A program made the position numbers and the translations under genes. Source: Rudaea sp. 3F27F6 (lineage in GTDB: Bacteria > Pseudomonadota > Gammaproteobacteria > Xanthomonadales > Rhodanobacteraceae). Taken from it: a DNA stretch of 64,000 nucleotides. Shown piece after piece: positions 1 to 64,000 of the stretch. The number at the start of each line of letters is the position of its first letter. Positions within the stretch are counted from its first letter, which is position 1. Below the pieces are notes generated by a model. The model was not told the origin of the DNA. It did no database searches and worked only from the letters and a program-made list of their open reading frames with translations. Location of the stretch: positions 248,001 to 312,000 of the forward strand of contig NZ_SCNG01000002.1 of assembly GCF_005503555.1 (NCBI RefSeq). Reading direction: 5' to 3'.

Positions 1-597
1 GCGGTGTTCCTGCCGAATCCGCGCGGTTCCGAAGGACAAGGCGCCGCATTCGCCGAGGCCGCACGCAACGACTGGGGTGGCGCGGACTTCAAGGACGTGC
101 TCGACGGCATCGACCTGCTCGTGCGCGAAGGCGTGATCGACAACGAGCGTCTTGCGATCGGCGGCTGGAGTTACGGCGGCTATCTTTCCGCATGGGCAGT
201 CACGCAATCGAACCGCTTCAAGACCGCGATCGTCGGTGCCGGCGTGATCGACATCGGCGCGATGGCATTGACCACCGACGTGCCCGACTACCTGCCCGGC
301 TACTTCGGCGATCCGGTGCGCGAACGCGCGGCCTACGATGCGCACTCGCCGATCCGCCACGTCGCCAATGTGCGCGTGCCCGTGCTAATCCTGCATGGCG
401 ACGATGACCGTCGCGTACCTGTCGCTCAGGGTGAAATGCTGTTCCGCGCGCTGAAGCGGCAAGGCACCCCGGTCGAGTTCGTGCGCTATCCGCGCGGCCC
501 GCACTGGTTCGCCGAACGCGCGCACCGGCGCGACGTGCTCGAACGCGTGCTGGCCTGGCTCGATGCGCATCTGACAGCAAGCGCACCGTCGAAATAG
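1..597 (+). CDS. S9 family peptidase (prolyl oligopeptidase-like), C-terminal part
   Basis: The reading frame is open from the first base, so the gene starts before the window and only the last ~198 codons are seen. This is the alpha/beta-hydrolase catalytic domain of an S9 serine peptidase, an enzyme class that cuts short peptides, often after proline or as dipeptidyl/acylaminoacyl peptidases. The nucleophile elbow GGWSYGG places the catalytic Ser codon at 169-171. The acid lies in HGDDDRRVP (about codon 133) and the His in GPHWF near the end. The upstream NPRGSEGQG and WGGADF motifs are typical of the family. The beta-propeller and any signal peptide lie outside the window, so substrate and location cannot be judged. 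The next gene is on the opposite strand. Confidence 0.9.
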   Translation, partial: AVFLPNPRGSEGQGAAFAEAARNDWGGADFKDVLDGIDLLVREGVIDNERLAIGGWSYGGYLSAWAVTQSNRFKTAIVGAGVIDIGAMALTTDVPDYLPGYFGDPVRERAAYDAHSPIRHVANVRVPVLILHGDDDRRVPVAQGEMLFRALKRQGTPVEFVRYPRGPHWFAERAHRRDVLERVLAWLDAHLTASAPSK

Positions 598-693
598 CGC
601 TATTGCAACGCCGGGAAAACGCAGCGTTGTTGCGCGCTGCGCCTCCACGCGAGCGACGGAACCGGATTTATTGTGTTGCCGAGGCAGTGGCCG

Positions 694-2433
694 CTAGGCG
701 AGCCACTTCGGCAAATCCGCGCCGCTGAGTTGCAGATGCGCGACCACCGATTTGTAACGGTCGCCGTTTTTGTCGGAGAGGCCGAAGCAATTCATCGCGT
801 TCCTATAGAACAGGCTATCGCGATCGATCCACGGCAATCCGCCCAGCGCGGTCGCGATTTGCCCAGGGAATGCGGGCCAATCGTCGTTCTGCGACAGCAT
901 CAGCCAGTCGCTTCCGTACATCAGGCGTTTGCTCAAATCGGGGTAGATGTCATGGGCTTGCTGCAAGCGGCCGAGCAAGGTTTTGCAGTCGTCGTTGCCC
1001 GCGTCGGCGCAGTCGCGTGCGTGATCCCAGAACGCGACGTCGCCATAGATGCGATTGTTCGCCCGATACGACTGCATCAGCGTGGCGAAGTCACTCGGCC
1101 AATTCGAGCCGTCGCTCGACGAGTCGCCGCCAAAATGGCCGAGCTGGATGATCGGCGCGTTTGTTTCGGCCGCGTACTTGGCCATCAGCTTGCCCCAACC
1201 GCCGGGGCCGCCGAAATTGTCCGCGGCGGCGTCGCGCCCGAGCGTGCGATTCGCATGCGCCATCACCGGTACGTTCATGCGCGCGCAGTAGTCGAACATC
1301 TGCTTGAGCGCCGCGTCGAGGGCGCGCAAGTCTTTCGGCAGACGCGGACCGTCCTTGTTGAGTTCTTCATTGCCGTAGGGGTAATAACCCACCGGCGGAT
1401 AGATCTTGACCCCGATGTAGCCGAAGTTCTCGATCGCAGTCTTCACCAGCTGATACGACTCGCCGTGGTTGTTCAGATCCGTCCATGGGTTGTAGCCGAC
1501 CAGCGGCAGCATGTATCCGCCTGACAGATAGGAAAGCAACGCCATCACCTTCATCTGGTCACTGCGCGCCGAGTAGCACGGACAAGCGAACCAGTAATCG
1601 AAATCGACAAGAGAGCCGAACGCCGCATCGATACCGAAGGCGCCGTCGTCGGTCGAATACTTCTGCTGATAGCTACGCAGATTCATCCAGCGCTCGTTGA
1701 GCATGTAGCCGGCGAATGCGAGCAATCCGTCGACGCGAAGAGACGGCGCAGCGGTCAAGCTTTTATCGAACGGACGCCGCGCGTTCTGGCTCATCGCGCG
1801 CCGGATCAGCTCCGGCGACAGCTCGGGAACCGCAGCAGGTACCGCGTTGGGCACCGCTTTGAGCACCTTGATGCGCTGTCCCAGCTCGTCCTCGGCGGCC
1901 GCGCGATATTTCGCTTTTCCGTCGCGCTTTTCGAGTTCCTTGAACAGACGCTGGGCCGACGCGTCCATGTGCGTCTCGATGCTCTGATCGAAGGACGCTT
2001 TCATCGACTCCAGGCTCAACGCGGTATCGGTGTTCGCGGCGGCCAAACCGGACAGATATTGGTATTCCACGGCGGCGGTCTTCACGCTTTCCGCGAGGCT
2101 GTCTAGCGCCTGTGAAAGCACATAGATGAAGGGCTGAGCCGCGGGGCTCATCGAATGGCCCCAAGATTCCGCGACGTAGCCCTGCACGTTGACGTCGGAC
2201 GCATTGAAGAAGTGCGAGTGCACGTCGATCGCGAACTGCGGCTTCAAAGGGCTGCGCTGAATGGCTTCGGGCGCCACGGAGAAAAGCCGCTTGCCGGGCG
2301 GCGTCTGCCGGTCGCCGACCTGGGGCGTCGGGCGCGCCCTGAATTCGCAACATGCACTCAGCGGAAGAAACATCGCCGCACAAGAGCCGGCAAGAAATTG
2401 CCGGCGGTTAAGCCTCGACCATTCTCTGGACAT
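694..2433 (-). CDS. Tat-exported amidohydrolase-family metal-dependent hydrolase
   Basis: This is a 579-residue protein of the amidohydrolase-2 (PF04909) TIM-barrel type. Its N-terminus has a twin-arginine signal (NRRQFLAGS) followed by a hydrophobic stretch ending LSACC, which could be a lipobox or a signal-peptidase I site. The first metal-binding strand is FAIDVHSHF (Asp71, His73, His75 counted from the GTG one codon upstream). Later metal or acid motifs are VMAHANRT, LGHFGG and YGSDW (Asp510). The start could be the GTG at 2434-2436 or the ATG at 2431-2433. I chose the ATG because AAGGGG lies 6 nt upstream of it. The region between residues 80 and 300 is longer than in usual family members and contains no motif I know. 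The substrate is unknown; cytosolic relatives decarboxylate or hydrolyse aromatic acids. Probably monocistronic. Confidence 0.8.
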   Translation of the reverse strand: MSREWSRLNRRQFLAGSCAAMFLPLSACCEFRARPTPQVGDRQTPPGKRLFSVAPEAIQRSPLKPQFAIDVHSHFFNASDVNVQGYVAESWGHSMSPAAQPFIYVLSQALDSLAESVKTAAVEYQYLSGLAAANTDTALSLESMKASFDQSIETHMDASAQRLFKELEKRDGKAKYRAAAEDELGQRIKVLKAVPNAVPAAVPELSPELIRRAMSQNARRPFDKSLTAAPSLRVDGLLAFAGYMLNERWMNLRSYQQKYSTDDGAFGIDAAFGSLVDFDYWFACPCYSARSDQMKVMALLSYLSGGYMLPLVGYNPWTDLNNHGESYQLVKTAIENFGYIGVKIYPPVGYYPYGNEELNKDGPRLPKDLRALDAALKQMFDYCARMNVPVMAHANRTLGRDAAADNFGGPGGWGKLMAKYAAETNAPIIQLGHFGGDSSSDGSNWPSDFATLMQSYRANNRIYGDVAFWDHARDCADAGNDDCKTLLGRLQQAHDIYPDLSKRLMYGSDWLMLSQNDDWPAFPGQIATALGGLPWIDRDSLFYRNAMNCFGLSDKNGDRYKSVVAHLQLSGADLPKWLA

Positions 2434-2709
2434 CACAAGCCCCTTTTTGTGAAGTGAACGGTGAATTGCAGTCTTAGTCTGTTGGCGTCCCGATCGATAA
2501 CGTTCCGGCCCGGCGATTTATCGAGCCCACCCTGAAGATGAAAATGCACCCGATTCCTCTGCGGAAATCAAAGCGGCCGAATCCGAGAATGTTTTTGCTT
2601 TATCTCATCGATGCGCAAATGCTGCCCGATGTTTTTTCGCAGTACCGCGATTGATTGGACATTTTCGCCGCCGAACCGTCGCGCAAGCGGATCTCATTGG
2701 CCGACGGAC

Positions 2710-3081
2710 TTATTTCAAGTCTTTGTGAAGCTTGCCGGCAAGATCGAGAAAGCGCGGACCGTCGGGCGTATTCACGCGATGCAGTGGATACAGCGGCGAT
2801 CGGCTCGCGCTGCCGGGTTGCCAGACGAGATCGAGCGCCTCGTCGGCCGCCGGCACCGTGCTCGCGCCCGAGGGATTCGCGGCCCAAGTCATAACGTCCT
2901 GCGCCGCCGCGTCGACCGCAGCGATCCAGCCTGGCGCGCCGGGCAAACCGAGCAGCACGAGCACATAGCTCGCATCGCGGTCGAGGCGACGCACCGGATA
3001 AGTGCGCGCCGGAACCTCCGCGCCAATTCCGACCGCCGCGCGGGCGATGCGCGCGGCGGCGGCGAGATCGTCTGTATCCAT
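2710..3081 (-). CDS. small conserved-looking hypothetical protein
   Basis: The frame encodes a 123-residue acidic-to-neutral protein with an even domain-like composition: an N-terminal helix rich in Ala, then YPVRRL, YVLVLLG, WIAAVDAAAQDVMTWA and WQPGSASRSPLYPLHRV. The WxxAVD...G/DVMxWA pattern looks like the two-stranded core of small proteins seen in Xanthomonadales genomes, but I cannot name a family. No signal peptide or membrane segment is visible. The ribosome-binding site is weak (AATAGAATGACCGA), so the start is uncertain. The gene stands alone between the Tat hydrolase gene and a block of extragenic repeats. Low-level coding by chance in high-GC DNA is the alternative, but the frame has sensible amino-acid content and no competing frame. 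Confidence 0.55.
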   Translation of the reverse strand: MDTDDLAAAARIARAAVGIGAEVPARTYPVRRLDRDASYVLVLLGLPGAPGWIAAVDAAAQDVMTWAANPSGASTVPAADEALDLVWQPGSASRSPLYPLHRVNTPDGPRFLDLAGKLHKDLK

Positions 3082-3116
3082 TCGGTCATTCTATTGATAC
3101 GGCACGCATATATATG

Positions 3117-3218
3117 AATCCGTTAGGGCTGAGCGTAGCACCGCAGGCGCGGAGTCGAAGCCTGTCGCGGCAGCACTTCGACTTCGCCGCTGTGCGGCTA
3201 CGCTCAGTGCGAACGGTT
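3117..3218. repeat. extragenic palindromic repeat, copy A
   Basis: Two ~40-nt arms face each other. The left arm reads CCGTTAGGGCTGAGCGTAGC onward to GAGTCGAAG; the right arm starts CTTCGACTTCGCCGCTG and ends GCTACGCTCAGTGCGAACGG. The arms are imperfect reverse complements and can form a long hairpin. The core CTGAGCGTAGC...AGTCGAAG recurs at 3307-3412, 26822-26920 and 27072-27114. It resembles REP/REPIN-type elements. It lies between two minus-strand genes. Confidence 0.85.
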
Positions 3219-3240
3219 AGAGATTCGGCATGTGAGATTG

Positions 3241-3312
3241 ATTGCTTGTCCGCTGTGCACGAATCCGTCCCAGCACTGTATGTGAATCCATTCGGGCGCT
3301 ACGTATGAATCC
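3241..3312. repeat. 23-bp tandem repeat, part of composite repeat element (locus 1)
   Basis: GAATCC occurs at 3261, 3284 and 3307, an exact 23-nt period, inside units of the form GAATCCGTCCCAGCACTGTATGT. The third unit runs directly into palindrome copy B. The same arrangement, with four units and opposite orientation, is found at 26918-26991. The flank CTTGTCC-GTG-ACGAAT is also shared, so this is a defined composite element rather than chance similarity. Confidence 0.8.
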
Positions 3313-3412
3313 GTTCGGGCTGAGCGTAGCGCCGGAGGCGCGGAGTCGAAGCCTGCCGCGGCGGCAGCTTCGACCCCGAAGCTGCGCGGCTACGCTCAGT
3401 ACAAGTGGCTGA
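3307..3412. repeat. extragenic palindromic repeat, copy B
   Basis: The left arm GTTCGGGCTGAGCGTAGCGC continues to GGCGCGGAGTCGAAGCC and the right arm is GCTTCGACCCCGAAGCTG followed by CGGCTACGCTCAGTAC. Its left arm is identical over about 39 nt to the reverse complement of 26881-26919. It ends just before the stop codon of the C39-like gene, so as RNA the hairpin would fold downstream of that gene and may act in 3' end formation. Confidence 0.85.
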
Positions 3413-3442
3413 AACTTCACCGGGTCGGATCAATACGAACGC

Positions 3443-4633
3443 TCAGAGGCCGCGATCGGTCGTGGTAAGCGAATGGAACACCGCGCCGTCGCTGCGCACG
3501 TAAAGCCGGTTCGCACCGTAAGTCACCAGCTTGAACGGATAGAACGGCGACAGCGATTCGCGGCACGGCCGCCATACCCAATGGTTGCTGATGCACGCCA
3601 CGCCGGGACGGATCAGCAGTTCACCGCGTCCTTCGCCGAGTTCGTGGATGCGGTCGATGATCAGCGCCTCGACCTCCTTGCGATCGAGGGTGAGCAAGGC
3701 CGTGCCTTTCGGTTCGGGCAGCGTGCGCGCCTGCAGATACTGACCGAAGCGCGCGTCGATGCTGACGACGGTCCTCGCCGAGTCGCCGTGCATATACGGC
3801 ACGATCCAGTAGAAACTGTCGAGGCGATCGAGGCGCTGCACCAGAACTCCCTTGCCGGGCTCGGTCCGTTCGAGTGCGGAATGCCAGTTCTTTCGCTGCA
3901 GCAGGCCGTGATCCTTCAGTGCCGCGCTCGCGAGGTCGGCAGCCTGCCGATGTTCGATCAATTCGTGCCCGGAGAACCGCGACAGTTCGATCTGGCGGCT
4001 ATGCGGCAGGCGGTCCGGCGGCGGATCGGGATCGCAGATCGCGACGAACTTACCGCCCCAGTGGCCGCTCGGGATGCCGGTCATGTAATCGTTGCGCCAC
4101 GAGGTGTAGGAGATGTGCTCGTCGGCGACGCCGCGGTTGCCGCCCGAGCCGCATACGTCGCCGACGCTGTGCGGCGGCGGCGGACCGGGCACCGGCGTCG
4201 GCGGCCACGGGTTGTTGATGTCGAAGCCGCTGATCGAATAACTCGTGTCGTAGGAATTCGCCGGGTCGGCACTCGTGGTGTAGCCGCGCACGACGATCCA
4301 GTGCGCCGAGCCGTAGACCATCGCGACCGGCGCAACGCGGTAGTGATGGATGGTCCAGACGATCATGCGCGAGATCGCTTCTTCGCTCGACAGTGCGTCG
4401 AGCACAAAGTATTTGCCCGACTGGCGATTGTTGAGCGTCCACTGCAGCCCGTCGGGCGCCGTATACCAGCCGCTTTCCGCCGTCGAGTGGCTATGGTTGT
4501 CGTTGTACAAATTGGTCTGGTTGAGCAGGCCGGCGCCGCACTGGGCGAGGACCATCTGCGCGCACGCCGCGCCGCAGTAATAGTCCGTGTCCTGCTGGTG
4601 GTATTGCGTGACCAAGTCGGTGGTGGTGCTCAT
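3443..4633 (-). CDS. C39-like (papain-fold) cysteine peptidase, no export signal
   Basis: The protein has 396 residues when started at the ATG at 4631-4633, which follows AGGAG at 8 nt; an in-frame upstream extension of 48 residues is Arg-rich and lacks a ribosome-binding site. The N-terminal ~150 residues match the peptidase_C39-like fold: oxyanion Gln14, nucleophile Cys20 in DYYCGAACAQMV, His112 in GSAHWIVVRGY and the Asp139/Asn141 pair in GFDINNPW. A Pro-rich linker (PPTPVPGPPPPH) separates this from a ~220-residue C-terminal part of unknown fold that contains WHSALERTEPGKG and YVRSDGAVFHSL. No ABC transporter or leader-peptide gene lies nearby, so it is not obviously a bacteriocin-processing enzyme. 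Without a signal peptide it may act in the cytosol or leave by another route. Confidence 0.7.
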   Translation of the reverse strand: MSTTTDLVTQYHQQDTDYYCGAACAQMVLAQCGAGLLNQTNLYNDNHSHSTAESGWYTAPDGLQWTLNNRQSGKYFVLDALSSEEAISRMIVWTIHHYRVAPVAMVYGSAHWIVVRGYTTSADPANSYDTSYSISGFDINNPWPPTPVPGPPPPHSVGDVCGSGGNRGVADEHISYTSWRNDYMTGIPSGHWGGKFVAICDPDPPPDRLPHSRQIELSRFSGHELIEHRQAADLASAALKDHGLLQRKNWHSALERTEPGKGVLVQRLDRLDSFYWIVPYMHGDSARTVVSIDARFGQYLQARTLPEPKGTALLTLDRKEVEALIIDRIHELGEGRGELLIRPGVACISNHWVWRPCRESLSPFYPFKLVTYGANRLYVRSDGAVFHSLTTTDRGL

Positions 4634-4950
4634 AAAGATTCTCCTGCGCGGACGAGTCCGCAGACGCGGGGACGGGACAGGCGCTTGCGCCTGCGTCAGC
4701 GTGCGGAATCGGACCGTGTGGCGCCGATCGCGCGCGCTTTGCGAGGAGTTACGTTTTACGGGGCGTGCGACTGACAATCCGCAGCGTCGACCTGCGGCGA
4801 GTCGGGAATCGCACTGCGTTCGTCGGAGACGCGAACGCGCTGGAGGCCAAAGCTCAAGGGGCCAACGGCTGCAAAGAATGCGGTTTTCGGTTTAACGCGC
4901 GCGGCAAGCCAGCGGCGTGCATATGCGCACGCCCCATGCAGGAAGGTGGA
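4634..4950. other. intergenic, no gene seen
   Basis: About 317 bp between two minus-strand genes. Apart from the ribosome-binding site of the C39-like gene near 4639-4645 I see no convincing promoter, repeat or terminator. Short frames here are Arg-rich and lack ribosome-binding sites. Confidence 0.5.
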
Positions 4951-5715
4951 TCAGAGTTTCTTGGACAACTCCGCCGCGGCCTTGCCAAGTGATTTGGCCG
5001 CTTCTTGCTGAGACACACCGCCCTCGGACAGCGGCAGATAGGGAATCGTCAGCGCAGCCACGGCCAGTCCCTCGCGCAGGATCGGCGCCGATAAATCGAC
5101 GATGCCTGGTGCGATCGAACTCGCGATCGCTGCGTGGCCTTTCGCGCGGATCGATTCGAGCTTCTGCGGCAATTCCTCCCGCTCATCCGGCGTGAGCCGC
5201 TTGCCGTACTGCTGCAGCCAGCGCGCGCGCACCGCTTCGGGCTGAAAAGCCGTCAGTACGAGACCGGAGGTGGCCTGAAGAAGGGGACGCCGATGACCGA
5301 TGCGCACCGCGAGGCCGAGATCGCCCGGCGATTCGGCGCGCGCGATGATCACCGTGTACTGATCCGAGGGCACTACGAGGTGACAGGATTGCAGGGTGTC
5401 TTCGCAGAGCTTGCGCATCCGCGGCAACGCGATTTCGAGCAGTTCGTTGAGCGGAGGGCGCTGCATGCCGAGCAGGAACAGACGATTGGTCAGCACATAG
5501 CCGTCGGTACCCTCGACGCGCTCGACATAGCGCAGGCGTTCGAGCACGTAGACCATGCGGAAGATTTCGCTCTTGGCGCGCCCTACTCCCAGCGAGATGT
5601 CCGAAAGATTCATCGGATACGAAGCACTGGAGATCAATTCGAGAATGCCCAGCCCCTTCTCGAGTGCCGGGGCGGTGTAGGTTGCAGTTCTTTCTGTCTT
5701 CCGGCCATTCGGCAT
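4951..5715 (-). CDS. IclR-family transcriptional regulator
   Basis: A 254-residue regulator of the IclR family, the usual length. The N-terminal winged helix-turn-helix (about 16-80) begins ALEKGLGILELISS and contains NLSDISLGVGRAKSEIFRMV. The C-terminal ligand-binding domain (about 90-250) includes VVPSDQYTVIIARAE, GHRRPLLQATSGLVLTAF and GIVDLSAPI. The ATG at 5713-5715 is preceded by GGAG at about 10 nt. The usual role is to control a nearby catabolic gene set in response to a small acid. The genes next to it do not form an obvious pathway, so its target is unknown. Its upstream region shares an 11- to 12-nt motif with the leader of the subtilase gene at 20656, a possible common operator. 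Confidence 0.9.
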   Translation of the reverse strand: MPNGRKTERTATYTAPALEKGLGILELISSASYPMNLSDISLGVGRAKSEIFRMVYVLERLRYVERVEGTDGYVLTNRLFLLGMQRPPLNELLEIALPRMRKLCEDTLQSCHLVVPSDQYTVIIARAESPGDLGLAVRIGHRRPLLQATSGLVLTAFQPEAVRARWLQQYGKRLTPDEREELPQKLESIRAKGHAAIASSIAPGIVDLSAPILREGLAVAALTIPYLPLSEGGVSQQEAAKSLGKAAAELSKKL

Positions 5716-6430
5716 CGACGACGATCTCCATGACGGTCGCCGACGCGACCTCGAATACCTGAATTGCGAGCCCCCGCTGCCCGGCGAATCGCGCTTGGCA
5801 ACGCCCCTAGGCCCCGCGTCTTTTCGGCATTCTGCCAGAAAGCGTTTAGCACTAATACAAATCGGCTAGCACGCACGGAGCCTCAAGCTCCATCCCCACG
5901 ATGAACGGCGAAGCATCGCTTCCCGGGACTTTCTCGTGCTTTCTGAAGTGGCCGCCACGACGTGATTTTCGCCGCGTCGAGGCCGCAGCACGCCCCTCGA
6001 TCGTCCGCAGGCGGTTTTGCAATCTTTCAAATTTCAGACGGATGAATCCGAATTTCTAAAGATTCGCGATCGGTGAAAACATAGACTCGCGTCACATAGT
6101 ACGAACGAGCCTATATGCCACGGCACGGATCGCCCGGTGCGGAAAAGCGGTGCTCGAAGGGCGTCTCGAAGGGCGGATAAAGGCGCGGTGCATGACATCC
6201 TCGAATTGACGCACGCGGGAGGTCGAGCGATCAATGCGGTAGAGCTTGGAGAGCGCCGCGGGCTCTGTCTTGGAACGAAACAGGGCGCTGATGGCAGAGC
6301 GTCTTCGTACCAGAGCTGACGAAATAGAGCGTCGGCGAGAGTAAGCCGTGCAGCAAAAATCGGGCACCTCAAAAGGCACGCTCGAAAGCATCCGGAAGAA
6401 AAATCTTCCTCCGATCGGAAAGGGGACATC
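5716..6430. other. divergent intergenic region (IclR / DUF11 gene)
   Basis: About 715 bp separate the minus-strand IclR gene from the plus-strand DUF11 gene. It is visibly richer in A+T than the coding regions between about 6000 and 6110, consistent with promoters. The DUF11 gene has AAAGGGGAC as its ribosome-binding site at 6419-6427. Short frames on both strands look like chance. Confidence 0.5.
5848..5862. promoter_or_regulatory. possible operator motif upstream of the IclR gene
   Basis: AGCACTAATACAAAT at 5848-5862 combines two strings, AGCACTAATAC and ACTAATACAAAT, that both reappear at 20416-20426 and 20433-20444 in front of the S8 protease gene. The position, about 135 nt upstream of the IclR start, fits autoregulation. 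The regulator is not known. Confidence 0.35.
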
Positions 6431-9400
6431 ATGAGTTTGTGCTTTGCATTGCGGACGCCCGCATTGGCGGCCCCGACGAAGGTGCGTTCAGGCAAGGCGA
6501 GCCTGGGCATTTTTCGATCACAGCCTCGCACGCCGAATAGTGCTCCAGGCAAACTGCCTGTGTTCCTCGCATTTCTGCTCTGCTCGTCCTGGGCTTCTGC
6601 CGCCGTGACAATCAGCAAATCCGACGGCAAGAACACTTATGTGCCGGGCCAGTCGAATACCTATCTCGTCCGTATCACCAATTCGGGCACAACGACGGTG
6701 ACGGACGCCGTCTTCAAGGATTCTGCGATCGCCAATCTCAGCGTGACCGGCGTCACCTGCAGCAACGCCACGAATGGTTCGGCGTGCCCCGTCTCGGCGA
6801 GTACGACGGTGAGTGCGATGCAGGGGACGGGAATTCTCATTCCTGCGCTCACTCCGGCCGGCAGCGTGCTTTTCACCGTGATCGGCACGGTCGGCGCCGG
6901 CACCAGCGGCAATTTGTCCAATACGGCGACGGTCAGCAGCGCCGGCGTCACCAGTACGGCCACCGACACCGATGTCGCCGTCACGAGCACCGTGACCAAA
7001 ACCGCCTATGTCGGCGGCGTGGCCGCGACTAGCGTGATCCCGGGCAATACCGTGACCTACGCGATCTCGCAAAACGCCAATGCCAATATCAATCCGCCGA
7101 TCGATGTTGCGTTGACCGATACGATGTCGTCGAATCAGACTTACATCGGCAACGTCACCGCGAACACGACGGCACTTGGCTACGCCTGCGCCGGAGCGAC
7201 TTTGCAGAAAACCGGCGCGGGCTGGACGCTCTCCTGTCCCGCAAACGGCAGCGCTTTCAGCAACACTACACTGGGGACTTGGAGCGGCGCAGGCAATCAA
7301 CCGGGCACGGCCGGTCAATCCGTGTTTCTCTACGGCAACAACAGTCAATATGCCGTTCAAACGCTGAGCGGTTCCACCGCGAATGTGCTCGCGAATACTC
7401 CTATCCCAGGCGACGGCTACACCCCTTTCTTCGTCAACGACAGTGCGGGCGACCTGATTCTGAGCGCGATCAGCCATCACTCGGCATATCCCGGTGCGGC
7501 GCCCACCATCGCCTGCGCTAACTTCACTCAGAACACGAATTGCAATACGACGATTGTCGAAAGTACGACCGTAGCGCCCTCTCCTACCGTGATCGGTACG
7601 AAGGCTTATTTCAGCCTGTTCAACGGCACGATCGGTTGCGCCGACTACGCCTCCGGTACCCCGGTTAGTTGCGGCCAAGTGCAGTTGATCTCGGGCGCGG
7701 TCGATGCCATCAACACCTATAAGGACGCAGCAATCGGTCCGATGCTGGTCGGCGGCAAGCTGTACATGATTGGGATGAATTCCACCGGCAGACAATATCT
7801 GGGCTGCTACGATCCGGCGACTTCCGCGGTTTGTGCCGGCACCACCTCAGCCGGCACCTTGATCTATCCCGGCAGCACCGCAACCCTGCGGTACTACGGT
7901 TGGTTCAATCTCGGCAACGGCTCGATCGCGTTCTCCACCCAAGGCGAAGGTACGTTCTGCGTCAAGGTCACCGGCGTGACCACGGCGACGAATTGCGACG
8001 GCACTGCGTTGGCGCCGATCACGGCATCGAGCAAGCAAGTCATTCTGCCGATCAGTTCTGCCGGCAGCGTTACCGGATTTTGCTACGGCGCCTCGGGCGC
8101 GGTACCCACGTCCTGTCTCAATCTCAACCTGACCGCGACGACGCTGTCCACCAATCTGACCTTGCCTACCATCACCGATGTCTCCGTCAGCGGCAGCGCA
8201 AGCTCGGGCGTCACGCTGATTCCAGGCACTTCACGCATCGTCTTCAGTGCCGGCTATAGCCAGAATCCCAATATTGCCTGCTTCGACTATGCGACCAATA
8301 CAAGTTGCGGCAGCTTGCTCGGAACCAATCTGACTTACGGCACGGTGCTGGTGCCGAATTCGAGCTGCGTCATTTCCTACGGCGACAACGCCCCGGCGGG
8401 ATTTCTAGTCTACGATGCCTCGGGTTCGCTGAGGCCAAGTTCGCTCGCCGCCTGCAATCCCGCAGTCACGACGACAGATGCCGCTTTCAGCTTCAACGAC
8501 CCTGCCGCTCGCTACTGTGCACCCGGTAGCGGTGTAGGCAATTGGGGCGCACTGACCTTGACTGTCAATGCCGGCAGCATTCCCTCCGGAACTACCGTCA
8601 CTTTCAAGGACGGTACGAGCAACGCGACTATCGGAACCTATGTCGTCGGCAGCGTCGGCGCCGACGGTGCCGGCACGGCAACCGTAACGATTCCTCAATC
8701 GAGCTTCCCATCCGGAACGACATATCCCGCCCACCTTGGCTTGAACGTCGTTGTCTCGACGGTAGGAATGATCAGCGGTTCGACCCTGGCCGCAAACCTC
8801 GCCAACACCACGCTCGGCGCGGCGAACCCGCAAGTCTGCTATCAGGCCGTCGTCAACTCTTGCATCGGCACGACGAGCAATACGGCAACGATCGTTGGCG
8901 CAACAGCGTATGCCGGCTCTGGCACCACGTCTCTGACCTGTACGGCCAATGCCGATCTGGCGATCACAAAAACCGACGGCAAGCTGCTGTATACGCCGGG
9001 CGGCACGAACACGTACACCATCGTCGTCAGCAATAACGGTCCGTCCAATGCGGCGAACAACACGGTCAGCGATCCGTTGCCTGCAGGCATCACGACGGCA
9101 AGCTGGACTTGCAGCGGCAGCGGCGGCGGCACCTGCAGCGCGAACGGAATCGGCGCCATCAACGACACTGCGGTGAACCTGCCCGCCGGCGCAAGCGTCA
9201 CCTACACGCTCACCATGACGGTACCGAGTACCTTCACCGGCCCTCTTGCCAATACCGCCACCGTTACGGCGGGCCCGGGCGTCACCGACACCAACATCGC
9301 CAACAACACCGCCACCGATACGGATCTCTCTTTGCCGCGGGTCAGCTTGGCCAAGACACTTACGGGCGGTGCAGCCGCCACCAACACATTCAACTTCAGT

Positions 9401-10036
9401 CTGACCGGCGTCACCAATACGACCGACGTCGCGCCGAGTGTTGCCAATGGCGCGACTGTAACCTCGGCCGTACTCCACGTCGGCACCGCAGGCACGGCGG
9501 CATCGATAACCGAAACGTCGGCTGCGGGACCTGCACTGTCCGGCTATCAGACCAGCGTAAGGTGCACCGACGCGAATGCCCCCGGCGACGGCAATCCGAC
9601 AACCCCGATCACCTCGGCAGCGACGAGCGTGACCATCCCGGCCGCCAATATGGTGGGTGGCGCGGCATGGACATGCCTGTATACGAACATGGCAACGGCG
9701 AACGTGTCGATCTCCAAGACCGACTTCAACGGCAACTATTCGCCTGGCGGTAACGGCACCTATACCATCACGGTGGCCAACGCGGCGACGGCGACGGCGA
9801 ACGTGAGCGGAGCAGCCTTATCCGATCTCTTGCCTTCGGGAATGACCATCGCCGCACCGGGCATTACCTGCACTCCCAGCCCCGGCGTGACTTGCATGGG
9901 CAGCGGCAGCCCGGCAGGAACGGCGGGCACGGGTGTACTGAACGTACTTTCCGGATTGAGCTTAATGCTGCCTCCCGGCGGTGCCGCGACGATCGTGATT
10001 CCCGTCGTATACAGCGGCAACCCCTCGAACTACTAA
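6431..10036 (+). CDS. large secreted DUF11-repeat protein
   Basis: The 1201-residue protein starts at an ATG 4 nt after AAAGGGGAC. A long N-region (about 40 residues) leads into the signal sequence LPVFLAFLLCSSWASA, with cleavage near residue 57. DUF11-type Ig-like repeats lie at about 59-190, 190-285, 838-965 (KTDGKLLYTPGGTNTY, PSNAANNTVSDPLPAGI) and 1089-1201, and a related cysteine-bearing repeat at about 967-1085. Between about 285 and 665 is a different region with repeated Cys-x-Asp-Tyr...Cys units (IGCADYASGTPVSCG, LGCYDPATSAVCAG, IACFDYATNTSCG), suggesting a disulphide-stabilised propeller or similar fold. The protein ends VVYSGNPSNY with no membrane anchor or sorting tail. Role unknown; surface or secreted structural protein is the likely class. 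It faces a minus-strand cluster of related genes. Confidence 0.85.
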   Translation: MSLCFALRTPALAAPTKVRSGKASLGIFRSQPRTPNSAPGKLPVFLAFLLCSSWASAAVTISKSDGKNTYVPGQSNTYLVRITNSGTTTVTDAVFKDSAIANLSVTGVTCSNATNGSACPVSASTTVSAMQGTGILIPALTPAGSVLFTVIGTVGAGTSGNLSNTATVSSAGVTSTATDTDVAVTSTVTKTAYVGGVAATSVIPGNTVTYAISQNANANINPPIDVALTDTMSSNQTYIGNVTANTTALGYACAGATLQKTGAGWTLSCPANGSAFSNTTLGTWSGAGNQPGTAGQSVFLYGNNSQYAVQTLSGSTANVLANTPIPGDGYTPFFVNDSAGDLILSAISHHSAYPGAAPTIACANFTQNTNCNTTIVESTTVAPSPTVIGTKAYFSLFNGTIGCADYASGTPVSCGQVQLISGAVDAINTYKDAAIGPMLVGGKLYMIGMNSTGRQYLGCYDPATSAVCAGTTSAGTLIYPGSTATLRYYGWFNLGNGSIAFSTQGEGTFCVKVTGVTTATNCDGTALAPITASSKQVILPISSAGSVTGFCYGASGAVPTSCLNLNLTATTLSTNLTLPTITDVSVSGSASSGVTLIPGTSRIVFSAGYSQNPNIACFDYATNTSCGSLLGTNLTYGTVLVPNSSCVISYGDNAPAGFLVYDASGSLRPSSLAACNPAVTTTDAAFSFNDPAARYCAPGSGVGNWGALTLTVNAGSIPSGTTVTFKDGTSNATIGTYVVGSVGADGAGTATVTIPQSSFPSGTTYPAHLGLNVVVSTVGMISGSTLAANLANTTLGAANPQVCYQAVVNSCIGTTSNTATIVGATAYAGSGTTSLTCTANADLAITKTDGKLLYTPGGTNTYTIVVSNNGPSNAANNTVSDPLPAGITTASWTCSGSGGGTCSANGIGAINDTAVNLPAGASVTYTLTMTVPSTFTGPLANTATVTAGPGVTDTNIANNTATDTDLSLPRVSLAKTLTGGAAATNTFNFSLTGVTNTTDVAPSVANGATVTSAVLHVGTAGTAASITETSAAGPALSGYQTSVRCTDANAPGDGNPTTPITSAATSVTIPAANMVGGAAWTCLYTNMATANVSISKTDFNGNYSPGGNGTYTITVANAATATANVSGAALSDLLPSGMTIAAPGITCTPSPGVTCMGSGSPAGTAGTGVLNVLSGLSLMLPPGGAATIVIPVVYSGNPSNY

Positions 10037-10113
10037 AAGCTGAAGCAGGTTGCCGCTCGCCGCAACCGAAAGGTTTGCGCGTGCGCGAACATGGCTAGGC
10101 AGTCCGCTCCACT

Positions 10114-10144
10114 AGATCGCCTCAAAAAACAATTGAGGCGATCT
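10114..10144. terminator. hairpin between convergent genes
   Basis: A perfect 12-bp stem, AGATCGCCTCAA / TTGAGGCGATCT, with the 7-nt loop AAAACAA lies 78 nt after the DUF11 gene and 238 nt after the response-regulator gene on the other strand. There is no T-tract on either side, so it may act as an mRNA 3'-end stabiliser rather than a classic intrinsic terminator. I see nothing else in 10037-10381. Confidence 0.5.
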
Positions 10145-10381
10145 GTGAATGTTGGAAGGCGGCATCATCGATTTGCCGCGGTGTGCGTCGACTCTGCCAA
10201 GAGCTGGCCGCGGCAATTCGGAAAATACTTCGCAGCTCGATGCCATGAGCACACCACAAGCTCGCTCTTGGTGCGGCCAGATCCCATCGAATAAAGCCCA
10301 ATCAATCACGTTGCATGTCTCGCCGCGGAAACGGCGGGGACAAGCTGCGCCGAAACCGCGTCAATCGGTGCTCGTCCGCGA

Positions 10382-11041
10382 CTAGCCGCCGTTTGCCGCC
10401 GCAACGTCCACGGGCCCTTCCGCGGCATCCGACATCGGGCTCCTGACCAACAGCACTGCCTGAACGCGCGAACTGCATCCGAGCTTCGCCAGGATTGCGC
10501 TGACGTGTATTTTGACCGTGTTCTCGGAGAGGGAAAAATCGGTGGCGATCTGTTTGTTCGACAAACCGTCCGCCAGACGCAGCAATACACGAAGCTGTTG
10601 CGCGGTGAGCCGGTTCCGGCGCAGCGCCAGACCTGCATTGTCTTCATCGGGTGCAGTTTTCTGCGCGGGAAACCAGCGTCGGCCCGCGAGCACGGCGCTC
10701 AGAGCCTCATCCAGCTCCGTGTGAAAAGCCGATTTCGACACCAGGCCGGCAGCCCCAAATTGTTGGGCGCGACGCATGAAACAAGGACTCGCATTCGCCG
10801 AGACCAGAACGACAGGTAGCTGCGGACGCTCCGCGCCAAGATAGATCAAAGCAGAAAAGCCGGATGCTTCGGGCGTCGGCAAATCGAGCAGCACAAGATC
10901 CCATTCCGCGTCCTGCACGGCGGTCTTCAACTCCGCCAAGCCGGCAACATCGACGGCCACCGTACCAGGATGCCGATCCTCGACCACATAGCGCAGCATT
11001 ATGCGAAATGTCGGCTGATCGCCGACCACGAGAAGTTTCAA
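10382..11041 (-). CDS. NarL/FixJ-type response regulator
   Basis: A 219-residue two-domain regulator. The receiver (1-120) has Asp8 in place of the usual acidic pair, phospho-acceptor Asp53 (DLVLLDLPTP), Ser81 and Lys103 (LVSKSAF), so phosphorylation looks possible. The LuxR-type helix-turn-helix follows at about 145-205 (LTAQQLRVLLRLADGLSNKQ, SENTVKIHVSAILAKLG). The start is a TTG at 11041-11039, overlapping the TGA of the preceding DUF6573-like gene as TTGA, with TGGGGA just upstream, which suggests translational coupling. No histidine kinase gene is in the window. Being last in the series of DUF11 genes, it may control their expression, but this is an inference from position. Confidence 0.85.
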   Translation of the reverse strand: MKLLVVGDQPTFRIMLRYVVEDRHPGTVAVDVAGLAELKTAVQDAEWDLVLLDLPTPEASGFSALIYLGAERPQLPVVLVSANASPCFMRRAQQFGAAGLVSKSAFHTELDEALSAVLAGRRWFPAQKTAPDEDNAGLALRRNRLTAQQLRVLLRLADGLSNKQIATDFSLSENTVKIHVSAILAKLGCSSRVQAVLLVRSPMSDAAEGPVDVAAANGG

Positions 11042-11673
11042 GTTAAATCCCCAGTTGATGCAGCAGATGCGTTTAGAATTTGCTTACCCCGTCGGCTGCT
11101 GCGGTATGCGCCGCGTCTTTGCTGCTGCACGGGTTCGCCGCCCTCGGAGATGCCCTCGCCCGAGGACATCGCGACCTCTGCGAGCGATATCGTGACGACC
11201 GGCTCGCCGAAATCGCCCGGATCGCAACGGACCGCGAGATCGCTTTTGACCGCGATCTTTCCGCAAGTTTCGCGCTCGGCCTTGCTGGTAATCCGGTACA
11301 CGCTGAATTGCACCTCCCTGCTGCCGAGTTTGCGGCGTGCGGCCTGCAGAGCTTCCAGGAGGATGTTCAGAAGCCGGCGCTCCTTCATGCGCGGATTGCG
11401 CTTCAGCGCAGGCAAGTCGTGGCCGATCTCGATCAATCCAGTCCAAACATCGCGGCTGCATGCGACATGGACGGTGAAGCCGACTTCTCTGGCGAGACGG
11501 GATACGTCGACAAGCTCTCCCTTCTTCAGTCTCGCGGTTCGATCATCCGGATCCGAATCGGTTTGGAGCCCGGCGGACTTGGCTCGCGGTATTTTCAGAT
11601 TCCGCAGCTTGTCGGCCAGAAAAGAGCGGCGATCGACTGCTACCCCTTTTTTTCGAGTCGATGAAATTCTCAT
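11038..11673 (-). CDS. DUF6573-like protein with basic N-terminal extension
   Basis: The core (GELVDVSRLAREVGFTVHVA, RDVWTGLIEI, ERRLLNILLEALQAAR, VQFSVYRITS, CDPGDFGEPVVTISL) matches the DUF6573 pattern known from plasmid and integrative-element proteins of unknown function. The frame is open back to an ATG at 11817 that overlaps the end of the upstream DUF11 gene by 17 nt. I give the internal ATG at 11671-11673, before RISSTRKKGVAVDRR; AAGGA lies too close to it for a good site, so the start is open. The N-terminus is rich in Lys/Arg. The stop overlaps the TTG start of the response regulator, so the two are probably co-translated. Chromosomal placement beside a response regulator is unusual for this family. 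Confidence 0.6.
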   Translation of the reverse strand: MRISSTRKKGVAVDRRSFLADKLRNLKIPRAKSAGLQTDSDPDDRTARLKKGELVDVSRLAREVGFTVHVACSRDVWTGLIEIGHDLPALKRNPRMKERRLLNILLEALQAARRKLGSREVQFSVYRITSKAERETCGKIAVKSDLAVRCDPGDFGEPVVTISLAEVAMSSGEGISEGGEPVQQQRRGAYRSSRRGKQILNASAASTGDLT

Positions 11674-11800
11674 GTCCTTTTCGGCGCGCTGCGCGCCTCC
11701 CCGTTTGTGGCTCTTGAAGTTTTTCGAGCAAATTCCGTCACCGACTCCGTGACTGCCTCGAACGAACTCGGCAACGCGGAGAGACCGCTTATGCGTCCCA

Positions 11801-14161
11801 TCACGGCGCAGTGACATTGACCTGGATCGTGCAACTGCTGTTTGCGTTCACGCTGCCGCCTCCGAGCGCCACGCTGGTGCCACCCGGCACCGCCGTCACC
11901 GTTGCACCGCCGGCCGCCGTGCAGGTGGTGCCTGCCGCAGACGGATTGGCAATCACCATTCCACTCGGCGAAGCTGGAAAGTTGTCGGTCAGCGCCAAAC
12001 CGGTCAGGTCCACCGCACCCGGCGCGGTATTCGCGATCGCGATGGTCAGCGTGCTCGTGCTACCCGACGAAATAGTGGGCGGATTGAAAGCCTTGGTCAG
12101 CATCACGTTCGGTACGCGCGTGTTCCGGTACGCGCAGGTGATCGACACATCGGCGCCGCTGGTCGTCAAGGTGTTGCCGCTCAGTGCACCCGCGTTGCCC
12201 GTACAGACCAAAGCCTTCAAGTAACTGCTGGCACTCGCCACCGTTTCGGCGAAATTGACCGATTGCCCGTAGCCGACGTGCAACAGCGCCGCGTAGGTGT
12301 CGGTCGCATTCGCCGATGGCGCCGTGTCGTTGAACGTTGCGGTTCCCACGGCCGGCGTGCCACTGTTCGGCGAGGCGATCGTATTTGTCGCGGTGATGAC
12401 GGCAGCATCGCCTGGCGTGGCGTTTATCCAGGTCTTCTGCAATGTCAACTTGACGGCGAGATAGCCGAAATCGGCGATCGCGATCTGGTTCGGGAGTACC
12501 AGCGCCGATACATTGTTCGAGGTTCCCAATGTCACGCCAGCCGGAATAGCGGGGTTCGTCGCCGCAACCTGCACCGTATAGGCCCCGGCATTCGTGGGAT
12601 CCGCCACCGCGGCGACCGACGATGCCACCACGTTCTGAAACGAATAATTGCCGTTCTGGTCGGTCAGGTCGGAGGCAACAATGACGCCCACATTGTTGAC
12701 CAGATTGACCACGATGCCTGCCGGCAATCCCGCTTCTCCCGCATTCGCGGCGCTATTGCGGTTATCGTCGTAGTAGAGCGTTCCGTTGACGCTGCCGGCC
12801 GGCAAATCCGTGCACGTCGCGAGGACGATGTCGTCAAGCGCCAGATCGTTGCCGGCGCCGCCGTTGCCGTTGTTCTGGAAGTAAAACGTGACCTGCGTAG
12901 CGGCACCGGTATTGAACAATACGGCGTATTGATTCCAGGTCGGCGGGCTGGTCGGATAAACGGTGCCCGTCATATACAGCACCGTGCGCGTGCCGGGGGC
13001 GTCCACGCCCTGCCGATTGACCGCGAACTGCAAGTTGTAAGGCAACGCCAGCCCGGATGGATTTGTGCCCCAGTACGTGTTGTTCGGATTGTCCACGTGC
13101 ATGGCCCAGATCGAAAACTGGTAGTTTGTGTAAGGCAGCAGACCGGTGATCGTTTGCTGGAAAAATGCCGTCGGCGGCTGACCGGTCGGATTGATCGTGG
13201 CGTTGACTACCATCATCAGACTGTTCGGATCGCCTTGGGGGCCGACCGTTTCGAGCGAACTGCGGTCGCCTGCCACCCAGTAGAAAACACCGTTGCGCGT
13301 GTTGCCGGCGAAGCTCGAGCGATTGCTGATGGTGTAGTAGCCGTCCGTCATCACGTTCGCGTTGGTTTGATTGGACAGCGGCCACATCGTCAGGCTCGTC
13401 AGCCCTCCGCCCGTCAGCGGACCGGTAAACGTGCCTGGCCGCGAACTGTTGCCCACGGTATTGCTCGCCATGCTGCCGAAGCTGCCGGCCCCATCGGCCG
13501 GATTGGCCGAAGTCGCAAACGTCGAAAACGTGTTCGCTCCGAGCGTGCCCGTCAATTTCGGGCAACTGCCTGAGGAGAGCACCTGGCGTATGCCGTTGAT
13601 CGTGCTGATCACCGACACGGTCGGCGTGATGGTGCCGCCGGTGGCGGTCGCGGCAACCGTATTGACGAGGGCATTCGTCGCCGTGATGGTCGACGGATTG
13701 CCGGCCGGAGGATTCGCCACGGCGCCCGTCATTGCCAGTTGGTCGACCCAGACCGAGATCGTCGCCGTCGCCGTGGTCGAGACGCTGCCGGTGCAAGTCA
13801 CCGTGTAGGTGACCGGGCCCGTCGTGCCTGAGGCGACACTCGAACAAGTCAGCCCGCCTGTACCCGAAACACTGCCGGGAAACAGTCCCACCGGTAACCT
13901 GTCCGTCAAAGTGATGCCCGTGGTCGTGGTTCCACTGTTGGTCAAGTTGAGTGTGTATGTGGCGCTGGCATTTCCGCTCACTGCCTGCCGCCCTACATTC
14001 CAACCGGCGACACCGGCATTCGACGTCATCGTCATCGTGACCGTGCCCGCATGCGCCGCGAACGCGAACCATGCCAATGCAAAAAGCAGCAGGCTCGCGG
14101 CGCGCGATTGCCGTGGTGCGACCGAAGACACTTTGGACGGTGCCTGTCGATTGCGTTTCAT
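11801..14161 (-). CDS. secreted DUF11-repeat protein with SdrD-B-like module
   Basis: A 786-residue exported protein. The signal peptide is MKRNRQ...AASLLLFALAWFAFAAHAG (cleavage near 38). A DUF11-type repeat follows (TLNLTNSGTTTTGITLTDRL). The middle part (about 190-460) reads like a carbohydrate-binding-type beta-sandwich (NSRPGTFTGPLTG, YQFSIWAMHVDN, YFQNNGNGGAGNDLALDD). An SdrD-B/Cna-B-like module comes next (GTLYYDDNRNSAANAGEAGL, DQNGNYSFQNV), then two more Ig-like repeats. The last repeat stops abruptly at CTIQVNVTAP, with no anchor. The ATG overlaps the stop of the upstream gene (ATGA). Its stop lies inside the long version of the downstream DUF6573-like frame. Likely a cell-surface or released structural protein; ligand unknown. 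Confidence 0.85.
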   Translation of the reverse strand: MKRNRQAPSKVSSVAPRQSRAASLLLFALAWFAFAAHAGTVTMTMTSNAGVAGWNVGRQAVSGNASATYTLNLTNSGTTTTGITLTDRLPVGLFPGSVSGTGGLTCSSVASGTTGPVTYTVTCTGSVSTTATATISVWVDQLAMTGAVANPPAGNPSTITATNALVNTVAATATGGTITPTVSVISTINGIRQVLSSGSCPKLTGTLGANTFSTFATSANPADGAGSFGSMASNTVGNSSRPGTFTGPLTGGGLTSLTMWPLSNQTNANVMTDGYYTISNRSSFAGNTRNGVFYWVAGDRSSLETVGPQGDPNSLMMVVNATINPTGQPPTAFFQQTITGLLPYTNYQFSIWAMHVDNPNNTYWGTNPSGLALPYNLQFAVNRQGVDAPGTRTVLYMTGTVYPTSPPTWNQYAVLFNTGAATQVTFYFQNNGNGGAGNDLALDDIVLATCTDLPAGSVNGTLYYDDNRNSAANAGEAGLPAGIVVNLVNNVGVIVASDLTDQNGNYSFQNVVASSVAAVADPTNAGAYTVQVAATNPAIPAGVTLGTSNNVSALVLPNQIAIADFGYLAVKLTLQKTWINATPGDAAVITATNTIASPNSGTPAVGTATFNDTAPSANATDTYAALLHVGYGQSVNFAETVASASSYLKALVCTGNAGALSGNTLTTSGADVSITCAYRNTRVPNVMLTKAFNPPTISSGSTSTLTIAIANTAPGAVDLTGLALTDNFPASPSGMVIANPSAAGTTCTAAGGATVTAVPGGTSVALGGGSVNANSSCTIQVNVTAP

Positions 14162-15162
14162 GGCGCGGTCACGTTCACGCTGATCGCGCAGCTAGCGCCA
14201 GCACTCACACTGCCTCCGGTCAAAGTCACCGAAGTTATTCCCGCGGCGATCGAGGTCGACACCAAACCGGCGCCGCATGTCGTGCTCGAGTTCGGCGGCG
14301 ATGCGATGCTCACGCCGCTCGGCAGGTTGTCGGTCAGCCCGATGCCGGTCAGGTTGACTGCTCCAGGCGCGGTATTCGCAATGGTGATCGTCAACGTCGA
14401 AGTTCCTCCCGACGCGATCGTCGACGGACTGAATTGCTTGCTCACAAGTACATTCGAAGCTGCGCTCACGTTGGTCACGACGCTTGCGCAACTCGGCCCC
14501 GGCGTACATCCGGCACCCGGTGTCGGCGGGCTCGTTCCGCCGGTCGGATCGGTCGACGCCACGTTGGTCAAACTGCCCGTCGCCGTCGCCATGACCGACA
14601 GGGTGAATCTGGGCGCTGCGGCGGCGCTGCTCGGCGTACCGGCTGCAAGCGCCGTACCGAGAGTGATCGAACACGTCAACGACGCCGGACCGGTTGCCGA
14701 TGCGGGCGCGCACGCGACCGCGGAAATGCCGCTGCCGGGAGTCGCCGCACTGACGGTCAAACCGCTCGGCACAACGTCCGTGACGGTAAGCACGGTGCCG
14801 GCCGGAATCAGGCCGGACCCGGTGTTGCCGACGGCGAGTTGATAAGCGAACGGGGTATTCAGAGCCGCCGTTGCGGGAGCGCCCTTCGTCAGCGTGACGA
14901 CCCAGGCGAGCACATCCGTATCGCTCGCCGTACAGACAGACGCCAAAGCGATACTGTTGGCATTCGTGCACGCGACATTGGTGTTTGCCGTTCCCACCGG
15001 GACGGTCGCGCTTGCCGTGTTGGTGATCGACGCAGGAAAACTCGCGGCCAGCGCAATCGAGCTTGCGCAAAACCCCGTTGCGAGGATCAAAGCCATGGCG
15101 CGCTCGGCGACTTGGCGTCGGGAATCGGTGACGGAAGCATTCCCCTTATTTCTAAAACACAC
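14158..15162 (-). CDS. secreted DUF11-repeat protein
   Basis: The exported part begins RRQVAERAMALILATGFCASSI, a plausible signal peptide ending ALAA. The start is unsure: the ATG at 15094-15096 has no positive N-region and no ribosome-binding site, while a GTG at 15160-15162 would give a 334-residue protein with a charged N-region. I list the GTG. Two DUF11-type repeats are visible: FAYQLAVGNTGSGLIPAGTV with TVTDVVPSGLTV, and VSKQFSPSTIASGGTSTLT with IANTAPGAVNLTGIGLTDN. A Pro/Gly linker holds a Cys pair (GAGCTPGPSCAS). The last repeat ends CAISVNVTAP, the same place as in the next gene, to which it is joined by an ATGA overlap. No anchor is present. Confidence 0.75.
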   Translation of the reverse strand: MCFRNKGNASVTDSRRQVAERAMALILATGFCASSIALAASFPASITNTASATVPVGTANTNVACTNANSIALASVCTASDTDVLAWVVTLTKGAPATAALNTPFAYQLAVGNTGSGLIPAGTVLTVTDVVPSGLTVSAATPGSGISAVACAPASATGPASLTCSITLGTALAAGTPSSAAAAPRFTLSVMATATGSLTNVASTDPTGGTSPPTPGAGCTPGPSCASVVTNVSAASNVLVSKQFSPSTIASGGTSTLTITIANTAPGAVNLTGIGLTDNLPSGVSIASPPNSSTTCGAGLVSTSIAAGITSVTLTGGSVSAGASCAISVNVTAP

Positions 15163-15488
15163 ATCACCACCGCACAGGTGCCTTTTGGTCACCCGTCGAC
15201 AAACTGGATCGGCGGAGTTCTTCGCAAGCCGCGCTCTCGGAGCGTTCCCGAAATACATGGATATTCCAGAATGCCGGATAAGTGTTGTCTCGATCGGTCG
15301 CATACGTGGTCGTGACTCGAAAAATTGATCTGGATTGGAAACTGCGGCAGACATCGGAAAACTCTTCGCCGGCGCCCCTTTCATGAACCTTGCCGTCGGA
15401 AAACCGCAATCGACCAAAGCGCTGCATACTCGAAAGGCCGCCGCTCAACATGTCGCGAGCCTTTTCAGGTTCACAACAACCGTTTGGA
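15163..15488. other. intergenic between DUF11 genes
   Basis: About 326 bp upstream of the DUF11 gene and downstream of the frameshifted gene. Frames here are Cys/Ser/Arg-rich without family features. No clear promoter could be read. Confidence 0.4.
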
Positions 15489-16576
15489 CTACAAGCACCT
15501 CGGTAGTCGCAGGAAGCAGATTCCGACGAGCGCCGGGGCAAACAGCACATGCAGCCAATTACCAAACAGGGGTACAGGCACCTGCGTCGGCGGCCGAGCT
15601 GTGGCGATAAGCGGATTGACGAACGACACGGAATTGCCTACTGCAACAACCGATGCGATGGTCTGCACCGGCAGTGGCGCGCCCCAATGGGAATCCGCCG
15701 GCAGATTCGCCGGCGCAGTCTCGCTCACGGTGCAGCTTGCACCGACCGGCACGCCGGCAATCGTCGGCGCGCCACTGCCTACAGTCAGCGCCTGCGTCGT
15801 CATAAGTTGTCGCAGCCGGAAAGGCTGTACGCGCCCACGGTGACATCGCCCACGCAGGCCGCCGTCGGCATCGCCCACGTCACCAGGTACGGGAAACACA
15901 GCGGCGAGGTGATGATGCTCGCCGCGCCCCCGATGATGTTGTTGGTAACCGTCAGCGGCGCCGTGGCGGGGCCGCCGTTCGAGGCCGCAACGCCCTCGAT
16001 CTTCGCCGTCATCGCTCCGGCGGCGATCGTGCTGACGTAAGGCGTCGCCGATGGTGTTGCGCTCGTGACAGGTACGTCGATCTCGCATGCTCCACCCGCG
16101 GGAATCGAACCGCCACTCAATATGATCGAACCGGAACCCACCGCGGTGGTGATCGAAATATCGCAGCCGTCGATGTCGCTCGCGGCCCCTGTAACCGTGA
16201 CGCCGTTCGGCAGCGTATCAGTCAAGCTCAAGCTGCCCGCGTCGATCGGATTGGCAAAAAAGTTGACCAGATCGATCTTGAGCACCGAGTTCTGACCGAC
16301 CCAGATTACCGCCGGCTCGAAATACTGGGTCACGCCGATCGACTGGGTCGTGCCAAGCGGTTGGGAAAAGTTCGCAGTCCCGAGATTCTGAATTCTGTCG
16401 CCGGCGAAGTCCGCCTCCGCGGCGGCCGGGCTGAGAGCGATTTCGAAAAAATGCTGCGGCATGACGCCAGGCAAGCGGCCGAGATGCGGGCCGGAAAATG
16501 CACGGCAGCCAGGGGCGGCGACCGCGGTCAAGATCGGCACCGGTATTGCCTCCGCGTGAATGGCGATGCAGATCAC
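15489..16576 (-). pseudogene. DUF11-like secreted protein gene, apparent frameshift near 15800
   Basis: The first frame (GTG at 16576 to a TGA at 15800) encodes 258 residues with a DUF11-like repeat (VLKIDLVNFFANPIDAGSLS, LTDTLPNGVTV) and ends SLSGCDNL. The next frame continues from the same place as MTTQALTVGSGAPTIAGV, GASCTVSETAPANLP and VGNSVSFVNPL, and ends in a Pro-hydrophobic-basic tail (VPVPLFGNWLHVLFA then PALVGICFLRLPRCL) that looks like an IPTL/PEP-CTERM-type sorting signal. Read together they make one protein with an intact repeat and an anchor, so a one-base shift at about 15800-15810 is the simplest explanation. The second frame also has an ATG overlapping the stop (ATGA), so a separate coupled gene is possible, but it would lack a signal peptide. 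The N-terminus is a poor signal sequence. Sequencing error is also possible. Confidence 0.6.
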
Positions 16577-17198
16577 GACCTGTGGCTCAGCGAAATTTTG
16601 TGACGAAAGTCTAGTTTTTCGTCCGCCGCCGATCTTTCAAAAACCCGAGCCAGCAAATCCGAAAAGTGAAATTTCGAAAGAAGCGCGCCGGCATCGACGC
16701 GGTTAGCGCTCCGGGCAATCGCGGTCGAATTCCGCAGCCGCGAACCGATTCACGAAGAGCGGCGGAGGCGCTTGCGGCACTCCGCGCCGGCTGCGTCGGT
16801 ACGTGTTGGTCGGGCGCGGGCTCCGCCCGACGCGACTGATTCGAATAGACGGCACAGCGCGCGCCGCGACGGATGCAGTGCTGTGTCTATGCATCGCCGC
16901 GGAAGGCCACGCGAAAATACTGCACCGAAACGAAACAACGGCTCAGCCGCGAGTGCGGGTGCTGAAGCCGAATGCGCGATCCCCATCGCGGCATCGGCAT
17001 GGCAACGCGCGACTGCAGAAGGCGCGGCGCGTGACGTTGCCAGCAACATGCGCAAGAAAGACGGCCGTCTTTTCTGCGCCACGACGTTCGCGCTACGCAG
17101 CGTCGACGACGATACGGATCGAGGGCAAGCAAGCCACTTCCGATCCACAGGCGACACGGCAACGCGAACGGAAACGCGGCAAACTCCAGTCGCCGAAC
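16577..17198. other. intergenic, no gene seen
   Basis: About 620 bp upstream of the frameshifted gene and downstream of the LysE gene. Frames on both strands are Arg/Ala-rich with no ribosome-binding sites or domain features. No tRNA, repeat or terminator could be identified. Confidence 0.45.
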
Positions 17199-17816
17199 TC
17201 AGCGTCCCACGCGAGCGATGGCGAGCAAGAATCCGAACCCGACGAGCAAACCGCCGAACACGCGGTCGATCCAGCCGCGCACGGCAAACAACCTGTCGCG
17301 CACACGTCCGGCCGAGAAGCACAGGCTGACCAGGCTGAACCAGCCGACGTGCATCAGCACAATGATCAGGCCGTAACCCAGTTGCACCGGCAGCGGCGTG
17401 TCGGGGCGAACCACTTGCATGAACAGGCTGACGACGAAAACGGTCGTCTTGGGATTGAGCGCATTGGTCAAAAAACCGGTGCGCAGCGCCGCGAAGTCCG
17501 ACAACGGCGCAATGCTCGCCTGCGACTGTGCCTCGCCCGAACGGGTCATCAGCATCTTGACGCCGAGATAGATCAGGTAGAACGCGCCCATCAGCTTGAT
17601 CGCGTCGAACAGCCACGGCGACTCGCGGATCAGCAGCCCGACGCCGAGCAGTGTGTAGCTCAGATGGACCAGAACGCCGAGGCCGATGCCCAGCGCCGTC
17701 ATCAAGCCCGCGCGGCGCGACAGCAGCAGACTGTTGCGCGTCACCATCGCGAAATCCGGCCCGGGGCTGATCACGGCGAGCAAAGTGATCGTGAGTACAG
17801 CTATCATCTCAACCAT
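17199..17816 (-). CDS. LysE/RhtB-family amino-acid exporter
   Basis: A 205-residue integral membrane protein with about six hydrophobic segments, the normal LysE/RhtB size. Family marks are LLAVISPGPDFAMVTRNSLL near the N-terminus, the GxGxGxxxH stretch (ALGIGLGVLVHLSY), YLIYLGVKML and FLTNALNPKTTVFVVSLF. These proteins export amino acids such as lysine, arginine, threonine or homoserine, or related metabolites. The gene is divergent from a LysR-type regulator 63 bp away, the classic exporter-regulator layout, so that regulator probably controls it. Confidence 0.9.
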   Translation of the reverse strand: MVEMIAVLTITLLAVISPGPDFAMVTRNSLLLSRRAGLMTALGIGLGVLVHLSYTLLGVGLLIRESPWLFDAIKLMGAFYLIYLGVKMLMTRSGEAQSQASIAPLSDFAALRTGFLTNALNPKTTVFVVSLFMQVVRPDTPLPVQLGYGLIIVLMHVGWFSLVSLCFSAGRVRDRLFAVRGWIDRVFGGLLVGFGFLLAIARVGR

Positions 17817-17879
17817 GTCTCAAATCTCCCTCGATGAAAATCGGGGCAATTTAAAGCCAATCATTCGCCGAGACTAACG

Positions 17880-18803
17880 ATGTTTTCTGACGAGAAAGGT
17901 GAGTTCAACTCACATACCAGTCATTCGCGGCTGCCGTCGCTTCTGGCCCTGCGTTGCTTCGAGGCCGCGGCGCGCACAGAGAACTTCAGCCGCGCCGCAA
18001 CCGAGCTGCATTTGACCCACGGCGCCGTCAGCCGCGCCGTACGCCTGCTCGAAGACGACCTCGGCCTCGCCTTGTTCGAACGGCGCGGCCGCCGCGTCGT
18101 CCTCACCGATGCGGGCCGCAAGCTCGCACAAGCCGTGCGCGACGGCTTCGACCTGATGCGCCAGGCCACGCGCGAACTGCGGACCAGCGTGCGCCAGTCG
18201 CGGCGCTGGGTGCTTTCGTGCGAACCGACTCTGCTCATGCGCTGGCTGATTCCGCGCTGGCCGGATTTCCAATCGCGCCACCCGGGCACGGATGTCCATC
18301 TCGTCGCCGGCGGCGGCCCCTTTTCTTTCGAGGCCGGTATCGATCTGGCGATCCGCCGCAAGGACTTTGCATGGCCGCCCGAGTATTCGGTCGAACCACT
18401 GTTCGCGGAAAAGGTCGGCCCGGTTTGCCGCCCGGACAAGGCCGCGGACTGGTTCTCGCCTGGGCAAGACCGTCCGGGCCTCAAACCCGGCACGCCGCGG
18501 CTGCACACGCGCACGCGGCCCGGCGCCTGGCAGGAATGGTCGGCGGCGGCCGAACAGCCTTTGCCCGAGGCGGCGGGACAGACCTTCGAACACTTCTACT
18601 TCAGCCTGCAGGCGGCCGTCGCGGGGCTCGGCGTCGCCATCGGCCCCTGGCGCCTCGTCTGCGACGATCTGCAAAGCGGCGTCCTCGCCGCCCCGCTCGG
18701 CTTCGTCGAAGACGGCTCGCTCTACTGCCTGCTCGCGCCGCAGCCGCCCGAAGCCGGCAGTCTGCATGCCGATTTGCTCGACTGGCTGCGCACCGTCGCT
18801 TGA
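17880..18803 (+). CDS. LysR-family transcriptional regulator (GcvA-like)
   Basis: A 307-residue LysR regulator. The winged helix-turn-helix (about 17-80) contains PSLLALRCFEAAARTENFSR, HLTHGAVSRAVRLLEDDLGL and ALFERRGRRVVLTDAG. The effector domain (about 105-305) has RWVLSCEPTLLMRWLIPRW and the GcvA-type signature AAVAGLGVAIGPW. It is transcribed divergently from the LysE gene with a 63-bp shared control region, where AATTTAAAGCCAATC could hold a binding site. The natural inference is that it activates the exporter in response to an amino acid, as ArgP/LysG do, although it belongs to the GcvA-like branch. Confidence 0.88.
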   Translation: MFSDEKGEFNSHTSHSRLPSLLALRCFEAAARTENFSRAATELHLTHGAVSRAVRLLEDDLGLALFERRGRRVVLTDAGRKLAQAVRDGFDLMRQATRELRTSVRQSRRWVLSCEPTLLMRWLIPRWPDFQSRHPGTDVHLVAGGGPFSFEAGIDLAIRRKDFAWPPEYSVEPLFAEKVGPVCRPDKAADWFSPGQDRPGLKPGTPRLHTRTRPGAWQEWSAAAEQPLPEAAGQTFEHFYFSLQAAVAGLGVAIGPWRLVCDDLQSGVLAAPLGFVEDGSLYCLLAPQPPEAGSLHADLLDWLRTVA

Positions 18804-18854
18804 GTTCCGGTGCGGGATCGCCGCAAAGAACCAACGAAGACGCAGCGTGCGATC

Positions 18855-19901
18855 TCAATTCTCGTCCGCACGCATTCCCTCGCCGAATTCCGCGGACGCC
18901 AAAATCCTGCTGCCGATCGTCGTTGCCGATCGACTTCCGCACCGATCCATGCCCGGCACGAAAACGCTCGTCGACCGTTTGCGCAATTGATACGGTGTGA
19001 CACCGCGCCGCTTGCGCAGTGCGGTCGTCAGATGGCTTTGACCCGAGAATCCGGTGCTGAACGCGATATCGGCCAGATCGAGCGTGGTATCACGAATAAG
19101 CTGCGAAGCGCGGTCCAGGCGGCGATCGATGACGTACTGCGCCGGCGTCGCCTTGAAGGTGGTGCGGAACATGTCCGACAGTTCGCGCAAATCGCAGCCC
19201 GCGACGACCGCCAATTCGCGGCAGCTGATGCGTCGATGCAGTTCGCCGTCGATGTAGCTGCGCAGCCGGTATGCGCGCAGCGCCGTGAATTCGCGCGCGC
19301 AAGGATCGAGCGTCGCCGGGCCTTCGCCATAGGCAGCGAACAAATGTAGAGCCAGAGTACGGAACAAACTCTCTTTCTGCATTTCGGAGACGTCATCGTG
19401 CAAGTATCCGAGACCGACGAACCGTTTCGCCGCATGAAAAAGAAACGGGTCGGGCTTCGCCATCTGCAGGCGCAGCGCGCCTTCGCCGCGAATACCCAGT
19501 TCGTTTTTGGCAAACCGCTGCGGAAAATAGAATTCGCAACTTTCGACCCGCGTATGGCCGACGCTGATATCCAGCGACGTCGCGAGCGGAAACGCGGATG
19601 CCTGGCCCACGCGCATGGCGCCGTAACGAAAACCGCGGCCGTCGATTTCGCCCTCGTGGCGGTGCGCCGTGCCTTGCAGCATCACGAAAACGACGTCGCT
19701 CGAATTTTTCGACCGCAGTTGTGCCGCCGGCGTCGATTCGTAGCGGGCAGCCGCCACGGTGGCTCCCTGACATTCGAACAGGCTGCTGTGTTCGTAACTT
19801 TCCTGCACGCGATCCGTATCGAACGGCGTGACGATGCGGCCGTCCTCGCCGTCGGGAGGCGCGAGAGAATCCTTTGCCGGCCGCCGCGGCTTAGCTGCCA
19901 T
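18855..19901 (-). CDS. AraC-family transcriptional regulator
   Basis: A 348-residue protein when started at the ATG at 19899-19901, which has GCGAGG 8 nt upstream; the longer frame adds only an Arg/Ala-rich tract. The N-terminal ~200 residues are an AraC-type effector domain of the cupin-like kind (SSDVVFVMLQGTAHRHEGE, MRVGQASAFPLATSLDISVG). The C-terminal AraC double helix-turn-helix occupies about 225-325 (HRRISCRELAVVAGCDLREL, DLADIAFSTGFSGQSHL, ALRKRRGVTPYQLRK). The pattern is that of regulators of alkane/aromatic or virulence genes, but no target operon is adjacent. It converges with the LysR gene. Confidence 0.87.
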   Translation of the reverse strand: MAAKPRRPAKDSLAPPDGEDGRIVTPFDTDRVQESYEHSSLFECQGATVAAARYESTPAAQLRSKNSSDVVFVMLQGTAHRHEGEIDGRGFRYGAMRVGQASAFPLATSLDISVGHTRVESCEFYFPQRFAKNELGIRGEGALRLQMAKPDPFLFHAAKRFVGLGYLHDDVSEMQKESLFRTLALHLFAAYGEGPATLDPCAREFTALRAYRLRSYIDGELHRRISCRELAVVAGCDLRELSDMFRTTFKATPAQYVIDRRLDRASQLIRDTTLDLADIAFSTGFSGQSHLTTALRKRRGVTPYQLRKRSTSVFVPGMDRCGSRSATTIGSRILASAEFGEGMRADEN

Positions 19902-20655
19902 GAATTCGCCTCGCTGTAGGGCGCGCCGGGAACGCGCAGGCGCTGCGCTTCGCGCCGGGATCACGGCGCTGCGCTCGCTCGGCGCGCAAACAAACGCGGA
20001 CGGAGCCGCGCAACCCAACGGCCGAACGCAGCAGGTTACTTCGACTTCGCTGCGCGCGGCGGCCTAAGGCAAATGCCGTCATTGCGCCGATGCGCACCCA
20101 CGATTCGACCATATGAAAAATGCCCGCCGAAAATGGCGCGCATTTTAGTGACCTCGCCCCATTTGCAACCAACGATTTTTTCTAACCAGGCTTGTGATTC
20201 AAGCTCACATACGAATATTCCACTGGTCGTTTCGCTTTCGGTGTTTACCCCAGCCAAAGCGGAGGCGATGCGATGAAATCCCGGAAGCATCACGGCGGAA
20301 CCTTGCTGGTTAGCGCCCCGGCGCCGCGGATCGGCACATCCAATCGCGCTGTCCGACAGCTCAAACCGGCCTCGCAAATACGCCAGCGCCCCATTTAAAG
20401 CGCCGCGGAATGACAAGCACTAATACTTAGTAACTAATACAAATAGGCGATTGCCTATTTTATCGACGAACCTACTATTTGGCCCCGCTTCATCAAGAGT
20501 ATTTCGGCGAATCAGGGGGGAGGCCTGGATCCGAAAGAAACCGGGCATGTCCCGGGGCCCCCTCCCGTCCCGATGCAAGCGCGTTCGCGATCCATCGTTG
20601 CATTCAAAAAAGCCGATCTAACGCTTCTCAACGCAACACCCCGGGAGGGTAGAAA
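19902..20655. other. divergent intergenic region (AraC / subtilase)
   Basis: About 750 bp. The part near the AraC gene is GC-rich and featureless. From 20400 the sequence is A+T-richer and holds the regulatory motif entered separately, then a GC-rich stretch with GGGGGGAGG at 20515-20523 and a small hairpin CCGGG-CATGT-CCCGG around 20541-20555. The subtilase ribosome-binding site GGGAGGG lies at about 20643-20649. Confidence 0.5.
20416..20460 (+). promoter_or_regulatory. operator-like cluster and hairpin upstream of the subtilase gene
   Basis: AGCACTAATAC (20416-20426) and ACTAATACAAAT (20433-20444) repeat the motif seen upstream of the IclR gene at 5848-5862. ACTAATACTTAGT (20419-20431) is itself an inverted repeat. 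It is followed by AAATAGGC-GATT-GCCTATTT (20441-20460), an 8-bp perfect stem ending in T residues. The cluster could be an operator overlapping a promoter, or an operator plus attenuator. Confidence 0.4.
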
Positions 20656-23600
20656 GTGATATTGCAATCTCACGCCGAAACGAGCGTCTGCACGAGCTCC
20701 GCTGCGCCCGCCAATCCCCTGCGCCGCAATGCGGTCAGGAAAACCGCGCTCGCCGCCGCATCCCTGCTCTACGTCGCCGGCTACGGCAGCCTCTTCGCAC
20801 AGATGACTCCGCCGCTTCTTTCCTCGCTCGCCGAAGCGGAAGCGGCCGGTGCGGTGCAGAATCCGGCGGCTGCCGAATTCGAGCAGCTATTGAAGCGCCT
20901 CGATCCGAATCAGGCCGATGCCATGCGCGGGCTGATCGGGCCGGACCTTGCGGCCGCGGCCGCCGGTCCGTCCGCCCCAGCCTCCGCCATTCCGGGCCGT
21001 CGCGAATACCTCGTCGTGCTCGCCGGCGATTCCGTGGCGACGACGCTGCGCGCCTCGCGCGACAGCGTCGCGGCGCAGGCGCCGATGCTTGCCCGCAGCC
21101 TCGGTCCGATCGGCGACCGGCTCGACCCGCAGTCGACCGACAGCCTGCGCCTCGTCGCCCAGCAGCGCGCCAGCCAGAGTCAGGTCGCCGCCCGCGCCGC
21201 CGCCGCAATCGGCCGCTCTCTGCCGGTCGAACGCAACTACCACTATGCGCTCAACGGCATGCTCCTGCGCCTGACCGACGCCGAAGCCCTGAAACTGCGC
21301 GGCGTCGACGGCGTCAGCAAGGTCATCCGGCCGACCTACGGCAAGCTGACCACCGACGTCAGCGTTCCCTACATCGGCGCGCCCGAGCTCTGGAACGCGC
21401 CCGCCCCATTCGGCACGCGCGGCGAACACACGATCGTCGGCGTCCTCGACACGGGCGCCAATCTCGGCAGCCCCTCATTCGCCGACATCGAGTGGGAAAC
21501 CAACGGCGCCTGGTCGATACCGAGCTACCACTTCACCAATCCGCTCGGAGCGGGCAACTACCGCGGCTGGTGCGCTCCGGGCCGAGCCACGCAGGACAAA
21601 TGCAACAACAAGCTGATCGGCACCTACGACTACGCCTACCCCTACGTCCTCGCCAATCCGAAACAGTTCCCGCCGCCGATTAGCGAGCTGCCCGGCGTCA
21701 CCGACCAGAACGGCCATGGTTCGCACACCGCCAGTACCGCGGTCGGTGATAGCCGCCTGGCCAGTTACTTCGGCAATCGCACCATGACGGGTGTGGCGCC
21801 GCACGCAAATCTCGAAATCTTCCAGGTCTGCGCCTCTGCAACCCAATGCGGTGGCCAGATGATGATCGACGCCGTCGAACAGGCCATTCTCGACGGAATC
21901 GACGCACTCAACTACTCCATCGGCCCCGCCGGCGGCGACAAAACCGATTCGCCTTGGGACAGCTCCGAAATGCTGGCGTTTCTGTCGGCGGTCGATGCAG
22001 GCATCTTCGTCGCCGCGGCCGCGGGCAACGACGGTCCGGGAACAGGCACCGTTTCCAATACGGCGCCCTGGGTCGCGACCGTGGCCGCGACCACGTCGCC
22101 GCGCGACAGCATCGGCAACTATCTCAGCGTGAACGGCCGCGGTGCCGGCAAGCCTGACGACATGCCGCTGCACACATCGTCGGGACCGATGCGCAACTAT
22201 CCGTGGAACGGCCTCAAGCTGAAAGTCAGCCCGACGTTCGCATCGGGCGGCGACTGTGGTCCCTATCCGACCGACTATTTCAAGGGAACGGTCGCTCTCA
22301 TCGATATGGGCTACACGTCGGCAGGCGCTACCGCCCACGGCTGCGAGACTTACTCCGACGGCGTCGTAAGCGCCGTCGCGGCCGGTGCTGTCGCCGTGGT
22401 CGGCACGAACAACCTCAATGGTGCGTTCAACCTCGATCTCGGCGGTCCGAGCGTGCCCGCGTCCCTGGTCGCGCGCAGCGCCGCGGTCCAGCTCGCCGCG
22501 TTCGCCGCTGCGCAGCCCGAAGGTCTGGCCCAGGTGAACTTCAGCGCCGGAATCGACCTGCCGACCCGCGCGGACCAGATCACCTGGTTCAGTTCGCGCG
22601 GCCCGACCCTGAGCAATGAGACGCTCAAGCCCGATATCGCCGCGCCGGGCTGGAACATCCTCGCCGCCTACAGGGGCGCGCCAGGCCGCGTTGCCATGAT
22701 TTCCGGTACCTCGATGGCCACGCCGCACATCACCGGCGTGGGAGCGCTGCTCAAATCGGCGCATCCCGACTGGAGCCCGGCCGAGATCAAGTCGGCGATG
22801 ATGCTGACCGCGAAGGACGACGGCCTCGCCCTCATGCAGACCGACGGGACGATCGGCGGCGGCGCCACTCCGCTCGAACAGGGCGCGGGCCGAGTCCAGG
22901 TGGACCTCGCCGCGAAATCGGGCCTGGTAATGCACGAGAGCGGACTGAACTACCTCCAGGCCGATCCGGCCAACGGCGGCGACCCGACCGCGTTGAACGT
23001 CCCCTCGCTTTACAGCAGCTCCTGCTTTCCGGGCTGCACGTTCAAGCGCCGCTTCAAGAACGCGCTCGAAACACCGCAGCAATGGAACACGTCGATCGCG
23101 CTGCCGGGGTCCAAGGGCGCCACGGTATCGCCGGCGAGCTTCACCGTCGCGCCGGGACGAAGCGCCGAGGTCGTCTTCACCATCGACAATTCGTCCGCGC
23201 AAACAGCCGCGTTCAGCACCGGCAGGGTAACGCTGACGTCGGCGGACCGCAGCAGCCAGACGCTGCACCTGCCGATCGCCGTGCGACGGGCGCCGCCGCT
23301 GGCCAGCGTCTCGCCCGCGTCCCTCGCGGTCACCGTCAAGTCCGGCGTGAGCACGCAGACCAGCCTGCAGATCGCCGCGGCTCCGAAGCGCCTGCCCGTG
23401 CATTGGACTTACCAAACGACCGGCAGGGCAGATGTCCCCTTGGCCGGCGACAACAGCTACGTCGACGAACGTACGACGCCGGAAATGGACTCGTCGGTCT
23501 ACGACGACGGCGGAAACTCCTACCTCGCCCAGCGCGTCACCATGCCGACGTGGATGCCGCCGGACTCGCCGCCGACGGCTTTCTCCTCGTACGGCCGCCC

Positions 23601-24267
23601 GCTGCAAAGCGACGGCTCGGATGCCATGGACTCGGTAATGGGCATGGGCTCGATCGTTTACGCCGATGCCGGCGGAAAACCCGGTGAGGTCTTGGACCGA
23701 TGCGGGCTAGACTTCAGGAAATTGTTCCCGGGGCGCGAAGAGCTAGCCCGCTCACTGCTTTTGAAATTGTTGCGGCCGAAGATACTCAACTACGTCAACA
23801 CGCCTGGGTATTGCTCGGCACCGAAGCCCTATAAGTTCGAGGCGGGCAAAAGCTATTGGATCAGCTCTTACCTGATGTTCGCCGGCAAACGCGGCGACAA
23901 TGGCGGTGCGCACATGCTCTGGCTCGGCAGCGAGCTCAGCGCGGGCGCACCGATTATGACCGCAGGCGCCGACGGTAACTGGCGGGCCATCAGCCCCGTA
24001 TCGACTCCGAGCGGTACCGCGCTCGGCTCGGCAGCGGTCTACATGAGCGTCAATTTGCCATGCGGCCCGAGCTGGCTTTCCCCTGCGGCGGCCGACGGCA
24101 CCGTCCCCGCGGGGCTGAGCCAGACGCTCGGCCTGACGATCGATGCGAGCGCCCTGGCACCGGGTAAATACGCAGGGGCCGTGTGTATTGAATCCAACAC
24201 GCCCGACTCCGCTCTGCGCAACCCGACGACGCTCCACCGTGTCCCGATCTTCCTCACGGTGGAATAA
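20656..24267 (+). CDS. secreted S8 subtilisin-like serine peptidase
   Basis: A 1203-residue exported subtilase starting at GTG after GGGAGGG. The order is: signal region (about 24-50, RKTALAAASLLYVAGYGSLF), I9-like inhibitor propeptide (about 115-230, REYLVVLAGDS), catalytic domain with Asp265 (VGVLDTGAN), His354 (NGHGSHTAS), oxyanion Asn458 (AAAGNDGPG) and Ser686 (SGTSMATPH), with a PA-type insert at about 535-610. A beta-rich Fn3-like domain follows (about 770-890), then a ~300-residue C-terminal region with Cys pairs and YWISSYLMF. The catalytic set is complete, so it should be an active extracellular protease for protein scavenging. The gene is followed by a strong terminator and is monocistronic. 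Confidence 0.92.
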   Translation: MILQSHAETSVCTSSAAPANPLRRNAVRKTALAAASLLYVAGYGSLFAQMTPPLLSSLAEAEAAGAVQNPAAAEFEQLLKRLDPNQADAMRGLIGPDLAAAAAGPSAPASAIPGRREYLVVLAGDSVATTLRASRDSVAAQAPMLARSLGPIGDRLDPQSTDSLRLVAQQRASQSQVAARAAAAIGRSLPVERNYHYALNGMLLRLTDAEALKLRGVDGVSKVIRPTYGKLTTDVSVPYIGAPELWNAPAPFGTRGEHTIVGVLDTGANLGSPSFADIEWETNGAWSIPSYHFTNPLGAGNYRGWCAPGRATQDKCNNKLIGTYDYAYPYVLANPKQFPPPISELPGVTDQNGHGSHTASTAVGDSRLASYFGNRTMTGVAPHANLEIFQVCASATQCGGQMMIDAVEQAILDGIDALNYSIGPAGGDKTDSPWDSSEMLAFLSAVDAGIFVAAAAGNDGPGTGTVSNTAPWVATVAATTSPRDSIGNYLSVNGRGAGKPDDMPLHTSSGPMRNYPWNGLKLKVSPTFASGGDCGPYPTDYFKGTVALIDMGYTSAGATAHGCETYSDGVVSAVAAGAVAVVGTNNLNGAFNLDLGGPSVPASLVARSAAVQLAAFAAAQPEGLAQVNFSAGIDLPTRADQITWFSSRGPTLSNETLKPDIAAPGWNILAAYRGAPGRVAMISGTSMATPHITGVGALLKSAHPDWSPAEIKSAMMLTAKDDGLALMQTDGTIGGGATPLEQGAGRVQVDLAAKSGLVMHESGLNYLQADPANGGDPTALNVPSLYSSSCFPGCTFKRRFKNALETPQQWNTSIALPGSKGATVSPASFTVAPGRSAEVVFTIDNSSAQTAAFSTGRVTLTSADRSSQTLHLPIAVRRAPPLASVSPASLAVTVKSGVSTQTSLQIAAAPKRLPVHWTYQTTGRADVPLAGDNSYVDERTTPEMDSSVYDDGGNSYLAQRVTMPTWMPPDSPPTAFSSYGRPLQSDGSDAMDSVMGMGSIVYADAGGKPGEVLDRCGLDFRKLFPGREELARSLLLKLLRPKILNYVNTPGYCSAPKPYKFEAGKSYWISSYLMFAGKRGDNGGAHMLWLGSELSAGAPIMTAGADGNWRAISPVSTPSGTALGSAAVYMSVNLPCGPSWLSPAAADGTVPAGLSQTLGLTIDASALAPGKYAGAVCIESNTPDSALRNPTTLHRVPIFLTVE

Positions 24268-24276
24268 GCCGTGAGC

Positions 24277-24318
24277 CACGGCGGCACGGCCCCCTCGGCC
24301 GTGCCGCCGTGCTTTTTT
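24277..24318 (+). terminator. Rho-independent terminator of the subtilase gene
   Basis: A perfect 15-bp GC-rich stem (CACGGCGGCACGGCC / GGCCGTGCCGCCGTG) with a 5-nt loop is followed by CTTTTTTC. It starts 10 nt after the stop codon. Confidence 0.95.
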
Positions 24319-24386
24319 CTTCAGGGTAAATCCGCCGGTGCACGCCGGCGGCGCGATCGCCCGGGCAGCGCCTTGCGAAACCGCAG

Positions 24387-25157
24387 TCAGGCTGCGCTGT
24401 AACCGCCGTCCACGTAAAGAACTGTCCCAGTCGTATAGCTCGACGTATCGCTGGCGAGATAAAGATAAGCGCCGCCGAACTCGGCAATCTCGCCGCGCCG
24501 GCCCATCGGCGTACGCGCCATCGCGCGCTGCTGATAGGGCGATTCCGACGCCGCGGCGACGCCGTCCATGAAATTATTGATATAGCCCGGTGCAACGGCG
24601 TTGACGCGCACGCCGCGCTGCGCCCATTCCACGGCCATCGTGCGCACCAGCTGATCGATGCCGCCTTTCGACGCCGCGTAAGAAGCCAGTCCCGGTATGC
24701 CCGACCTGCCCGCGATCGACGACGTGACGATGATGCTGCCTTTGCCGGCCGCGAGCATCGCCCGCGCGGCAGCCTTCGCGCAGAAATAGACGCCCTTGAG
24801 ATTGACGTCGAGAATCCTGTCCCACTCGTCGTTCTCGTAGGCTTCGGCCGGTTTGATCTTGTCGATGCCGGCGTTGCAGATCAGGGTGTCGATGCGCCCG
24901 AACTTGTCGATCGTGCGATCGACCAGGGCCGCGCACGAAGCCGGGTCGGCGACGTCGGCCGACAGCGCGGCGACGTCGAGCCCTGCCGCAGCCAGCTCGG
25001 CCTGCGCAGCCGCCAGCTCACCCTGATCCGGCGCGGCGATAACGACGTGCGCGCCGCGTTCGGCGAACAGGCGCGCGAGCCCCTTGCCGAGGCCCCGGCT
25101 CGCCCCGCTGATGCACACGATCTGGCCGCTCACGCTGAAAATGTCCCGCACCGTCAA
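24387..25157 (-). CDS. short-chain dehydrogenase/reductase (SDR)
   Basis: A 256-residue classical SDR that would oxidise or reduce a small alcohol or ketone with NAD(P)H. The Rossmann motif is SGASRGLGKG (18-26), followed by CNAG (94-97), the catalytic Ser147 (IVTSSIAG), Tyr160 and Lys164 (SYAASKGG), and the VNAVAPGYINN segment. The C-terminus ends YVDGGYSAA, as is usual. The start is a TTG at 25157 with GGAAGAGGG about 8 nt upstream; a GTG two codons later is an alternative. Substrate cannot be inferred. It converges with the subtilase gene and follows the small SnoaL-like gene on the same strand at about 90 bp. Confidence 0.88.
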   Translation of the reverse strand: MTVRDIFSVSGQIVCISGASRGLGKGLARLFAERGAHVVIAAPDQGELAAAQAELAAAGLDVAALSADVADPASCAALVDRTIDKFGRIDTLICNAGIDKIKPAEAYENDEWDRILDVNLKGVYFCAKAAARAMLAAGKGSIIVTSSIAGRSGIPGLASYAASKGGIDQLVRTMAVEWAQRGVRVNAVAPGYINNFMDGVAAASESPYQQRAMARTPMGRRGEIAEFGGAYLYLASDTSSYTTGTVLYVDGGYSAA

Positions 25158-25250
25158 TTTCGCGCCCTCTTCCGCTGCAAACGATTGCTCGCATCGCTGC
25201 CGGGCTCCGCACGCAGCATCGCACGGCGCCGCGCACGGCCTGCGCGCGGG

Positions 25251-25703
25251 CTAGAGATCGGCGCCGCTGAACGCGAACCAGCGTCCGTCGTGGAAAGTAT
25301 ACGAATCCACAAAGTGGACTTCCTTGGGATTGCCGGCCTTGTCGGTGGAACGCAGGATCGAATGCGCCGACGCGGCATCGCCGTGGATGAACACGATGGT
25401 TTCGAGCTTCGGCACTTCCTTCGACATGTCGGTGAGCTGGGCGACGCGCGAGATCACGTCCTCGCGCGTACGGACCTTTCCGGCCCGGCCCGAGGTTCGA
25501 TAGTCCGGTTCGAGCAGGCATTCGAGGTATTTTGGATTGCCGCGATATTCCGCCGTGAGCCAGCCCTGTTCGATGCGCCGGATCGTATCTTCGTCCTTCT
25601 TCTGGTCGGCAACGACGGCGGCGGCGCAGTTGGCCGTGTCCGCCGCTGCGGCAAAAGAGGAGCACAAGGCCAGACTCAAGGCTAAGGTGGCTTGCAGTTT
25701 CAT
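25251..25703 (-). CDS. exported SnoaL/NTF2-like (DUF4440-type) small protein
   Basis: The protein has 150 residues from the ATG at 25701-25703, preceded by GAGGAAA. The signal peptide is MKLQATLALSLALCSSFAAA with cleavage near AAADTANC. The mature part fits the NTF2-like cone fold used by DUF4440/SnoaL proteins: IRRIEQGWLTAEYRGNPKYL, a TREDVISRVAQ helix, ETIVFIHGDAASAHSILRST and a closing strand pair VDSYTFHDGRWFAFSG. Members bind or convert small molecules, but many are uncharacterised. A Cys pair (TANCAAAV, LECLLEP) could form a disulphide in the periplasm. The function is unknown. Confidence 0.75.
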   Translation of the reverse strand: MKLQATLALSLALCSSFAAAADTANCAAAVVADQKKDEDTIRRIEQGWLTAEYRGNPKYLECLLEPDYRTSGRAGKVRTREDVISRVAQLTDMSKEVPKLETIVFIHGDAASAHSILRSTDKAGNPKEVHFVDSYTFHDGRWFAFSGADL

Positions 25704-25837
25704 GGTTTCCTCGGTTCTCGTTGGGATTCGGATTCGCAGCGGGCCGCCGTGCACGGGGGCAGCGACCATGGCGAAAACTACGCCCGATGCACCGGCCGCA
25801 CAACGAAAAAAACCGCGCCGACGTATAAAATCAGCTT

Positions 25838-26743
25838 ATGCATTCGACGCCCGGCCCGCTGCCTCCGCTCAACGCCGTCCGCGCGTTCGAAGCCGCGGCG
25901 CGTCTCGGCAGTTTCACGCGCGCCGCGCAGGAGCTGTCGATGACCCAGGCGGCCATCAGCTATCAAATCAAGCAGCTCGAACAGCGCCTTGGCGTGATGC
26001 TGTTCCAGCGCCTGCCGCGCAAAATCGTGCTGACCCGCGACGGCGAACGGCTCGCGCCGGCGATCCTCGATGCGTTTTCCGGCCTGCGCACGGCATTCGC
26101 CCAGGCGCTGTCGCGCGCCCACAACGAACTCGCCATTACCTCGCTGCCGACGATCGCGTCGAACTGGCTGGTGCCGCGCCTCGGCGGCTTCCACCTCGCC
26201 CATGCCGAAGTCGCCGTGCGCCTCGACACCTCCATCACCCTGGCCGACCTGCAGCAGGGCGAATTCGATGTCGCCATCCGCAGCGGCCGCGGCGATTGGC
26301 CCGGACATACGGCGCATTTCCTGCTGCCGAGCCTGATCACGCCGCTGATGAGCCCGCGTCTGCGCGACGCGGCCGGCGGCCTGAAATCGCCGGCAGATCT
26401 ACTCAAGCTGGCGCGCATCGGCCGTCCGCGCTGGTGGCAGCAGTGGTTCGAGGAAAACGGGGTAGACGTGGCTGAAACGGCACTGCGCGCCTCCCTGGAT
26501 CTCGGCATCGAACAATACGAGATCACCGCGGCCATCGCCGGCCAGGGCGTGGCGATCAGCTCGCCGCTGTTCTTCCGCGCGGAACTCGAATCCGGCCAAC
26601 TGGTGCAACCGTTCGCCCACGTCGCGCGCGATTCCAAGGACTACTGGCTGGTCTATGCGACCACGCGGGCCAAATCGCATGCGATCACGGCCTTCCGCAC
26701 CTGGCTGCTGCGCGAAGCGCGGGCCGAAGTACCGGCGGACTGA
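25838..26743 (+). CDS. LysR-family transcriptional regulator (GcvA-like)
   Basis: A 301-residue LysR regulator with helix-turn-helix at about 9-68 (PPLNAVRAFEAAARLGSFTR, MTQAAISYQIKQLEQRLGV, MLFQRLPRKIVLTRDGE) and an effector domain at about 93-295 (LAITSLPTIASNWLVPRLGG, IAGQGVAISSPLFF). It belongs to the GcvA/AmpR-like branch. It is divergent from the exported SnoaL-like gene and the SDR gene, 134 bp away, so these are its likeliest targets. An extragenic repeat block follows its stop directly. Confidence 0.88.
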   Translation: MHSTPGPLPPLNAVRAFEAAARLGSFTRAAQELSMTQAAISYQIKQLEQRLGVMLFQRLPRKIVLTRDGERLAPAILDAFSGLRTAFAQALSRAHNELAITSLPTIASNWLVPRLGGFHLAHAEVAVRLDTSITLADLQQGEFDVAIRSGRGDWPGHTAHFLLPSLITPLMSPRLRDAAGGLKSPADLLKLARIGRPRWWQQWFEENGVDVAETALRASLDLGIEQYEITAAIAGQGVAISSPLFFRAELESGQLVQPFAHVARDSKDYWLVYATTRAKSHAITAFRTWLLREARAEVPAD

Positions 26744-26754
26744 CGCTATTAATC

Positions 26755-27117
26755 CGGCACGATGACGTTTTGACCGTTCTCACCAAGCGCGGCCGCACAG
26801 CGCCAAAGTCGAAAAGTTCCAACCGTTCGCACCGAGCGTAGCCGCGCAGCGGCGAAGTCGACGTCTCGCACCAGCAGGCTTCGACTCCGCGCCTCCGGCG
26901 CTACGCTCAGCCCGAACGGATTCCCATACAACACCAGACGGATTCATTACACAGCACTAGACGGATTCACACACAGCGCCCAGGCGCATTCGTCCACAAT
27001 GGACAAGCGCCACTGATCCGGCACGATGAAAATTGCAGCCCTTCGCACTGAAAAATTGCAGCGAAAAATTGCATCCGTTCGCACTGAGCGTAGCCGCACA
27101 GCGGCGAAGTCGAAGTG
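26755..27117. repeat. composite extragenic repeat block (locus 2)
   Basis: The block holds a degenerate half-palindrome (26774-26813), a full palindrome pair (CCGTTCGCACCGAGCGTAGC at 26823 to CTCAGCCCGAACGG at 26919), a 22-23-bp tandem array (GGATTC at 26918, 26940, 26963 and a variant GCATTC at 26986) and another half-palindrome (CCGTTCGCACTGAGCGTAGC at 27074). ATCCGGCACGATGA occurs at both 26755 and 27016. The central part is the reverse complement of the locus at 3241-3350, including the tandem units and their flank. It separates a LysR gene from rpmJ. Confidence 0.85.
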
Positions 27118-27315
27118 CCACCAGAATAGGCTCCGGTTCCGTAGCGGTCGGCACCCCCGATTGCATCTTCCTGTTCCTGCGAAGGAATAAACCAAAACCG
27201 GGAGGCCGCGGCGGTCCCGCGGCCAGGCAAAATTAGGGCTGTACGAACCCGATCCTTTTAGGATAGAATTGGCGGCTGCATACATTTGTACCGCCCTGAT
27301 AGACGGAAAACTCCA

Positions 27316-27441
27316 ATGAAAGTCCTGTCCTCACTCAAGTCCGCCAAGCAGCGTCATCGCGACTGCAAGGTCGTGCGTCGCCGCGGCAAAGTGTTCGTGA
27401 TCTGCAAGAGCAACCCGCGTTTCAAAGCGCGCCAGCGCTGA
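27316..27441 (+). CDS. rpmJ: 50S ribosomal protein L36, type B
   Basis: The 41-residue product reads [18 protein letters not shown], then [16 protein letters not shown] and RFKARQR, which is the type-B (C-minus) form of L36, with only Cys17 and Cys30 and no zinc ribbon. L36 sits in the large ribosomal subunit near the peptidyl-transferase region. In Enterobacteria a second copy of this type (ykgO) replaces zinc-binding L36 under zinc starvation; in Xanthomonadales this form is commonly the main one. GGAAAA precedes the ATG by 6 nt and TAGAAT at 27264-27269 may be the -10 box. A GGCGG...CCGCC inverted repeat lies at 27271-27295 in the leader. A hairpin follows. Confidence 0.95.
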
Positions 27442-27480
27442 GCCGGTCGCTCGGCGGTTCGCCGGCCGAACGCTTGTTGT

Positions 27481-27511
27481 GAAGGCCGCCACTGGGCGGC
27501 CTTCGCATTTT
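27481..27511 (+). terminator. terminator of rpmJ
   Basis: A perfect 10-bp stem GAAGGCCGCC / GGCGGCCTTC with loop ACTG is followed by GCATTTTC. It begins 40 nt after the rpmJ stop. Confidence 0.75.
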
Positions 27512-27652
27512 CGGGCTTTCCGGCGCCCCGGCACGGCGATCTTGCAACGGTCATATCGGCTTGGCACCATGATCCGCTCCGGCGGCCGCCCGCGGCCGCG
27601 AAGATCACAAAGCGCGCATTCCCGTGCGCTCTTCAAACATGAGGAAAGCCCC

Positions 27653-27997
27653 ATGTCTCCGCGCCGCTCTCTTCTCGCTTTTGCCACCGCGCTGTCGGCC
27701 CTGTTCGCGATCGACGCCGCGCATGCCGATACCCTGCTGATCGACCGCGTTCGCCAGGAACGCAGCCACGTCATGCCCGTGCGCGGCCTGTCGATGGCCC
27801 AGGTCGAGCGCCAGTACGGCACGCCGGTGAGCAAGCTCACGCCGGCCGGCGGCGATTCGCGCTGGCATCCGACGATCAACCGCTGGGTCTATGCCGACTA
27901 CACCGTCTACTTCGAGCGCGATCACGTGATCGACGCCGTGGCCAACCGCGCCTCGCCCGAAGAGATCGGGCCGAAGAACGCCGTGCAAAGCCGATGA
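27653..27997 (+). CDS. small exported protein, first gene of the agmatine operon
   Basis: The 114-residue protein starts at an ATG with GAGGAAAG 4-10 nt upstream. A signal peptide (MSPRRSLLAFATALSALFAI, cleaved near AHADT) leads to a mature domain of about 88 residues: RSHVMPVRGLSMAQVERQYG, SKLTPAGGDSRWHPTINRW, YADYTVYFERDHVIDAV. The opening GLSMAQVERQYGTP resembles the fold of SmpA/OmlA-type small periplasmic proteins. Its stop overlaps the start of agmatine deiminase (ATGA), so they are made together. I do not know its function. Linkage to polyamine synthesis could mean a periplasmic sensing or envelope role. Confidence 0.8.
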   Translation: MSPRRSLLAFATALSALFAIDAAHADTLLIDRVRQERSHVMPVRGLSMAQVERQYGTPVSKLTPAGGDSRWHPTINRWVYADYTVYFERDHVIDAVANRASPEEIGPKNAVQSR

Positions 27998-29028
27998 CGT
28001 CCCCGACCTTCCGCCTGCCTGCGGAGTGGGAGCCGCAGGACGGCGTGCTTCTGGCCTGGCCGCATGCCGGCACCGACTGGGCGCCGCGTCTCGAACAAGT
28101 CGAAACCACCTGTGCGGCGCTGATCGCGGCGATCTCGCGCTACGAACGCGTCGTGCTCTGCGTCGCCGACGCCGAAGTCCATGCGCGCGCCGAACGGGCG
28201 CTGCGCGACGCCGGCGCGCATAACGACAAGATCCGCTTCGTCGCCGTCGAATACGACGACACCTGGCTGCGCGATTCGGGGCCGATCACCCTGAGCGACG
28301 GCAACGGCCTGCGCCTGACCGACTTCCGCTTCACCGGCTGGGGCGGCAAATTCGGCGCGAGCCGCGACGACGCGCTGATCGGCAACCTGATCGTGCGCGA
28401 CGTGTTTGCACCGGCCGAGCACGTGCGTGTGGACTGGGCGCTCGAAGGCGGCGCGATCGAATCGGACGGCGCCGGCACGATCCTGACCACTTGGCGCTGC
28501 CTGCACCAGCGCCATCCGGAACAAAGCCGCGAGGAAATGTCGCAGTTACTGCGCGACAAACTCGTTGCGCAACGCGTGCTCTGGCTCGAACACGGCTATC
28601 TGCAGGGCGACGACACCGATGCGCACGTCGATACGCTCGCGCGCCTCGCCCCGAACGATGCGATCGTGTTTCAGAGCTGCGATGATCCGAACGACACGCA
28701 CTACGGCGAACTCGCGCGCATGCGCGACGAACTCGCCGCGCTGCGCACGCTGGACGGCAAGCCCTACCGGCTGCACGCCCTGCCCTGGGCGCAACCGATC
28801 CTCGACGACGGCCGCCGCCTCGCCGCCTCGTACGCGAACTACTTGATCGTCAATGGCGCCGTGCTCGTGCCGTCCTACGGCGACCCTGCCGACGCCGAAG
28901 CGGTGCGCATCATCGGCGCCGCCCACCCGGGCCGGGAAATCGTCGCGATTCCGTGCCGTCCATTGATCTGGCAGAACGGCAGTCTGCACTGCATGACCAT
29001 GCAGCTGCCCAGAGGAGTATTGAAGTGA
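27994..29028 (+). CDS. aguA: agmatine deiminase
   Basis: A 344-residue enzyme of the peptidyl-arginine-deiminase/agmatine deiminase family that converts agmatine to N-carbamoylputrescine and ammonia. Family motifs are DDTWLRDSGP (about 89-98), DWALEGGAIESDG (about 149-161), DAHVDTLAR and the catalytic Cys333 in GSLHCMTMQLP near the C-terminus. Length is normal for a bacterial AguA. It overlaps the small exported-protein gene upstream by ATGA and the amidase gene downstream by GTGA, so the three are translationally coupled. With the next enzyme it completes the arginine-agmatine-putrescine route. No arginine decarboxylase gene is in the window. Confidence 0.95.
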   Translation: MTSPTFRLPAEWEPQDGVLLAWPHAGTDWAPRLEQVETTCAALIAAISRYERVVLCVADAEVHARAERALRDAGAHNDKIRFVAVEYDDTWLRDSGPITLSDGNGLRLTDFRFTGWGGKFGASRDDALIGNLIVRDVFAPAEHVRVDWALEGGAIESDGAGTILTTWRCLHQRHPEQSREEMSQLLRDKLVAQRVLWLEHGYLQGDDTDAHVDTLARLAPNDAIVFQSCDDPNDTHYGELARMRDELAALRTLDGKPYRLHALPWAQPILDDGRRLAASYANYLIVNGAVLVPSYGDPADAEAVRIIGAAHPGREIVAIPCRPLIWQNGSLHCMTMQLPRGVLK

Positions 29029-29909
29029 ACAAGACACTGCGCGTCGCGCTGCTGCAGGAGACCGACCGCGGCAGCGCCGGCGCCAATCTCGACGCGATCG
29101 AAGCCGGCCTGCGCGAAGCCGCCGCGGCTGGCGCCAGGCTCGTGCTGCTGCAGGAACTGCACAACGGCGCGTATTTCTGCCAGCACGAAAGCGTCGCCGA
29201 GTTCGATCGCGCCGAACCGATCCCGGGACCGAGCACCGCGCGCCTCGGCGCGCTCGCCGCCGAACTGAAACTCGTCGTCGTCGCTTCGCTGTTCGAGCGC
29301 CGCGCCGCCGGCCTCTATCACAATACCGCCGTCGTCTTCGATGCTGCAAAAGATATTTGTGGAAAATACCGCAAAATGCACATCCCCGACGATCCGGCCT
29401 TCTACGAGAAGTTCTACTTCACTCCGGGCGATCTCGGCTTCGAGCCGATCGAGACCTCGGTCGGCAAACTCGGCCTGCTCGTCTGCTGGGACCAGTGGTA
29501 TCCCGAAGGCGCGCGCCTGATGGCACTGGCCGGCGCAGATCTGCTGCTCTATCCGACCGCGATCGGCTGGGACCCCGGCGACGACGACGCGGAAAAATCG
29601 CGCCAGCGCGACGCCTGGATCACCGTACAGCGCGGCCATGCGGTCGCCAACGGACTGCCGCTGCTCGCCTGCAACCGCACCGGTTTCGAGGCGGCGCCCG
29701 ACGGCGCGCGCGGTATCCAGTTCTGGGGTTCCAGTTTCGTCGCCGGCCCGCAAGGCGAGTTTCTCGCCGAGGCGTCGACCGACAAGCGCGAGCTGCTGAT
29801 CGCCGACATCGACATGGCGCGCAGCGAAAATGTGCGCCGCATCTGGCCGTTCCTGCGCGACCGCCGCATCGACGCCTACGGCGATCTGCTCAAGCGCTAT
29901 CGCGACTAA
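29025..29909 (+). CDS. aguB: N-carbamoylputrescine amidase
   Basis: A 294-residue nitrilase-superfamily enzyme releasing putrescine, CO2 and ammonia from N-carbamoylputrescine. The catalytic triad is Glu44 (LLQELHNGAYF), Lys117 (CGKYRKMHIPDDP) and Cys154 (LLVCWDQWYPEGARL), all intact. The start is GTG at 29025, which overlaps the aguA stop and has AGGAG 9 nt upstream; the frame is open further back but lies inside aguA. The residues around the active site (HNGAYF, IGWDPG) are those of AguB rather than of general nitrilases. The putrescine made feeds polyamine pools. Confidence 0.95.
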   Translation: MNKTLRVALLQETDRGSAGANLDAIEAGLREAAAAGARLVLLQELHNGAYFCQHESVAEFDRAEPIPGPSTARLGALAAELKLVVVASLFERRAAGLYHNTAVVFDAAKDICGKYRKMHIPDDPAFYEKFYFTPGDLGFEPIETSVGKLGLLVCWDQWYPEGARLMALAGADLLLYPTAIGWDPGDDDAEKSRQRDAWITVQRGHAVANGLPLLACNRTGFEAAPDGARGIQFWGSSFVAGPQGEFLAEASTDKRELLIADIDMARSENVRRIWPFLRDRRIDAYGDLLKRYRD

Positions 29910-29937
29910 GACCGCGCCGCCGAAGCCGCCGACCTCG

Positions 29938-29958
29938 TTCCCGCGCCGGCGGGAGTCC
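29938..29958. repeat. dRS3-like inverted repeat
   Basis: TTCCCGCGCCGGCGGGAGTCC is a palindrome of the TTCCCGCG-CGGGA type also found at 49474-49500 and, with a different stem, at 62951-62978. It follows the aguB stop by about 28 nt and may act in mRNA 3' end formation. Confidence 0.55.
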
Positions 29959-30038
29959 ATTTTGTTTCGCCGTCCCAAGAACGAAATCGAAAAGAATTCC
30001 CACTGGCAAAGGGCAATCACGATCCGACAAAGCAACCG

Positions 30039-31301
30039 ATGATGAGCGAATCCAATCTCGCAACACCCGCCCCGACCGCCACCGACGAAACAGATTCGTC
30101 GCTGCAAGCCCAGCCGCTGGCGCGCATCACGCGCGACGGCGTCGAATACACCCTGCTCGGCACGGCGCACGTCTCGCGCGCCTCGGTCGCCGCCGTGCAG
30201 GAACTGATCGGAACGGAAAACTTCGACGCGATCGCGATTGAACTCTGCGACACGCGCTACCGCGCACTGCGCGACCGCGAAGCCTGGCGCAATCTCGACC
30301 TGCTGCAGATCATCCGCCAGGGCAAGGCCGGCATGGTCGCGGCGAACCTCGCCCTGTCGGCGTATCAGCGCCGCCTCGCCGAGCAGTTCGGCATCGAGCC
30401 GGGCGAGGAAATGAAAACCGCGGCCGAGCTCGCCGAAGCGCAGCACAAGCCGGTCTGGCTGATCGACCGCGAAGTCAGCACGACGCTCAAGCGTGCGTAT
30501 CGCAGCGTCGGCTTTCTCGAACGCTTCGGCATTCTCGGCGGCCTGACCGCGAGCCTGTTCGAGCGCGGCGAAGTCGCCGAAGCCGATATCGAGAAACTCA
30601 AGCAAGGCGACATGCTGCAAAGCGCGTTCAGCGAATTTGCCGAGCAGTCCGAGCCGTTGTTCCGCAGCCTGATCGCCGAGCGCGACAGCTTCATGTCGGC
30701 GCGCCTGCGCGAGGAAAGCGCGAAGGCGCAACAATTCGGAACGCCGGTCAAGCGCGTCCTCGCCGTGATCGGCGCGGGCCATCTCGCCGGCATGACGCGC
30801 GAGATCGGCGTGCAGCAGGACGATCCGGCGACGCTGACCCAGTCGCTCAATGCGACGACGCCACCGTCGCAATGGCCGAAATGGATCGGCCTCGGCGTGC
30901 TCGCGGTGATCATCGCCGCGATCGCCTACACCTTCACGCGCGGTGCGCATTTCGGCGTCGAGGCGATCAAGGTCTGGGTGCTGTTCACCGGCGGCCTCGC
31001 CGCACTCGGCGCCCTGCTCGGCGGCGCACATCCGCTCAGCGCATTGACCGCGTTCGTCGTCGGCCCGCTCAAGCCGTTTCGTCCGCTCGTGCCGGTCGGC
31101 GCGGTTACCGCGGCGGTCGAGATGTCGCTGCGCCGGCCGCGCGTCGCCGATTTCGAGTCGCTGCGCGACGACGTGATCGACTGGCGCGGCTGGTGGAAGA
31201 ACCGCGTTTCGCGCACCCTGCTGGTCTTCCTGCTGAGCAATTTCGGCATGGTCCTCGGCGAATATCTCGCCGGCATTCGCATCCTGAGCAAGCTGATATG
31301 A
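30039..31301 (+). CDS. TraB/PrgY-family membrane protein
   Basis: A 420-residue protein of the TraB family. The N-terminal ~250 residues carry the family motifs LLGTAHVSRAS (about 39-49), IAIELCDTRYRALRD, a Glu/Asp-rich helix bundle and VLAVIGAGHLAGM (about 242-254), which resemble a metal-dependent Tiki/TraB peptidase-like active site. The C-terminal part has about four transmembrane segments (WIGLGVLAVIIAAIAYTF, FTGGLAALGALLGGAHPL, PVGAVTAAVEM, LLVFLLSNFGMVLGEYLAG). The enterococcal namesake turns down a sex pheromone, but the role in Proteobacteria is unknown. The stop overlaps the next start (ATGA), linking it to the DUF349 gene. An ATG one codon later is an equally good start. Confidence 0.85.
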   Translation: MMSESNLATPAPTATDETDSSLQAQPLARITRDGVEYTLLGTAHVSRASVAAVQELIGTENFDAIAIELCDTRYRALRDREAWRNLDLLQIIRQGKAGMVAANLALSAYQRRLAEQFGIEPGEEMKTAAELAEAQHKPVWLIDREVSTTLKRAYRSVGFLERFGILGGLTASLFERGEVAEADIEKLKQGDMLQSAFSEFAEQSEPLFRSLIAERDSFMSARLREESAKAQQFGTPVKRVLAVIGAGHLAGMTREIGVQQDDPATLTQSLNATTPPSQWPKWIGLGVLAVIIAAIAYTFTRGAHFGVEAIKVWVLFTGGLAALGALLGGAHPLSALTAFVVGPLKPFRPLVPVGAVTAAVEMSLRRPRVADFESLRDDVIDWRGWWKNRVSRTLLVFLLSNFGMVLGEYLAGIRILSKLI

Positions 31302-33784
31302 ATCTCGCCCGCCTGTTGTTCAAACCCAAATGGCAGGACAAGAACGCCGACGTGCGCCGCACGGCCGTCACGTCGGGCAACGACCCGGACCTCGTCGCCG
31401 CGCTACCGCAACTCGTACGCGCCGATGCCGATGCGGGCGTGCGCCTTGCCGCACTCAAGCGTCTCGATGACTACGAGGCGTGGCGCGAGCGTTCGACCGG
31501 CGATGCCGATGCCGAGCTGCGCCGCACCGCGCGCAATGCCTATCTGACCCTGCTCTGCTCCAACGATGCACGCGTACCGGCGCTGCCGCGCCGCATCGCC
31601 GAACTCGACACGCTGAACGCGGAAGAGATGGAGCGCGTCGCCACACGCGCGACCGACCGCGATCTGCGCGCGAACGCACTCGAACGGGTGACACGGCCTG
31701 CCCTGCTCGCCGAGCGCGCCGTGACCGACCCCGATCCGGCGATCCGTCTCGCCGTGCTCGAACGCATCGACGATGCGGCCACGCTGGAACGCATCGCCGA
31801 ACGCGCGCGCAAGACCGACAAGGCCGTCAACCGGCGCGCGCGAGAATTGGTCGAGACGCAACGCATCGGCCGTGGCGATGCCGCCGCCGTCGGACAGAAA
31901 GCACGGGCGTTGTGCGAACGCATGGAAGCGCTGGTGCGTTCGCCGGCGCACAGCGAAACGGTCTACGAGGCGATCGTGCGTGAATGGAACGCACTCGGCA
32001 ATGCCATTCCGACCGATTTGCTCGCGCGCTACTGCGGTGCCGACGCGCTGGTAAGACAAACGAAAATCAACGTGCTGAATCCGCCGGTGCGCGAAGTCGC
32101 AGCGCCGGTGCAAGCGGAGACCGTCGAGGTCGTGGCGGCCGAACCGGCCGCGCCGACACCCGAGATGCTCGCTTCGCAGGCGCGCTTCGATGCGGCACTC
32201 GCAAATGCCGCGGCCGAAGCGCAGCGCGAGCGCGAACTGCGCCGCTCACACTTGCGCGAGATCGAAGAGCTGCTGCCGCAGTACACCACAGTGATCGAAG
32301 CCGGCACAGTTTCCGCCGCGCACGCCATGCACGATCGCCTGCTCAATCTGACCGCGATGGTCGTGCCGCTGCCGGCATCGCTCGAAACGAAATTGACGCC
32401 GCTGCACGAGCACTACGCCGAACTCAAACAGCAACAGTCCTGGGCCAACCGCCGTCGCCGCGAAATGCTCTGTGAGGACGTTGGGCAGCTCGCACAGTCC
32501 GGGCTGCATCCCGATGCGCTGGCCCTGCGCATACGCGAGGCGCGCGAGGAATGGCAACGGCTCGACGCCTCCGAAGGTATCACCGCAAAGGCCGAATCGA
32601 GTCTGGCGCGCCGCTTCCAGGCGCTCTGTCATCGCGCGCTGAAGCCGGCCAAGGCGTATTTCGACAAACGCAGCGAACTGCGCAAAGGGCACACGGGCGA
32701 AGTGGAGAAATTGCTCCAGGACGCCGCCGCGCTGTTGGCCGAAATCGCCGATTGGAAAGCCGCCGGACAACTGCGCCAGAAACTCGGCGACGCGCTGCGC
32801 TCGCTGGACGGCGTCGATCCGCGCTCGCGTACCGCACTCGCCAAACAGATCAAGGATGCGATCGCGAGCCTCACACCGCGGCTCGACGCACATGCAGACG
32901 ACGTCGAAGCGGCGAAGAAGCGCCTGATCGTTCGCGCCGCAGCGTTGCAGCAGCAAAATGACGGCCGTAGCATCGCGCGTGACGCGCGCGAACTGCAGCA
33001 GCAGTGGACGGCGCTCGGTCACGGCCGCCGTGGCAGCGACCAACGTCTGTGGAACGAATTCCGCGGTGCGATCGACGCCGCCTTCGGCCAGCTCGACGCC
33101 GCGCGCAAGCAGCGCGACGACGAGGCCACGGCGCTGCGCGCGCAGGCGGAGGCTCTGCTCGGCGAGATTGAAACCTTGCGCGATGACGGCGCGTTGCCGG
33201 CCGAAGAAATGAAATCCAAACTGCGCGATCTCGATACGCGCTGGCAGGCGCTCGCGTCCGTCGACCATGCCTTCGAGCAGCGCTATCGCAAAGCCCACGG
33301 CGTCATCGAGTCTGGCCTGCAAGGCGCGGTGCGGCGCAAGCGTTTGCTGCGCTATACCTTGGCGATGGACAAATACGCGCTGCTGCGTTCCGTCGAAACC
33401 GGAACGCAGACGATCGAAGCGGTCGCACCGCAGTTCAACGAACCCGCGGTTCCGGCCGAATTCGCCAAGTCTCTCGAAGGCCGGTTCGCGCGCGCAAGCT
33501 CGCAACCGACAGCGGCGGACGAAGCCAGCGAGATGGCAGCGCGCGATCTGCTCGTCGAATTCGAATTCTTCGCCGGCATCGAAACGCCGGCCGAGGATCG
33601 TCAACGCCGCATGAGCTTCCAAGTGCAGCGCCTGGCCTCGCGCATGCGCGATCGCGGTGCGGCGACGCCGGAATCCGAACTGGCGCGTCTGATGCAGATC
33701 TGGTTCGCCCAGGCGGCTCAGCCCGCCGAGTTGGAACAGCGTTTCGTGCGCGCGGCGACCGCGGCGATCGAAACCTTGCCCTGA
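31298..33784 (+). CDS. DUF349-domain protein with HEAT-like N-terminus
   Basis: An 828-residue soluble protein starting at the ATG that overlaps the TraB stop. The first ~180 residues form short helical repeats (DVRRTAVTSGNDPDLVAALP, AGVRLAALKRLDDYEAWR, AIRLAVLERIDDAATLERIA), like HEAT repeats. The rest is long helical, coiled-coil-rich sequence with DUF349 units marked by W-x-A/x-L-G patterns (REEWQRLDA, QQQWTALGHG, DTRWQALA). DUF349 proteins are common in Proteobacteria and Actinobacteria, and no biochemical role is settled; contact with DNA or a chaperone-like function have been considered. High Arg/Glu/Ala content is normal for the family. Coupling to TraB suggests a joint role, which I cannot define. 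Confidence 0.85.
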   Translation: MNLARLLFKPKWQDKNADVRRTAVTSGNDPDLVAALPQLVRADADAGVRLAALKRLDDYEAWRERSTGDADAELRRTARNAYLTLLCSNDARVPALPRRIAELDTLNAEEMERVATRATDRDLRANALERVTRPALLAERAVTDPDPAIRLAVLERIDDAATLERIAERARKTDKAVNRRARELVETQRIGRGDAAAVGQKARALCERMEALVRSPAHSETVYEAIVREWNALGNAIPTDLLARYCGADALVRQTKINVLNPPVREVAAPVQAETVEVVAAEPAAPTPEMLASQARFDAALANAAAEAQRERELRRSHLREIEELLPQYTTVIEAGTVSAAHAMHDRLLNLTAMVVPLPASLETKLTPLHEHYAELKQQQSWANRRRREMLCEDVGQLAQSGLHPDALALRIREAREEWQRLDASEGITAKAESSLARRFQALCHRALKPAKAYFDKRSELRKGHTGEVEKLLQDAAALLAEIADWKAAGQLRQKLGDALRSLDGVDPRSRTALAKQIKDAIASLTPRLDAHADDVEAAKKRLIVRAAALQQQNDGRSIARDARELQQQWTALGHGRRGSDQRLWNEFRGAIDAAFGQLDAARKQRDDEATALRAQAEALLGEIETLRDDGALPAEEMKSKLRDLDTRWQALASVDHAFEQRYRKAHGVIESGLQGAVRRKRLLRYTLAMDKYALLRSVETGTQTIEAVAPQFNEPAVPAEFAKSLEGRFARASSQPTAADEASEMAARDLLVEFEFFAGIETPAEDRQRRMSFQVQRLASRMRDRGAATPESELARLMQIWFAQAAQPAELEQRFVRAATAAIETLP

Positions 33785-34089
33785 GCGGCGGCGGGCGACC
33801 GCCCCGCATCCGCCACGGCGAGCGTCGCCGGCCTCCTTCTTGCCGATGGGATCAGGTCTTGTTGGTGGAATTCGCACGAATTCTTCGATACGCTGCGCTC
33901 GGCGGTGTAGGTTTGCACGCAGCTTCTTGTGCCGGCCGGTTGGCGAACTTCGCCTCGCTTGCGCACATAGTCGACGCCGTGCCCATTTTCCGCCGCCGTA
34001 AGGTTTTTAGAAGGAAATACCGCACGGGCGCGAGCTAAGTTTCCGGAGTGCCCGTTCCACGGAGCGCACAGGGACTCAGGGAACGAACC
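33785..34089. other. intergenic with palindrome
   Basis: About 305 bp before the orphan regulator. GAATTCG-CA-CGAATTC at 33868-33883 is a 16-nt inverted repeat with perfect 7-nt arms that could be an operator. No other structure is obvious. Confidence 0.4.
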
Positions 34090-34800
34090 GTGACTCGCAT
34101 CGCGTTGATCAGCACGGACTTCGAACTACGCGCCACTTTGCGTGCTGCACTTCAACGCCGCGGTTTCGAAGTGACGATTTTCACCGACGTCGGCGAAGCA
34201 TTGCCGAGGCTGGCGCGTGGCGAAGCCGCGCTCGCGATTCTGGACGTCGCCCGCGCGGACGATCCGGCAATCGCCGTTTCGCGGATTCGCCACGAACACG
34301 ATCTGCCTTTGCTCGTGCTCGGCGACGATTCGGACGAAACCTGCTGCATCGCGACGCTCGAGGCCGGCAGCGACGACTTCATCGCGGCGCCGCCGCGGCA
34401 GCTCGAACTGGTCGCCCGGGTGCGCGCCCTGCTGCGGCGAATGAGGCATGCAGGCAAAGGAAAGGCAGCCTGCTACCGATTCGCCGACTGCGTCTTCGAT
34501 ACGGCCGAGCGCCGCGTGCACGGTCCGCAGCAGAAGTCGGTGCGCCTCACTCTTGCCGAAGGACGCCTGCTCACGATGTTCGTCGAATCGCCGCAGCGCG
34601 TGCTGACGCGTGAACGCTTGATTTCGGGGCTGCACGGCAGCGGCGAAGCGGTGTTCGACCGCAGCATCGACATGCGCGTGTCCAGGCTGCGGCGGCGCCT
34701 GCGTTCTGTGGGCGTGCCTGCCGGGATGATTTGCACCGAGCGCAACTTGGGCTACGTGCTGCAAACGGCCGTGGACCACGCTCCGCCGCTGCTATCGTGA
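34090..34800 (+). CDS. OmpR-type regulator with degenerate receiver
   Basis: A 236-residue protein when started at GTG 34090, which has AGGGAA 8 nt upstream. The receiver (1-110) keeps Asp52 (LAILDVARADD) but has only Thr9-Asp10 where an acidic pair is usual, and Ala100 (DDFIAAPPRQ) where the conserved Lys should be, so normal phosphorylation control is doubtful. The C-terminal winged helix (about 135-230: VRLTLAEGRLLTMFVESPQR, VLTRERLISGLHG, FDRSIDMRVSRLRRRLRS, CTERNLGYVLQ) is intact and should bind DNA. No kinase gene is nearby. It points towards a cluster of three unassigned genes on the other strand, which may be targets. Confidence 0.85.
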   Translation: MTRIALISTDFELRATLRAALQRRGFEVTIFTDVGEALPRLARGEAALAILDVARADDPAIAVSRIRHEHDLPLLVLGDDSDETCCIATLEAGSDDFIAAPPRQLELVARVRALLRRMRHAGKGKAACYRFADCVFDTAERRVHGPQQKSVRLTLAEGRLLTMFVESPQRVLTRERLISGLHGSGEAVFDRSIDMRVSRLRRRLRSVGVPAGMICTERNLGYVLQTAVDHAPPLLS

Positions 34801-34854
34801 CATCGCGTTTGCGCTAAAACCGCAATCGCCGCGTCGCCGCGCGCAGCGGCTGCG

Positions 34855-35496
34855 CTAAGACACCAACTCGAAGCGGCCGCTGGCCGACGAATAGCGCACG
34901 GTTCTCGTCGAAACGCCGCCGGCGAACGGCACGACGAGCTTGCCGCTCATGCTCATCAGCGAAGCCGACGCTGACACGTTGATCACTTGGCCGGCGCTCA
35001 CTCCGCTCTGCAGCCAGATCGTCACATTGTCGCTCGCGTTCTGTATCGTCGATTGCATCGCCGGCACCGTCTCCGCGTTGAGCGGCAATGCCGTACTCGA
35101 CGCATTGCCGTTGACGTTGATCGTCTGAGCCAGTCCGAACAACAGAAAAGGCAACTGCGCCGCCGGCACCGTGTTGTCGACACGATACTGGTTGCTGCCG
35201 AGATCCTGCCTGCGCGTGCCGCTGCCGAAACCGCTGAGCGCGAATGGATAGCCGTAACCTCCGATCGCTGAAGTCGTCGTCATCGACGTCATCGTGCCGT
35301 TGCCCGTGCTCGACGAACTCGATGCGAACAACATGTAGTCGTCGGCCCAGCTCAGTTCGGTCGACATCATCGGCTGAGCCGCGGCCCAGACCACCGGCTT
35401 GCCCGCACCGACGTTCTTGACCAGCACGATGACTTCGTTCGCCGCGTAGATCGTCGGTAAATCGGTGCTGGAAATTTCCGCGATCAGCTTGAACAT
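34855..35496 (-). CDS. unassigned beta-rich protein, paralogue of the upstream gene
   Basis: The protein has 213 residues from the ATG at 35494-35496 (GGGG about 9 nt upstream); the longer frame adds a non-homologous stretch. It is Ser/Thr/Gly-rich, has no signal peptide or membrane segment, and looks all-beta. It aligns along its length with the product of 35568-36266: VVWAAAQPMMSTELSWADDY against VIWQSIDPFVSTEVQWDEQY, LPFLLFGLAQTINVNG against YPALTFGLTQTALING, and DNVTIWLQSGVSAGQVI against TNIYIWLQSTFKSETII. The two are therefore paralogues about 70 bp apart, the last genes of a three-gene minus-strand cluster. I recognise no family. Possible classes are a lectin, toxin or inclusion-type protein, but nothing in the sequence decides this. 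Confidence 0.7.
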   Translation of the reverse strand: MFKLIAEISSTDLPTIYAANEVIVLVKNVGAGKPVVWAAAQPMMSTELSWADDYMLFASSSSSTGNGTMTSMTTTSAIGGYGYPFALSGFGSGTRRQDLGSNQYRVDNTVPAAQLPFLLFGLAQTINVNGNASSTALPLNAETVPAMQSTIQNASDNVTIWLQSGVSAGQVINVSASASLMSMSGKLVVPFAGGVSTRTVRYSSASGRFELVS

Positions 35497-35567
35497 GGCG
35501 TGCCCCGGATTGGCTGGAAAAAAAGTTCCGCGCCGGTGAACGGCGCGGAACACGGACTTGATCGCAA

Positions 35568-36266
35568 TCAGTGTAGAAGATTGGTATGCAAAGTCACCAG
35601 CTCGCTGTCTTCCTGCAGCAACGCCGTACCCTTCGACGCCGGCGCGAAGATGCCGAGGTTCGGATCGTACTTGAGTACGAGATCGGTGACCGAACCGCCG
35701 AACTTGGCGACACTGTAGTTGCCGGTGATTTGAGTGATGATCGTCTCACTCTTGAATGTCGACTGCAGCCAGATGTAGATGTTGGTGAACGGCGTCATCA
35801 TGGCCGACTGGGTCGCGAGCACGGGCGTCGCCGAAATCGGCTTGCGGTCGGCCGGCTGCTGATTGATCAATGCCGTCTGCGTTAGGCCGAAAGTCAGCGC
35901 CGGATACGAACTGAACGGGACGTCGTTGTTGGCCTTGTACGAGCCCTTGGGCACGCTGCCACCGCCGAACGGCCCGGTGAACACCGTCGCGCTCGTGAAC
36001 GAATAGTAGGCGCCGTCGACCGCGGGGATGTCCGTCTCGGACATCTTCGTGATCGTCGCTCCGTCCGTCATCTGCACGGTGGACGCGTAGATTCCGTACT
36101 GCTCGTCCCACTGAACTTCGGTGCTGACGAACGGATCGATCGATTGCCAGATCACGTTGGGCGAGCTGCTGTTGACCGGCTTGGCGAGCGTGATGCGCTG
36201 GCCCGCGCCCTTGATGATCGGCAGCACTTCTTTGTCGATGAGAAGCTGAAGTCTGTAGCTAGGCAT
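35568..36266 (-). CDS. unassigned beta-rich protein, paralogue of the downstream gene
   Basis: A 232-residue protein beginning MPSYRLQLLIDKEVLPIIKG. It shares three blocks with its neighbour (see that entry) and has an added C-terminal tail (ASKGTALLQEDSELVTLHTN). Hydrophobic residues alternate over long stretches, suggesting beta strands; there is no Cys, no signal peptide and no transmembrane segment. AGGACTTTCGCC precedes the ATG, giving a plausible ribosome-binding site. It lies about 150 bp after the 86-residue gene and 71 bp before its paralogue, so one transcript is likely. No family is recognised; the function is unknown. Confidence 0.7.
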   Translation of the reverse strand: MPSYRLQLLIDKEVLPIIKGAGQRITLAKPVNSSSPNVIWQSIDPFVSTEVQWDEQYGIYASTVQMTDGATITKMSETDIPAVDGAYYSFTSATVFTGPFGGGSVPKGSYKANNDVPFSSYPALTFGLTQTALINQQPADRKPISATPVLATQSAMMTPFTNIYIWLQSTFKSETIITQITGNYSVAKFGGSVTDLVLKYDPNLGIFAPASKGTALLQEDSELVTLHTNLLH

Positions 36267-36415
36267 GGCGAAAGTCCTCTATGCAACGAAGATGGAAGTT
36301 GGATGCGCACGATGGCGCGGTGTACGTCGTATGCGGCACTACGAACGGGTGAAACCCAGATGCGCGGCGAACGGACGCCGCTCCGCGCCCCTGTGGATCT
36401 GCGTCGGCGCAGGAG

Positions 36416-36676
36416 TTATTGCGCGTCCTTGAAGTCCGACGTCGCACCGGCGTGCCAGCACTGCATCGGTGCGGATTCGTACGACTTGCCGTTGTCGTGC
36501 TTGGCGGTGATCTTGTAGTGGAACTTCTTGTCCGTCGAAGGCAAGTCGGACTTGTCGAACTGGCCGCAGGAGAAAGTGCCGTTCAAGGAAGTTCCGGTGC
36601 CGTTGCTCAGCGAACCGCCGCCGCCGTTGATCGGATAGACATGCACGTTAGTGTAGTGACCGTCGGGAAAAGCCAT
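36416..36676 (-). CDS. unassigned 86-residue protein, first gene of the three-gene cluster
   Basis: The product is Gly/Ser/Asn-rich (YPINGGGGSLSNGTGTSLNG), then GTFSCGQFDKSDLPSTDKKF, HYKITAKHDNGKSYESAP and MQCWHAGATSDFKDAQ. It has two Cys and several aromatic residues and looks like a small beta domain. The ATG at 36674-36676 is preceded by CGGAG at about 9 nt, a good site. No signal peptide is present. The cysteines could be structural if the protein is released, for example by lysis. It heads the cluster with the two paralogous beta-rich proteins. I do not recognise a family. Confidence 0.65.
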   Translation of the reverse strand: MAFPDGHYTNVHVYPINGGGGSLSNGTGTSLNGTFSCGQFDKSDLPSTDKKFHYKITAKHDNGKSYESAPMQCWHAGATSDFKDAQ

Positions 36677-37015
36677 GATGTGAACTCCGTTGATTGATTG
36701 GGAAATCGATCACACAATGGAGAGCAATTGCTTTGGTCGCCCGCTGTGCGATCGACGGGATAACCGTAGACCGCGATCATCACCGGCGCGTCACCGGCTC
36801 ATGCCGATTTGTCACCGCGGTGACGAAACCGGCGCAGCGATACGCCACGACCCTGCGCCATCGGAAAGTCGTCGAACGGATCGAAGGCGTGAAAGCGAAC
36901 CGGCTCCCGTCTCACGACGAGCGCAAGCGCACTCGGCGGAGTCGGCCGATGCGCATCGGATTTCTTATCGGCGACGCGGCGAGTTCTTCTTTGCTGGTGC
37001 GCCTGCGGCGGATCG
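36677..37015. other. intergenic, likely promoter region of the three-gene cluster
   Basis: About 340 bp between the end of the last RND gene and the 86-residue gene, both on the minus strand. No terminator with a T-tract is visible after the RND gene and no clear -35/-10 pair could be read. Confidence 0.4.
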
Positions 37016-40000
37016 TTACGCCGGGCGCCAGCGGCGCACGCGCGCGTCGCGCAGGACGCGCTTGGCCCACAGGCTCGCGTCGTCGAGCAGCGAGTAGATC
37101 GTCGGCAGCACGAGCAGACTGATCAGCGTGGAGAAAATCAGGCCGCCTGCGATCGCCCGCGCCATCGGATAGTACGGCGGTCCGTCGCCGCCGATCGCGG
37201 CACTGCCGAGGCACAGCGGCAGCATGCCGAGGATGGCGGTGCCCATCGTCATCAGGATCGGGCGCAGGCGGTCCTTCGCGCCCTGCACGAGCGCGACGCG
37301 CCGATCCAAACCGTCGTGACGCAGTTGATTGATGTGCACGATCATGACGATGCCGTTGTTGACCACAACGCCCATCAAAATCAGCACGCCGATCGAAGCC
37401 ATGATCGAAAACGTCGTGCCGGTAATCCAGAACAGCCAGAACACGCCGAGGATGGAAAACAGGAACGTGGTCAGAATCGCTGCCGGATAGATCAGCGATT
37501 CGAACATCGCGCACATGACCACGTAGACGAGCACGAGCGCGATCAGCGTGTTCCACAACATCGTGCTGCCGGCTTCGTCCTCGCGGTCGAAATTCTGGCC
37601 GAAACTCCATTTGTATCCCGGCGGCAGTTCCATCTTGCTCATCGCCGCCTCGATGTCCTTGCGCGCATCTTCAGGTGTCTTGCCTTCGGCGAAGTTGGCG
37701 ACGATGCCGAGAGTCGTCTGGCGATTGTTGCGGTCGATCGTCGCCGCGGCATTGTTGGTCGAGACATCGACCATCGACATCAGCGGCACCTGAGTCCCGT
37801 CGGCGCGGCGCAGTTTGAACTCGGAAAGCTTGTCGAGACTTTGCGTGTCGCTGCCGGCGAAGCGCAGCCAGACCGGGATCTGCCCTTCGCCGCCATGGAA
37901 GTCCTTGAGCTGGAAGCCGCGCAGCGCGATGCCGATGTACTGGGCAATGTCGCTCGCCGAGAAGCCCATCGTCTTGGCTTTCTGCCGGTCGATGCGCACC
38001 GAAAGTTCCTGGTTGCCGTTGTTCTGTGAAGCGCGTACGTCGCGCAGACTCGGCAGGCTGCGCAGGATCGGGATGACGCTGTCGCCGAGTTCGCGCAGTT
38101 GCGCGCCCGAATCGCCGGTCAGATTGATGCCGACCGTCGGCACGCCGCTGCCCTGCCCGCCTCCGCCGCCGAATCCGATCGTCACTTCGCCGACCGGCAC
38201 TTTCGGCAGGTTCTTGCGCAGCGCCTCGGCGAGCACGTTGCTGTCGGCCTTGTCCTCGAGGAAGACAATCATCTCGCTGTCTCCCGTCTCGTTGTAGAAG
38301 TCGTAGATGCTCTTGATCTTCAGTTCCTGGCGGCGCTCGTTCAACCAGTTTTCGATGCGCGAATAGCTCTCGCGCAGCTCGCGCAGGTTGTACAGCCCGT
38401 TGTAGTTCATGCGCATGAACACGAACTTGGAATTGCCGCCGCCGTTCATGTCCACCTTGGTCTGCGTGATCGGCACGAAACTGACGACCATCAGCGCGAT
38501 CACGCCGAGCGCGGTCCAGCGCCGGTGCGCCAGGGTCAACGCGATCAGTTTTCCGTAGCCTTCCTGGGCGCGCGTGATGACGGTCTTGCGGCCGATGAAT
38601 TTCGGCGGCGGCAGCCGCGCGGACAACATCGGCACGAGGCTCACGGCGACCAGCCATGAAGCCAGGTGAGCGATCGCCATCGCCACCGCGACCTGGGTCA
38701 GATAAATGCTGATCTCGTTCTTTTCGCGCAGCACCATCGGCAGGAACACGATGATGCTCGCGAGGGTGCCCGCGGCGATCGCGATGCCGACGATCTGCGT
38801 GCCCTGCACCGCGCAGTACCAAGGTTTGTCGGGATACTTCTCGCGATATTGGTAGATGCTTTCGACGACGACGACAGCGTTGTCGACGAGCATACCGACC
38901 GCGAGCAAAAGGCCCATCATCGACAGAATGTTCAGGGTGACGCCGAACATCTGCATGCAGCCCAGGGTGATGATGAAACAGATCGGAATCGCGAGCGAAA
39001 CCATCAGCGTCGACGGCCAGTCGCGCAAAAAGAAAAACAGCACGATGACCGACAACAAGGTGCCTTCGAGCCCGGCCTGGCTAAGCTGCTTGAGACTGTC
39101 GGTGACGCCGGCAGCCTGATCGTCGAACGCGATCAGCTTGAGATCGCCGATTTGACCGGATTTCTGGATGCGGTCGATTTCGGCCCAGACGCTGTGCACG
39201 GTATCGACGAGATTGGCCTGTCGCTCTTTGTATACCTTGAGGATCACCGAAGGGCGCTGATCGAGGCGCAGGTCGTAGTCCTTGCGTTCCGGCTTCAAAG
39301 TGACGTCGGCGATATCGCCAAGCTTGAGGCCGCGATCGTTGATCGCGAGGGAGCGGATGTCCTCGACGCTGCGCCACTCGCCCTGCGGCTGCACGTGATA
39401 GCGCAGATCGCCGTCCTTGACCAAGCCAGCCGAGGCGGAGAAGTTCGCGGTCGAAAGCTTGTCGTACAACTCGTTGAGGCTGACCCCGGCCGCGGTCAGG
39501 CGGTCCGAGGAAATCTCGATCTGCACTTCGCGCTGCTGCACGCCGAACAGGCGCACGCGTGCGACGCCCGGCACGCGTTCAAGCGGACGCTTGAGCTGGT
39601 GGTCGAGCAATTCGTAGGCGTTGTTGAGATCGCGGCCCGACGAAATCAGCATGCCGAGCACGGCCTGGTCGGCAGTCGCCCACTTCTGCACTTTGAAGCG
39701 GCGCAGATCGCTCGGCAGATCGGCGCGGATCGCATCGATCTTGTTGCGCGCCTCGACCGCCTTGATCGTCGCGTCCTGTCCCCACTTGAACTCGAAGCAG
39801 ATCTGCGAGCCTTCCGGCCCCGAGCTCGAATTCATGTTCTTGATCCCGGTCAGAGTCGACAGCGCGTCCTCGATCGGCCGCGTGATCGTGCGCTCGACTT
39901 CGCTCGGCGTCGAACCGGGATACGGCGCGTCCACGCACATGAAGGGAAACTGGACGTCGGGCATCGCCTCGAGCGGTAAGCGGAACGCGGCAATCAGACC

Positions 40001-40072
40001 GACGACCATCATCGACACGAACACCATGATGACGGTGACGGGGCGTTTCAGGCTCATTTCGGCGAGTGTCAT
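37016..40072 (-). CDS. RND efflux permease (third pump gene of the operon)
   Basis: A 1018-residue RND permease of the HAE1-like type, started at the ATG before TLAEMSLKRPVTVIM. Twelve transmembrane segments and two large periplasmic loops are in the usual places. In TM4 the proton-relay pair reads Asp397-Asn398 (GMLVDNAVVVVES) instead of the Asp-Asp found in AcrB. Other family blocks are LPLEAMPDVQFPFM, YPGSTPSEVERTITRPIEDA, FFLRDWPSTLMVSLAIPICF and LMGVVVNNGIVMIVHINQLR. It is closely similar throughout to the next permease (40220-43282), a recent duplication. It shares the adaptor gene at 46913-48160, 6.8 kb upstream in the operon. Substrate unknown. Confidence 0.92.
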   Translation of the reverse strand: MTLAEMSLKRPVTVIMVFVSMMVVGLIAAFRLPLEAMPDVQFPFMCVDAPYPGSTPSEVERTITRPIEDALSTLTGIKNMNSSSGPEGSQICFEFKWGQDATIKAVEARNKIDAIRADLPSDLRRFKVQKWATADQAVLGMLISSGRDLNNAYELLDHQLKRPLERVPGVARVRLFGVQQREVQIEISSDRLTAAGVSLNELYDKLSTANFSASAGLVKDGDLRYHVQPQGEWRSVEDIRSLAINDRGLKLGDIADVTLKPERKDYDLRLDQRPSVILKVYKERQANLVDTVHSVWAEIDRIQKSGQIGDLKLIAFDDQAAGVTDSLKQLSQAGLEGTLLSVIVLFFFLRDWPSTLMVSLAIPICFIITLGCMQMFGVTLNILSMMGLLLAVGMLVDNAVVVVESIYQYREKYPDKPWYCAVQGTQIVGIAIAAGTLASIIVFLPMVLREKNEISIYLTQVAVAMAIAHLASWLVAVSLVPMLSARLPPPKFIGRKTVITRAQEGYGKLIALTLAHRRWTALGVIALMVVSFVPITQTKVDMNGGGNSKFVFMRMNYNGLYNLRELRESYSRIENWLNERRQELKIKSIYDFYNETGDSEMIVFLEDKADSNVLAEALRKNLPKVPVGEVTIGFGGGGGQGSGVPTVGINLTGDSGAQLRELGDSVIPILRSLPSLRDVRASQNNGNQELSVRIDRQKAKTMGFSASDIAQYIGIALRGFQLKDFHGGEGQIPVWLRFAGSDTQSLDKLSEFKLRRADGTQVPLMSMVDVSTNNAAATIDRNNRQTTLGIVANFAEGKTPEDARKDIEAAMSKMELPPGYKWSFGQNFDREDEAGSTMLWNTLIALVLVYVVMCAMFESLIYPAAILTTFLFSILGVFWLFWITGTTFSIMASIGVLILMGVVVNNGIVMIVHINQLRHDGLDRRVALVQGAKDRLRPILMTMGTAILGMLPLCLGSAAIGGDGPPYYPMARAIAGGLIFSTLISLLVLPTIYSLLDDASLWAKRVLRDARVRRWRPA

Positions 40073-40219
40073 GCCGCGATCTCGAAAAGGGAATTGTCGA
40101 CACGGATCAATGCGGACTAAAGAGCGTAAGCACGAATAAAGCAAAGACCGCCATACGCTTTATCCCTACCCCATCACGCCCCTATCCCCATTGATACGTG
40201 TCGAATGCGATCGGTTGCT

Positions 40220-43200
40220 TCACGCGGCGCGCAGGCGCGGCCAGCGGCGCTCGCGCGCATCGCGCAGCACGCGCTTCGCCCATTGGCTCATGTCGTCGAG
40301 CAGGGAGTAGATCGTCGGCAGCACGATCAGGCTCACCACGGTCGAGAAGAACAGGCCGCCGGCGATTGCGCGCGCCATCGGATAGTACGGCGGCCCGTCG
40401 CCGCCGATACCGGTGCGGCCGAAGCACAGCGGCACCATGCCGAGGATCGCTGTGCCCATCGTCATCAGGATCGGACGCAGACGATCGCGCGCGCCTTGGA
40501 TCAAGGCCTCGCGTCGATCCATGCCGTCGTGGCGCAGCTGATTGATGTGCACGATCATCACAATGCCGTTGTTGACGATCACCCCCATGAGAATCAGCAC
40601 GCCGATCGAGGCCATGATCGAGAACGTCGTACCGGTAAGCCAGAACGTCCAGAACACGCCGAAGACCGAGAACGCGAACGTGGTCAGGATCGCCGCCGGA
40701 TAGATCAGCGACTCGAACATCGCGCACATGACCACGTAGACGAGCACCAGCGCGACGAGCGTGTTGATCATCATCGTGTTGCCCGCTTCGTCATCGCGGT
40801 CGAAGTTTTCGCCGTAGCTCCAGCGGTAGCCGGGCGGCATCTGCACGTTCTTCATCACCGCATCGACGCCCTTGCGCACTTCGTCGAGCGTGGCACCGGG
40901 GGCGAGATTGGCCTTGATTCCGAACGAGGTCTGACGGCTGTCGCGCTCGACCACGGACGCTGCGTTGCGCGTCTGCACGTCGACCATCGACATCAGCGGA
41001 ATCTGTGTGCCGTCGGGGCGGCGCAGCTTGTAGTCGGACAACGAATCCAGGCTTTGCGCGTCGCTGCCCTGGAAGCGCAGCCAGACCGGGATCGGCGTGT
41101 CGCCGCCGTGGAAGTCCTTCAACTGCATGCCGCGCAGCGCAATCGCGACGAACTGAGCCACGTCGCTCGCACTGAATCCGTACGACTTTGCTTTTTCGCG
41201 ATCGACACGCACGGCCAGCTCGCGATTGCCGCTGTCTTCGGTCGAGCGCACGTCGCGCAGGCCGGGCACGCTCTGCAGGATCGGAATCACCGTCGCCGAA
41301 AGGTCGCGCAGCACCGTACTCGAATCGCCGTTGAGCGAAAGCTGGATCGACGGATCGCTGTTGCCGTTGCCGCCGTTGAAGCCGAGCGTCACCTCGCCGA
41401 TCGGCACCTTCGGCAAACCCTTGCGGATCGTTTCCGTAAGATTGGGATCGCGCTCCTGCTTCTCGTCGAACAGGATGTTGGTCATCGCATTGCCCTGTTC
41501 GTTGTAGAAGCTGTAGATGTTCTTGATCTTGAACTCTTTACGGTGTTCCTCGAAGTACGCCTCGACCGTCTCGATCGACTTCTTCAATTCGGGCAAGGTG
41601 TACAGAGCGTTGAGCTGGTACTCCAGATGCAATTGCTTGGAATCGTTCGACGGAAACATGTCGAACTTGGTATTGAACGCCGGAATGAAGCTGACGAGCA
41701 GCAAGCCGAGCAGACCGAATACGGTCCAGCGGCGATGGCGCAGGGTCGCTGCGATCGTGCGCGCATAGGCATCCTGCATCGAGTGAATCAAGCCGAGCTT
41801 GCCGATGAACTTCGGCGGCGGCAGCTTCGCCGACAGCATCGGCACAAGGCTGACCGCGACCAGCCACGAGGCCAGATGCGCGATCGCCATCGCCACCGCG
41901 ACCTGGGTCAGATAAATGGTGACGCCGCTCTTCTCGCCGAGCACCATCGGCAGGAACACGATGATGCTCGACAGCGTGCCCGCCGCGATCGCAATGCCGA
42001 CGACCTGGGTGCCTTGCACCGCGCAATACCACGGCTTGTCGGGATATTTTTCGCGGTACTGGTAGATGCTTTCGACGACGACGACCGCGTTGTCGACGAG
42101 CATGCCGACCGCGAGCAGAAGGCCCATCATCGACAGGATGTTGAGCGTCATCCCGAGCATCTGCATGCAGCCAAGAGTGATGATGAAACAAATCGGGATC
42201 GCGAGCGAGACCATCAGCGTGGACGGCCAGTCGCGCAGGAAGAAGAACAGCACGATGATCGAAAGCAGCGTGCCCTCGATGCCGGCCTTGGTCAGCTGCG
42301 ACAGGCTGTCGGTCACGCCCTCGGCCTGGTTCTGGATGAAGTAGAGCTGGATACCGCTCATCTCCGGGTCCTGGCTGATGCGCTCCATCTCCTTGTTGAC
42401 CGAGCGACCGACTTCGACCAGATTCGCGCTGCGCTCTTTGAATATGTCGATCGCGATCGCCGGGCGGTGATCGAGATGGCGCGCATAGTCGAGGCGCTTC
42501 GGCTTGAGTGTCACGTCGGCGATGTCGGAGAGCTTCAGGCCTTTGTCGTTGATCGCGAGATCGCGCACTTCGCCGATGTTGTGCCATTCGCCGACCGGCT
42601 GCACGCGATAGCGCAGCGTGTCGTCGCGGATCAGACCGCCGGCCGCCGAGAAGTTCGCGTTCGACAGGCGCTGGTAAAGATCGTTGAGACCGACGCCGGC
42701 CGCGGTGAGGCGGTCGGACGAAATCTCGATCTGCACTTCGTTCGGCGATACGCCCTGGATCTCCACACGCGCGACGCCCGGCAGATGCTCGAGCGGCCGC
42801 TTCACCTTGCGGTCGAGCAATTCGTAGGAATTGCTCATATCGCGGTTCGAGGAAACTCGCAGGCCGAGTACAGGCCGGTCGGAGCTTGAGAATTTCTGCA
42901 CGAAGTAACGCTGCAGATCGCTCGGCAGGTCCTTGCGGATCGCGTCGATCTTCGCGCGCGCCTCGACCGCCTTGACCGCGATGTCGTGACCCCACTTGAA
43001 CTGGATGAAGATGTCGGCGCCATCCGCACGCGTGACCGAGCGCATGCGCTGCACACCGGTCAGCGTCGACAGCGCTTCCTCAACCGGACGCGTGATCGTG
43101 CGTTCGATCTCACCCGGCGTCGAGCCCGGATAAGGGATGTCCACGGCCATGAACGGGAACTGCACGTCGGGTTCCGCTTCGAGCGGCAGACGGAACGCGG

Positions 43201-43282
43201 CGATCAGGCCGATCACGGTCATCGACACGAACAGCATGATCGCCGTGACCGGGCGCTTCAGGCTCATTTCGGCAAGCGTCAT
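40220..43282 (-). CDS. RND efflux permease (second pump gene of the operon)
   Basis: A 1020-residue RND permease very like the product of 37016-40072 (same start MTLAEMSLKRPVT, same TM4 variant Asp397-Asn398). The periplasmic porter subdomains contain RPVEEALSTLTGVQRMRSVT and QIEISSDRLTAAGVGLNDLY. The last third has the family block SFGIKANLAPGATLDEVRKG and the C-terminal membrane half. Asymmetric pairs of RND permeases sharing one adaptor are known in MdtBC, where the two form a heterotrimer; the same may apply here. 160 bp separate it from the previous pump gene and 147 bp from the next. Confidence 0.92.
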   Translation of the reverse strand: MTLAEMSLKRPVTAIMLFVSMTVIGLIAAFRLPLEAEPDVQFPFMAVDIPYPGSTPGEIERTITRPVEEALSTLTGVQRMRSVTRADGADIFIQFKWGHDIAVKAVEARAKIDAIRKDLPSDLQRYFVQKFSSSDRPVLGLRVSSNRDMSNSYELLDRKVKRPLEHLPGVARVEIQGVSPNEVQIEISSDRLTAAGVGLNDLYQRLSNANFSAAGGLIRDDTLRYRVQPVGEWHNIGEVRDLAINDKGLKLSDIADVTLKPKRLDYARHLDHRPAIAIDIFKERSANLVEVGRSVNKEMERISQDPEMSGIQLYFIQNQAEGVTDSLSQLTKAGIEGTLLSIIVLFFFLRDWPSTLMVSLAIPICFIITLGCMQMLGMTLNILSMMGLLLAVGMLVDNAVVVVESIYQYREKYPDKPWYCAVQGTQVVGIAIAAGTLSSIIVFLPMVLGEKSGVTIYLTQVAVAMAIAHLASWLVAVSLVPMLSAKLPPPKFIGKLGLIHSMQDAYARTIAATLRHRRWTVFGLLGLLLVSFIPAFNTKFDMFPSNDSKQLHLEYQLNALYTLPELKKSIETVEAYFEEHRKEFKIKNIYSFYNEQGNAMTNILFDEKQERDPNLTETIRKGLPKVPIGEVTLGFNGGNGNSDPSIQLSLNGDSSTVLRDLSATVIPILQSVPGLRDVRSTEDSGNRELAVRVDREKAKSYGFSASDVAQFVAIALRGMQLKDFHGGDTPIPVWLRFQGSDAQSLDSLSDYKLRRPDGTQIPLMSMVDVQTRNAASVVERDSRQTSFGIKANLAPGATLDEVRKGVDAVMKNVQMPPGYRWSYGENFDRDDEAGNTMMINTLVALVLVYVVMCAMFESLIYPAAILTTFAFSVFGVFWTFWLTGTTFSIMASIGVLILMGVIVNNGIVMIVHINQLRHDGMDRREALIQGARDRLRPILMTMGTAILGMVPLCFGRTGIGGDGPPYYPMARAIAGGLFFSTVVSLIVLPTIYSLLDDMSQWAKRVLRDARERRWPRLRAA

Positions 43283-43375
43283 ACGTTCGGTCCCGAGCCG
43301 ACATAAAGAACATTCGACGCGGATCGGCGCGAATTTCTAGGCGCGCCGACAGAGACAAAGCAAATACCTGGCTTT

Positions 43376-43440
43376 GCTCCATCCGTGTTTATCGCTCTTG
43401 ATCCGTGTCCATCCGTGGCAAATGCTTTTGTTCTTTGCGC
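43376..43440. repeat. degenerate ATCCGTG-type repeat between RND genes
   Basis: CATCCGTGTTTATCGCTCTT, GATCCGTGTCCATCCGTGG and a downstream TTTGTTCTTTGC resemble a dispersed ATCCGTG-rich element often seen between genes in Proteobacteria. A diverged version (GACACGGATCAATGCGGACT...GCAAAGACC, on the opposite strand) lies at about 40093-40150 in the next intergenic gap of the same operon. Confidence 0.4.
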
Positions 43441-43442
43441 GA

Positions 43443-46400
43443 TCACAATGTCGCCCCATGCGGTGCAATCGGCGCTTCCTCGAGTACCGCCTTCGTCTTG
43501 CGCTCGCCGCGCTCGCGGTAGGCCGCGTCGCTGCGGCGGTCGAGCAAGTTGTAGACGACCGGAATCACGACCAGGGTCAGCAAGGTCGATATCGCCAGGC
43601 CACCGATCACGGTGATCGCCATCGGCGCGCGTACTTCGGAACCGTCGCCGAGACCTATCGCGAGCGGCAGGAAGCCGATCAGCGTACACAGCGTGGTCAT
43701 CGTGATCGGACGCAGGCGCGACTCGGCCGCCTGTGCGATCGCATCGAGCTTGGCGACACCCTCTTCGCGCAACTGGTTGACGCGGTCGATCAGCACGATC
43801 GCGTTCTTCACCACGATGCCCGCGAGCATGATCAAGCCGATGAACACGACCACACTGAGCGGCGTGAACGTGAGCTTGAGCGCCAGCACCGCGCCGACCA
43901 AGGCGAGCGGAATCGAGAACATGATGACGAACGGGTGCAGCAGCGACTCGAACTGCGACGCCATCACCAGATAGACGAGGAAGATCGCGAGGCCGAGCGC
44001 GAAGACCAGCGACGACACCGAAGCGTCAAGTTCCTCGCTCTGGCCGCCGATATGCGTAGTCACGCCGGCCGCAAGCGGGTTGTCGCGGATGAGCTGGCGC
44101 ACTTCGTTCACCGCCGTGCCGAGATCGCCGTAGTGCAGGTTCGCCGAAACGATGGCGACGCGCTCCTGGCTGATGCGATGGATTTCGCTCGGGCCGACGG
44201 TCGAGACCACCTCGGCCACCGAAGAGAGACGGATCGGCGCGCAGGTATTCGTCGACGAGTTCGAACTGCCGCTCGACGACGTATTGCCGCTGGTCCCGGT
44301 GCCGCTCGTCTGAGCGGACGAGCCCGTCGAAGCGGAGGACGTCGTCGAACTGCCGCCCGATGCGGACGAAGAACCGTTCGCACTGTTCGAGTTCGCCGCA
44401 TTGCATTGCGCGTAACCCACGATCAGGTTGCGGATGTCGTCGACCGAGCCGCGCTGATTTTCCTGGGCGCGAACGAGCACGTCGATCTTGCGGTCGCGGA
44501 AGCTGTAGCGCGTCGCCACCGAACCCTTGACCTTGTTGACGACCTGGTCGGCAACCTGTTTCGTCGTCAGGCCGAGCGCAGCGGCGCGGTCCTGATCGAA
44601 ACGGATCTGGATTTCCGGATAGCCGCCCTCGACGGTCGACTTCACGTCGGCAAAACGCGACGACGCGTTCATCAGGCTCGTCAGTTTCTTGCCGGCCTTT
44701 TCGAGCGACACGAGATCGTAGCCGCGCAATTCGATTTCGAGCGGCGTCGCGAAGCTGAAGAGCTGCGGCCGCGAGAACTTCACTTCGGAACCGGGATGCG
44801 TCTTCATGCTTGCACGCAGCGCGTCGGTCGCGGCGCGTTCGCCTCGTTCACCGACGCCCGATTTGAGCACGACCAGCAGGCGCGCGATGTTCTCGCCCGA
44901 TTCGGTCGGCGTCGCATCGAGACGCGTGCCGGTGCCGCTGACGCCGTAGATCAGTTCGATATTCGGATCTTTCGCGTTCGCCGTTTCGAGTTCCTTGACC
45001 AGCGCGTCGGTGTCGATGAGCGCGGTGCCCGGCGGCAGCTTCACCGTCATCTCGAAACGGCCCTGAGCAAGCTGCGGAATCAGGTCCATGCCGAGCGTCG
45101 GAATCACGAGCAGACTGGCGACGAAAGCGGCCGTGGCGAAACCGAGCACGGCGAACGGATACGCCAGCGCTTTGGGCAGGAACGCGTGATAGGCGTGCGC
45201 GGCGGCGTTGTACGGCATCATGACAACGCGTCCAACGGCGCGCAGCACCGTGCCGACGATCTTGCCGACGACGCCGAAGATCGCAAATCCAATCAGGGCG
45301 AAGATACGCGGTAGCCACTGGAAGAACAGGGTCGAAATCGGCGAGATGATGCGCTTCACGCCGCGGCCGAAGCCGCTCGTCGGCTGCCAGCCCGGAGACG
45401 GCGGCTCGTCCTTGTAGGCAAGCGGCGCGCGGCCCTTGAGCGAGGCCAGCATCGGGATCAGAGTCATCGCCACGATCAGCGAAATCAGCATCGCAAACGT
45501 GACCGTCAACGCCTGGTCGCGAAACAACTGACCGCCGACGCCTTGCACAAAGACCAGCGGGAAGAACACGGCGACCGTGGTCAGGGTCGAAGCGATGACC
45601 GCCATCGACACTTCCTTGGCGCCCTTCACCGAGGCTTCGAGAATGCTGGCGCCGTGTTCGCGCATGCGCGCGATGTTTTCGAGCACGACGATCGAGTCGT
45701 CGACGACCATGCCGGTGGCGAGCGCGAGGCCGCCGAGCGACATCACGTTGAGACTCACGCCCGCCTGGCCCATGAAGAAGAAGGTCGTGATGAGCGAGAT
45801 CGGCAGGCTCAACGAAATGATGAACGTGCTCCACGAATCGGCGAGGAAGAAGAAGATGATCAGGATCGCGAGCACGCCGCCGATGATCGCGTCGTTGCGC
45901 ACGTCGTCGAGCGAGGACTGGATGAAGATCGACTGATCGTCGATCGTATCGAGCTTGGCGCTCGGCGGCAGGATGTCTTTGAACTTGGCAAGCTGCTTCT
46001 TCACCGCGGCGGCGACGCTGACCGTATTGCCGTCGCCTTCCTTGTAGATCGCGAGTTCGATCGCCTCGTGGCCGTCGACGCGCACGATGCCTTCGCGTTC
46101 CTTGAAGCCCTGGCGCACCTCAGCGATATCCTTGAGTCGCACCGGCACGCCGCCGTCGACTTTGATGAGCAGGTTGCGCATCTCGTCGAGATTGGTGAAC
46201 TGATTGACTGTGCGCACGAGGTAGCGCTGCGAGCCGTTTTCGATGCGGCCGCCGGAAACGTTTACGTTCTCGTCGGTCAGACGCTTGGTCACGTCGGCGA
46301 TATTGAGATTGAGCTGACGCAGCTTCTGCTGATCGATGTCGACGTCGACCTGGTCTTCGAGACCGCCGCCGACCTTGACCGCGGCGACGCCGGCAGTCGG

Positions 46401-46916
46401 TTCGAGGCGCTTCTTCAACTCGTCGTCGGCGAAGCGGCGCAACTGCTTCAACTGCGCTTCGTTGATGTCGCCCTTGCTGTCGCCGCCCATGCTGAGCGAC
46501 AGGCGCATGATCGGATCGGTCGACGGATTGAAGCGCAGCAGCACCGGCTTCTTCGCATCGAGCGGCAACTGCAGCGTGTCGAGCTTGTCGCGCACGTCGA
46601 GGCCGGCCTGGTCCATATTCGTGCCCCAGGCGAACTCGAGGATCACGTCGGACTGGCCCGTGCGCGAGACCGAGTGGATCTTGCGCAGGTTCTTGACCAC
46701 GCCGATCGCTTCCTCGACCGGCTGCGAAATCAGGTTCTCGATTTCCAGCGGCGCCGCGCCTTCATATTCGGTGCGCACCGTCAGCGTCGGGTAGGTCAGA
46801 TCCGGCAGCAGATTGACCTTGAGGCCGAGCAGCGCGATGAGGCCGAATAAAACAAAGGTCAGCGTGACCATGCCGACGGTTACGCGTCGGCGCGTCGCGA
46901 TCTCGACGATATTCAC
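43443..46916 (-). CDS. RND efflux permease (first pump gene) with Ser/Gly-rich insertion
   Basis: A 1157-residue RND permease, longer than the usual ~1040. TM4 has the standard acidic pair Asp406-Asp407 (TGMVVDDSIVVLENIARM), unlike the two following pumps. Extra length comes from a cytoplasmic/TM6 region at about 495-585 and from a 55-residue Ser/Thr/Gly-rich tract at 838-892 in the second periplasmic loop, bounded by Cys838 and Cys892. The start is GTG at 46916, overlapping the adaptor stop (GTGA). The sequence is distant from the other two permeases of the operon, nearer the AcrB/HAE1 group with VNLLPDLTYPTLTVRTEY. Substrate unknown. Confidence 0.92.
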   Translation of the reverse strand: MNIVEIATRRRVTVGMVTLTFVLFGLIALLGLKVNLLPDLTYPTLTVRTEYEGAAPLEIENLISQPVEEAIGVVKNLRKIHSVSRTGQSDVILEFAWGTNMDQAGLDVRDKLDTLQLPLDAKKPVLLRFNPSTDPIMRLSLSMGGDSKGDINEAQLKQLRRFADDELKKRLEPTAGVAAVKVGGGLEDQVDVDIDQQKLRQLNLNIADVTKRLTDENVNVSGGRIENGSQRYLVRTVNQFTNLDEMRNLLIKVDGGVPVRLKDIAEVRQGFKEREGIVRVDGHEAIELAIYKEGDGNTVSVAAAVKKQLAKFKDILPPSAKLDTIDDQSIFIQSSLDDVRNDAIIGGVLAILIIFFFLADSWSTFIISLSLPISLITTFFFMGQAGVSLNVMSLGGLALATGMVVDDSIVVLENIARMREHGASILEASVKGAKEVSMAVIASTLTTVAVFFPLVFVQGVGGQLFRDQALTVTFAMLISLIVAMTLIPMLASLKGRAPLAYKDEPPSPGWQPTSGFGRGVKRIISPISTLFFQWLPRIFALIGFAIFGVVGKIVGTVLRAVGRVVMMPYNAAAHAYHAFLPKALAYPFAVLGFATAAFVASLLVIPTLGMDLIPQLAQGRFEMTVKLPPGTALIDTDALVKELETANAKDPNIELIYGVSGTGTRLDATPTESGENIARLLVVLKSGVGERGERAATDALRASMKTHPGSEVKFSRPQLFSFATPLEIELRGYDLVSLEKAGKKLTSLMNASSRFADVKSTVEGGYPEIQIRFDQDRAAALGLTTKQVADQVVNKVKGSVATRYSFRDRKIDVLVRAQENQRGSVDDIRNLIVGYAQCNAANSNSANGSSSASGGSSTTSSASTGSSAQTSGTGTSGNTSSSGSSNSSTNTCAPIRLSSVAEVVSTVGPSEIHRISQERVAIVSANLHYGDLGTAVNEVRQLIRDNPLAAGVTTHIGGQSEELDASVSSLVFALGLAIFLVYLVMASQFESLLHPFVIMFSIPLALVGAVLALKLTFTPLSVVVFIGLIMLAGIVVKNAIVLIDRVNQLREEGVAKLDAIAQAAESRLRPITMTTLCTLIGFLPLAIGLGDGSEVRAPMAITVIGGLAISTLLTLVVIPVVYNLLDRRSDAAYRERGERKTKAVLEEAPIAPHGATL

Positions 46917-48160
46917 CCTTTGGCTCCGTCGGTCTTCGTCTGCGCGATCTGCTTGTCCTTCTCGGCATTGAGCACCTGCACCGCCGTGCCGTCACGCACT
47001 GCGTTGCGGCCGACCGTGATGACCTGCGTGCCCTCGTCGATGCCGGAGCGGATCTCGACCTTGTCGCCGTCGCTGTAGCCGATCTTGACCAGCTTGCGGT
47101 GAGCGACGAGACCCGGCGCGGCCGGCTTCTTGTCGTCGCCCTTGCCCGCATCGGCGACCTTGGCGTCGGACTTCTTCGCATCGTCCTTCTTGTCGCCGTC
47201 TTTCTTCGCATCGGCCGGTTTGTCCACGCCTTTCTCGACGACAAACACTGCGGTCTCGCCGTCTTCTTCGACGAGCGCGGAGCGCGGCACGGTGAGCGCA
47301 TCGGCGCGCTGGTCGTAGACGATGCTGACGCGGCCGAACATGCCGGGCTTGAGCGTGCCGGTCTTGTCGTGGAATTCGCTGGTCACGCGGAACGTGCCGC
47401 TCGCCGAATCAACCACCGGCGCGATGCGCAGGATGTCGCCGGTGAATTTCTGCCCCGGCAGTGCATCGGCTTCGAGCGTGACCGGCTGACCGGATTTCAG
47501 GATGCCGAGCTGACGCTCAGGCACGTTGAGCACGGCCTGCAGCGGGTCCATACCGACGATGCGGAACAGATTCTGATTGACCTGGATCAAGTTACCGAGC
47601 TTGACCGAACGCTCGGCGATGACGCCGTCGACCGGCGCGGTGATCGTGGTGAACTGCAGGTTCAGACGCGCTTCCTCGTACGCCGCACGCAGGTTCTGCA
47701 TGTCGTACTTGGCCTGGTCGAAATCCTTTTGCGCGATCAGCTGTTTCTGGATCGCCTTCTCGTTGTACGTGAAGCTCGCATCGGCCTTGCGCATCTGCGC
47801 CGCGGCCTGCGCCAGTTTCGCCCGCGCCGTGTCCTGTTCGAGCTGGGCGAGCACCTGTCCCGCTTTGACCGCCTGCCCTTCCTCGACGAACAATTTGATC
47901 AGCACACCCGAGGTTTTCGCCGCGACCTGCGCTTCGTGGTCGGCGGTCAGCGTCGCGGTGCCGTTGTAGCTCGCCGCAATCTGGCCGCGGCTCGCCTTGG
48001 CCGTCTCGACCGGCACCGCATTGACGACCTCGGGCTTCGCGTCCTTGGTGTCCTTGGCCTGCGCCGAATTGCTGCTGCCGCAACCTGAAAGCGACAGGGA
48101 AAGCAGGCCGGCTCCGCCAAGAGCCAACGCCATGCTAAGCAGATTTTTCTTTATTTTCAT
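46913..48160 (-). CDS. RND efflux periplasmic adaptor lipoprotein
   Basis: A 415-residue membrane-fusion protein. The signal has a lipobox (SLSLSGCGSS, Cys27), so the mature protein is likely anchored in the inner membrane. Lipoyl half-motifs (AQVAAKTSGVLIKLFVEEGQ, TTITAPVDGVIAERSVKLGN) flank a helical hairpin at about 110-168, followed by the beta-barrel (about 205-285). A Lys/Asp-rich tract at 313-349 (DAKKDGDKKDDAKKSDAK) is inserted before the membrane-proximal domain. It is the first gene of the operon with three RND permeases; no outer-membrane channel gene is in the operon, so a TolC-like protein from elsewhere must serve. The ribosome-binding site is weak. Confidence 0.92.
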   Translation of the reverse strand: MKIKKNLLSMALALGGAGLLSLSLSGCGSSNSAQAKDTKDAKPEVVNAVPVETAKASRGQIAASYNGTATLTADHEAQVAAKTSGVLIKLFVEEGQAVKAGQVLAQLEQDTARAKLAQAAAQMRKADASFTYNEKAIQKQLIAQKDFDQAKYDMQNLRAAYEEARLNLQFTTITAPVDGVIAERSVKLGNLIQVNQNLFRIVGMDPLQAVLNVPERQLGILKSGQPVTLEADALPGQKFTGDILRIAPVVDSASGTFRVTSEFHDKTGTLKPGMFGRVSIVYDQRADALTVPRSALVEEDGETAVFVVEKGVDKPADAKKDGDKKDDAKKSDAKVADAGKGDDKKPAAPGLVAHRKLVKIGYSDGDKVEIRSGIDEGTQVITVGRNAVRDGTAVQVLNAEKDKQIAQTKTDGAKG

Positions 48161-48732
48161 AGGGATGTGAAGAACGGGACAAGGATGAAAAAACAGGGAT
48201 TGCTATGGTGTTATACTTAACTACATCACTAAGTTTTTAACAATCCCCCAGAAGTCATGGTCCGAAGAGTCTTTCGTCGGACGATTCCCCAGGGTTGATG
48301 AGTTAATGGCTGCGAGTAGCCAGGATCTCTGTCGTCGGATTCGGACGCTACCGTTGCCGCATCCGATCGGACCCAATCGTGCGGCAAAAATCCCGGCGAT
48401 ATGCTCCAAGCCTCCCTAGCTTGATCATGGATGCAGTTTCCCGACAAAAAGTTGCATGCGTAAGCGCCAGTAGTAATGGATTTCATGCGGCGACTTGCCG
48501 GTGCGGAAAACCATTCAGCGGGGATTGGGGAATCCGATCAGCGCAGCGGATTCAGCGCGGATCGTGGCGACCTCGTCGAGTCGACGACCAATCACTGCAT
48601 CGCGCGCGTGCGGAAGCGCGCCGAGGCGCGCAATCGGGGTGCGATGTTCAGACTCTAGTTACCGATGCGGACGCGCTGATATACTTTCACGAGTTTTTTC
48701 TCATTTCTCTACAACATATCAGCCTCGTACTC
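48161..48732. other. divergent intergenic region (RND operon / cytochrome)
   Basis: About 570 bp. A+T-rich sequence at 48195-48245 (TATGGTGTTATACTTAACTA) is the best place for the RND promoter; on the minus strand TTGTTA and TAAGTA are 18 nt apart. TATACT at about 48680 may be the -10 of the cytochrome operon. I see no regulator gene beside the efflux operon. Confidence 0.4.
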
Positions 48733-49074
48733 ATGACCAGACCGCTGCTTGCCTGTGCTGCCCTGACGATATTCGCCGCGACGTCCGCCACGTCCGCATT
48801 TGCCGCCGACGCCGCATCGAAGGGCGATGCCAAGGCCGGCAAAGAGCTGGTGTACACCTGCGGCGGCTGCCACGGCGTCACCGGTTACATGAACGCTTAT
48901 CCGAACTACCATGTGCCGCGCATTGGCGGGCAGAACTACGACTATCTCGTCGCCGCTTTGACCGCATACAAGACCGGCCAGCGCAATCATCCGACCATGC
49001 GCGCTCAGGGTGAAAGCCTGTCCGACGAGGACATCAAGAACATCGCTACCTATCTTTCGAGCATCGCCAAGTGA
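48733..49074 (+). CDS. small monohaem cytochrome c (class I)
   Basis: A 113-residue exported cytochrome. The signal peptide is MTRPLLACAALTIFAATSAT with cleavage near AFAAD. The haem site is CGGCH and the distal Met is in NHPTMRAQGESLSDEDIKNI, followed by the terminal helix ATYLSSIAK. In size and in being followed by a second monohaem cytochrome it looks like one half of a dihaem cytochrome c4. The partner gene follows at 23 nt. Both would carry electrons in the periplasm, for instance to a terminal oxidase. The start has no clear ribosome-binding site. Confidence 0.9.
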   Translation: MTRPLLACAALTIFAATSATSAFAADAASKGDAKAGKELVYTCGGCHGVTGYMNAYPNYHVPRIGGQNYDYLVAALTAYKTGQRNHPTMRAQGESLSDEDIKNIATYLSSIAK

Positions 49075-49097
49075 ACGGACCGGGACATCGACACGCC

Positions 49098-49451
49098 ATG
49101 AAATTCGCCTCTGCCCTCCTCGTCGTCTGCGGTCTCGTGCTCAACGTTGCTCACGCGGAAAAGATTCCGCCGGAAAAGGTCAAGGAAAAGGCAGCCACTT
49201 GTGCCGCCTGTCACGGTGCCGACGGCAATTCCGACACGCCTGCGCAGAGCCAGTATCCGCGCCTGGCCGGCCAGTACCACGACTACCTCGCACGCGCGCT
49301 GCACGAGTACAAGTCGGGCGAGCGCAAGAACCCGATCATGGCCGGCATGGCCGCGCCGCTCAGCGACGCCGAAATCGACGCGCTCGCGCGTTACTTCGCT
49401 TCGATGCCGGGCAAGCTGGACGATCTGTCCAAGCACGAACAGGGCAACTGA
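49098..49451 (+). CDS. small monohaem cytochrome c (class I), tandem partner
   Basis: A 117-residue exported cytochrome with signal MKFASALLVVCGLVLNVAHA, haem site CAACH and distal Met region NPIMAGMAAPLSDAEIDALA. An in-frame GTG at 49071 overlaps the stop of the previous cytochrome and would add nine residues; I list the ATG because the signal peptide then starts normally. The pair could work as a split cytochrome c4. A dRS3-like palindrome follows and may end transcription from both sides. Confidence 0.9.
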   Translation: MKFASALLVVCGLVLNVAHAEKIPPEKVKEKAATCAACHGADGNSDTPAQSQYPRLAGQYHDYLARALHEYKSGERKNPIMAGMAAPLSDAEIDALARYFASMPGKLDDLSKHEQGN

Positions 49452-49473
49452 TCGCCACCTAGGCTGCATGCTC

Positions 49474-49500
49474 TCGTCATTCCCGCGCAAGGGCGGGAAT
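49474..49500. repeat. dRS3-like palindrome between convergent genes
   Basis: CGTCATTCCCGCGCAAGGGC continuing GGGAAT forms a hairpin (ATTCCCGC / GCGGGAAT). It lies 23 nt after the cytochrome stop and 15 nt after the nfuA stop on the other strand and probably acts as a shared 3'-end hairpin. Confidence 0.6.
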
Positions 49501-49514
49501 AACGGCGGGAGAAC

Positions 49515-50123
49515 TCAGCCTACAGCGCTGGCTCCGCTCTGTCCGCGGAAATACGGATTGTTGCCGCTCGCGTGATCGGTCGCATCGCGCACCGCGGTGA
49601 TCTCGGGGAAATGGCTGCGCAGGGTCTTTTCGATGCCCTGCTTCAAGGTCACGTCGGCCATGCCGCAGCCATGACACCCGCCGCCAAACTGCAATAGCAC
49701 GACGCCGTCGGCATCGGCATCGACGAGCCGTACGCGGCCGCCGTGTGCGGCGATTTGCGGATTGATTTCGCTGTCGAGCACGTACTGCACCCGGTCGCCG
49801 AGCGGGGCATCGTCCGCGGGCACCGTGCCCTTGATATGCGGCGCACGGATGGTCAATTGGCCGCCGGTCGCATTGACCTGATAATCGACCTCGGCTTCGG
49901 TCAGCCACGCCGCACTCGCCGCCTCGACGTAGACATCGAATCCGTCGCAGTCGAGGCGCACTTCGTCGCCGGCCAGATCGACCGCTTCGGCGTATTCGAG
50001 CACGCAGTCCGCCTTCGGCGTACCCGCGTTGACCGCCTTCATGCGTATGCTGAGCCCATCGATGTCCTGCTGTGCGAGCAGATGACGGAAGTAATTTCTG
50101 GCGCTGTCGGAAATGCGGATCAT
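49515..50123 (-). CDS. nfuA: Fe/S biogenesis protein NfuA
   Basis: A 202-residue protein with an N-terminal degenerate A-type (HesB-like) domain (about 1-100) and a C-terminal NifU-like domain (about 110-195) carrying the Cys150-x-x-Cys153 pair (FGGGCHGCGMADVTLKQGIE). NfuA dimers hold a [4Fe-4S] cluster on the CxxC pairs and pass it to apo-proteins such as aconitase or lipoyl synthase, especially under oxidative stress. Length and architecture equal those of the gammaproteobacterial NfuA. It stands alone, convergent with the cytochrome genes. Confidence 0.95.
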   Translation of the reverse strand: MIRISDSARNYFRHLLAQQDIDGLSIRMKAVNAGTPKADCVLEYAEAVDLAGDEVRLDCDGFDVYVEAASAAWLTEAEVDYQVNATGGQLTIRAPHIKGTVPADDAPLGDRVQYVLDSEINPQIAAHGGRVRLVDADADGVVLLQFGGGCHGCGMADVTLKQGIEKTLRSHFPEITAVRDATDHASGNNPYFRGQSGASAVG

Positions 50124-50264
50124 GTGTGGTGTCGTGGTCGCTGAGCGTTAACCAGTACCATTATAGTCCTCATTCGTTCATGCTGCGAAAACCGCGATAT
50201 TCGTTGTGGCAAATCCGCGCCGTTGGTGGTGCAATCTCAAACAGTCGATCCGCCCCTCTTAATC

Positions 50265-50621
50265 ATGTCTACTGCCAAAACCCTCCTCGCCGAACTTGCC
50301 GCCGAAAAATGCGTTCCCCTCAAAGGCCGCGAAAACGCCGCTACGCCCGAGCAGGCGCAAGCGTGGCTCGCTGCTTTGCCCGAGTGGCACCTCGGACCCG
50401 ATGGCGCGGACATCCGCAAGGAATTCCGCTTTCCCGATTTCGTCCGCGCACTCGCCTTCGTCAACGCGCTCGGCTATGTCGCCGAGCGCGAAAACCATCA
50501 CCCCGATCTGGAGCTTGGCTGGGGGCGCGTCCTCGTGCGTTTCTCCACGCACGACGTCGGCGGCCTGTCGCGCAACGATTTCGTTTGTGCGGCGAAAACC
50601 GAGACATTGCACAGCTCATAG
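50265..50621 (+). CDS. pterin-4a-carbinolamine dehydratase
   Basis: A 118-residue PCD/DCoH-family protein that dehydrates 4a-hydroxytetrahydropterin to recycle the cofactor of aromatic amino-acid hydroxylases, or serves in pterin metabolism. The catalytic region is RENHHPDLELGWGRVLVRFS with the HHPD motif, followed by THDVGGLSRNDFVCAAK. The N-terminal part has LPEWHLGPDGADIRKEFRFP. The ATG at 50265 is chosen since the upstream frame lacks a ribosome-binding site. The usual name is phhB when paired with phenylalanine hydroxylase, but no phhA is adjacent, so I leave the symbol blank. Confidence 0.9.
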   Translation: MSTAKTLLAELAAEKCVPLKGRENAATPEQAQAWLAALPEWHLGPDGADIRKEFRFPDFVRALAFVNALGYVAERENHHPDLELGWGRVLVRFSTHDVGGLSRNDFVCAAKTETLHSS

Positions 50622-50676
50622 CGTCGGATTTCATCGCGCCGAATCCGGCTGGCTATGAGCCTTGAGCCCGCGCCGG

Positions 50677-50697
50677 CCGCAGAAAGGATTTCTGCGG
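50677..50697. terminator. hairpin between convergent genes
   Basis: A perfect 9-bp stem CCGCAGAAA / TTTCTGCGG with loop GGA lies between the dehydratase gene (+) and rluC (-). A T-tract is lacking, so it is a terminator-like or stabilising hairpin. Confidence 0.5.
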
Positions 50698-50707
50698 GGC
50701 TGACCGG

Positions 50708-51727
50708 CTACCGCAGCTTGCCTTTCCTCGACACTCCCCGCGGCAGCGCGTCGAGCACTGCGGCAAGATCGGGCGCCAGCGGCGCGGAAAAGCTGTAGCT
50801 CTTGCCGTCGAGCTCGAACTCAAATCGCGCAGCGTGCAGGAACAGGCGTTTCAAGCCGACCCCGCGCATGTTCTGATTGAAGCCCTTCTCGCCATACTTC
50901 TCGTCGCCCGCGAGCGGATGCTCGATGTGTTGGGCATGGACGCGGATCTGGTGGGTCCTGCCCGTAAACAGGGTCACCTCGGCCAGACTGGCGTCGGCAT
51001 AAATATCGACGACGTGGAAACGCGTGAGCGAAGGCTTGCCGTCGTCGGCGACGCGGACCATGCGCTCGCCGCCCTGCAGGATCGACTTGCGCAAGGCCGC
51101 ATTGACGTCGAAGCGCGCCTTGTGCGTATGACCTTTGAGCAGGGCGAGATACTGCTTAGTCGTCTGGTTCTCGCGGATCAGCGCCTGCAGACCGGTCAGC
51201 GCCGAGCGCTTTTTGGCAAAAACCAGCACGCCGCTGGTATCGCGATCGAGGCGATGCGCGAGTTCGAGCGTTTCGTCCGGCCGCGCAGCACGCAGAATTT
51301 CGATCGCGCCAAAGGTGACACCGCTGCCGCCGTGGCTGGCGACGCCCGACGGCTTGTCGATCACGAGAAAATCGCGATCCTCGAACACGATCGCCTGCTG
51401 AATCTGCTCGATCATGGCGTTAGGCGGCATCGCGCCTCCGCCCGGTTCGGCCGTGCGCACCGGTGGGATGCGCACTTGGTCGCCCGCCGCGAGCCGCGTA
51501 CTCGGCTGGGCGCGCTTGCCGTTCACCCGTACCTGGCCGGTGCGCAGGATCCGGTAGATCAGGCTTTTCGGCACACCCTTGAGCTGGCCGTTGAGGAAAT
51601 TGTCGATGCGCTGGCCGTCGCGGTCGTCGGAAACCTGAACGAAACGCACGCCGGAGCTCGTTCCTGCGCCCTCCTCGGCTTCGTTTTCAGGGGCGGATTT
51701 TGCTCGATCGGGCCTTGCAAGATTCAT
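50708..51727 (-). CDS. rluC: 23S rRNA pseudouridine synthase RluC
   Basis: A 339-residue RluA-family enzyme. An S4 RNA-binding domain (about 38-95: QRIDNFLNGQLKGVPKSLIY, GQVRVNGKRAQPSTRLAAGD) precedes the synthase domain with the active-site Asp161 in AHRLDRDTSGVLVF and GRTHQIRVHAQHIEHPLAGD. E. coli RluC modifies U955, U2504 and U2580 of 23S rRNA. The identification rests on domain order and on its position divergent from rne, a conserved layout in Gammaproteobacteria. The N-terminal ~28 residues are extra and low-complexity. Confidence 0.9.
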   Translation of the reverse strand: MNLARPDRAKSAPENEAEEGAGTSSGVRFVQVSDDRDGQRIDNFLNGQLKGVPKSLIYRILRTGQVRVNGKRAQPSTRLAAGDQVRIPPVRTAEPGGGAMPPNAMIEQIQQAIVFEDRDFLVIDKPSGVASHGGSGVTFGAIEILRAARPDETLELAHRLDRDTSGVLVFAKKRSALTGLQALIRENQTTKQYLALLKGHTHKARFDVNAALRKSILQGGERMVRVADDGKPSLTRFHVVDIYADASLAEVTLFTGRTHQIRVHAQHIEHPLAGDEKYGEKGFNQNMRGVGLKRLFLHAARFEFELDGKSYSFSAPLAPDLAAVLDALPRGVSRKGKLR

Positions 51728-51744
51728 TGAAGTTCGCGTCCGAA

Positions 51745-51773
51745 TTGGATTTTTTGCCGTTCATTGATACAAT
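51745..51773 (+). promoter_or_regulatory. sigma-70-type promoter of rne
   Basis: TTGGAT (51745-51750) and TACAAT (51768-51773) are separated by exactly 17 bp in the rluC-rne gap. Transcription would begin near 51780, giving a leader of about 350 nt before the rne ATG. Confidence 0.65.
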
Positions 51774-51779
51774 CGGGAC

Positions 51780-52128
51780 GTACCGCGCGTCCTGGGTCGG
51801 CTATGCCGGCCGCAATGATGCACTCGTTCAGCAACGCCCTCGCGCGACAGATGCGGGCCTCCAGTGGAGCCCATCTTGGCGCACGCGGGAATCGTAACCG
51901 GTCGAGTCGAGAATTGCCCGAAAGTCTGCACGACGGTCGGGGGTTTTCGGTGATACGAGAAGGGCTATGTTAAACGCCAGGCGCGATTCGAAAACGCGCC
52001 GGCACCAAGCGCTCCCGTGGACGCGTACCCAAGCCCACGGTCGACGCGACGCCGTCGCTGCCATCAACAACGTTTGGCGCGCAGGCGTGGCGACGCGAAA
52101 GCGGTAGAGCGCGTTAAGGATGTAAAAA
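51780..52128 (+). promoter_or_regulatory. long 5' leader of rne, possible autoregulatory element
   Basis: No gene is visible in the ~350 nt between the predicted start point and the rne ATG. In E. coli the rne leader is about 360 nt long and its structure lets RNase E limit its own mRNA. The similar length suggests the same kind of control, but I cannot confirm the E. coli hairpins by eye. TAAGGATG at 52115-52122 is the ribosome-binding region. Confidence 0.45.
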
Positions 52129-55044
52129 ATGAAGCGTATGCTGATCAACGCAACTCAGCGTGAAGAGTTGCGTGTGGCTATCGTCGATGGCCAGTCGCTC
52201 TACGATCTCGACATCGAGATCCCCTCCAAAGAGCAGAAAAAGGCCAATATCTACAAAGGCCGCATCACCCGGGTCGAACCGTCTCTCGAAGCCTGTTTCA
52301 TCGAATACGGCGCGGAACGCCACGGTTTCCTGCCGATGAAGGAAATCTCGCGCGAGTATTTCCAGCCCGGCGTCGACCACAACCGCGCGGGCATCCGCGA
52401 ACTGCTCAAGGAAGGCCAGGAAGTCCTCGTTCAGGTCGAGAAGGAAGAGCGCGGCAACAAGGGTGCGGCGCTGACCACGTTCATCTCGCTTGCCGGCCGC
52501 TACCTCGTCCTGATGCCGAACAACCCGCGCGCCGGTGGCGTTTCGCGGCGCATCGAAGGCGACGACCGCGCCAATCTCAAGGAAGAACTCGACAAGCTCA
52601 ACCTGCCCGAGGAAATGGGCCTGATCATCCGCACCGCCGGCGTCGGCCGCGATGCCGAAGAGCTGCAATGGGATTTGGATTATCTGCTGCAGGTGTGGAA
52701 GGCGATTTCCGACGCGGCCGTGAGCCGCCCCGCCCCGTTCCTGATCTACCAGGAATCCAAACTCATCATCCGCGCGCTGCGCGACTACCTGCGCAACGAC
52801 ATCGGCGAAATCCTGATCGACAGCCCCGAGCTGTACAACGACGCGCGCGAGTTCGTCCAGCAGGTGATGCCGAACAATCTGCGCAAGCTCAAGCTGTACC
52901 AGGAAACGGTGCCGCTGTTCTCGCGCTACCAGATCGAAACACAGATCGAAAACGCGTTCGAGCGTAACGTGCGCCTGCCGTCCGGCGGCTCGATTGTCGT
53001 CGACCAGACCGAAGCCCTGACCGCGATCGACGTGAACTCGTCGAAGGCGACCAAGGGTTCGGACATCGAAGACACCGCGTTCAACACCAATCTCGAAGCC
53101 GCGGTCGAAGTCGCGCGCCAGTTGCGCCTGCGCGACGCCGGCGGCCTGATCGTGATCGATTTCATCGACATGGAAAACCCGCGCCATCAGCGCGACGTCG
53201 AAGAGAAACTGAAGGACGCCCTGCGCTTCGACCGCGCGCGCGTCCAGGTCGGCCGCATCTCGCGCTTCGGCCTGCTCGAAATGTCGCGCCAGCGTCTGCG
53301 CCCGTCGCTCGGCGAGTCCACGCAGACGGTCTGCCCGCGCTGCGAAGGCCACGGCCGTATCCGCGGCGTCGAATCGCTGTCGCTGTCAGTACTGCGTCTC
53401 GTCGAAGAACAGGCGATGAAGGAGAAGACCGGCCAGGTGCTCGTGCAGGCGCCGCACTCGATCGCGAACTTCCTGCTCAACGAAAAGCGCAAGAGCCTGT
53501 TCGAGATCGAAGCGCGCCACGACGTGCCGATCATCGTGGTCGCCGACGACAAGCTCGAGACTCCGCATTTCGAGATCACCCGCATCAAGGGCAGCGAACT
53601 CGGCGGCGACAACAAGCCGAGCTACGAACGCCTGACCCCGGTGGTCTCCGCGCCGCCGCCGCAGGTCGCCAAGCCGGGTGACGAGCCGGAAAAGCCCGCC
53701 GTGTCGGGCATCGTGCCGGCCAACCCCGCTCCGGTGAAGCCCGAAGTCGAAGCGCCGCCCGCAGCGGCGCCCGCTCCTGCTGCAGCCGCCCGCGAAAGCA
53801 AAGGCCTGTTCGCCCGCATCGCAAGTTGGTTCGCGTCATCACCTGCTCCGGCCGCCGCTCCGGCGGCGGCAGAGCGCAAGCCGAATCAGCAGCGCTCGCG
53901 TGACCAGCGCGGCAACGATTCGCGCCCGCAGCGCGGCCGCAACGAATCGCCGCGCGGTCAGCAACAAGGCCAGCAGAATCAGCAACGCGGCCGCAACGAG
54001 GGGCGTCGTGACCAGCGCCAGCAGGACGGTCGCCCACGCAACGAAGCGCGTCCGCAACAGAATCAGAACCAGCAGCAGAACCGCAGGCCGGACCGCCCCA
54101 CTCCGCCGCCGCCTTCGCGCAATGCGCCGTCGGCCCCTGCAGCTTCGACAGCGGCAGTTCCGGCACCGGAGCGCGAAGCGCGCGTTGCCGCCACCGCGGT
54201 AGCGGCTCAAGCCATCGATACCTCGATCGAAAAAACGACCCTGCCGGCCGCCGCCGTGGAAACCACGGTTGCGCTGCAAAGGCCCGCTGAGACGGATGTT
54301 CAGCAGACCGCAGCCGAAGGCGAAGCCACGCGTTCGCGCCGCCGCGGCCGCCGTGGTGGCCGTCGCCGTCGCCGCAGCGAAGGCGAAACCGCCGCAACGG
54401 CCGCCGCTGTCGCCAGCAGCGACATCGTGCTCGACTTCGACGACGAAGACGATACGCCGACCGCCGTTCCGCAGCCCAAACCTGCCGCCGAATCCGCCCC
54501 GGCCGCGCCCGCGCGCGATGCCCACGTCGCTGCACCTGCGCCGGTAACGGCGGTGGAAGCGTCCAAGGCAAGTGAGCCCGTGAAGGTCGAGCCGCAACAG
54601 GAAGCAGCTCCGGCGCCGGTTCCGGTTCCGCCCCCCGTTCGATCCGTCGAGCAGACTCAGCAGACCCTGCCGATAGATCCTGCCCCGGTCGTAGAGCAGG
54701 CCGCTGCGCCGCAGGCGGAAAAAGTCGTGGAAGTCGAGAAGCCCGCGCCCGCCGAACCGGCGCCGGCCCCGGTTCCAGCCGCAGCGCCGGTCAACAATGA
54801 GCTGCCTTTCGCCGCCGTCGAAGAAAAGCTCGCTGCGGCGGCACCTGCGCCAACGACACAGCCGATCCAGCAGCGCCTCGACACTATCCTGGCGCCGCCG
54901 CCCGTAATGCCGCTGCATATGCATATCGAGCGCGCGCTGGCCGAACTGCGCGACACGCCGGCAAAACCTGCTACTGAACAATCCAAGCCGGCAGAGGCCG
55001 GTGAGGATGCAAAACCTGCCGCGGAACCGCCAACCGCTGCCTAA
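52129..55044 (+). CDS. rne: ribonuclease E
   Basis: A 971-residue endoribonuclease, the centre of mRNA decay and rRNA/tRNA processing. The N-terminal catalytic half has the S1 RNA-binding domain (about 35-125), the 5' sensor/RNase H-like region, the Mg-binding Asp301 ([13 protein letters not shown]) and Asp344 ([13 protein letters not shown]), and the zinc link Cys402-x-x-Cys405 (CPRCEGHG) that joins dimers. From about 515 onward is a long Pro/Ala/Gln/Arg-rich tail with an Arg-rich RNA-binding stretch ([18 protein letters not shown] at about 735) and a Glu/Pro/Ala-rich end, expected to act as the degradosome scaffold. The tail also has an amphipathic segment ([13 protein letters not shown] at about 562) fitting a membrane anchor. 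Confidence 0.95.
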
Positions 55045-55055
55045 GACGGACCACG

Positions 55056-55082
55056 AAAACGCCCTGCCCAGCAGGGCGTTTT
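55056..55082 (+). terminator. Rho-independent terminator of rne
   Basis: AAAACGCCCTG / CAGGGCGTTTT forms a perfect 11-bp stem with loop CCCAG, ending in a T-run (TTTTCATTT), 11 nt after the stop codon. Confidence 0.9.
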
Positions 55083-55190
55083 CATTTGCACACCCAATGC
55101 GAGAGTGCAAAACGACCTAATTGGAAGATCGCCTCGCGCCAACGATCTAGAATTGCTGGAATCCCTCTCCTACACCCAGCGGGCGGACGC

Positions 55191-56639
55191 GTGATTACCA
55201 AGCATGGCGCGGTTCCGGTCCTGATCTTGACGCTCGCTTTTCTTGGCATCGCCGAAGCCGGTGTCGCGAAGGCGCCACCGGCCTCGTCCTCCGCCCAAGC
55301 ACCTAGAGAGCCGTTGCTCGCTCCTGGGCCGATGCGCAGCGATCTTGCCTATCTGCGCGGCAAGATTCTCGAGCAGCACTCCAATCCGTTTTTGTATACG
55401 CGCGCCGAAGAGTTCGAACGTCTCTACCGCGATCTGTATCGCGGCCTCGATCGGCCGCTGGACAAGGCGGAGTTCTATCGCCGTGCCGCGCGCCTCGCCG
55501 CGTCGTTGAAGGACGGCCATACCCTGGTCGATCTGCGCCTAGATAGCTTCGCCGAGTTCGCCAAGGATCACGGCGTCCTTCCGCTCGAAGCCGTCTTTAT
55601 CGGCCCGCGCCTTTATGTCGGCGCGAACGCGAGCGGCGACGAACGTCTCAAGGCAGGCACGGAAATTCTCTCGATCAACGGCGTCGACGTCGCGGAAATC
55701 GTCGAGGCCTATCGCGGCCTGATCAACGACGTGCATCCCATCTACGACGTGTATGCCCGACTGTTCCGCGAGATGTTCTGGCTGCGCTACGGTGCTGCGC
55801 CGCGTTTCTCGATCGGATATCGAAGCGCGGACGGCAGCACCGGGGGCGCGGACGTTCCCGCACATGTATTCGCGGAAAACGAATTTCACAGCTACCTGCC
55901 GCCGGGAAGTGCCTATTTCTTCAAAATGCTGCCGGACGGCAACGCAGGTTTGCTGACCATCAACAGCTTTGCCCCGTCCGCAGACTTCGATGCATTTCTC
56001 GAACAGACTTTTGCCGCTCTGAGCGCGCAGCACACTCCCGCACTGATCATCGACATGCGCAGAAACGGCGGTGGCTCCGGACGGCTCGCGCAGCAGGTCG
56101 TCAGCTATCTGACCGACCAACCGTACAAATTGATCGGCGCGTTCTACGTCAAGGTGACCGACGATCTCAAGGCGCTGTACACGAAGGGCACGACGCACAC
56201 CGACGAGGACACTCGCAAAATCGTCATGGCCAATCCCGCCGGAACGCTCATCGACGGGCTCAAAGGCACCGGTCCCGTCGTCGTCACGCCGCCGCATCGC
56301 GATCATGTGTATCGCGGCAAGGTCTACCTGCTGACCGCAAACAACACCTTCTCGGCGGCGGCGATGTTCGCGGCCTACGTCAAGTGCAATGGCCTCGGCA
56401 AAGTCGTCGGCGAAGAACCGGGGCAGGCAACCAATTTTGTCGCCGACGCCGTGCCGTTCACGATGCCCAACTCGGGGCTGAGTTTCGAGGTTTCCTTTTC
56501 GGAAATTCACATGGCCTGCGAGCAAAGCTACTACCACGGCATCCAGCCGGACTACCCGTTCGCCGCATCACGCGAAAGCATCTCGACCGGTGAAGATGCA
56601 GTGCTCGACTACACGCTGAAGTTGATCGGCAAGCGCTAA
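55191..56639 (+). CDS. exported S41-family peptidase-like protein
   Basis: The protein has 482 residues from a GTG at 55191 before ITKHGAVPVLILTLAFLGIA, a signal peptide. The S41 (C-terminal-processing protease/tail-specific) core spans about 240-450: LLTINSFAPSADFDAFLEQT, PALIIDMRRNGGGSGRLAQQ, YLLTANNTFSAAAMFAAYVK and VVGEEPGQATNFVADA. The Ser in NTFSAAAMF matches the nucleophile position. A central segment with GTEILSINGVDVAEIVEAYR resembles a PDZ-like turn. A helical N-terminal domain precedes it. The enzyme would act in the periplasm on unknown peptides. It stands alone between rne and a response-regulator gene. Confidence 0.85.
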   Translation: MITKHGAVPVLILTLAFLGIAEAGVAKAPPASSSAQAPREPLLAPGPMRSDLAYLRGKILEQHSNPFLYTRAEEFERLYRDLYRGLDRPLDKAEFYRRAARLAASLKDGHTLVDLRLDSFAEFAKDHGVLPLEAVFIGPRLYVGANASGDERLKAGTEILSINGVDVAEIVEAYRGLINDVHPIYDVYARLFREMFWLRYGAAPRFSIGYRSADGSTGGADVPAHVFAENEFHSYLPPGSAYFFKMLPDGNAGLLTINSFAPSADFDAFLEQTFAALSAQHTPALIIDMRRNGGGSGRLAQQVVSYLTDQPYKLIGAFYVKVTDDLKALYTKGTTHTDEDTRKIVMANPAGTLIDGLKGTGPVVVTPPHRDHVYRGKVYLLTANNTFSAAAMFAAYVKCNGLGKVVGEEPGQATNFVADAVPFTMPNSGLSFEVSFSEIHMACEQSYYHGIQPDYPFAASRESISTGEDAVLDYTLKLIGKR

Positions 56640-56681
56640 CTCGGCAAGCGCGCGAATGCCGCGCGCTTGCGACGACGTGCG

Positions 56682-57335
56682 TCAGAACGCGCTACGCGCC
56701 GGCCGGTCCATCAGGCCATGCGCCGTCGCCAAGTGCGCCAATGTCACCACATTGTCGATCGCGAGCTTGTCGAACAGGCGGTATTTGTAGGTCGCCACAG
56801 TCTTCTCGCTGAGCTTCAAGCGATCGCCGATCTGCTTCGCGGCCATGCCCTGCGCCAGCATCATGGCGACTTCGAGCTCGCGCGTGGAAAGCTCGTCGAA
56901 CGGCGATTTGCCGCTGCCGAACGCATTGCCCAACGCAAGTTGTTGAGCCACGTCGGCGCTGAGATAGCGGCGTCCGTCCGCAACCTGCCGAATCGCCTTG
57001 ATCAGCTCGTCGGCAGGACACCCTTTGGTCAGATAACCGCTCGCACCCGCTTCGAGCAGGCGTCGGGGAAACGGCGCGTCGCTCGCCATCGTCAGGATGA
57101 CGATGCGTGTGGAGAGCTTGCTGCGCCGCACGCGTTCGGTCACTTCGATGCCGTTGACGTTCGGCATATGCAGATCGACGAGGGCGAGATCGGGTTTGAA
57201 TTTGCGAATCTGCTGCAGGCCGACGTCGCCGTCCTCGGCTTCGCCGACCACTTCCATGTCGGGTTGTTTCTCCAGAATCAAGCGCACGCCCATCCGCACC
57301 AAAGCGTGGTCGTCCATCATTACGATACGGATCAT
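56682..57335 (-). CDS. NarL/FixJ response regulator, GacA/UvrY-like
   Basis: A 217-residue regulator. Receiver residues are complete: Asp8-Asp9, phospho-acceptor Asp54 (LALVDLHMPNVNG), Thr82, Lys104 (SGYLTKGCPADEL). The LuxR-type helix-turn-helix at about 147-210 contains LSTRELEVAMMLAQGMAAKQ and LSEKTVATYKYRLFDKL, very like UvrY/GacA, which activate small RNAs that titrate CsrA/RsmA. uvrC and pgsA, the usual neighbours of uvrY, are not seen here, so orthology is not proven. The sensor kinase is not in the window. Confidence 0.85.
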   Translation of the reverse strand: MIRIVMMDDHALVRMGVRLILEKQPDMEVVGEAEDGDVGLQQIRKFKPDLALVDLHMPNVNGIEVTERVRRSKLSTRIVILTMASDAPFPRRLLEAGASGYLTKGCPADELIKAIRQVADGRRYLSADVAQQLALGNAFGSGKSPFDELSTRELEVAMMLAQGMAAKQIGDRLKLSEKTVATYKYRLFDKLAIDNVVTLAHLATAHGLMDRPARSAF

Positions 57336-57686
57336 GCGCCCCTTCCCCCGCTAGCCCGACTACCAAGGTACTTCCGTCCACCCCATTTTACATACAAGAT
57401 TCTTTTTTACAAATCGTCTTAAGGCACGGATTTAGCGCACGCTTTTCGTCGATTTGCCTAAGTTGCGTTGAATTCTGGCACGTTCCAGCCCAGGCAGATC
57501 GGAATCGGTCGGCATTTCCCGCTAAATGCCGATATAAGCGGCTTCCTGCCGAGATGAAACAAGGCAATGGTCAGATCATCACAAGACCGCTACTTTGGCG
57601 GTGCGATCGCTGAATAGCACGCCGTGGCAATCCAATGGCGATGCAGGCGAGCTGCCGAGCGGCCCTCGCCTCTTTTCGCTTGTCGC
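57336..57686. other. intergenic, no gene seen
   Basis: About 350 bp, A+T-rich at 57385-57420 (TTTTACATACAAGATTCTTT), which probably holds the promoter of the response-regulator gene. I find no tRNA, small RNA with clear terminator, or repeat. No T-run terminator for aroA was found. Confidence 0.45.
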
Positions 57687-59000
57687 TCAGACCAGCGCAA
57701 ATCCGCAGTCGTTGGCCAGATTGAAGAACCCAGGGAACGAAGTCGCCACGTTGGCGCAATCGAGCACGCCGACCGCGCCCTTGGCGACGAGACCGGCGAC
57801 GCAGAAGCTCATTGCGCAGCGGTGATCGCCGGCACTGTCGGCCTCGCCGGCCTGCAGCGTGCCGCCCGTGATGATTGCGCCGTCCGGCGTTTCCTCGATG
57901 CGCGCACCGAGCGCGCGCAGCCCCTTGGCCATCACCGCGATGCGGTCCGACTCCTTGACGCGCAGTTCGGCGGCGCCGATCACGCGCGTCGTGCCTTCGG
58001 CCACGGCCGCGGCGACGAACAATGCGGGAAACTCGTCGATCATGTCGGGCACGAGTTCGACCGGCACGTCGATGCCGTGCAAGGGCGCATGGCGAACGGT
58101 CAGGTCGGCGATCGCTTCGCCGCCCGCTGCACGCACATTGGTCTCGCGAATATCGGCGCCCATTAGGCGCAGCGCCTGCAGCAGGCCGGTGCGCCGCGGA
58201 TTCATGCCGACGTCGCGCAGCGTCAATTCCGAACCCGGCACGATGCTCGCCGCGACGAGAAAGAACGCGGCCGAGGAAAAGTCTGCCGGCACAGTGACAT
58301 CGGTCGCGCGCAATCGATGGCCGCCGCTCAACTTAGCATGGCCTTCCGAGAATTCGATCGGATAGCCGAACGCGTGCAGCATGCGTTCTGTGTAGTCGCG
58401 CGTCGGATGCGGCTCGTGCACCTGAGTTTCGCCGCGCGCGTACAGTCCGGCGAGCAGCAAGGCCGACTTCACCTGCGCACTCGCAACAGGCAATGCGTAG
58501 TCGATCCCCTTCAAGGGTTGACCGCCGGAAACGCGCAGCGGCGGCAGACCGCCTTCGTTCGCCTCGATCTTCGCCCCCATCTTCGCGAGCGGATCGATCA
58601 CGCGGCGCATCGGCCGTCTCGACAGCGATTCGTCGCCGATCAGGACTGTGTCGAAGGATTGTCCTGCGAGCAAGCCAGCGAGCAGGCGCATGCCGGTCCC
58701 GGCATTACCGCAATCGATCGCCTCAGCCGGCGGCTTCAATCCATCGATACCGACACCGTGGACGATGCGCTCGCTCGCGTTCGGGGTGTCGATGCGCACG
58801 CCCATCTGAGCGAATGCGCGTGCGGTCGCGCGCGTGTCCTCGCCTTCGAGGAAACCCGTGATGCGCGAGACGCCGTCGGCAAGCGAAGCGAACATCACCG
58901 CGCGATGCGAAATCGATTTGTCGCCAGGCACGCGGATTTCGCCGCGCAGTGCGGCGGCTGGCGAACTGGTCCAATTCACCGGCTTTGCTGTCTGCGTCAT
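57687..59000 (-). CDS. aroA: 3-phosphoshikimate 1-carboxyvinyltransferase (EPSP synthase)
   Basis: A 437-residue EPSP synthase, the sixth step of the shikimate pathway, joining shikimate-3-phosphate and phosphoenolpyruvate. Signatures are VPGDKSISHRAVMFASLAD (substrate site), CGNAGTGMRLLAGLLAG, a conserved RPMRRVIDPLAKMGA stretch and ELRVKESDRIAVMAKGLRAL. The start ATG at 58998-59000 shares its A with the pheA stop (TGATG), so it is translationally coupled. The NAGTGMR sequence has Gly-Thr-Gly-Met as in class I-like enzymes with a normal glyphosate contact region. It is the last gene of serC-pheA-aroA. Confidence 0.95.
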   Translation of the reverse strand: MTQTAKPVNWTSSPAAALRGEIRVPGDKSISHRAVMFASLADGVSRITGFLEGEDTRATARAFAQMGVRIDTPNASERIVHGVGIDGLKPPAEAIDCGNAGTGMRLLAGLLAGQSFDTVLIGDESLSRRPMRRVIDPLAKMGAKIEANEGGLPPLRVSGGQPLKGIDYALPVASAQVKSALLLAGLYARGETQVHEPHPTRDYTERMLHAFGYPIEFSEGHAKLSGGHRLRATDVTVPADFSSAAFFLVAASIVPGSELTLRDVGMNPRRTGLLQALRLMGADIRETNVRAAGGEAIADLTVRHAPLHGIDVPVELVPDMIDEFPALFVAAAVAEGTTRVIGAAELRVKESDRIAVMAKGLRALGARIEETPDGAIITGGTLQAGEADSAGDHRCAMSFCVAGLVAKGAVGVLDCANVATSFPGFFNLANDCGFALV

Positions 59001-60130
59001 CAAAGCACCGCCACCGGATACGAGCCGAGAACTTTGATCTGCGCCGCGTGCTTCTCGAGTTCGGCAAGCGCGGATTTCATCGGCGCGTCTTCGATATGGC
59101 CGGCGAGATCGATGAAGAACGCGTATTCCCACTTCGCATGATGCGAGGGACGCGATTCGATGCGGCTCATCGATACGCCGTGGCGCGCGAACGGGCTCAG
59201 CACGTTGAATAGCGCACCGGGTTGGTCCTTGATCGACACGAGCACCGAGGTGCGGTCGTGGCCGCTCGACGGGAAAAACTGGCGGCCGAGCACGAGGAAG
59301 CGCGTGGTGTTGTCGTCACGGTCCTGGATCGGGCTGACGACAACCTTCTTCAATCCGTAGACGTGCCCCGCCGCCTCGCCCGCGATCGCCGCGGCATCAT
59401 CGGCATTGCGCGCGCGGCGCGCGGCCTCGGCGTTGCTCGACACCGGAATCTTCTCGGCCTTCGGCAGATTCGCACGCAGCCACGCCTTGGTTTGCGCGAA
59501 CGACTGCGGATGCGAGTAGACGCGTTCGATGTCTTCGATATGCCCCGAGCGCGACAGCAGGAACTGACGCACGCGCAGCTCCACTTCGCCGCAAATTTTC
59601 AGGTTCGAAGTCAGGAACATGTCGAGCGTGACTTGGATCGTGCCCTGCCCCGAGTTCTCGACCGGCACGACGCCGAAATCGGCGTGGCCCGCCTCGACTT
59701 CCTGGAACACTTCCTCGATGCTCGCGAGCGGCAGGCCGTGCGCCGAGCCGCCGAAATGCTTGCGCATCGCCTGCTCGCTGAACGTGCCTTCGGGACCGAG
59801 ATAGCCGATCTTGAGCGGCTCCTGCTGGGCAAGACAGGCCGACATGACTTCGCGGAACACGTGCACGAGCACTTCGTCGGCGAGCGGCCCGTGATTGCGG
59901 TCGACGACCATGCGCAGCACCTGCGCCTCGCGCTCGGGCCGGTAGTAGTCGACCGCCGCGGCGAGCTTGCCCTTGGCCTTGCCGACCTGCTGCGCCCAGC
60001 CGGCGCGCTCGGCGATCAGCTCCTGAATCTGCCGGTCGATGCCGTCGATGCGCGATCGCACGTCGGCGAGATCGAGCGGCGGCGATTTCGCCGCGGCGGC
60101 CTTCGGTTTGGATGTTTTCTTGGCGGGCAT
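59000..60130 (-). CDS. pheA: bifunctional chorismate mutase / prephenate dehydratase (P-protein)
   Basis: A 376-residue P-protein that makes phenylpyruvate from chorismate. The AroQ-type chorismate mutase helices lie at about 20-100 (VRSRIDGIDRQIQELIAERA, YYRPEREAQVLRMV), the dehydratase domain at about 105-285 (IGYLGPEGTFSEQAMRKHFG, VPVENSGQGTIQVTLDM, NTTRFLVLG) and the ACT regulatory domain at about 295-376 (SVLVSIKDQPGALFNVLSPF, SRIESRPS), expected to bind phenylalanine for feedback control. A Lys/Ala/Pro-rich N-terminus precedes the first domain. The ATG at 60130 has GGAG upstream. 38 bp separate it from serC. Confidence 0.95.
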   Translation of the reverse strand: MPAKKTSKPKAAAAKSPPLDLADVRSRIDGIDRQIQELIAERAGWAQQVGKAKGKLAAAVDYYRPEREAQVLRMVVDRNHGPLADEVLVHVFREVMSACLAQQEPLKIGYLGPEGTFSEQAMRKHFGGSAHGLPLASIEEVFQEVEAGHADFGVVPVENSGQGTIQVTLDMFLTSNLKICGEVELRVRQFLLSRSGHIEDIERVYSHPQSFAQTKAWLRANLPKAEKIPVSSNAEAARRARNADDAAAIAGEAAGHVYGLKKVVVSPIQDRDDNTTRFLVLGRQFFPSSGHDRTSVLVSIKDQPGALFNVLSPFARHGVSMSRIESRPSHHAKWEYAFFIDLAGHIEDAPMKSALAELEKHAAQIKVLGSYPVAVL

Positions 60131-60168
60131 AAGTCTTTCTACTCCATCGTCATTCGAGTGCCGACACG

Positions 60169-61254
60169 TCAGCCGTGGCGCCGCGCAAAGTCGCGCATGA
60201 AATCGGCCAGCGCGTGCACGGCTTCGAGCGTCACCGCGTTGTAGAGCGAGGCGCGCATGCCGCCGACGGCCTTGTGGCCCTTGAGTGCAAGCAAGCCGGC
60301 GGCTTCGGACTCTTTGAGGAACGGCGCGTTCAGTTCCTCGTCGGCGAGGGTGAACGGCACGTTCATCCACGAACGCGAGCCCTTCTCCACCGGATTGCGA
60401 TAGAAGCCGCCCGAGCTGTCGATGCACGCATAGAGGTGCGCGGCCTTGGCGCGGTTGCGTTCGCCGATCGCGACCAGCCCGCCCTCGCGCAACAGCCACT
60501 TGAACACCAGGCTTGCGAGATACCAGCCGAACGTGTTCGGCGTATTGAGCATTGAATCCTGTGCGGCATGCTCGGCGTAGTTGAAGATCTTCGGCATGTC
60601 CTTGGGACAGCGCTCGAGCAAGTCTTCGCGCACGATCATGACGACAAGGCCGGAAGCGCCGATGTTCTTCTGCGCGCCGGCATAGATCAGGCCGAACTTG
60701 CGCACGTCGAGCGGGCGCGAAAGGATGTCCGAGGACATGTCGGCGATCAGCGGCAGCGCGCCGACATCGGGTACGTGCTGGAACTCGACGCCGTGGATCG
60801 TCTCGTTCGGCGTGTAGTGCACGTAGGCAGCGTCCTCGTGCAGCGCCCAGGTGTCGCGCGCGGGAATCGCGGTGTGATGGCTGGCTTCGCTGTTCGCGGC
60901 GATGCGCACATCGGCTAGCGACTTCGCTTCGCGCACCGCTTTCTCGCCCCAGTGGCCGGTGACGACGTAGTCGGCAATCTGGTCGCGGCGCGCGAAGTTC
61001 ATCGGGATCTGGGCGAAATGCTGTGTCGCGCCGCCCTGCAGGAACAGGACTTTGTAATTGTCGGGAATGTCGAGCAGATAGCGCAGATCGCGCTCGGACT
61101 CGGCCGCCAGTTCGGCGAACAATTTGCCGCGATGGCTGATCTCCATCACCGACGCGCGCGCCTGCCCCCATTCGAGCAGTTCGGCTTGCGCCTGGCGCAA
61201 CACGGCTTCCGGCACCGCGGCAGGGCCGGCGGCGAAATTGTATCCACGACTCAT
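60169..61254 (-). CDS. serC: phosphoserine aminotransferase
   Basis: A 361-residue class-V PLP aminotransferase converting 3-phosphohydroxypyruvate to phosphoserine, also used in pyridoxal phosphate synthesis. Its features are the N-terminal RGYNFAAGPAAVPEAVL, LFLQGGATQHFAQIPMN, HYTPNETIHGVEF, and the PLP-Lys in YAGAQKNIGASGLVVMIV. The ATG at 61252-61254 follows GGGAG. Serine and aromatic synthesis genes are commonly joined in this order in Gammaproteobacteria (serC-pheA-aroA), and here serC is the first gene of that operon. Confidence 0.95.
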   Translation of the reverse strand: MSRGYNFAAGPAAVPEAVLRQAQAELLEWGQARASVMEISHRGKLFAELAAESERDLRYLLDIPDNYKVLFLQGGATQHFAQIPMNFARRDQIADYVVTGHWGEKAVREAKSLADVRIAANSEASHHTAIPARDTWALHEDAAYVHYTPNETIHGVEFQHVPDVGALPLIADMSSDILSRPLDVRKFGLIYAGAQKNIGASGLVVMIVREDLLERCPKDMPKIFNYAEHAAQDSMLNTPNTFGWYLASLVFKWLLREGGLVAIGERNRAKAAHLYACIDSSGGFYRNPVEKGSRSWMNVPFTLADEELNAPFLKESEAAGLLALKGHKAVGGMRASLYNAVTLEAVHALADFMRDFARRHG

Positions 61255-61450
61255 GGGGACTCCCGGCTGGAATCTGCCATTATCATGCTGCGGCGCGGCA
61301 GTGGCAATCGATTGAGACCGTATCGGGTTTGCACTCTGCACTCGTCATGAGGCACCGCATCGCGAATGGCTGCGCGGCAATCGCGCGGCGATGCGACAGA
61401 GCCTGCCGCGCGCTTGATCGGCAGGCGAATGGACGTCTAAATCCGCCGTG

Positions 61451-62131
61451 TCACGGTAGATAAGGTGCGATGATTCCTCGCCACAAATCGTAGCCAGCGC
61501 GGTTCATGTGCAGGCGGTCTTCGATGAACAGGTCTTCGCGCGGCTGGCCTTTCGCATCGAGCATCTTGCTCGCGACGTCGATGTAAAGCAGATGCGGATG
61601 CGCTGCGGCGTAGGCGCGAATCTTCTCGTTCGCCTCGCGCATCACCGGTAGCAATTTGACGCGTGAAGGACTCGGCTTGATCGAAATGAAGGCGATCGGC
61701 ACGGCCGGCAGTTCTTTGCGCACGCGCGTGACGAAAGCGACGTAGTCGTCCAGCACTTGCTGCGCCGTGTGGCCGTCGTTGATGTCGTTGTCGCCCGCGT
61801 AAAGCAGAACCATTGCCGGCTTGTACGGCACGACGACGCGGCCGGCGTAGTAAGTCGAATCGGCAATACGGGAACCGCCGAAACCGCGGTTGAGCACGCG
61901 CTTGGCGGGGAAATCGGCGGCGACGTCCTGCCACTTCTGGATCGACGACGAGCCGATGAACACGATCGTGCCGGCCTTGGGCGGCTGCGCGCGGTCGCTC
62001 TCCTCGAACTTGCGAATGTCCGGCTCCCAGATCGCCGAACCGGTTTGCAGTTGCGCGGCCGCGAACGGGCTTGCCAGCGCCAGAGCGAACAAGGCGAGCA
62101 TCGCGGCGAAGCGCGTCATGGTGTTGTTCAT
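61451..62131 (-). CDS. exported SGNH/GDSL-family hydrolase
   Basis: A 226-residue exported esterase-like protein. The signal peptide is MTRFAAMLALFALALASPFA (cleaved near AAAQL). SGNH blocks are FIGSSSIQKW (nucleophile Ser62), NRGFGGSRIAD (Gly), YAGDNDINDG (Asn) and the Asp/His pair in EDRLHMNRAG, all present. Such enzymes are lipases, carbohydrate acetyl-esterases or related. The gene starts 4 nt after the omega-amidase stop, so it is co-transcribed; a biochemical link between them is not obvious. Substrate unknown. Confidence 0.88.
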   Translation of the reverse strand: MNNTMTRFAAMLALFALALASPFAAAQLQTGSAIWEPDIRKFEESDRAQPPKAGTIVFIGSSSIQKWQDVAADFPAKRVLNRGFGGSRIADSTYYAGRVVVPYKPAMVLLYAGDNDINDGHTAQQVLDDYVAFVTRVRKELPAVPIAFISIKPSPSRVKLLPVMREANEKIRAYAAAHPHLLYIDVASKMLDAKGQPREDLFIEDRLHMNRAGYDLWRGIIAPYLP

Positions 62132-62135
62132 CGCA

Positions 62136-62933
62136 TCACACCTTCAGATCGAAGTCGTCCGCGTCCATCCAGGCGGGAAAACGCTCGCGGTGCGCGGCGA
62201 GCGCATCGGCAGCGAGCGTCACCGTCACGGTCTGCTCCTGCGCGCCGAGTTCGACCAGCGGAGCGCCGACGAAATCGAGCGCGGCGCTGTCGCCGGAATA
62301 ATGCAGATTGTTGCCGTCGACGCCGACGCGGTTGACGCCGACGACGTAGGAAAGATTCTCGATCGCGCGCGCGCGCAGCAAGGTGCGCCACGGCTCGCGC
62401 CGCGGCGTCGGCCAGTTGGCGACGAAGATCAGCAGGTCGTAATCGAAGCGCAGCGCCGCCTTGTCGTAGCGGTTGCGCAGCCAGACCGGAAAGCGCAGGT
62501 CGTAGCAGACCTGCGGGCAGATGCGCCAGCCGTTCAATTCGACGATCAAGCGTTTATCGCCGCCGGCATAGCGCTCGTGCTCCTTCGCCATGCGGAACAA
62601 ATGCCGCTTGTCGTAGAGCTCGAACGCCCCGTCTGGCCGCATCCAGACGAGGCGGTTCACGCAGCGCTCGCCTTCGCGAATGACCATGCTGCCGGTGATC
62701 ACGCTGCCGACTTCCTGCGCGAGCGATTTGAACCAGGCGAAACTCTCGCCCTGCATCGTCTCGGCCTGGTGCAAGGTCTCGTTGGTGAAGCCGCTCGTGA
62801 ACGTCTCGGGCAACACAATGAGATCGCTCTGCCCCTGCAACGAGCGCACGAGCGCGCCATAGTACTCGCGGTTCGCCGCAGCATCGTGCCAGCGCGTGAC
62901 GGCTTGGACTAAAGAAATTTTCAGTGACTTCAT
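62136..62933 (-). CDS. omega-amidase (YafV-type carbon-nitrogen hydrolase)
   Basis: A 265-residue nitrilase-superfamily enzyme with triad Glu43 (IVLPETFTSGF), Lys109 (LYDKRHLF) and Cys143 (QVCYDLRFPVW). It matches the YafV/Nit2 group that hydrolyses alpha-ketoglutaramate or alpha-ketosuccinamate, removing the amide after transamination of glutamine. The adjacent aminotransferase of the YbdL type on the same strand, 184 bp upstream, is the natural partner (glutamine transaminase / omega-amidase route, also used in methionine salvage). The start ATG at 62931-62933 lies inside an extended frame. Confidence 0.88.
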   Translation of the reverse strand: MKSLKISLVQAVTRWHDAAANREYYGALVRSLQGQSDLIVLPETFTSGFTNETLHQAETMQGESFAWFKSLAQEVGSVITGSMVIREGERCVNRLVWMRPDGAFELYDKRHLFRMAKEHERYAGGDKRLIVELNGWRICPQVCYDLRFPVWLRNRYDKAALRFDYDLLIFVANWPTPRREPWRTLLRARAIENLSYVVGVNRVGVDGNNLHYSGDSAALDFVGAPLVELGAQEQTVTVTLAADALAAHRERFPAWMDADDFDLKV

Positions 62934-62950
62934 CGGGAGTTTCTTTTGAT

Positions 62951-63115
62951 CGTCATTCCAGCGAAAGCTGGAATCCAGCCCTTGCGGCCGAAGTATGAAA
63001 AGAAAAAGCTGGATCACACGCGACGATCATGCCGCGCGCCATGCAGGCCATTCCCTGCGCAAATATTCGCTCCGGCATTCCTGCCTGTGCAGCCTGGCTT
63101 TCGCCGCAATGACGA
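62951..63115. repeat. inverted pair of dRS3-like repeats
   Basis: CGTCATTCCAGCGAAAGCTG followed by GAATCCAG (62951-62978) is a palindrome of the family seen at 49474. CTGGCTTTCGCCGCAATGAC (about 63094-63115) is an inverted relative, so the 165-bp segment is bounded by the two in opposite orientation, like a small mobile repeat unit. It fills most of the gap between the aminotransferase and omega-amidase genes. Confidence 0.6.
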
Positions 63116-63116
63116 C

Positions 63117-64000
63117 TTAGAGCTTGCACAGCCTTTCCGCCGCGGCCACCAATGTTTCGTCGCTCTTAGCGAAGCAGAAACGCACCAGGCGTGTATCGGG
63201 CGGCGTCTCGTAGAACGCCGACACCGGAATCGCAGCCACGCCCGCGTTGTGGATCAGCCACTCGCAGAAGTTCAAATCGTCCTTGTCGCTGATTGCCGAA
63301 TAGTCGACCACCTGGAAGTACGCGCCGCGTACCGGCAGCAGTTTGAACTTCGAGCCGGCGATCAGCTCGCGAAAGCGGTCGCGCTTAGCCTGATAAAACG
63401 CCGGCAGGTCGAGATAGTGCTGCGGATCGGTTTCGAGCACTTCGGCGAACGCCCACTGCGCCGGCGTGAAGGTCGAGAAGGTCAGGTATTGGTGCACCTT
63501 ACGGAATTCTGCGCTGAGCGGCTGCGGTGCGATGCAGTAGCCGACCTTCCAGCCAGTGCAGTGGTAGGTCTTGCCGAACGAAGAAACGACAAAGCTGCGC
63601 GCAGCGAGTTCGGCATGGCGCAGCACACTCTGGTGCAACTCTCCGTCGAAGACGATGTGTTCGTAGACTTCGTCGGAAAGAACCAGGATATTCGTGTCGC
63701 GCACGATGGCGGCGAGCGCATCGAGATCGGCCGACGACAGCACGGCGCCGGTCGGATTGTGCGGCGAATTGATCATGATCAGTCGCGTCTTCGGCGTGAT
63801 CGCGTCCTTGACCCGCTGCCAGTCGACCGAAAAATCGGGCAGGCTTAGCGGCACGTGTACGGCACGGCCGCCGGCAAGCTCGATCGCGGGTTCGTAGCTG
63901 TCGTAGCACGGATCGAGCACGATCACTTCGTCGCCCGGATGCACGACCGCGGCGATCGCCGCGAACAGCGCTTCGGTCGCGCCGCTGGTCACCGTCACTT
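63117..64000 (-). CDS. PLP-dependent aminotransferase, YbdL-type (5' end beyond the window)
   Basis: The C-terminal ~294 residues of a class I/II aminotransferase; the gene begins past the right edge. Marks are VTVTSGATEALFAAI, MINSPHNPTGAVL, LVLSDEVYEHIVFDGELHQS, the PLP-Lys in VSSFGKTYHCTGWKVGYCIA and the substrate-binding Arg in LVRFCFAKSDETL. The ybdL/methionine-preferring (kynurenine aminotransferase-like) group uses glutamine or methionine with a keto acid, and this fits the adjacent omega-amidase gene. The symbol is left blank because the N-terminus is missing. Confidence 0.85.
   Translation of the reverse strand, partial: VTVTSGATEALFAAIAAVVHPGDEVIVLDPCYDSYEPAIELAGGRAVHVPLSLPDFSVDWQRVKDAITPKTRLIMINSPHNPTGAVLSSADLDALAAIVRDTNILVLSDEVYEHIVFDGELHQSVLRHAELAARSFVVSSFGKTYHCTGWKVGYCIAPQPLSAEFRKVHQYLTFSTFTPAQWAFAEVLETDPQHYLDLPAFYQAKRDRFRELIAGSKFKLLPVRGAYFQVVDYSAISDKDDLNFCEWLIHNAGVAAIPVSAFYETPPDTRLVRFCFAKSDETLVAAAERLCKL

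Follow-up and report, generated by a model that had tools for sequence, protein, structure and literature searches.

The window analysed here, a stretch of 64,000 nucleotides from Rudaea sp. 3F27F6 (bases 248001-312000 of contig C9; genome of 5.70 Mb with 63% G+C), raises the question why intact genes for secreted proteins come to an end in the middle of a protein domain and where the missing part of that domain might reside. A first-pass annotation had described a region with four DUF11-type genes, one of them broken, for surface or released proteins. All four genes are present (Table 1) and the signal peptides reported for them were also seen; throughout this work, signal peptides are calls made by eye. 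In agreement with the proposed localization, the proteins appear to be secreted (by eye) and fibrillar-adhesin-like, and they are composed of isopeptide-type domain families. The DUF11 family itself (PF01345) is frequent in the genome, with 96 matches distributed over seven contigs. What had been missed is that both intact genes on the minus strand break off within a domain, at an identical position, and that the plus-strand gene does nearly so. In the following, we refer to the truncated terminal half-domain, and to a protein ending with it, as a catcher, and to the complementary half as a tag.

Table 1. Features of the region, given as positions within the window
Feature	Position	Strand	Evidence or remark
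Secreted DUF11/SpaA_4 protein, 1201 aa	6431..10036	+	PF01345 80.6 bits, PF24514 61.6 bits
C-terminal DUF11-type half-domain of the plus-strand gene	9701..10036	+	Aligned to full-domain model up to position 95
NarL/LuxR-type response regulator	10382..11041	-	PF00072, PF00196; TTG start
DUF6573 frame	11038..11817	-	PF20213 35.5 bits, cut-off 27; true start uncertain
Gene b: secreted, DUF7933/SdrD_B, terminal half-domain	11801..14161	-	Pfam
Gene b C-terminal catcher half-domain, ..TIQVNVTAP stop	11804..12115	-	Lys and Asp kept
Gene c: secreted, DUF11-like domain and terminal DUF7933 half-domain	14158..15417	-	Pfam
Gene c C-terminal catcher half-domain, ..AISVNVTAP stop	14161..14454	-	Lys and Asp kept
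Possible DUF11-type F-G tag, gene c mature N-terminus (FPASITNTASATVPVG..)	14902..15045	-	By-eye likeness; score within shuffle range
Broken DUF7933/DUF5979 gene, two frames (15800-16576, 15489-16088)	15489..16576	-	Hydrophobic C-terminus

Two of the gene overlaps that had been reported proved to be real, namely the ATGA shared by two DUF11-type genes (14158-14161) and the TTGA shared by the regulator and the DUF6573 frame (11038-11041). The third one, between a DUF11-type gene and the DUF6573 frame, amounts to 17 bases only under the longest reading of the latter and is not established. An alternative ATG lies about 145 bases further into the DUF6573 frame, the Pfam match begins at residue 95, and the conserved part starts from about residue 92. 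Only from about base 11517 onwards does the G+C content at the third codon position of this frame exceed that at the first, which is a weak sign because the regulator itself does not have that pattern. Any later start of the regulator would cost its first receiver strand (by eye). Rfam and tRNA scans gave no match, and scans for promoters and terminators returned site counts about equal to those in shuffles.

The regulator and the DUF6573 gene had been thought to form a linked regulatory system with the DUF11-type genes. When the proposed co-occurrence survey was run, neither of them recurred beside DUF11 genes. Of the 147 family genomes, 16 contain matches to the DUF6573 protein, the present genome included. 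Besides the locus in the window, 22 DUF6573 loci were read: the other two copies of this genome, plus 20 of the 25 matches found elsewhere in the family. Flanks of up to about 6 kb were covered on either side, several of them shortened by contig ends. None of the 22 contained a neighbouring DUF11 or DUF7933 gene (E 0.001), and a single one contained a regulator-like match, which was weak (18.5 bits). The copy on contig C15, for example, is located between kinase-like and dehydrogenase-like genes (named by eye). Likewise, no DUF6573 or DUF11-type gene was found within about 1.5 kb on each side at 14 loci harboring the best homologs of the regulator, which share up to 50% identity with it. On the basis of these counts (0/22 and 0/14) the linkage is therefore local, and the proposed connection to the DUF11-type genes was rejected. 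The regulator and the DUF6573 gene are probably bystanders that, given their overlap, may be translated together. No paper mentioning DUF6573 was found.

We then turned to the position at which the secreted proteins stop. In genes b and c, the last DUF7933 domain (PF25564) scores 70.1 and 82.8 bits, respectively, against a cut-off of 26.5, and covers only profile positions 3-93 of 123. Both proteins finish with ..VNVTAP, following the pattern ..VxVTAP and then a stop. A genome-wide search for this truncation led to three further complete catcher genes (C2 2934-5606, C2 10913-12913 and C15 8892-10961) and to two more, on C2 and C16, that are cut by contig ends. In all seven genes, five complete and two cut, the DUF7933 domain ends at one common place. 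The five complete catchers reach model position 97 and have a single residue after it; past their stops, no continuation of the domain was detected in any of the three frames. Frameshift or stop read-through was thus rejected as the cause of truncation for these five. The same stop place was observed in two genes of genome G043, which belongs to another genus of the family, and the plus-strand DUF11 gene of the window stops at a nearly equivalent place (position 95, followed by nine residues more). Each G043 catcher gene shares an ATGA with the gene that follows it, at a nine-base word that gene c has as well (GCGCCATGA).

How unusual this stop position is can be judged from loci that were fetched for their DUF7933 or related domains and that are therefore not a random sample. 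They yielded 114 distinct stop-ended frames with a match, 70 of which had a last domain scoring at least 40 bits. This last domain reached model position 120 or beyond in 58 of the 70 frames; in three the match stopped at 107-119, yet at least 54 residues followed. In the remaining nine frames the match stopped at position 98 or before, and seven of these have their end no more than one residue away from position 97-98 (five from the present genome and the two from G043). The other two are the plus-strand DUF11 gene of the window and a frame (L180) in which 23 unrelated residues come after the match. Against a model of the catchers, the complete catchers score 144-152 bits, Eremiobacterota copies up to 110.7 bits, and the best other genome among 299 of the order 96.8 bits. 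In a tree of the short domain the five catchers do not form one clean group and fall among copies from Eremiobacterota and one from Chloroflexi (support 0.8).

What is lost by stopping at this place became evident from structural comparison. Both DUF11 and DUF7933 are listed as isopeptide domains with specified positions for Lys, Asp and Asn (Costa et al., 2025; PMC12617251). For DUF7933 the bond is predicted, with Lys 973, Asp 1008 and Asn 1068 in the example given, and for a DUF11 isopeptide domain a crystal structure, 9IFR, is available (PMC12617251). In an AlphaFold model of a full-length relative (mean pLDDT 96.3), strands E, F and G span positions 87-97, 101-107 and 124-130, respectively, and the Asn is located on strand F at position 105. 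The PDB entry that matches this model best is the isopeptide domain 9IFR. A PDB search with the sequences of gene c and the plus-strand gene gave no match. Given the limits of strands E and F in the model, the catchers stop in the E-F loop: strands A-E are present, strands F-G are missing, and the chain ends about 7 positions ahead of the Asn.

The residues needed for bond formation are distributed accordingly along the catchers of this genome. Lys on strand A is conserved in all five complete proteins and Asp on strand C in all seven, partial ones included, and in all seven the acceptor Asn of strand F is absent from the protein's own chain. The Asp also aligns in the two G043 genes, the Lys of which is seen by eye before an insertion, outside the model alignment. 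In the plus-strand gene, the half-domain ends with ..TIVIPVVYSGNPSNY before strands F-G; its Lys and Asp align and the Asn is absent. Close full-length relatives from two Eremiobacterota bins have Lys, Asp and Asn invariant in 18 of 18 copies. All three residues were found in 215 of the 255 full-length copies from the fetched loci (212 of 251 when near-identical copies were collapsed). In the full DUF7933 copy of the broken gene both the isopeptide Lys and the Asn are missing (by eye).

A comparison with full-length copies that have lost the Asn was informative. Lys and Asp are both kept in 8 of 26 such copies as opposed to 215 of 229 copies with the Asn. The catchers, with 5/5, differ from the Asn-less copies (Fisher p = 0.008, for copies that are not independent). 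Adding the two G043 genes, with Lys assigned by eye, gives 7/7 (p = 0.0015), and one count per genus gives p = 0.12, the Lys of the second genus again being assigned by eye. The retention of both residues in catchers suggests that the chemistry matters. Because the copies are related, the test lends support and is not proof, and it would lose force if the catchers of this genome descended from a single event.

Contig C2 supplied the complementary half of the domain. Downstream of catcher 2934-5606 and on the same strand, the next gene starts at 2510 and encodes a protein whose mature part begins with TDYPNSIAASTLTSTQGATNSGPANATLST right behind the signal peptide (by eye). Its segment TDYPNSIAASTLTSTQGATNSGPANATL corresponds to model positions 102-128 with 25.8 bits (E 8e-7; best of 2000 shuffles 12.6). 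In an alignment of the pair to the full domain of 130 columns, the catcher extends over columns 1-98; the tag, which carries the Asn at its proper place, takes up columns 101-130. Together the two chains make one complete domain; this is one pair only, and it lies outside the window. The tag was detected among 7,387 peptides following a signal-like stretch, which were taken from 285 sequences (the window and the fetched loci, some of them overlapping). The C2 gene was the only one above 8 bits in this set, with the next at 5.4. A scan with whole reading frames in place of isolated post-signal peptides found no tag, the C2 one included. The tag protein continues as repeats, which are 60-78% identical to one of them, and the repeat also occurs in the neighboring C2 catcher (67%) and in the C15 catcher (62%). 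The far end of the tag protein lies beyond the contig.

At the level of sequence and alignment, we thus regard as established the exact split of the domain, the kept Lys and Asp, the complementary half on an adjacent gene (in one pair) and the intact triads in relatives. We infer that catcher and tag would associate in trans and form the bond. On balance, we lean slightly towards a natural covalent tag/catcher system, in which the halves would join in trans and an isopeptide bond would lock adhesive heads to a stalk.

Alternatively, the halves could associate non-covalently by complementation with a strand or hairpin, as in donor-strand pili, and Lys and Asp could be kept for packing only. Such an association would agree with the split at a strand boundary and with the structure modelled for mature gene c (mean pLDDT 66), in which the catcher half has strands A, B and E and is devoid of a proper strand C, the strand taken to pair with F, so that an edge would be open. 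In addition, the genome has two usher matches (C8:1368459-1369940 and C9:144505-145950); no usher gene was found beside catchers in the window, on C2 or on C15. Non-covalent association alone is nevertheless unlikely in our view, as the tag retains its Asn and as Lys and Asp persist in the catchers to an extent not seen in Asn-less full-length copies.

Against the covalent reading stands the finding of a single convincing tag, which lies outside the window. No statistically supported tag was present within the window. By eye, the mature start of gene c (FPASITNTASATVPVG...) resembles an F-G hairpin of the DUF11 type, one that would fit the DUF11-type catcher of the plus-strand gene. It scores within the shuffle range against the DUF7933 model. 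With a DUF11 model built from this genome it gives 4.9 bits, where the best shuffle reached 16.5, and with an F-G model based on 12 non-redundant copies 3.7 bits, where the best shuffle reached 12.4; the segment is disordered in the structure model (pLDDT 33-40). Head-to-tail linkage within the window through this N-terminus, which scores no better than shuffles and is modelled as disordered, was therefore kept solely as a possibility. The N-terminus of the broken gene was rejected as a tag with a score of about zero. Across the genome, genes b and c included, no tag gene was found beside four of the five complete catchers, nor was one found beside the two G043 catchers in the stretches read, next genes included.

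That no tag was found alongside most catchers would agree with their being remnants of gene fission, in which case a multi-domain ancestor was split inside the domain, the truncated end was duplicated, and the half-domains are tolerated without having a function. The C2 pair indeed resembles a single domain broken by a stop and a new signal peptide, and two catchers have repeats in common with the C2 stalk protein. However, an unfolded half-domain would be expected to decay, whereas the stop place is common to seven genes here and two of another genus, and the complete copies found here still have their Lys and Asp. We therefore consider fission remnants an improbable explanation.

Besides their terminal half-domains, catchers contain domains of isopeptide families, known or predicted: gene b has SdrD_B, all three C2/C15 catchers have SpaA_3, one of these three also has SpaA_4, and the G043 catcher that was scanned has SpaA_4, DUF11 and DUF7507. 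Their N-terminal regions are diverse (by eye); residues 322-450 of gene b gave non-significant CBM/MAM-like matches. Catchers are devoid of a hydrophobic anchor-like tail. The nine large DUF11/DUF7933 proteins of the genome whose ends were read (on C8, C9, C10, C12, C14 and C15; one matches DUF11/DUF7933 only below the cut-off) have anchor-like hydrophobic tails with a basic end. Seven tails were tested against tail families, resulting in matches to IPTL-CTERM (three), Loki-CTERM (one) and midcut-by-XrtH (four), all below curated cut-offs, and in no match for two tails. The tail of the broken gene in the window had no match to tail families. The contrast between tailed and tail-less proteins is consistent with a head that would depend on a partner for its attachment to the cell. 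The C-terminus shared by secreted proteins that differ in other respects and lack an anchor might also be a sorting or secretion signal, comparable to the C-terminal Ig-like domain carried by type IX cargo, but this is highly improbable as it explains neither why a neighboring gene begins with the matching F-G half nor why Lys and Asp are retained.

Among known systems, the intramolecular isopeptide domains of the CLIPPER (DUF11), DUF7933 and related types resemble the catchers: the Pfam families are the same, Lys, Asp and Asn have the same order and place, and 9IFR is the top structural match. In the domains described there the three residues reside in one chain, whereas here the Asn-bearing strands are on another protein (PMC12617251). 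Besides that article, no papers on DUF7933 were found. Tag/catcher pairs are engineered from isopeptide domains that have been cut in two (PMC5487036). SpyTag/SpyCatcher and similar pairs comprise a bigger fragment carrying the Lys and a strand carrying the partner residue; the two rejoin covalently, as the halves would here. They were engineered from CnaB domains (PMC5487036), while the halves described here are genomic, the domain is CnaA-like and the tag is a two-strand hairpin. Archaeal threads of Saci_0406 combine donor-strand complementation with a proposed isopeptide bond between subunits, which in the published description connects the N-terminal amino group with an Asn side chain two subunits away and involves no split Lys-Asp-Asn domain (PMC9715654). 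In chaperone-usher pili, a C-terminal incomplete Ig-like domain is likewise completed by the N-terminus of another subunit (PMC9715654). This assembly is non-covalent and requires a chaperone and an usher; in the present case the domain is short of two strands, and neither usher match is located in the window. Phage capsid crosslinks and auto-crosslinking sporesilk fibres are mentioned as natural examples of proteins joined by self-made isopeptide bonds (PMC12617251). The former connect capsid proteins and the latter involve an alpha-helical hairpin, and neither is a split Ig-like domain. A natural split isopeptide domain was not found among the matches listed, which came from open-access literature only, and archaeal threads, phage capsid crosslinks and sporesilk are the nearest natural cases.

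Given the split domain and its complement on C2, we propose that the DUF11-type genes give rise to secreted adhesin-like proteins ending in strands A-E with the Lys and the catalytic Asp, and that strands F-G with the acceptor Asn would be supplied by the mature N-terminus of a second secreted protein, as in the C2 pair. Outside the cytoplasm, the halves would fold together and a Lys-Asn isopeptide bond would join the two proteins. In this manner, adhesive heads that are interchangeable and have no membrane anchor themselves would be welded to a stalk without the action of a sortase, and the C2 tag may also serve genes b and c of the window. Whether this extends to a general mode of sortase-free covalent assembly, with a family of catcher-ended heads swappable on a shared tag-bearing stalk by self-made bonds between proteins, is a more tentative suggestion that we consider possible. 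If the model is true, proteins with both a tag and a catcher, of which gene c may be one, would polymerize head to tail. It would also provide a source of ready-made protein glues, account for a class of surface proteins that one would otherwise take to be truncated, and represent an unrecognized sortase-free route to covalent surface structures in bacteria.

The stop position of the catchers, secreted DUF11/DUF7933-type proteins truncated within an isopeptide domain, recurs in another genus of the same family (genome G043, locus L110), where two consecutive genes (Table) encode proteins with the C-termini ..VRVAAAP and ..VRVGSAP. Each overlaps its next gene in the word GCGCCATGA, and the identical word is found at gene c of the Rudaea island. 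A similar arrangement to the junction of genes c and b was observed in the damaged DUF7933/DUF5979 gene (window 15800-15850), in which the stop of the first frame overlaps an ATG of the second (ATGA).

In the Rudaea genome (G000), the right ends of contigs C2 (L048, 13.8 kb) and C16 (L050) both lie inside nearly identical DUF7933 ends, and the assembly therefore seems to have broken at these repeats, which may conceal additional genes of the catcher or tag type. Given its two usher-like genes, the same bacterium may also carry ordinary chaperone-usher pili.

Table. Coordinates of catcher-type genes in the second genus and of other Rudaea genes
Feature	Location	Strand	Remark
Two consecutive DUF11/DUF7933 genes	L110 (G043:C2:98001-118000), 8736-14740		Both end between strands E and F
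Large secreted subtilase-like protease, 1203 aa	window 20656-24267	+	Named by eye; near island
Protein weakly similar to C39-like cysteine peptidases	window 3443-4777	-	Match below cut-off
Two usher-like genes	G000:C8:1368459-1369940 and C9:144505-145950		

Within the genome collection searched, the catchers have their closest full-length relatives outside their own family, in Eremiobacterota metagenome bins (L074, L075; 62-65% identity). Horizontal transfer is possible.
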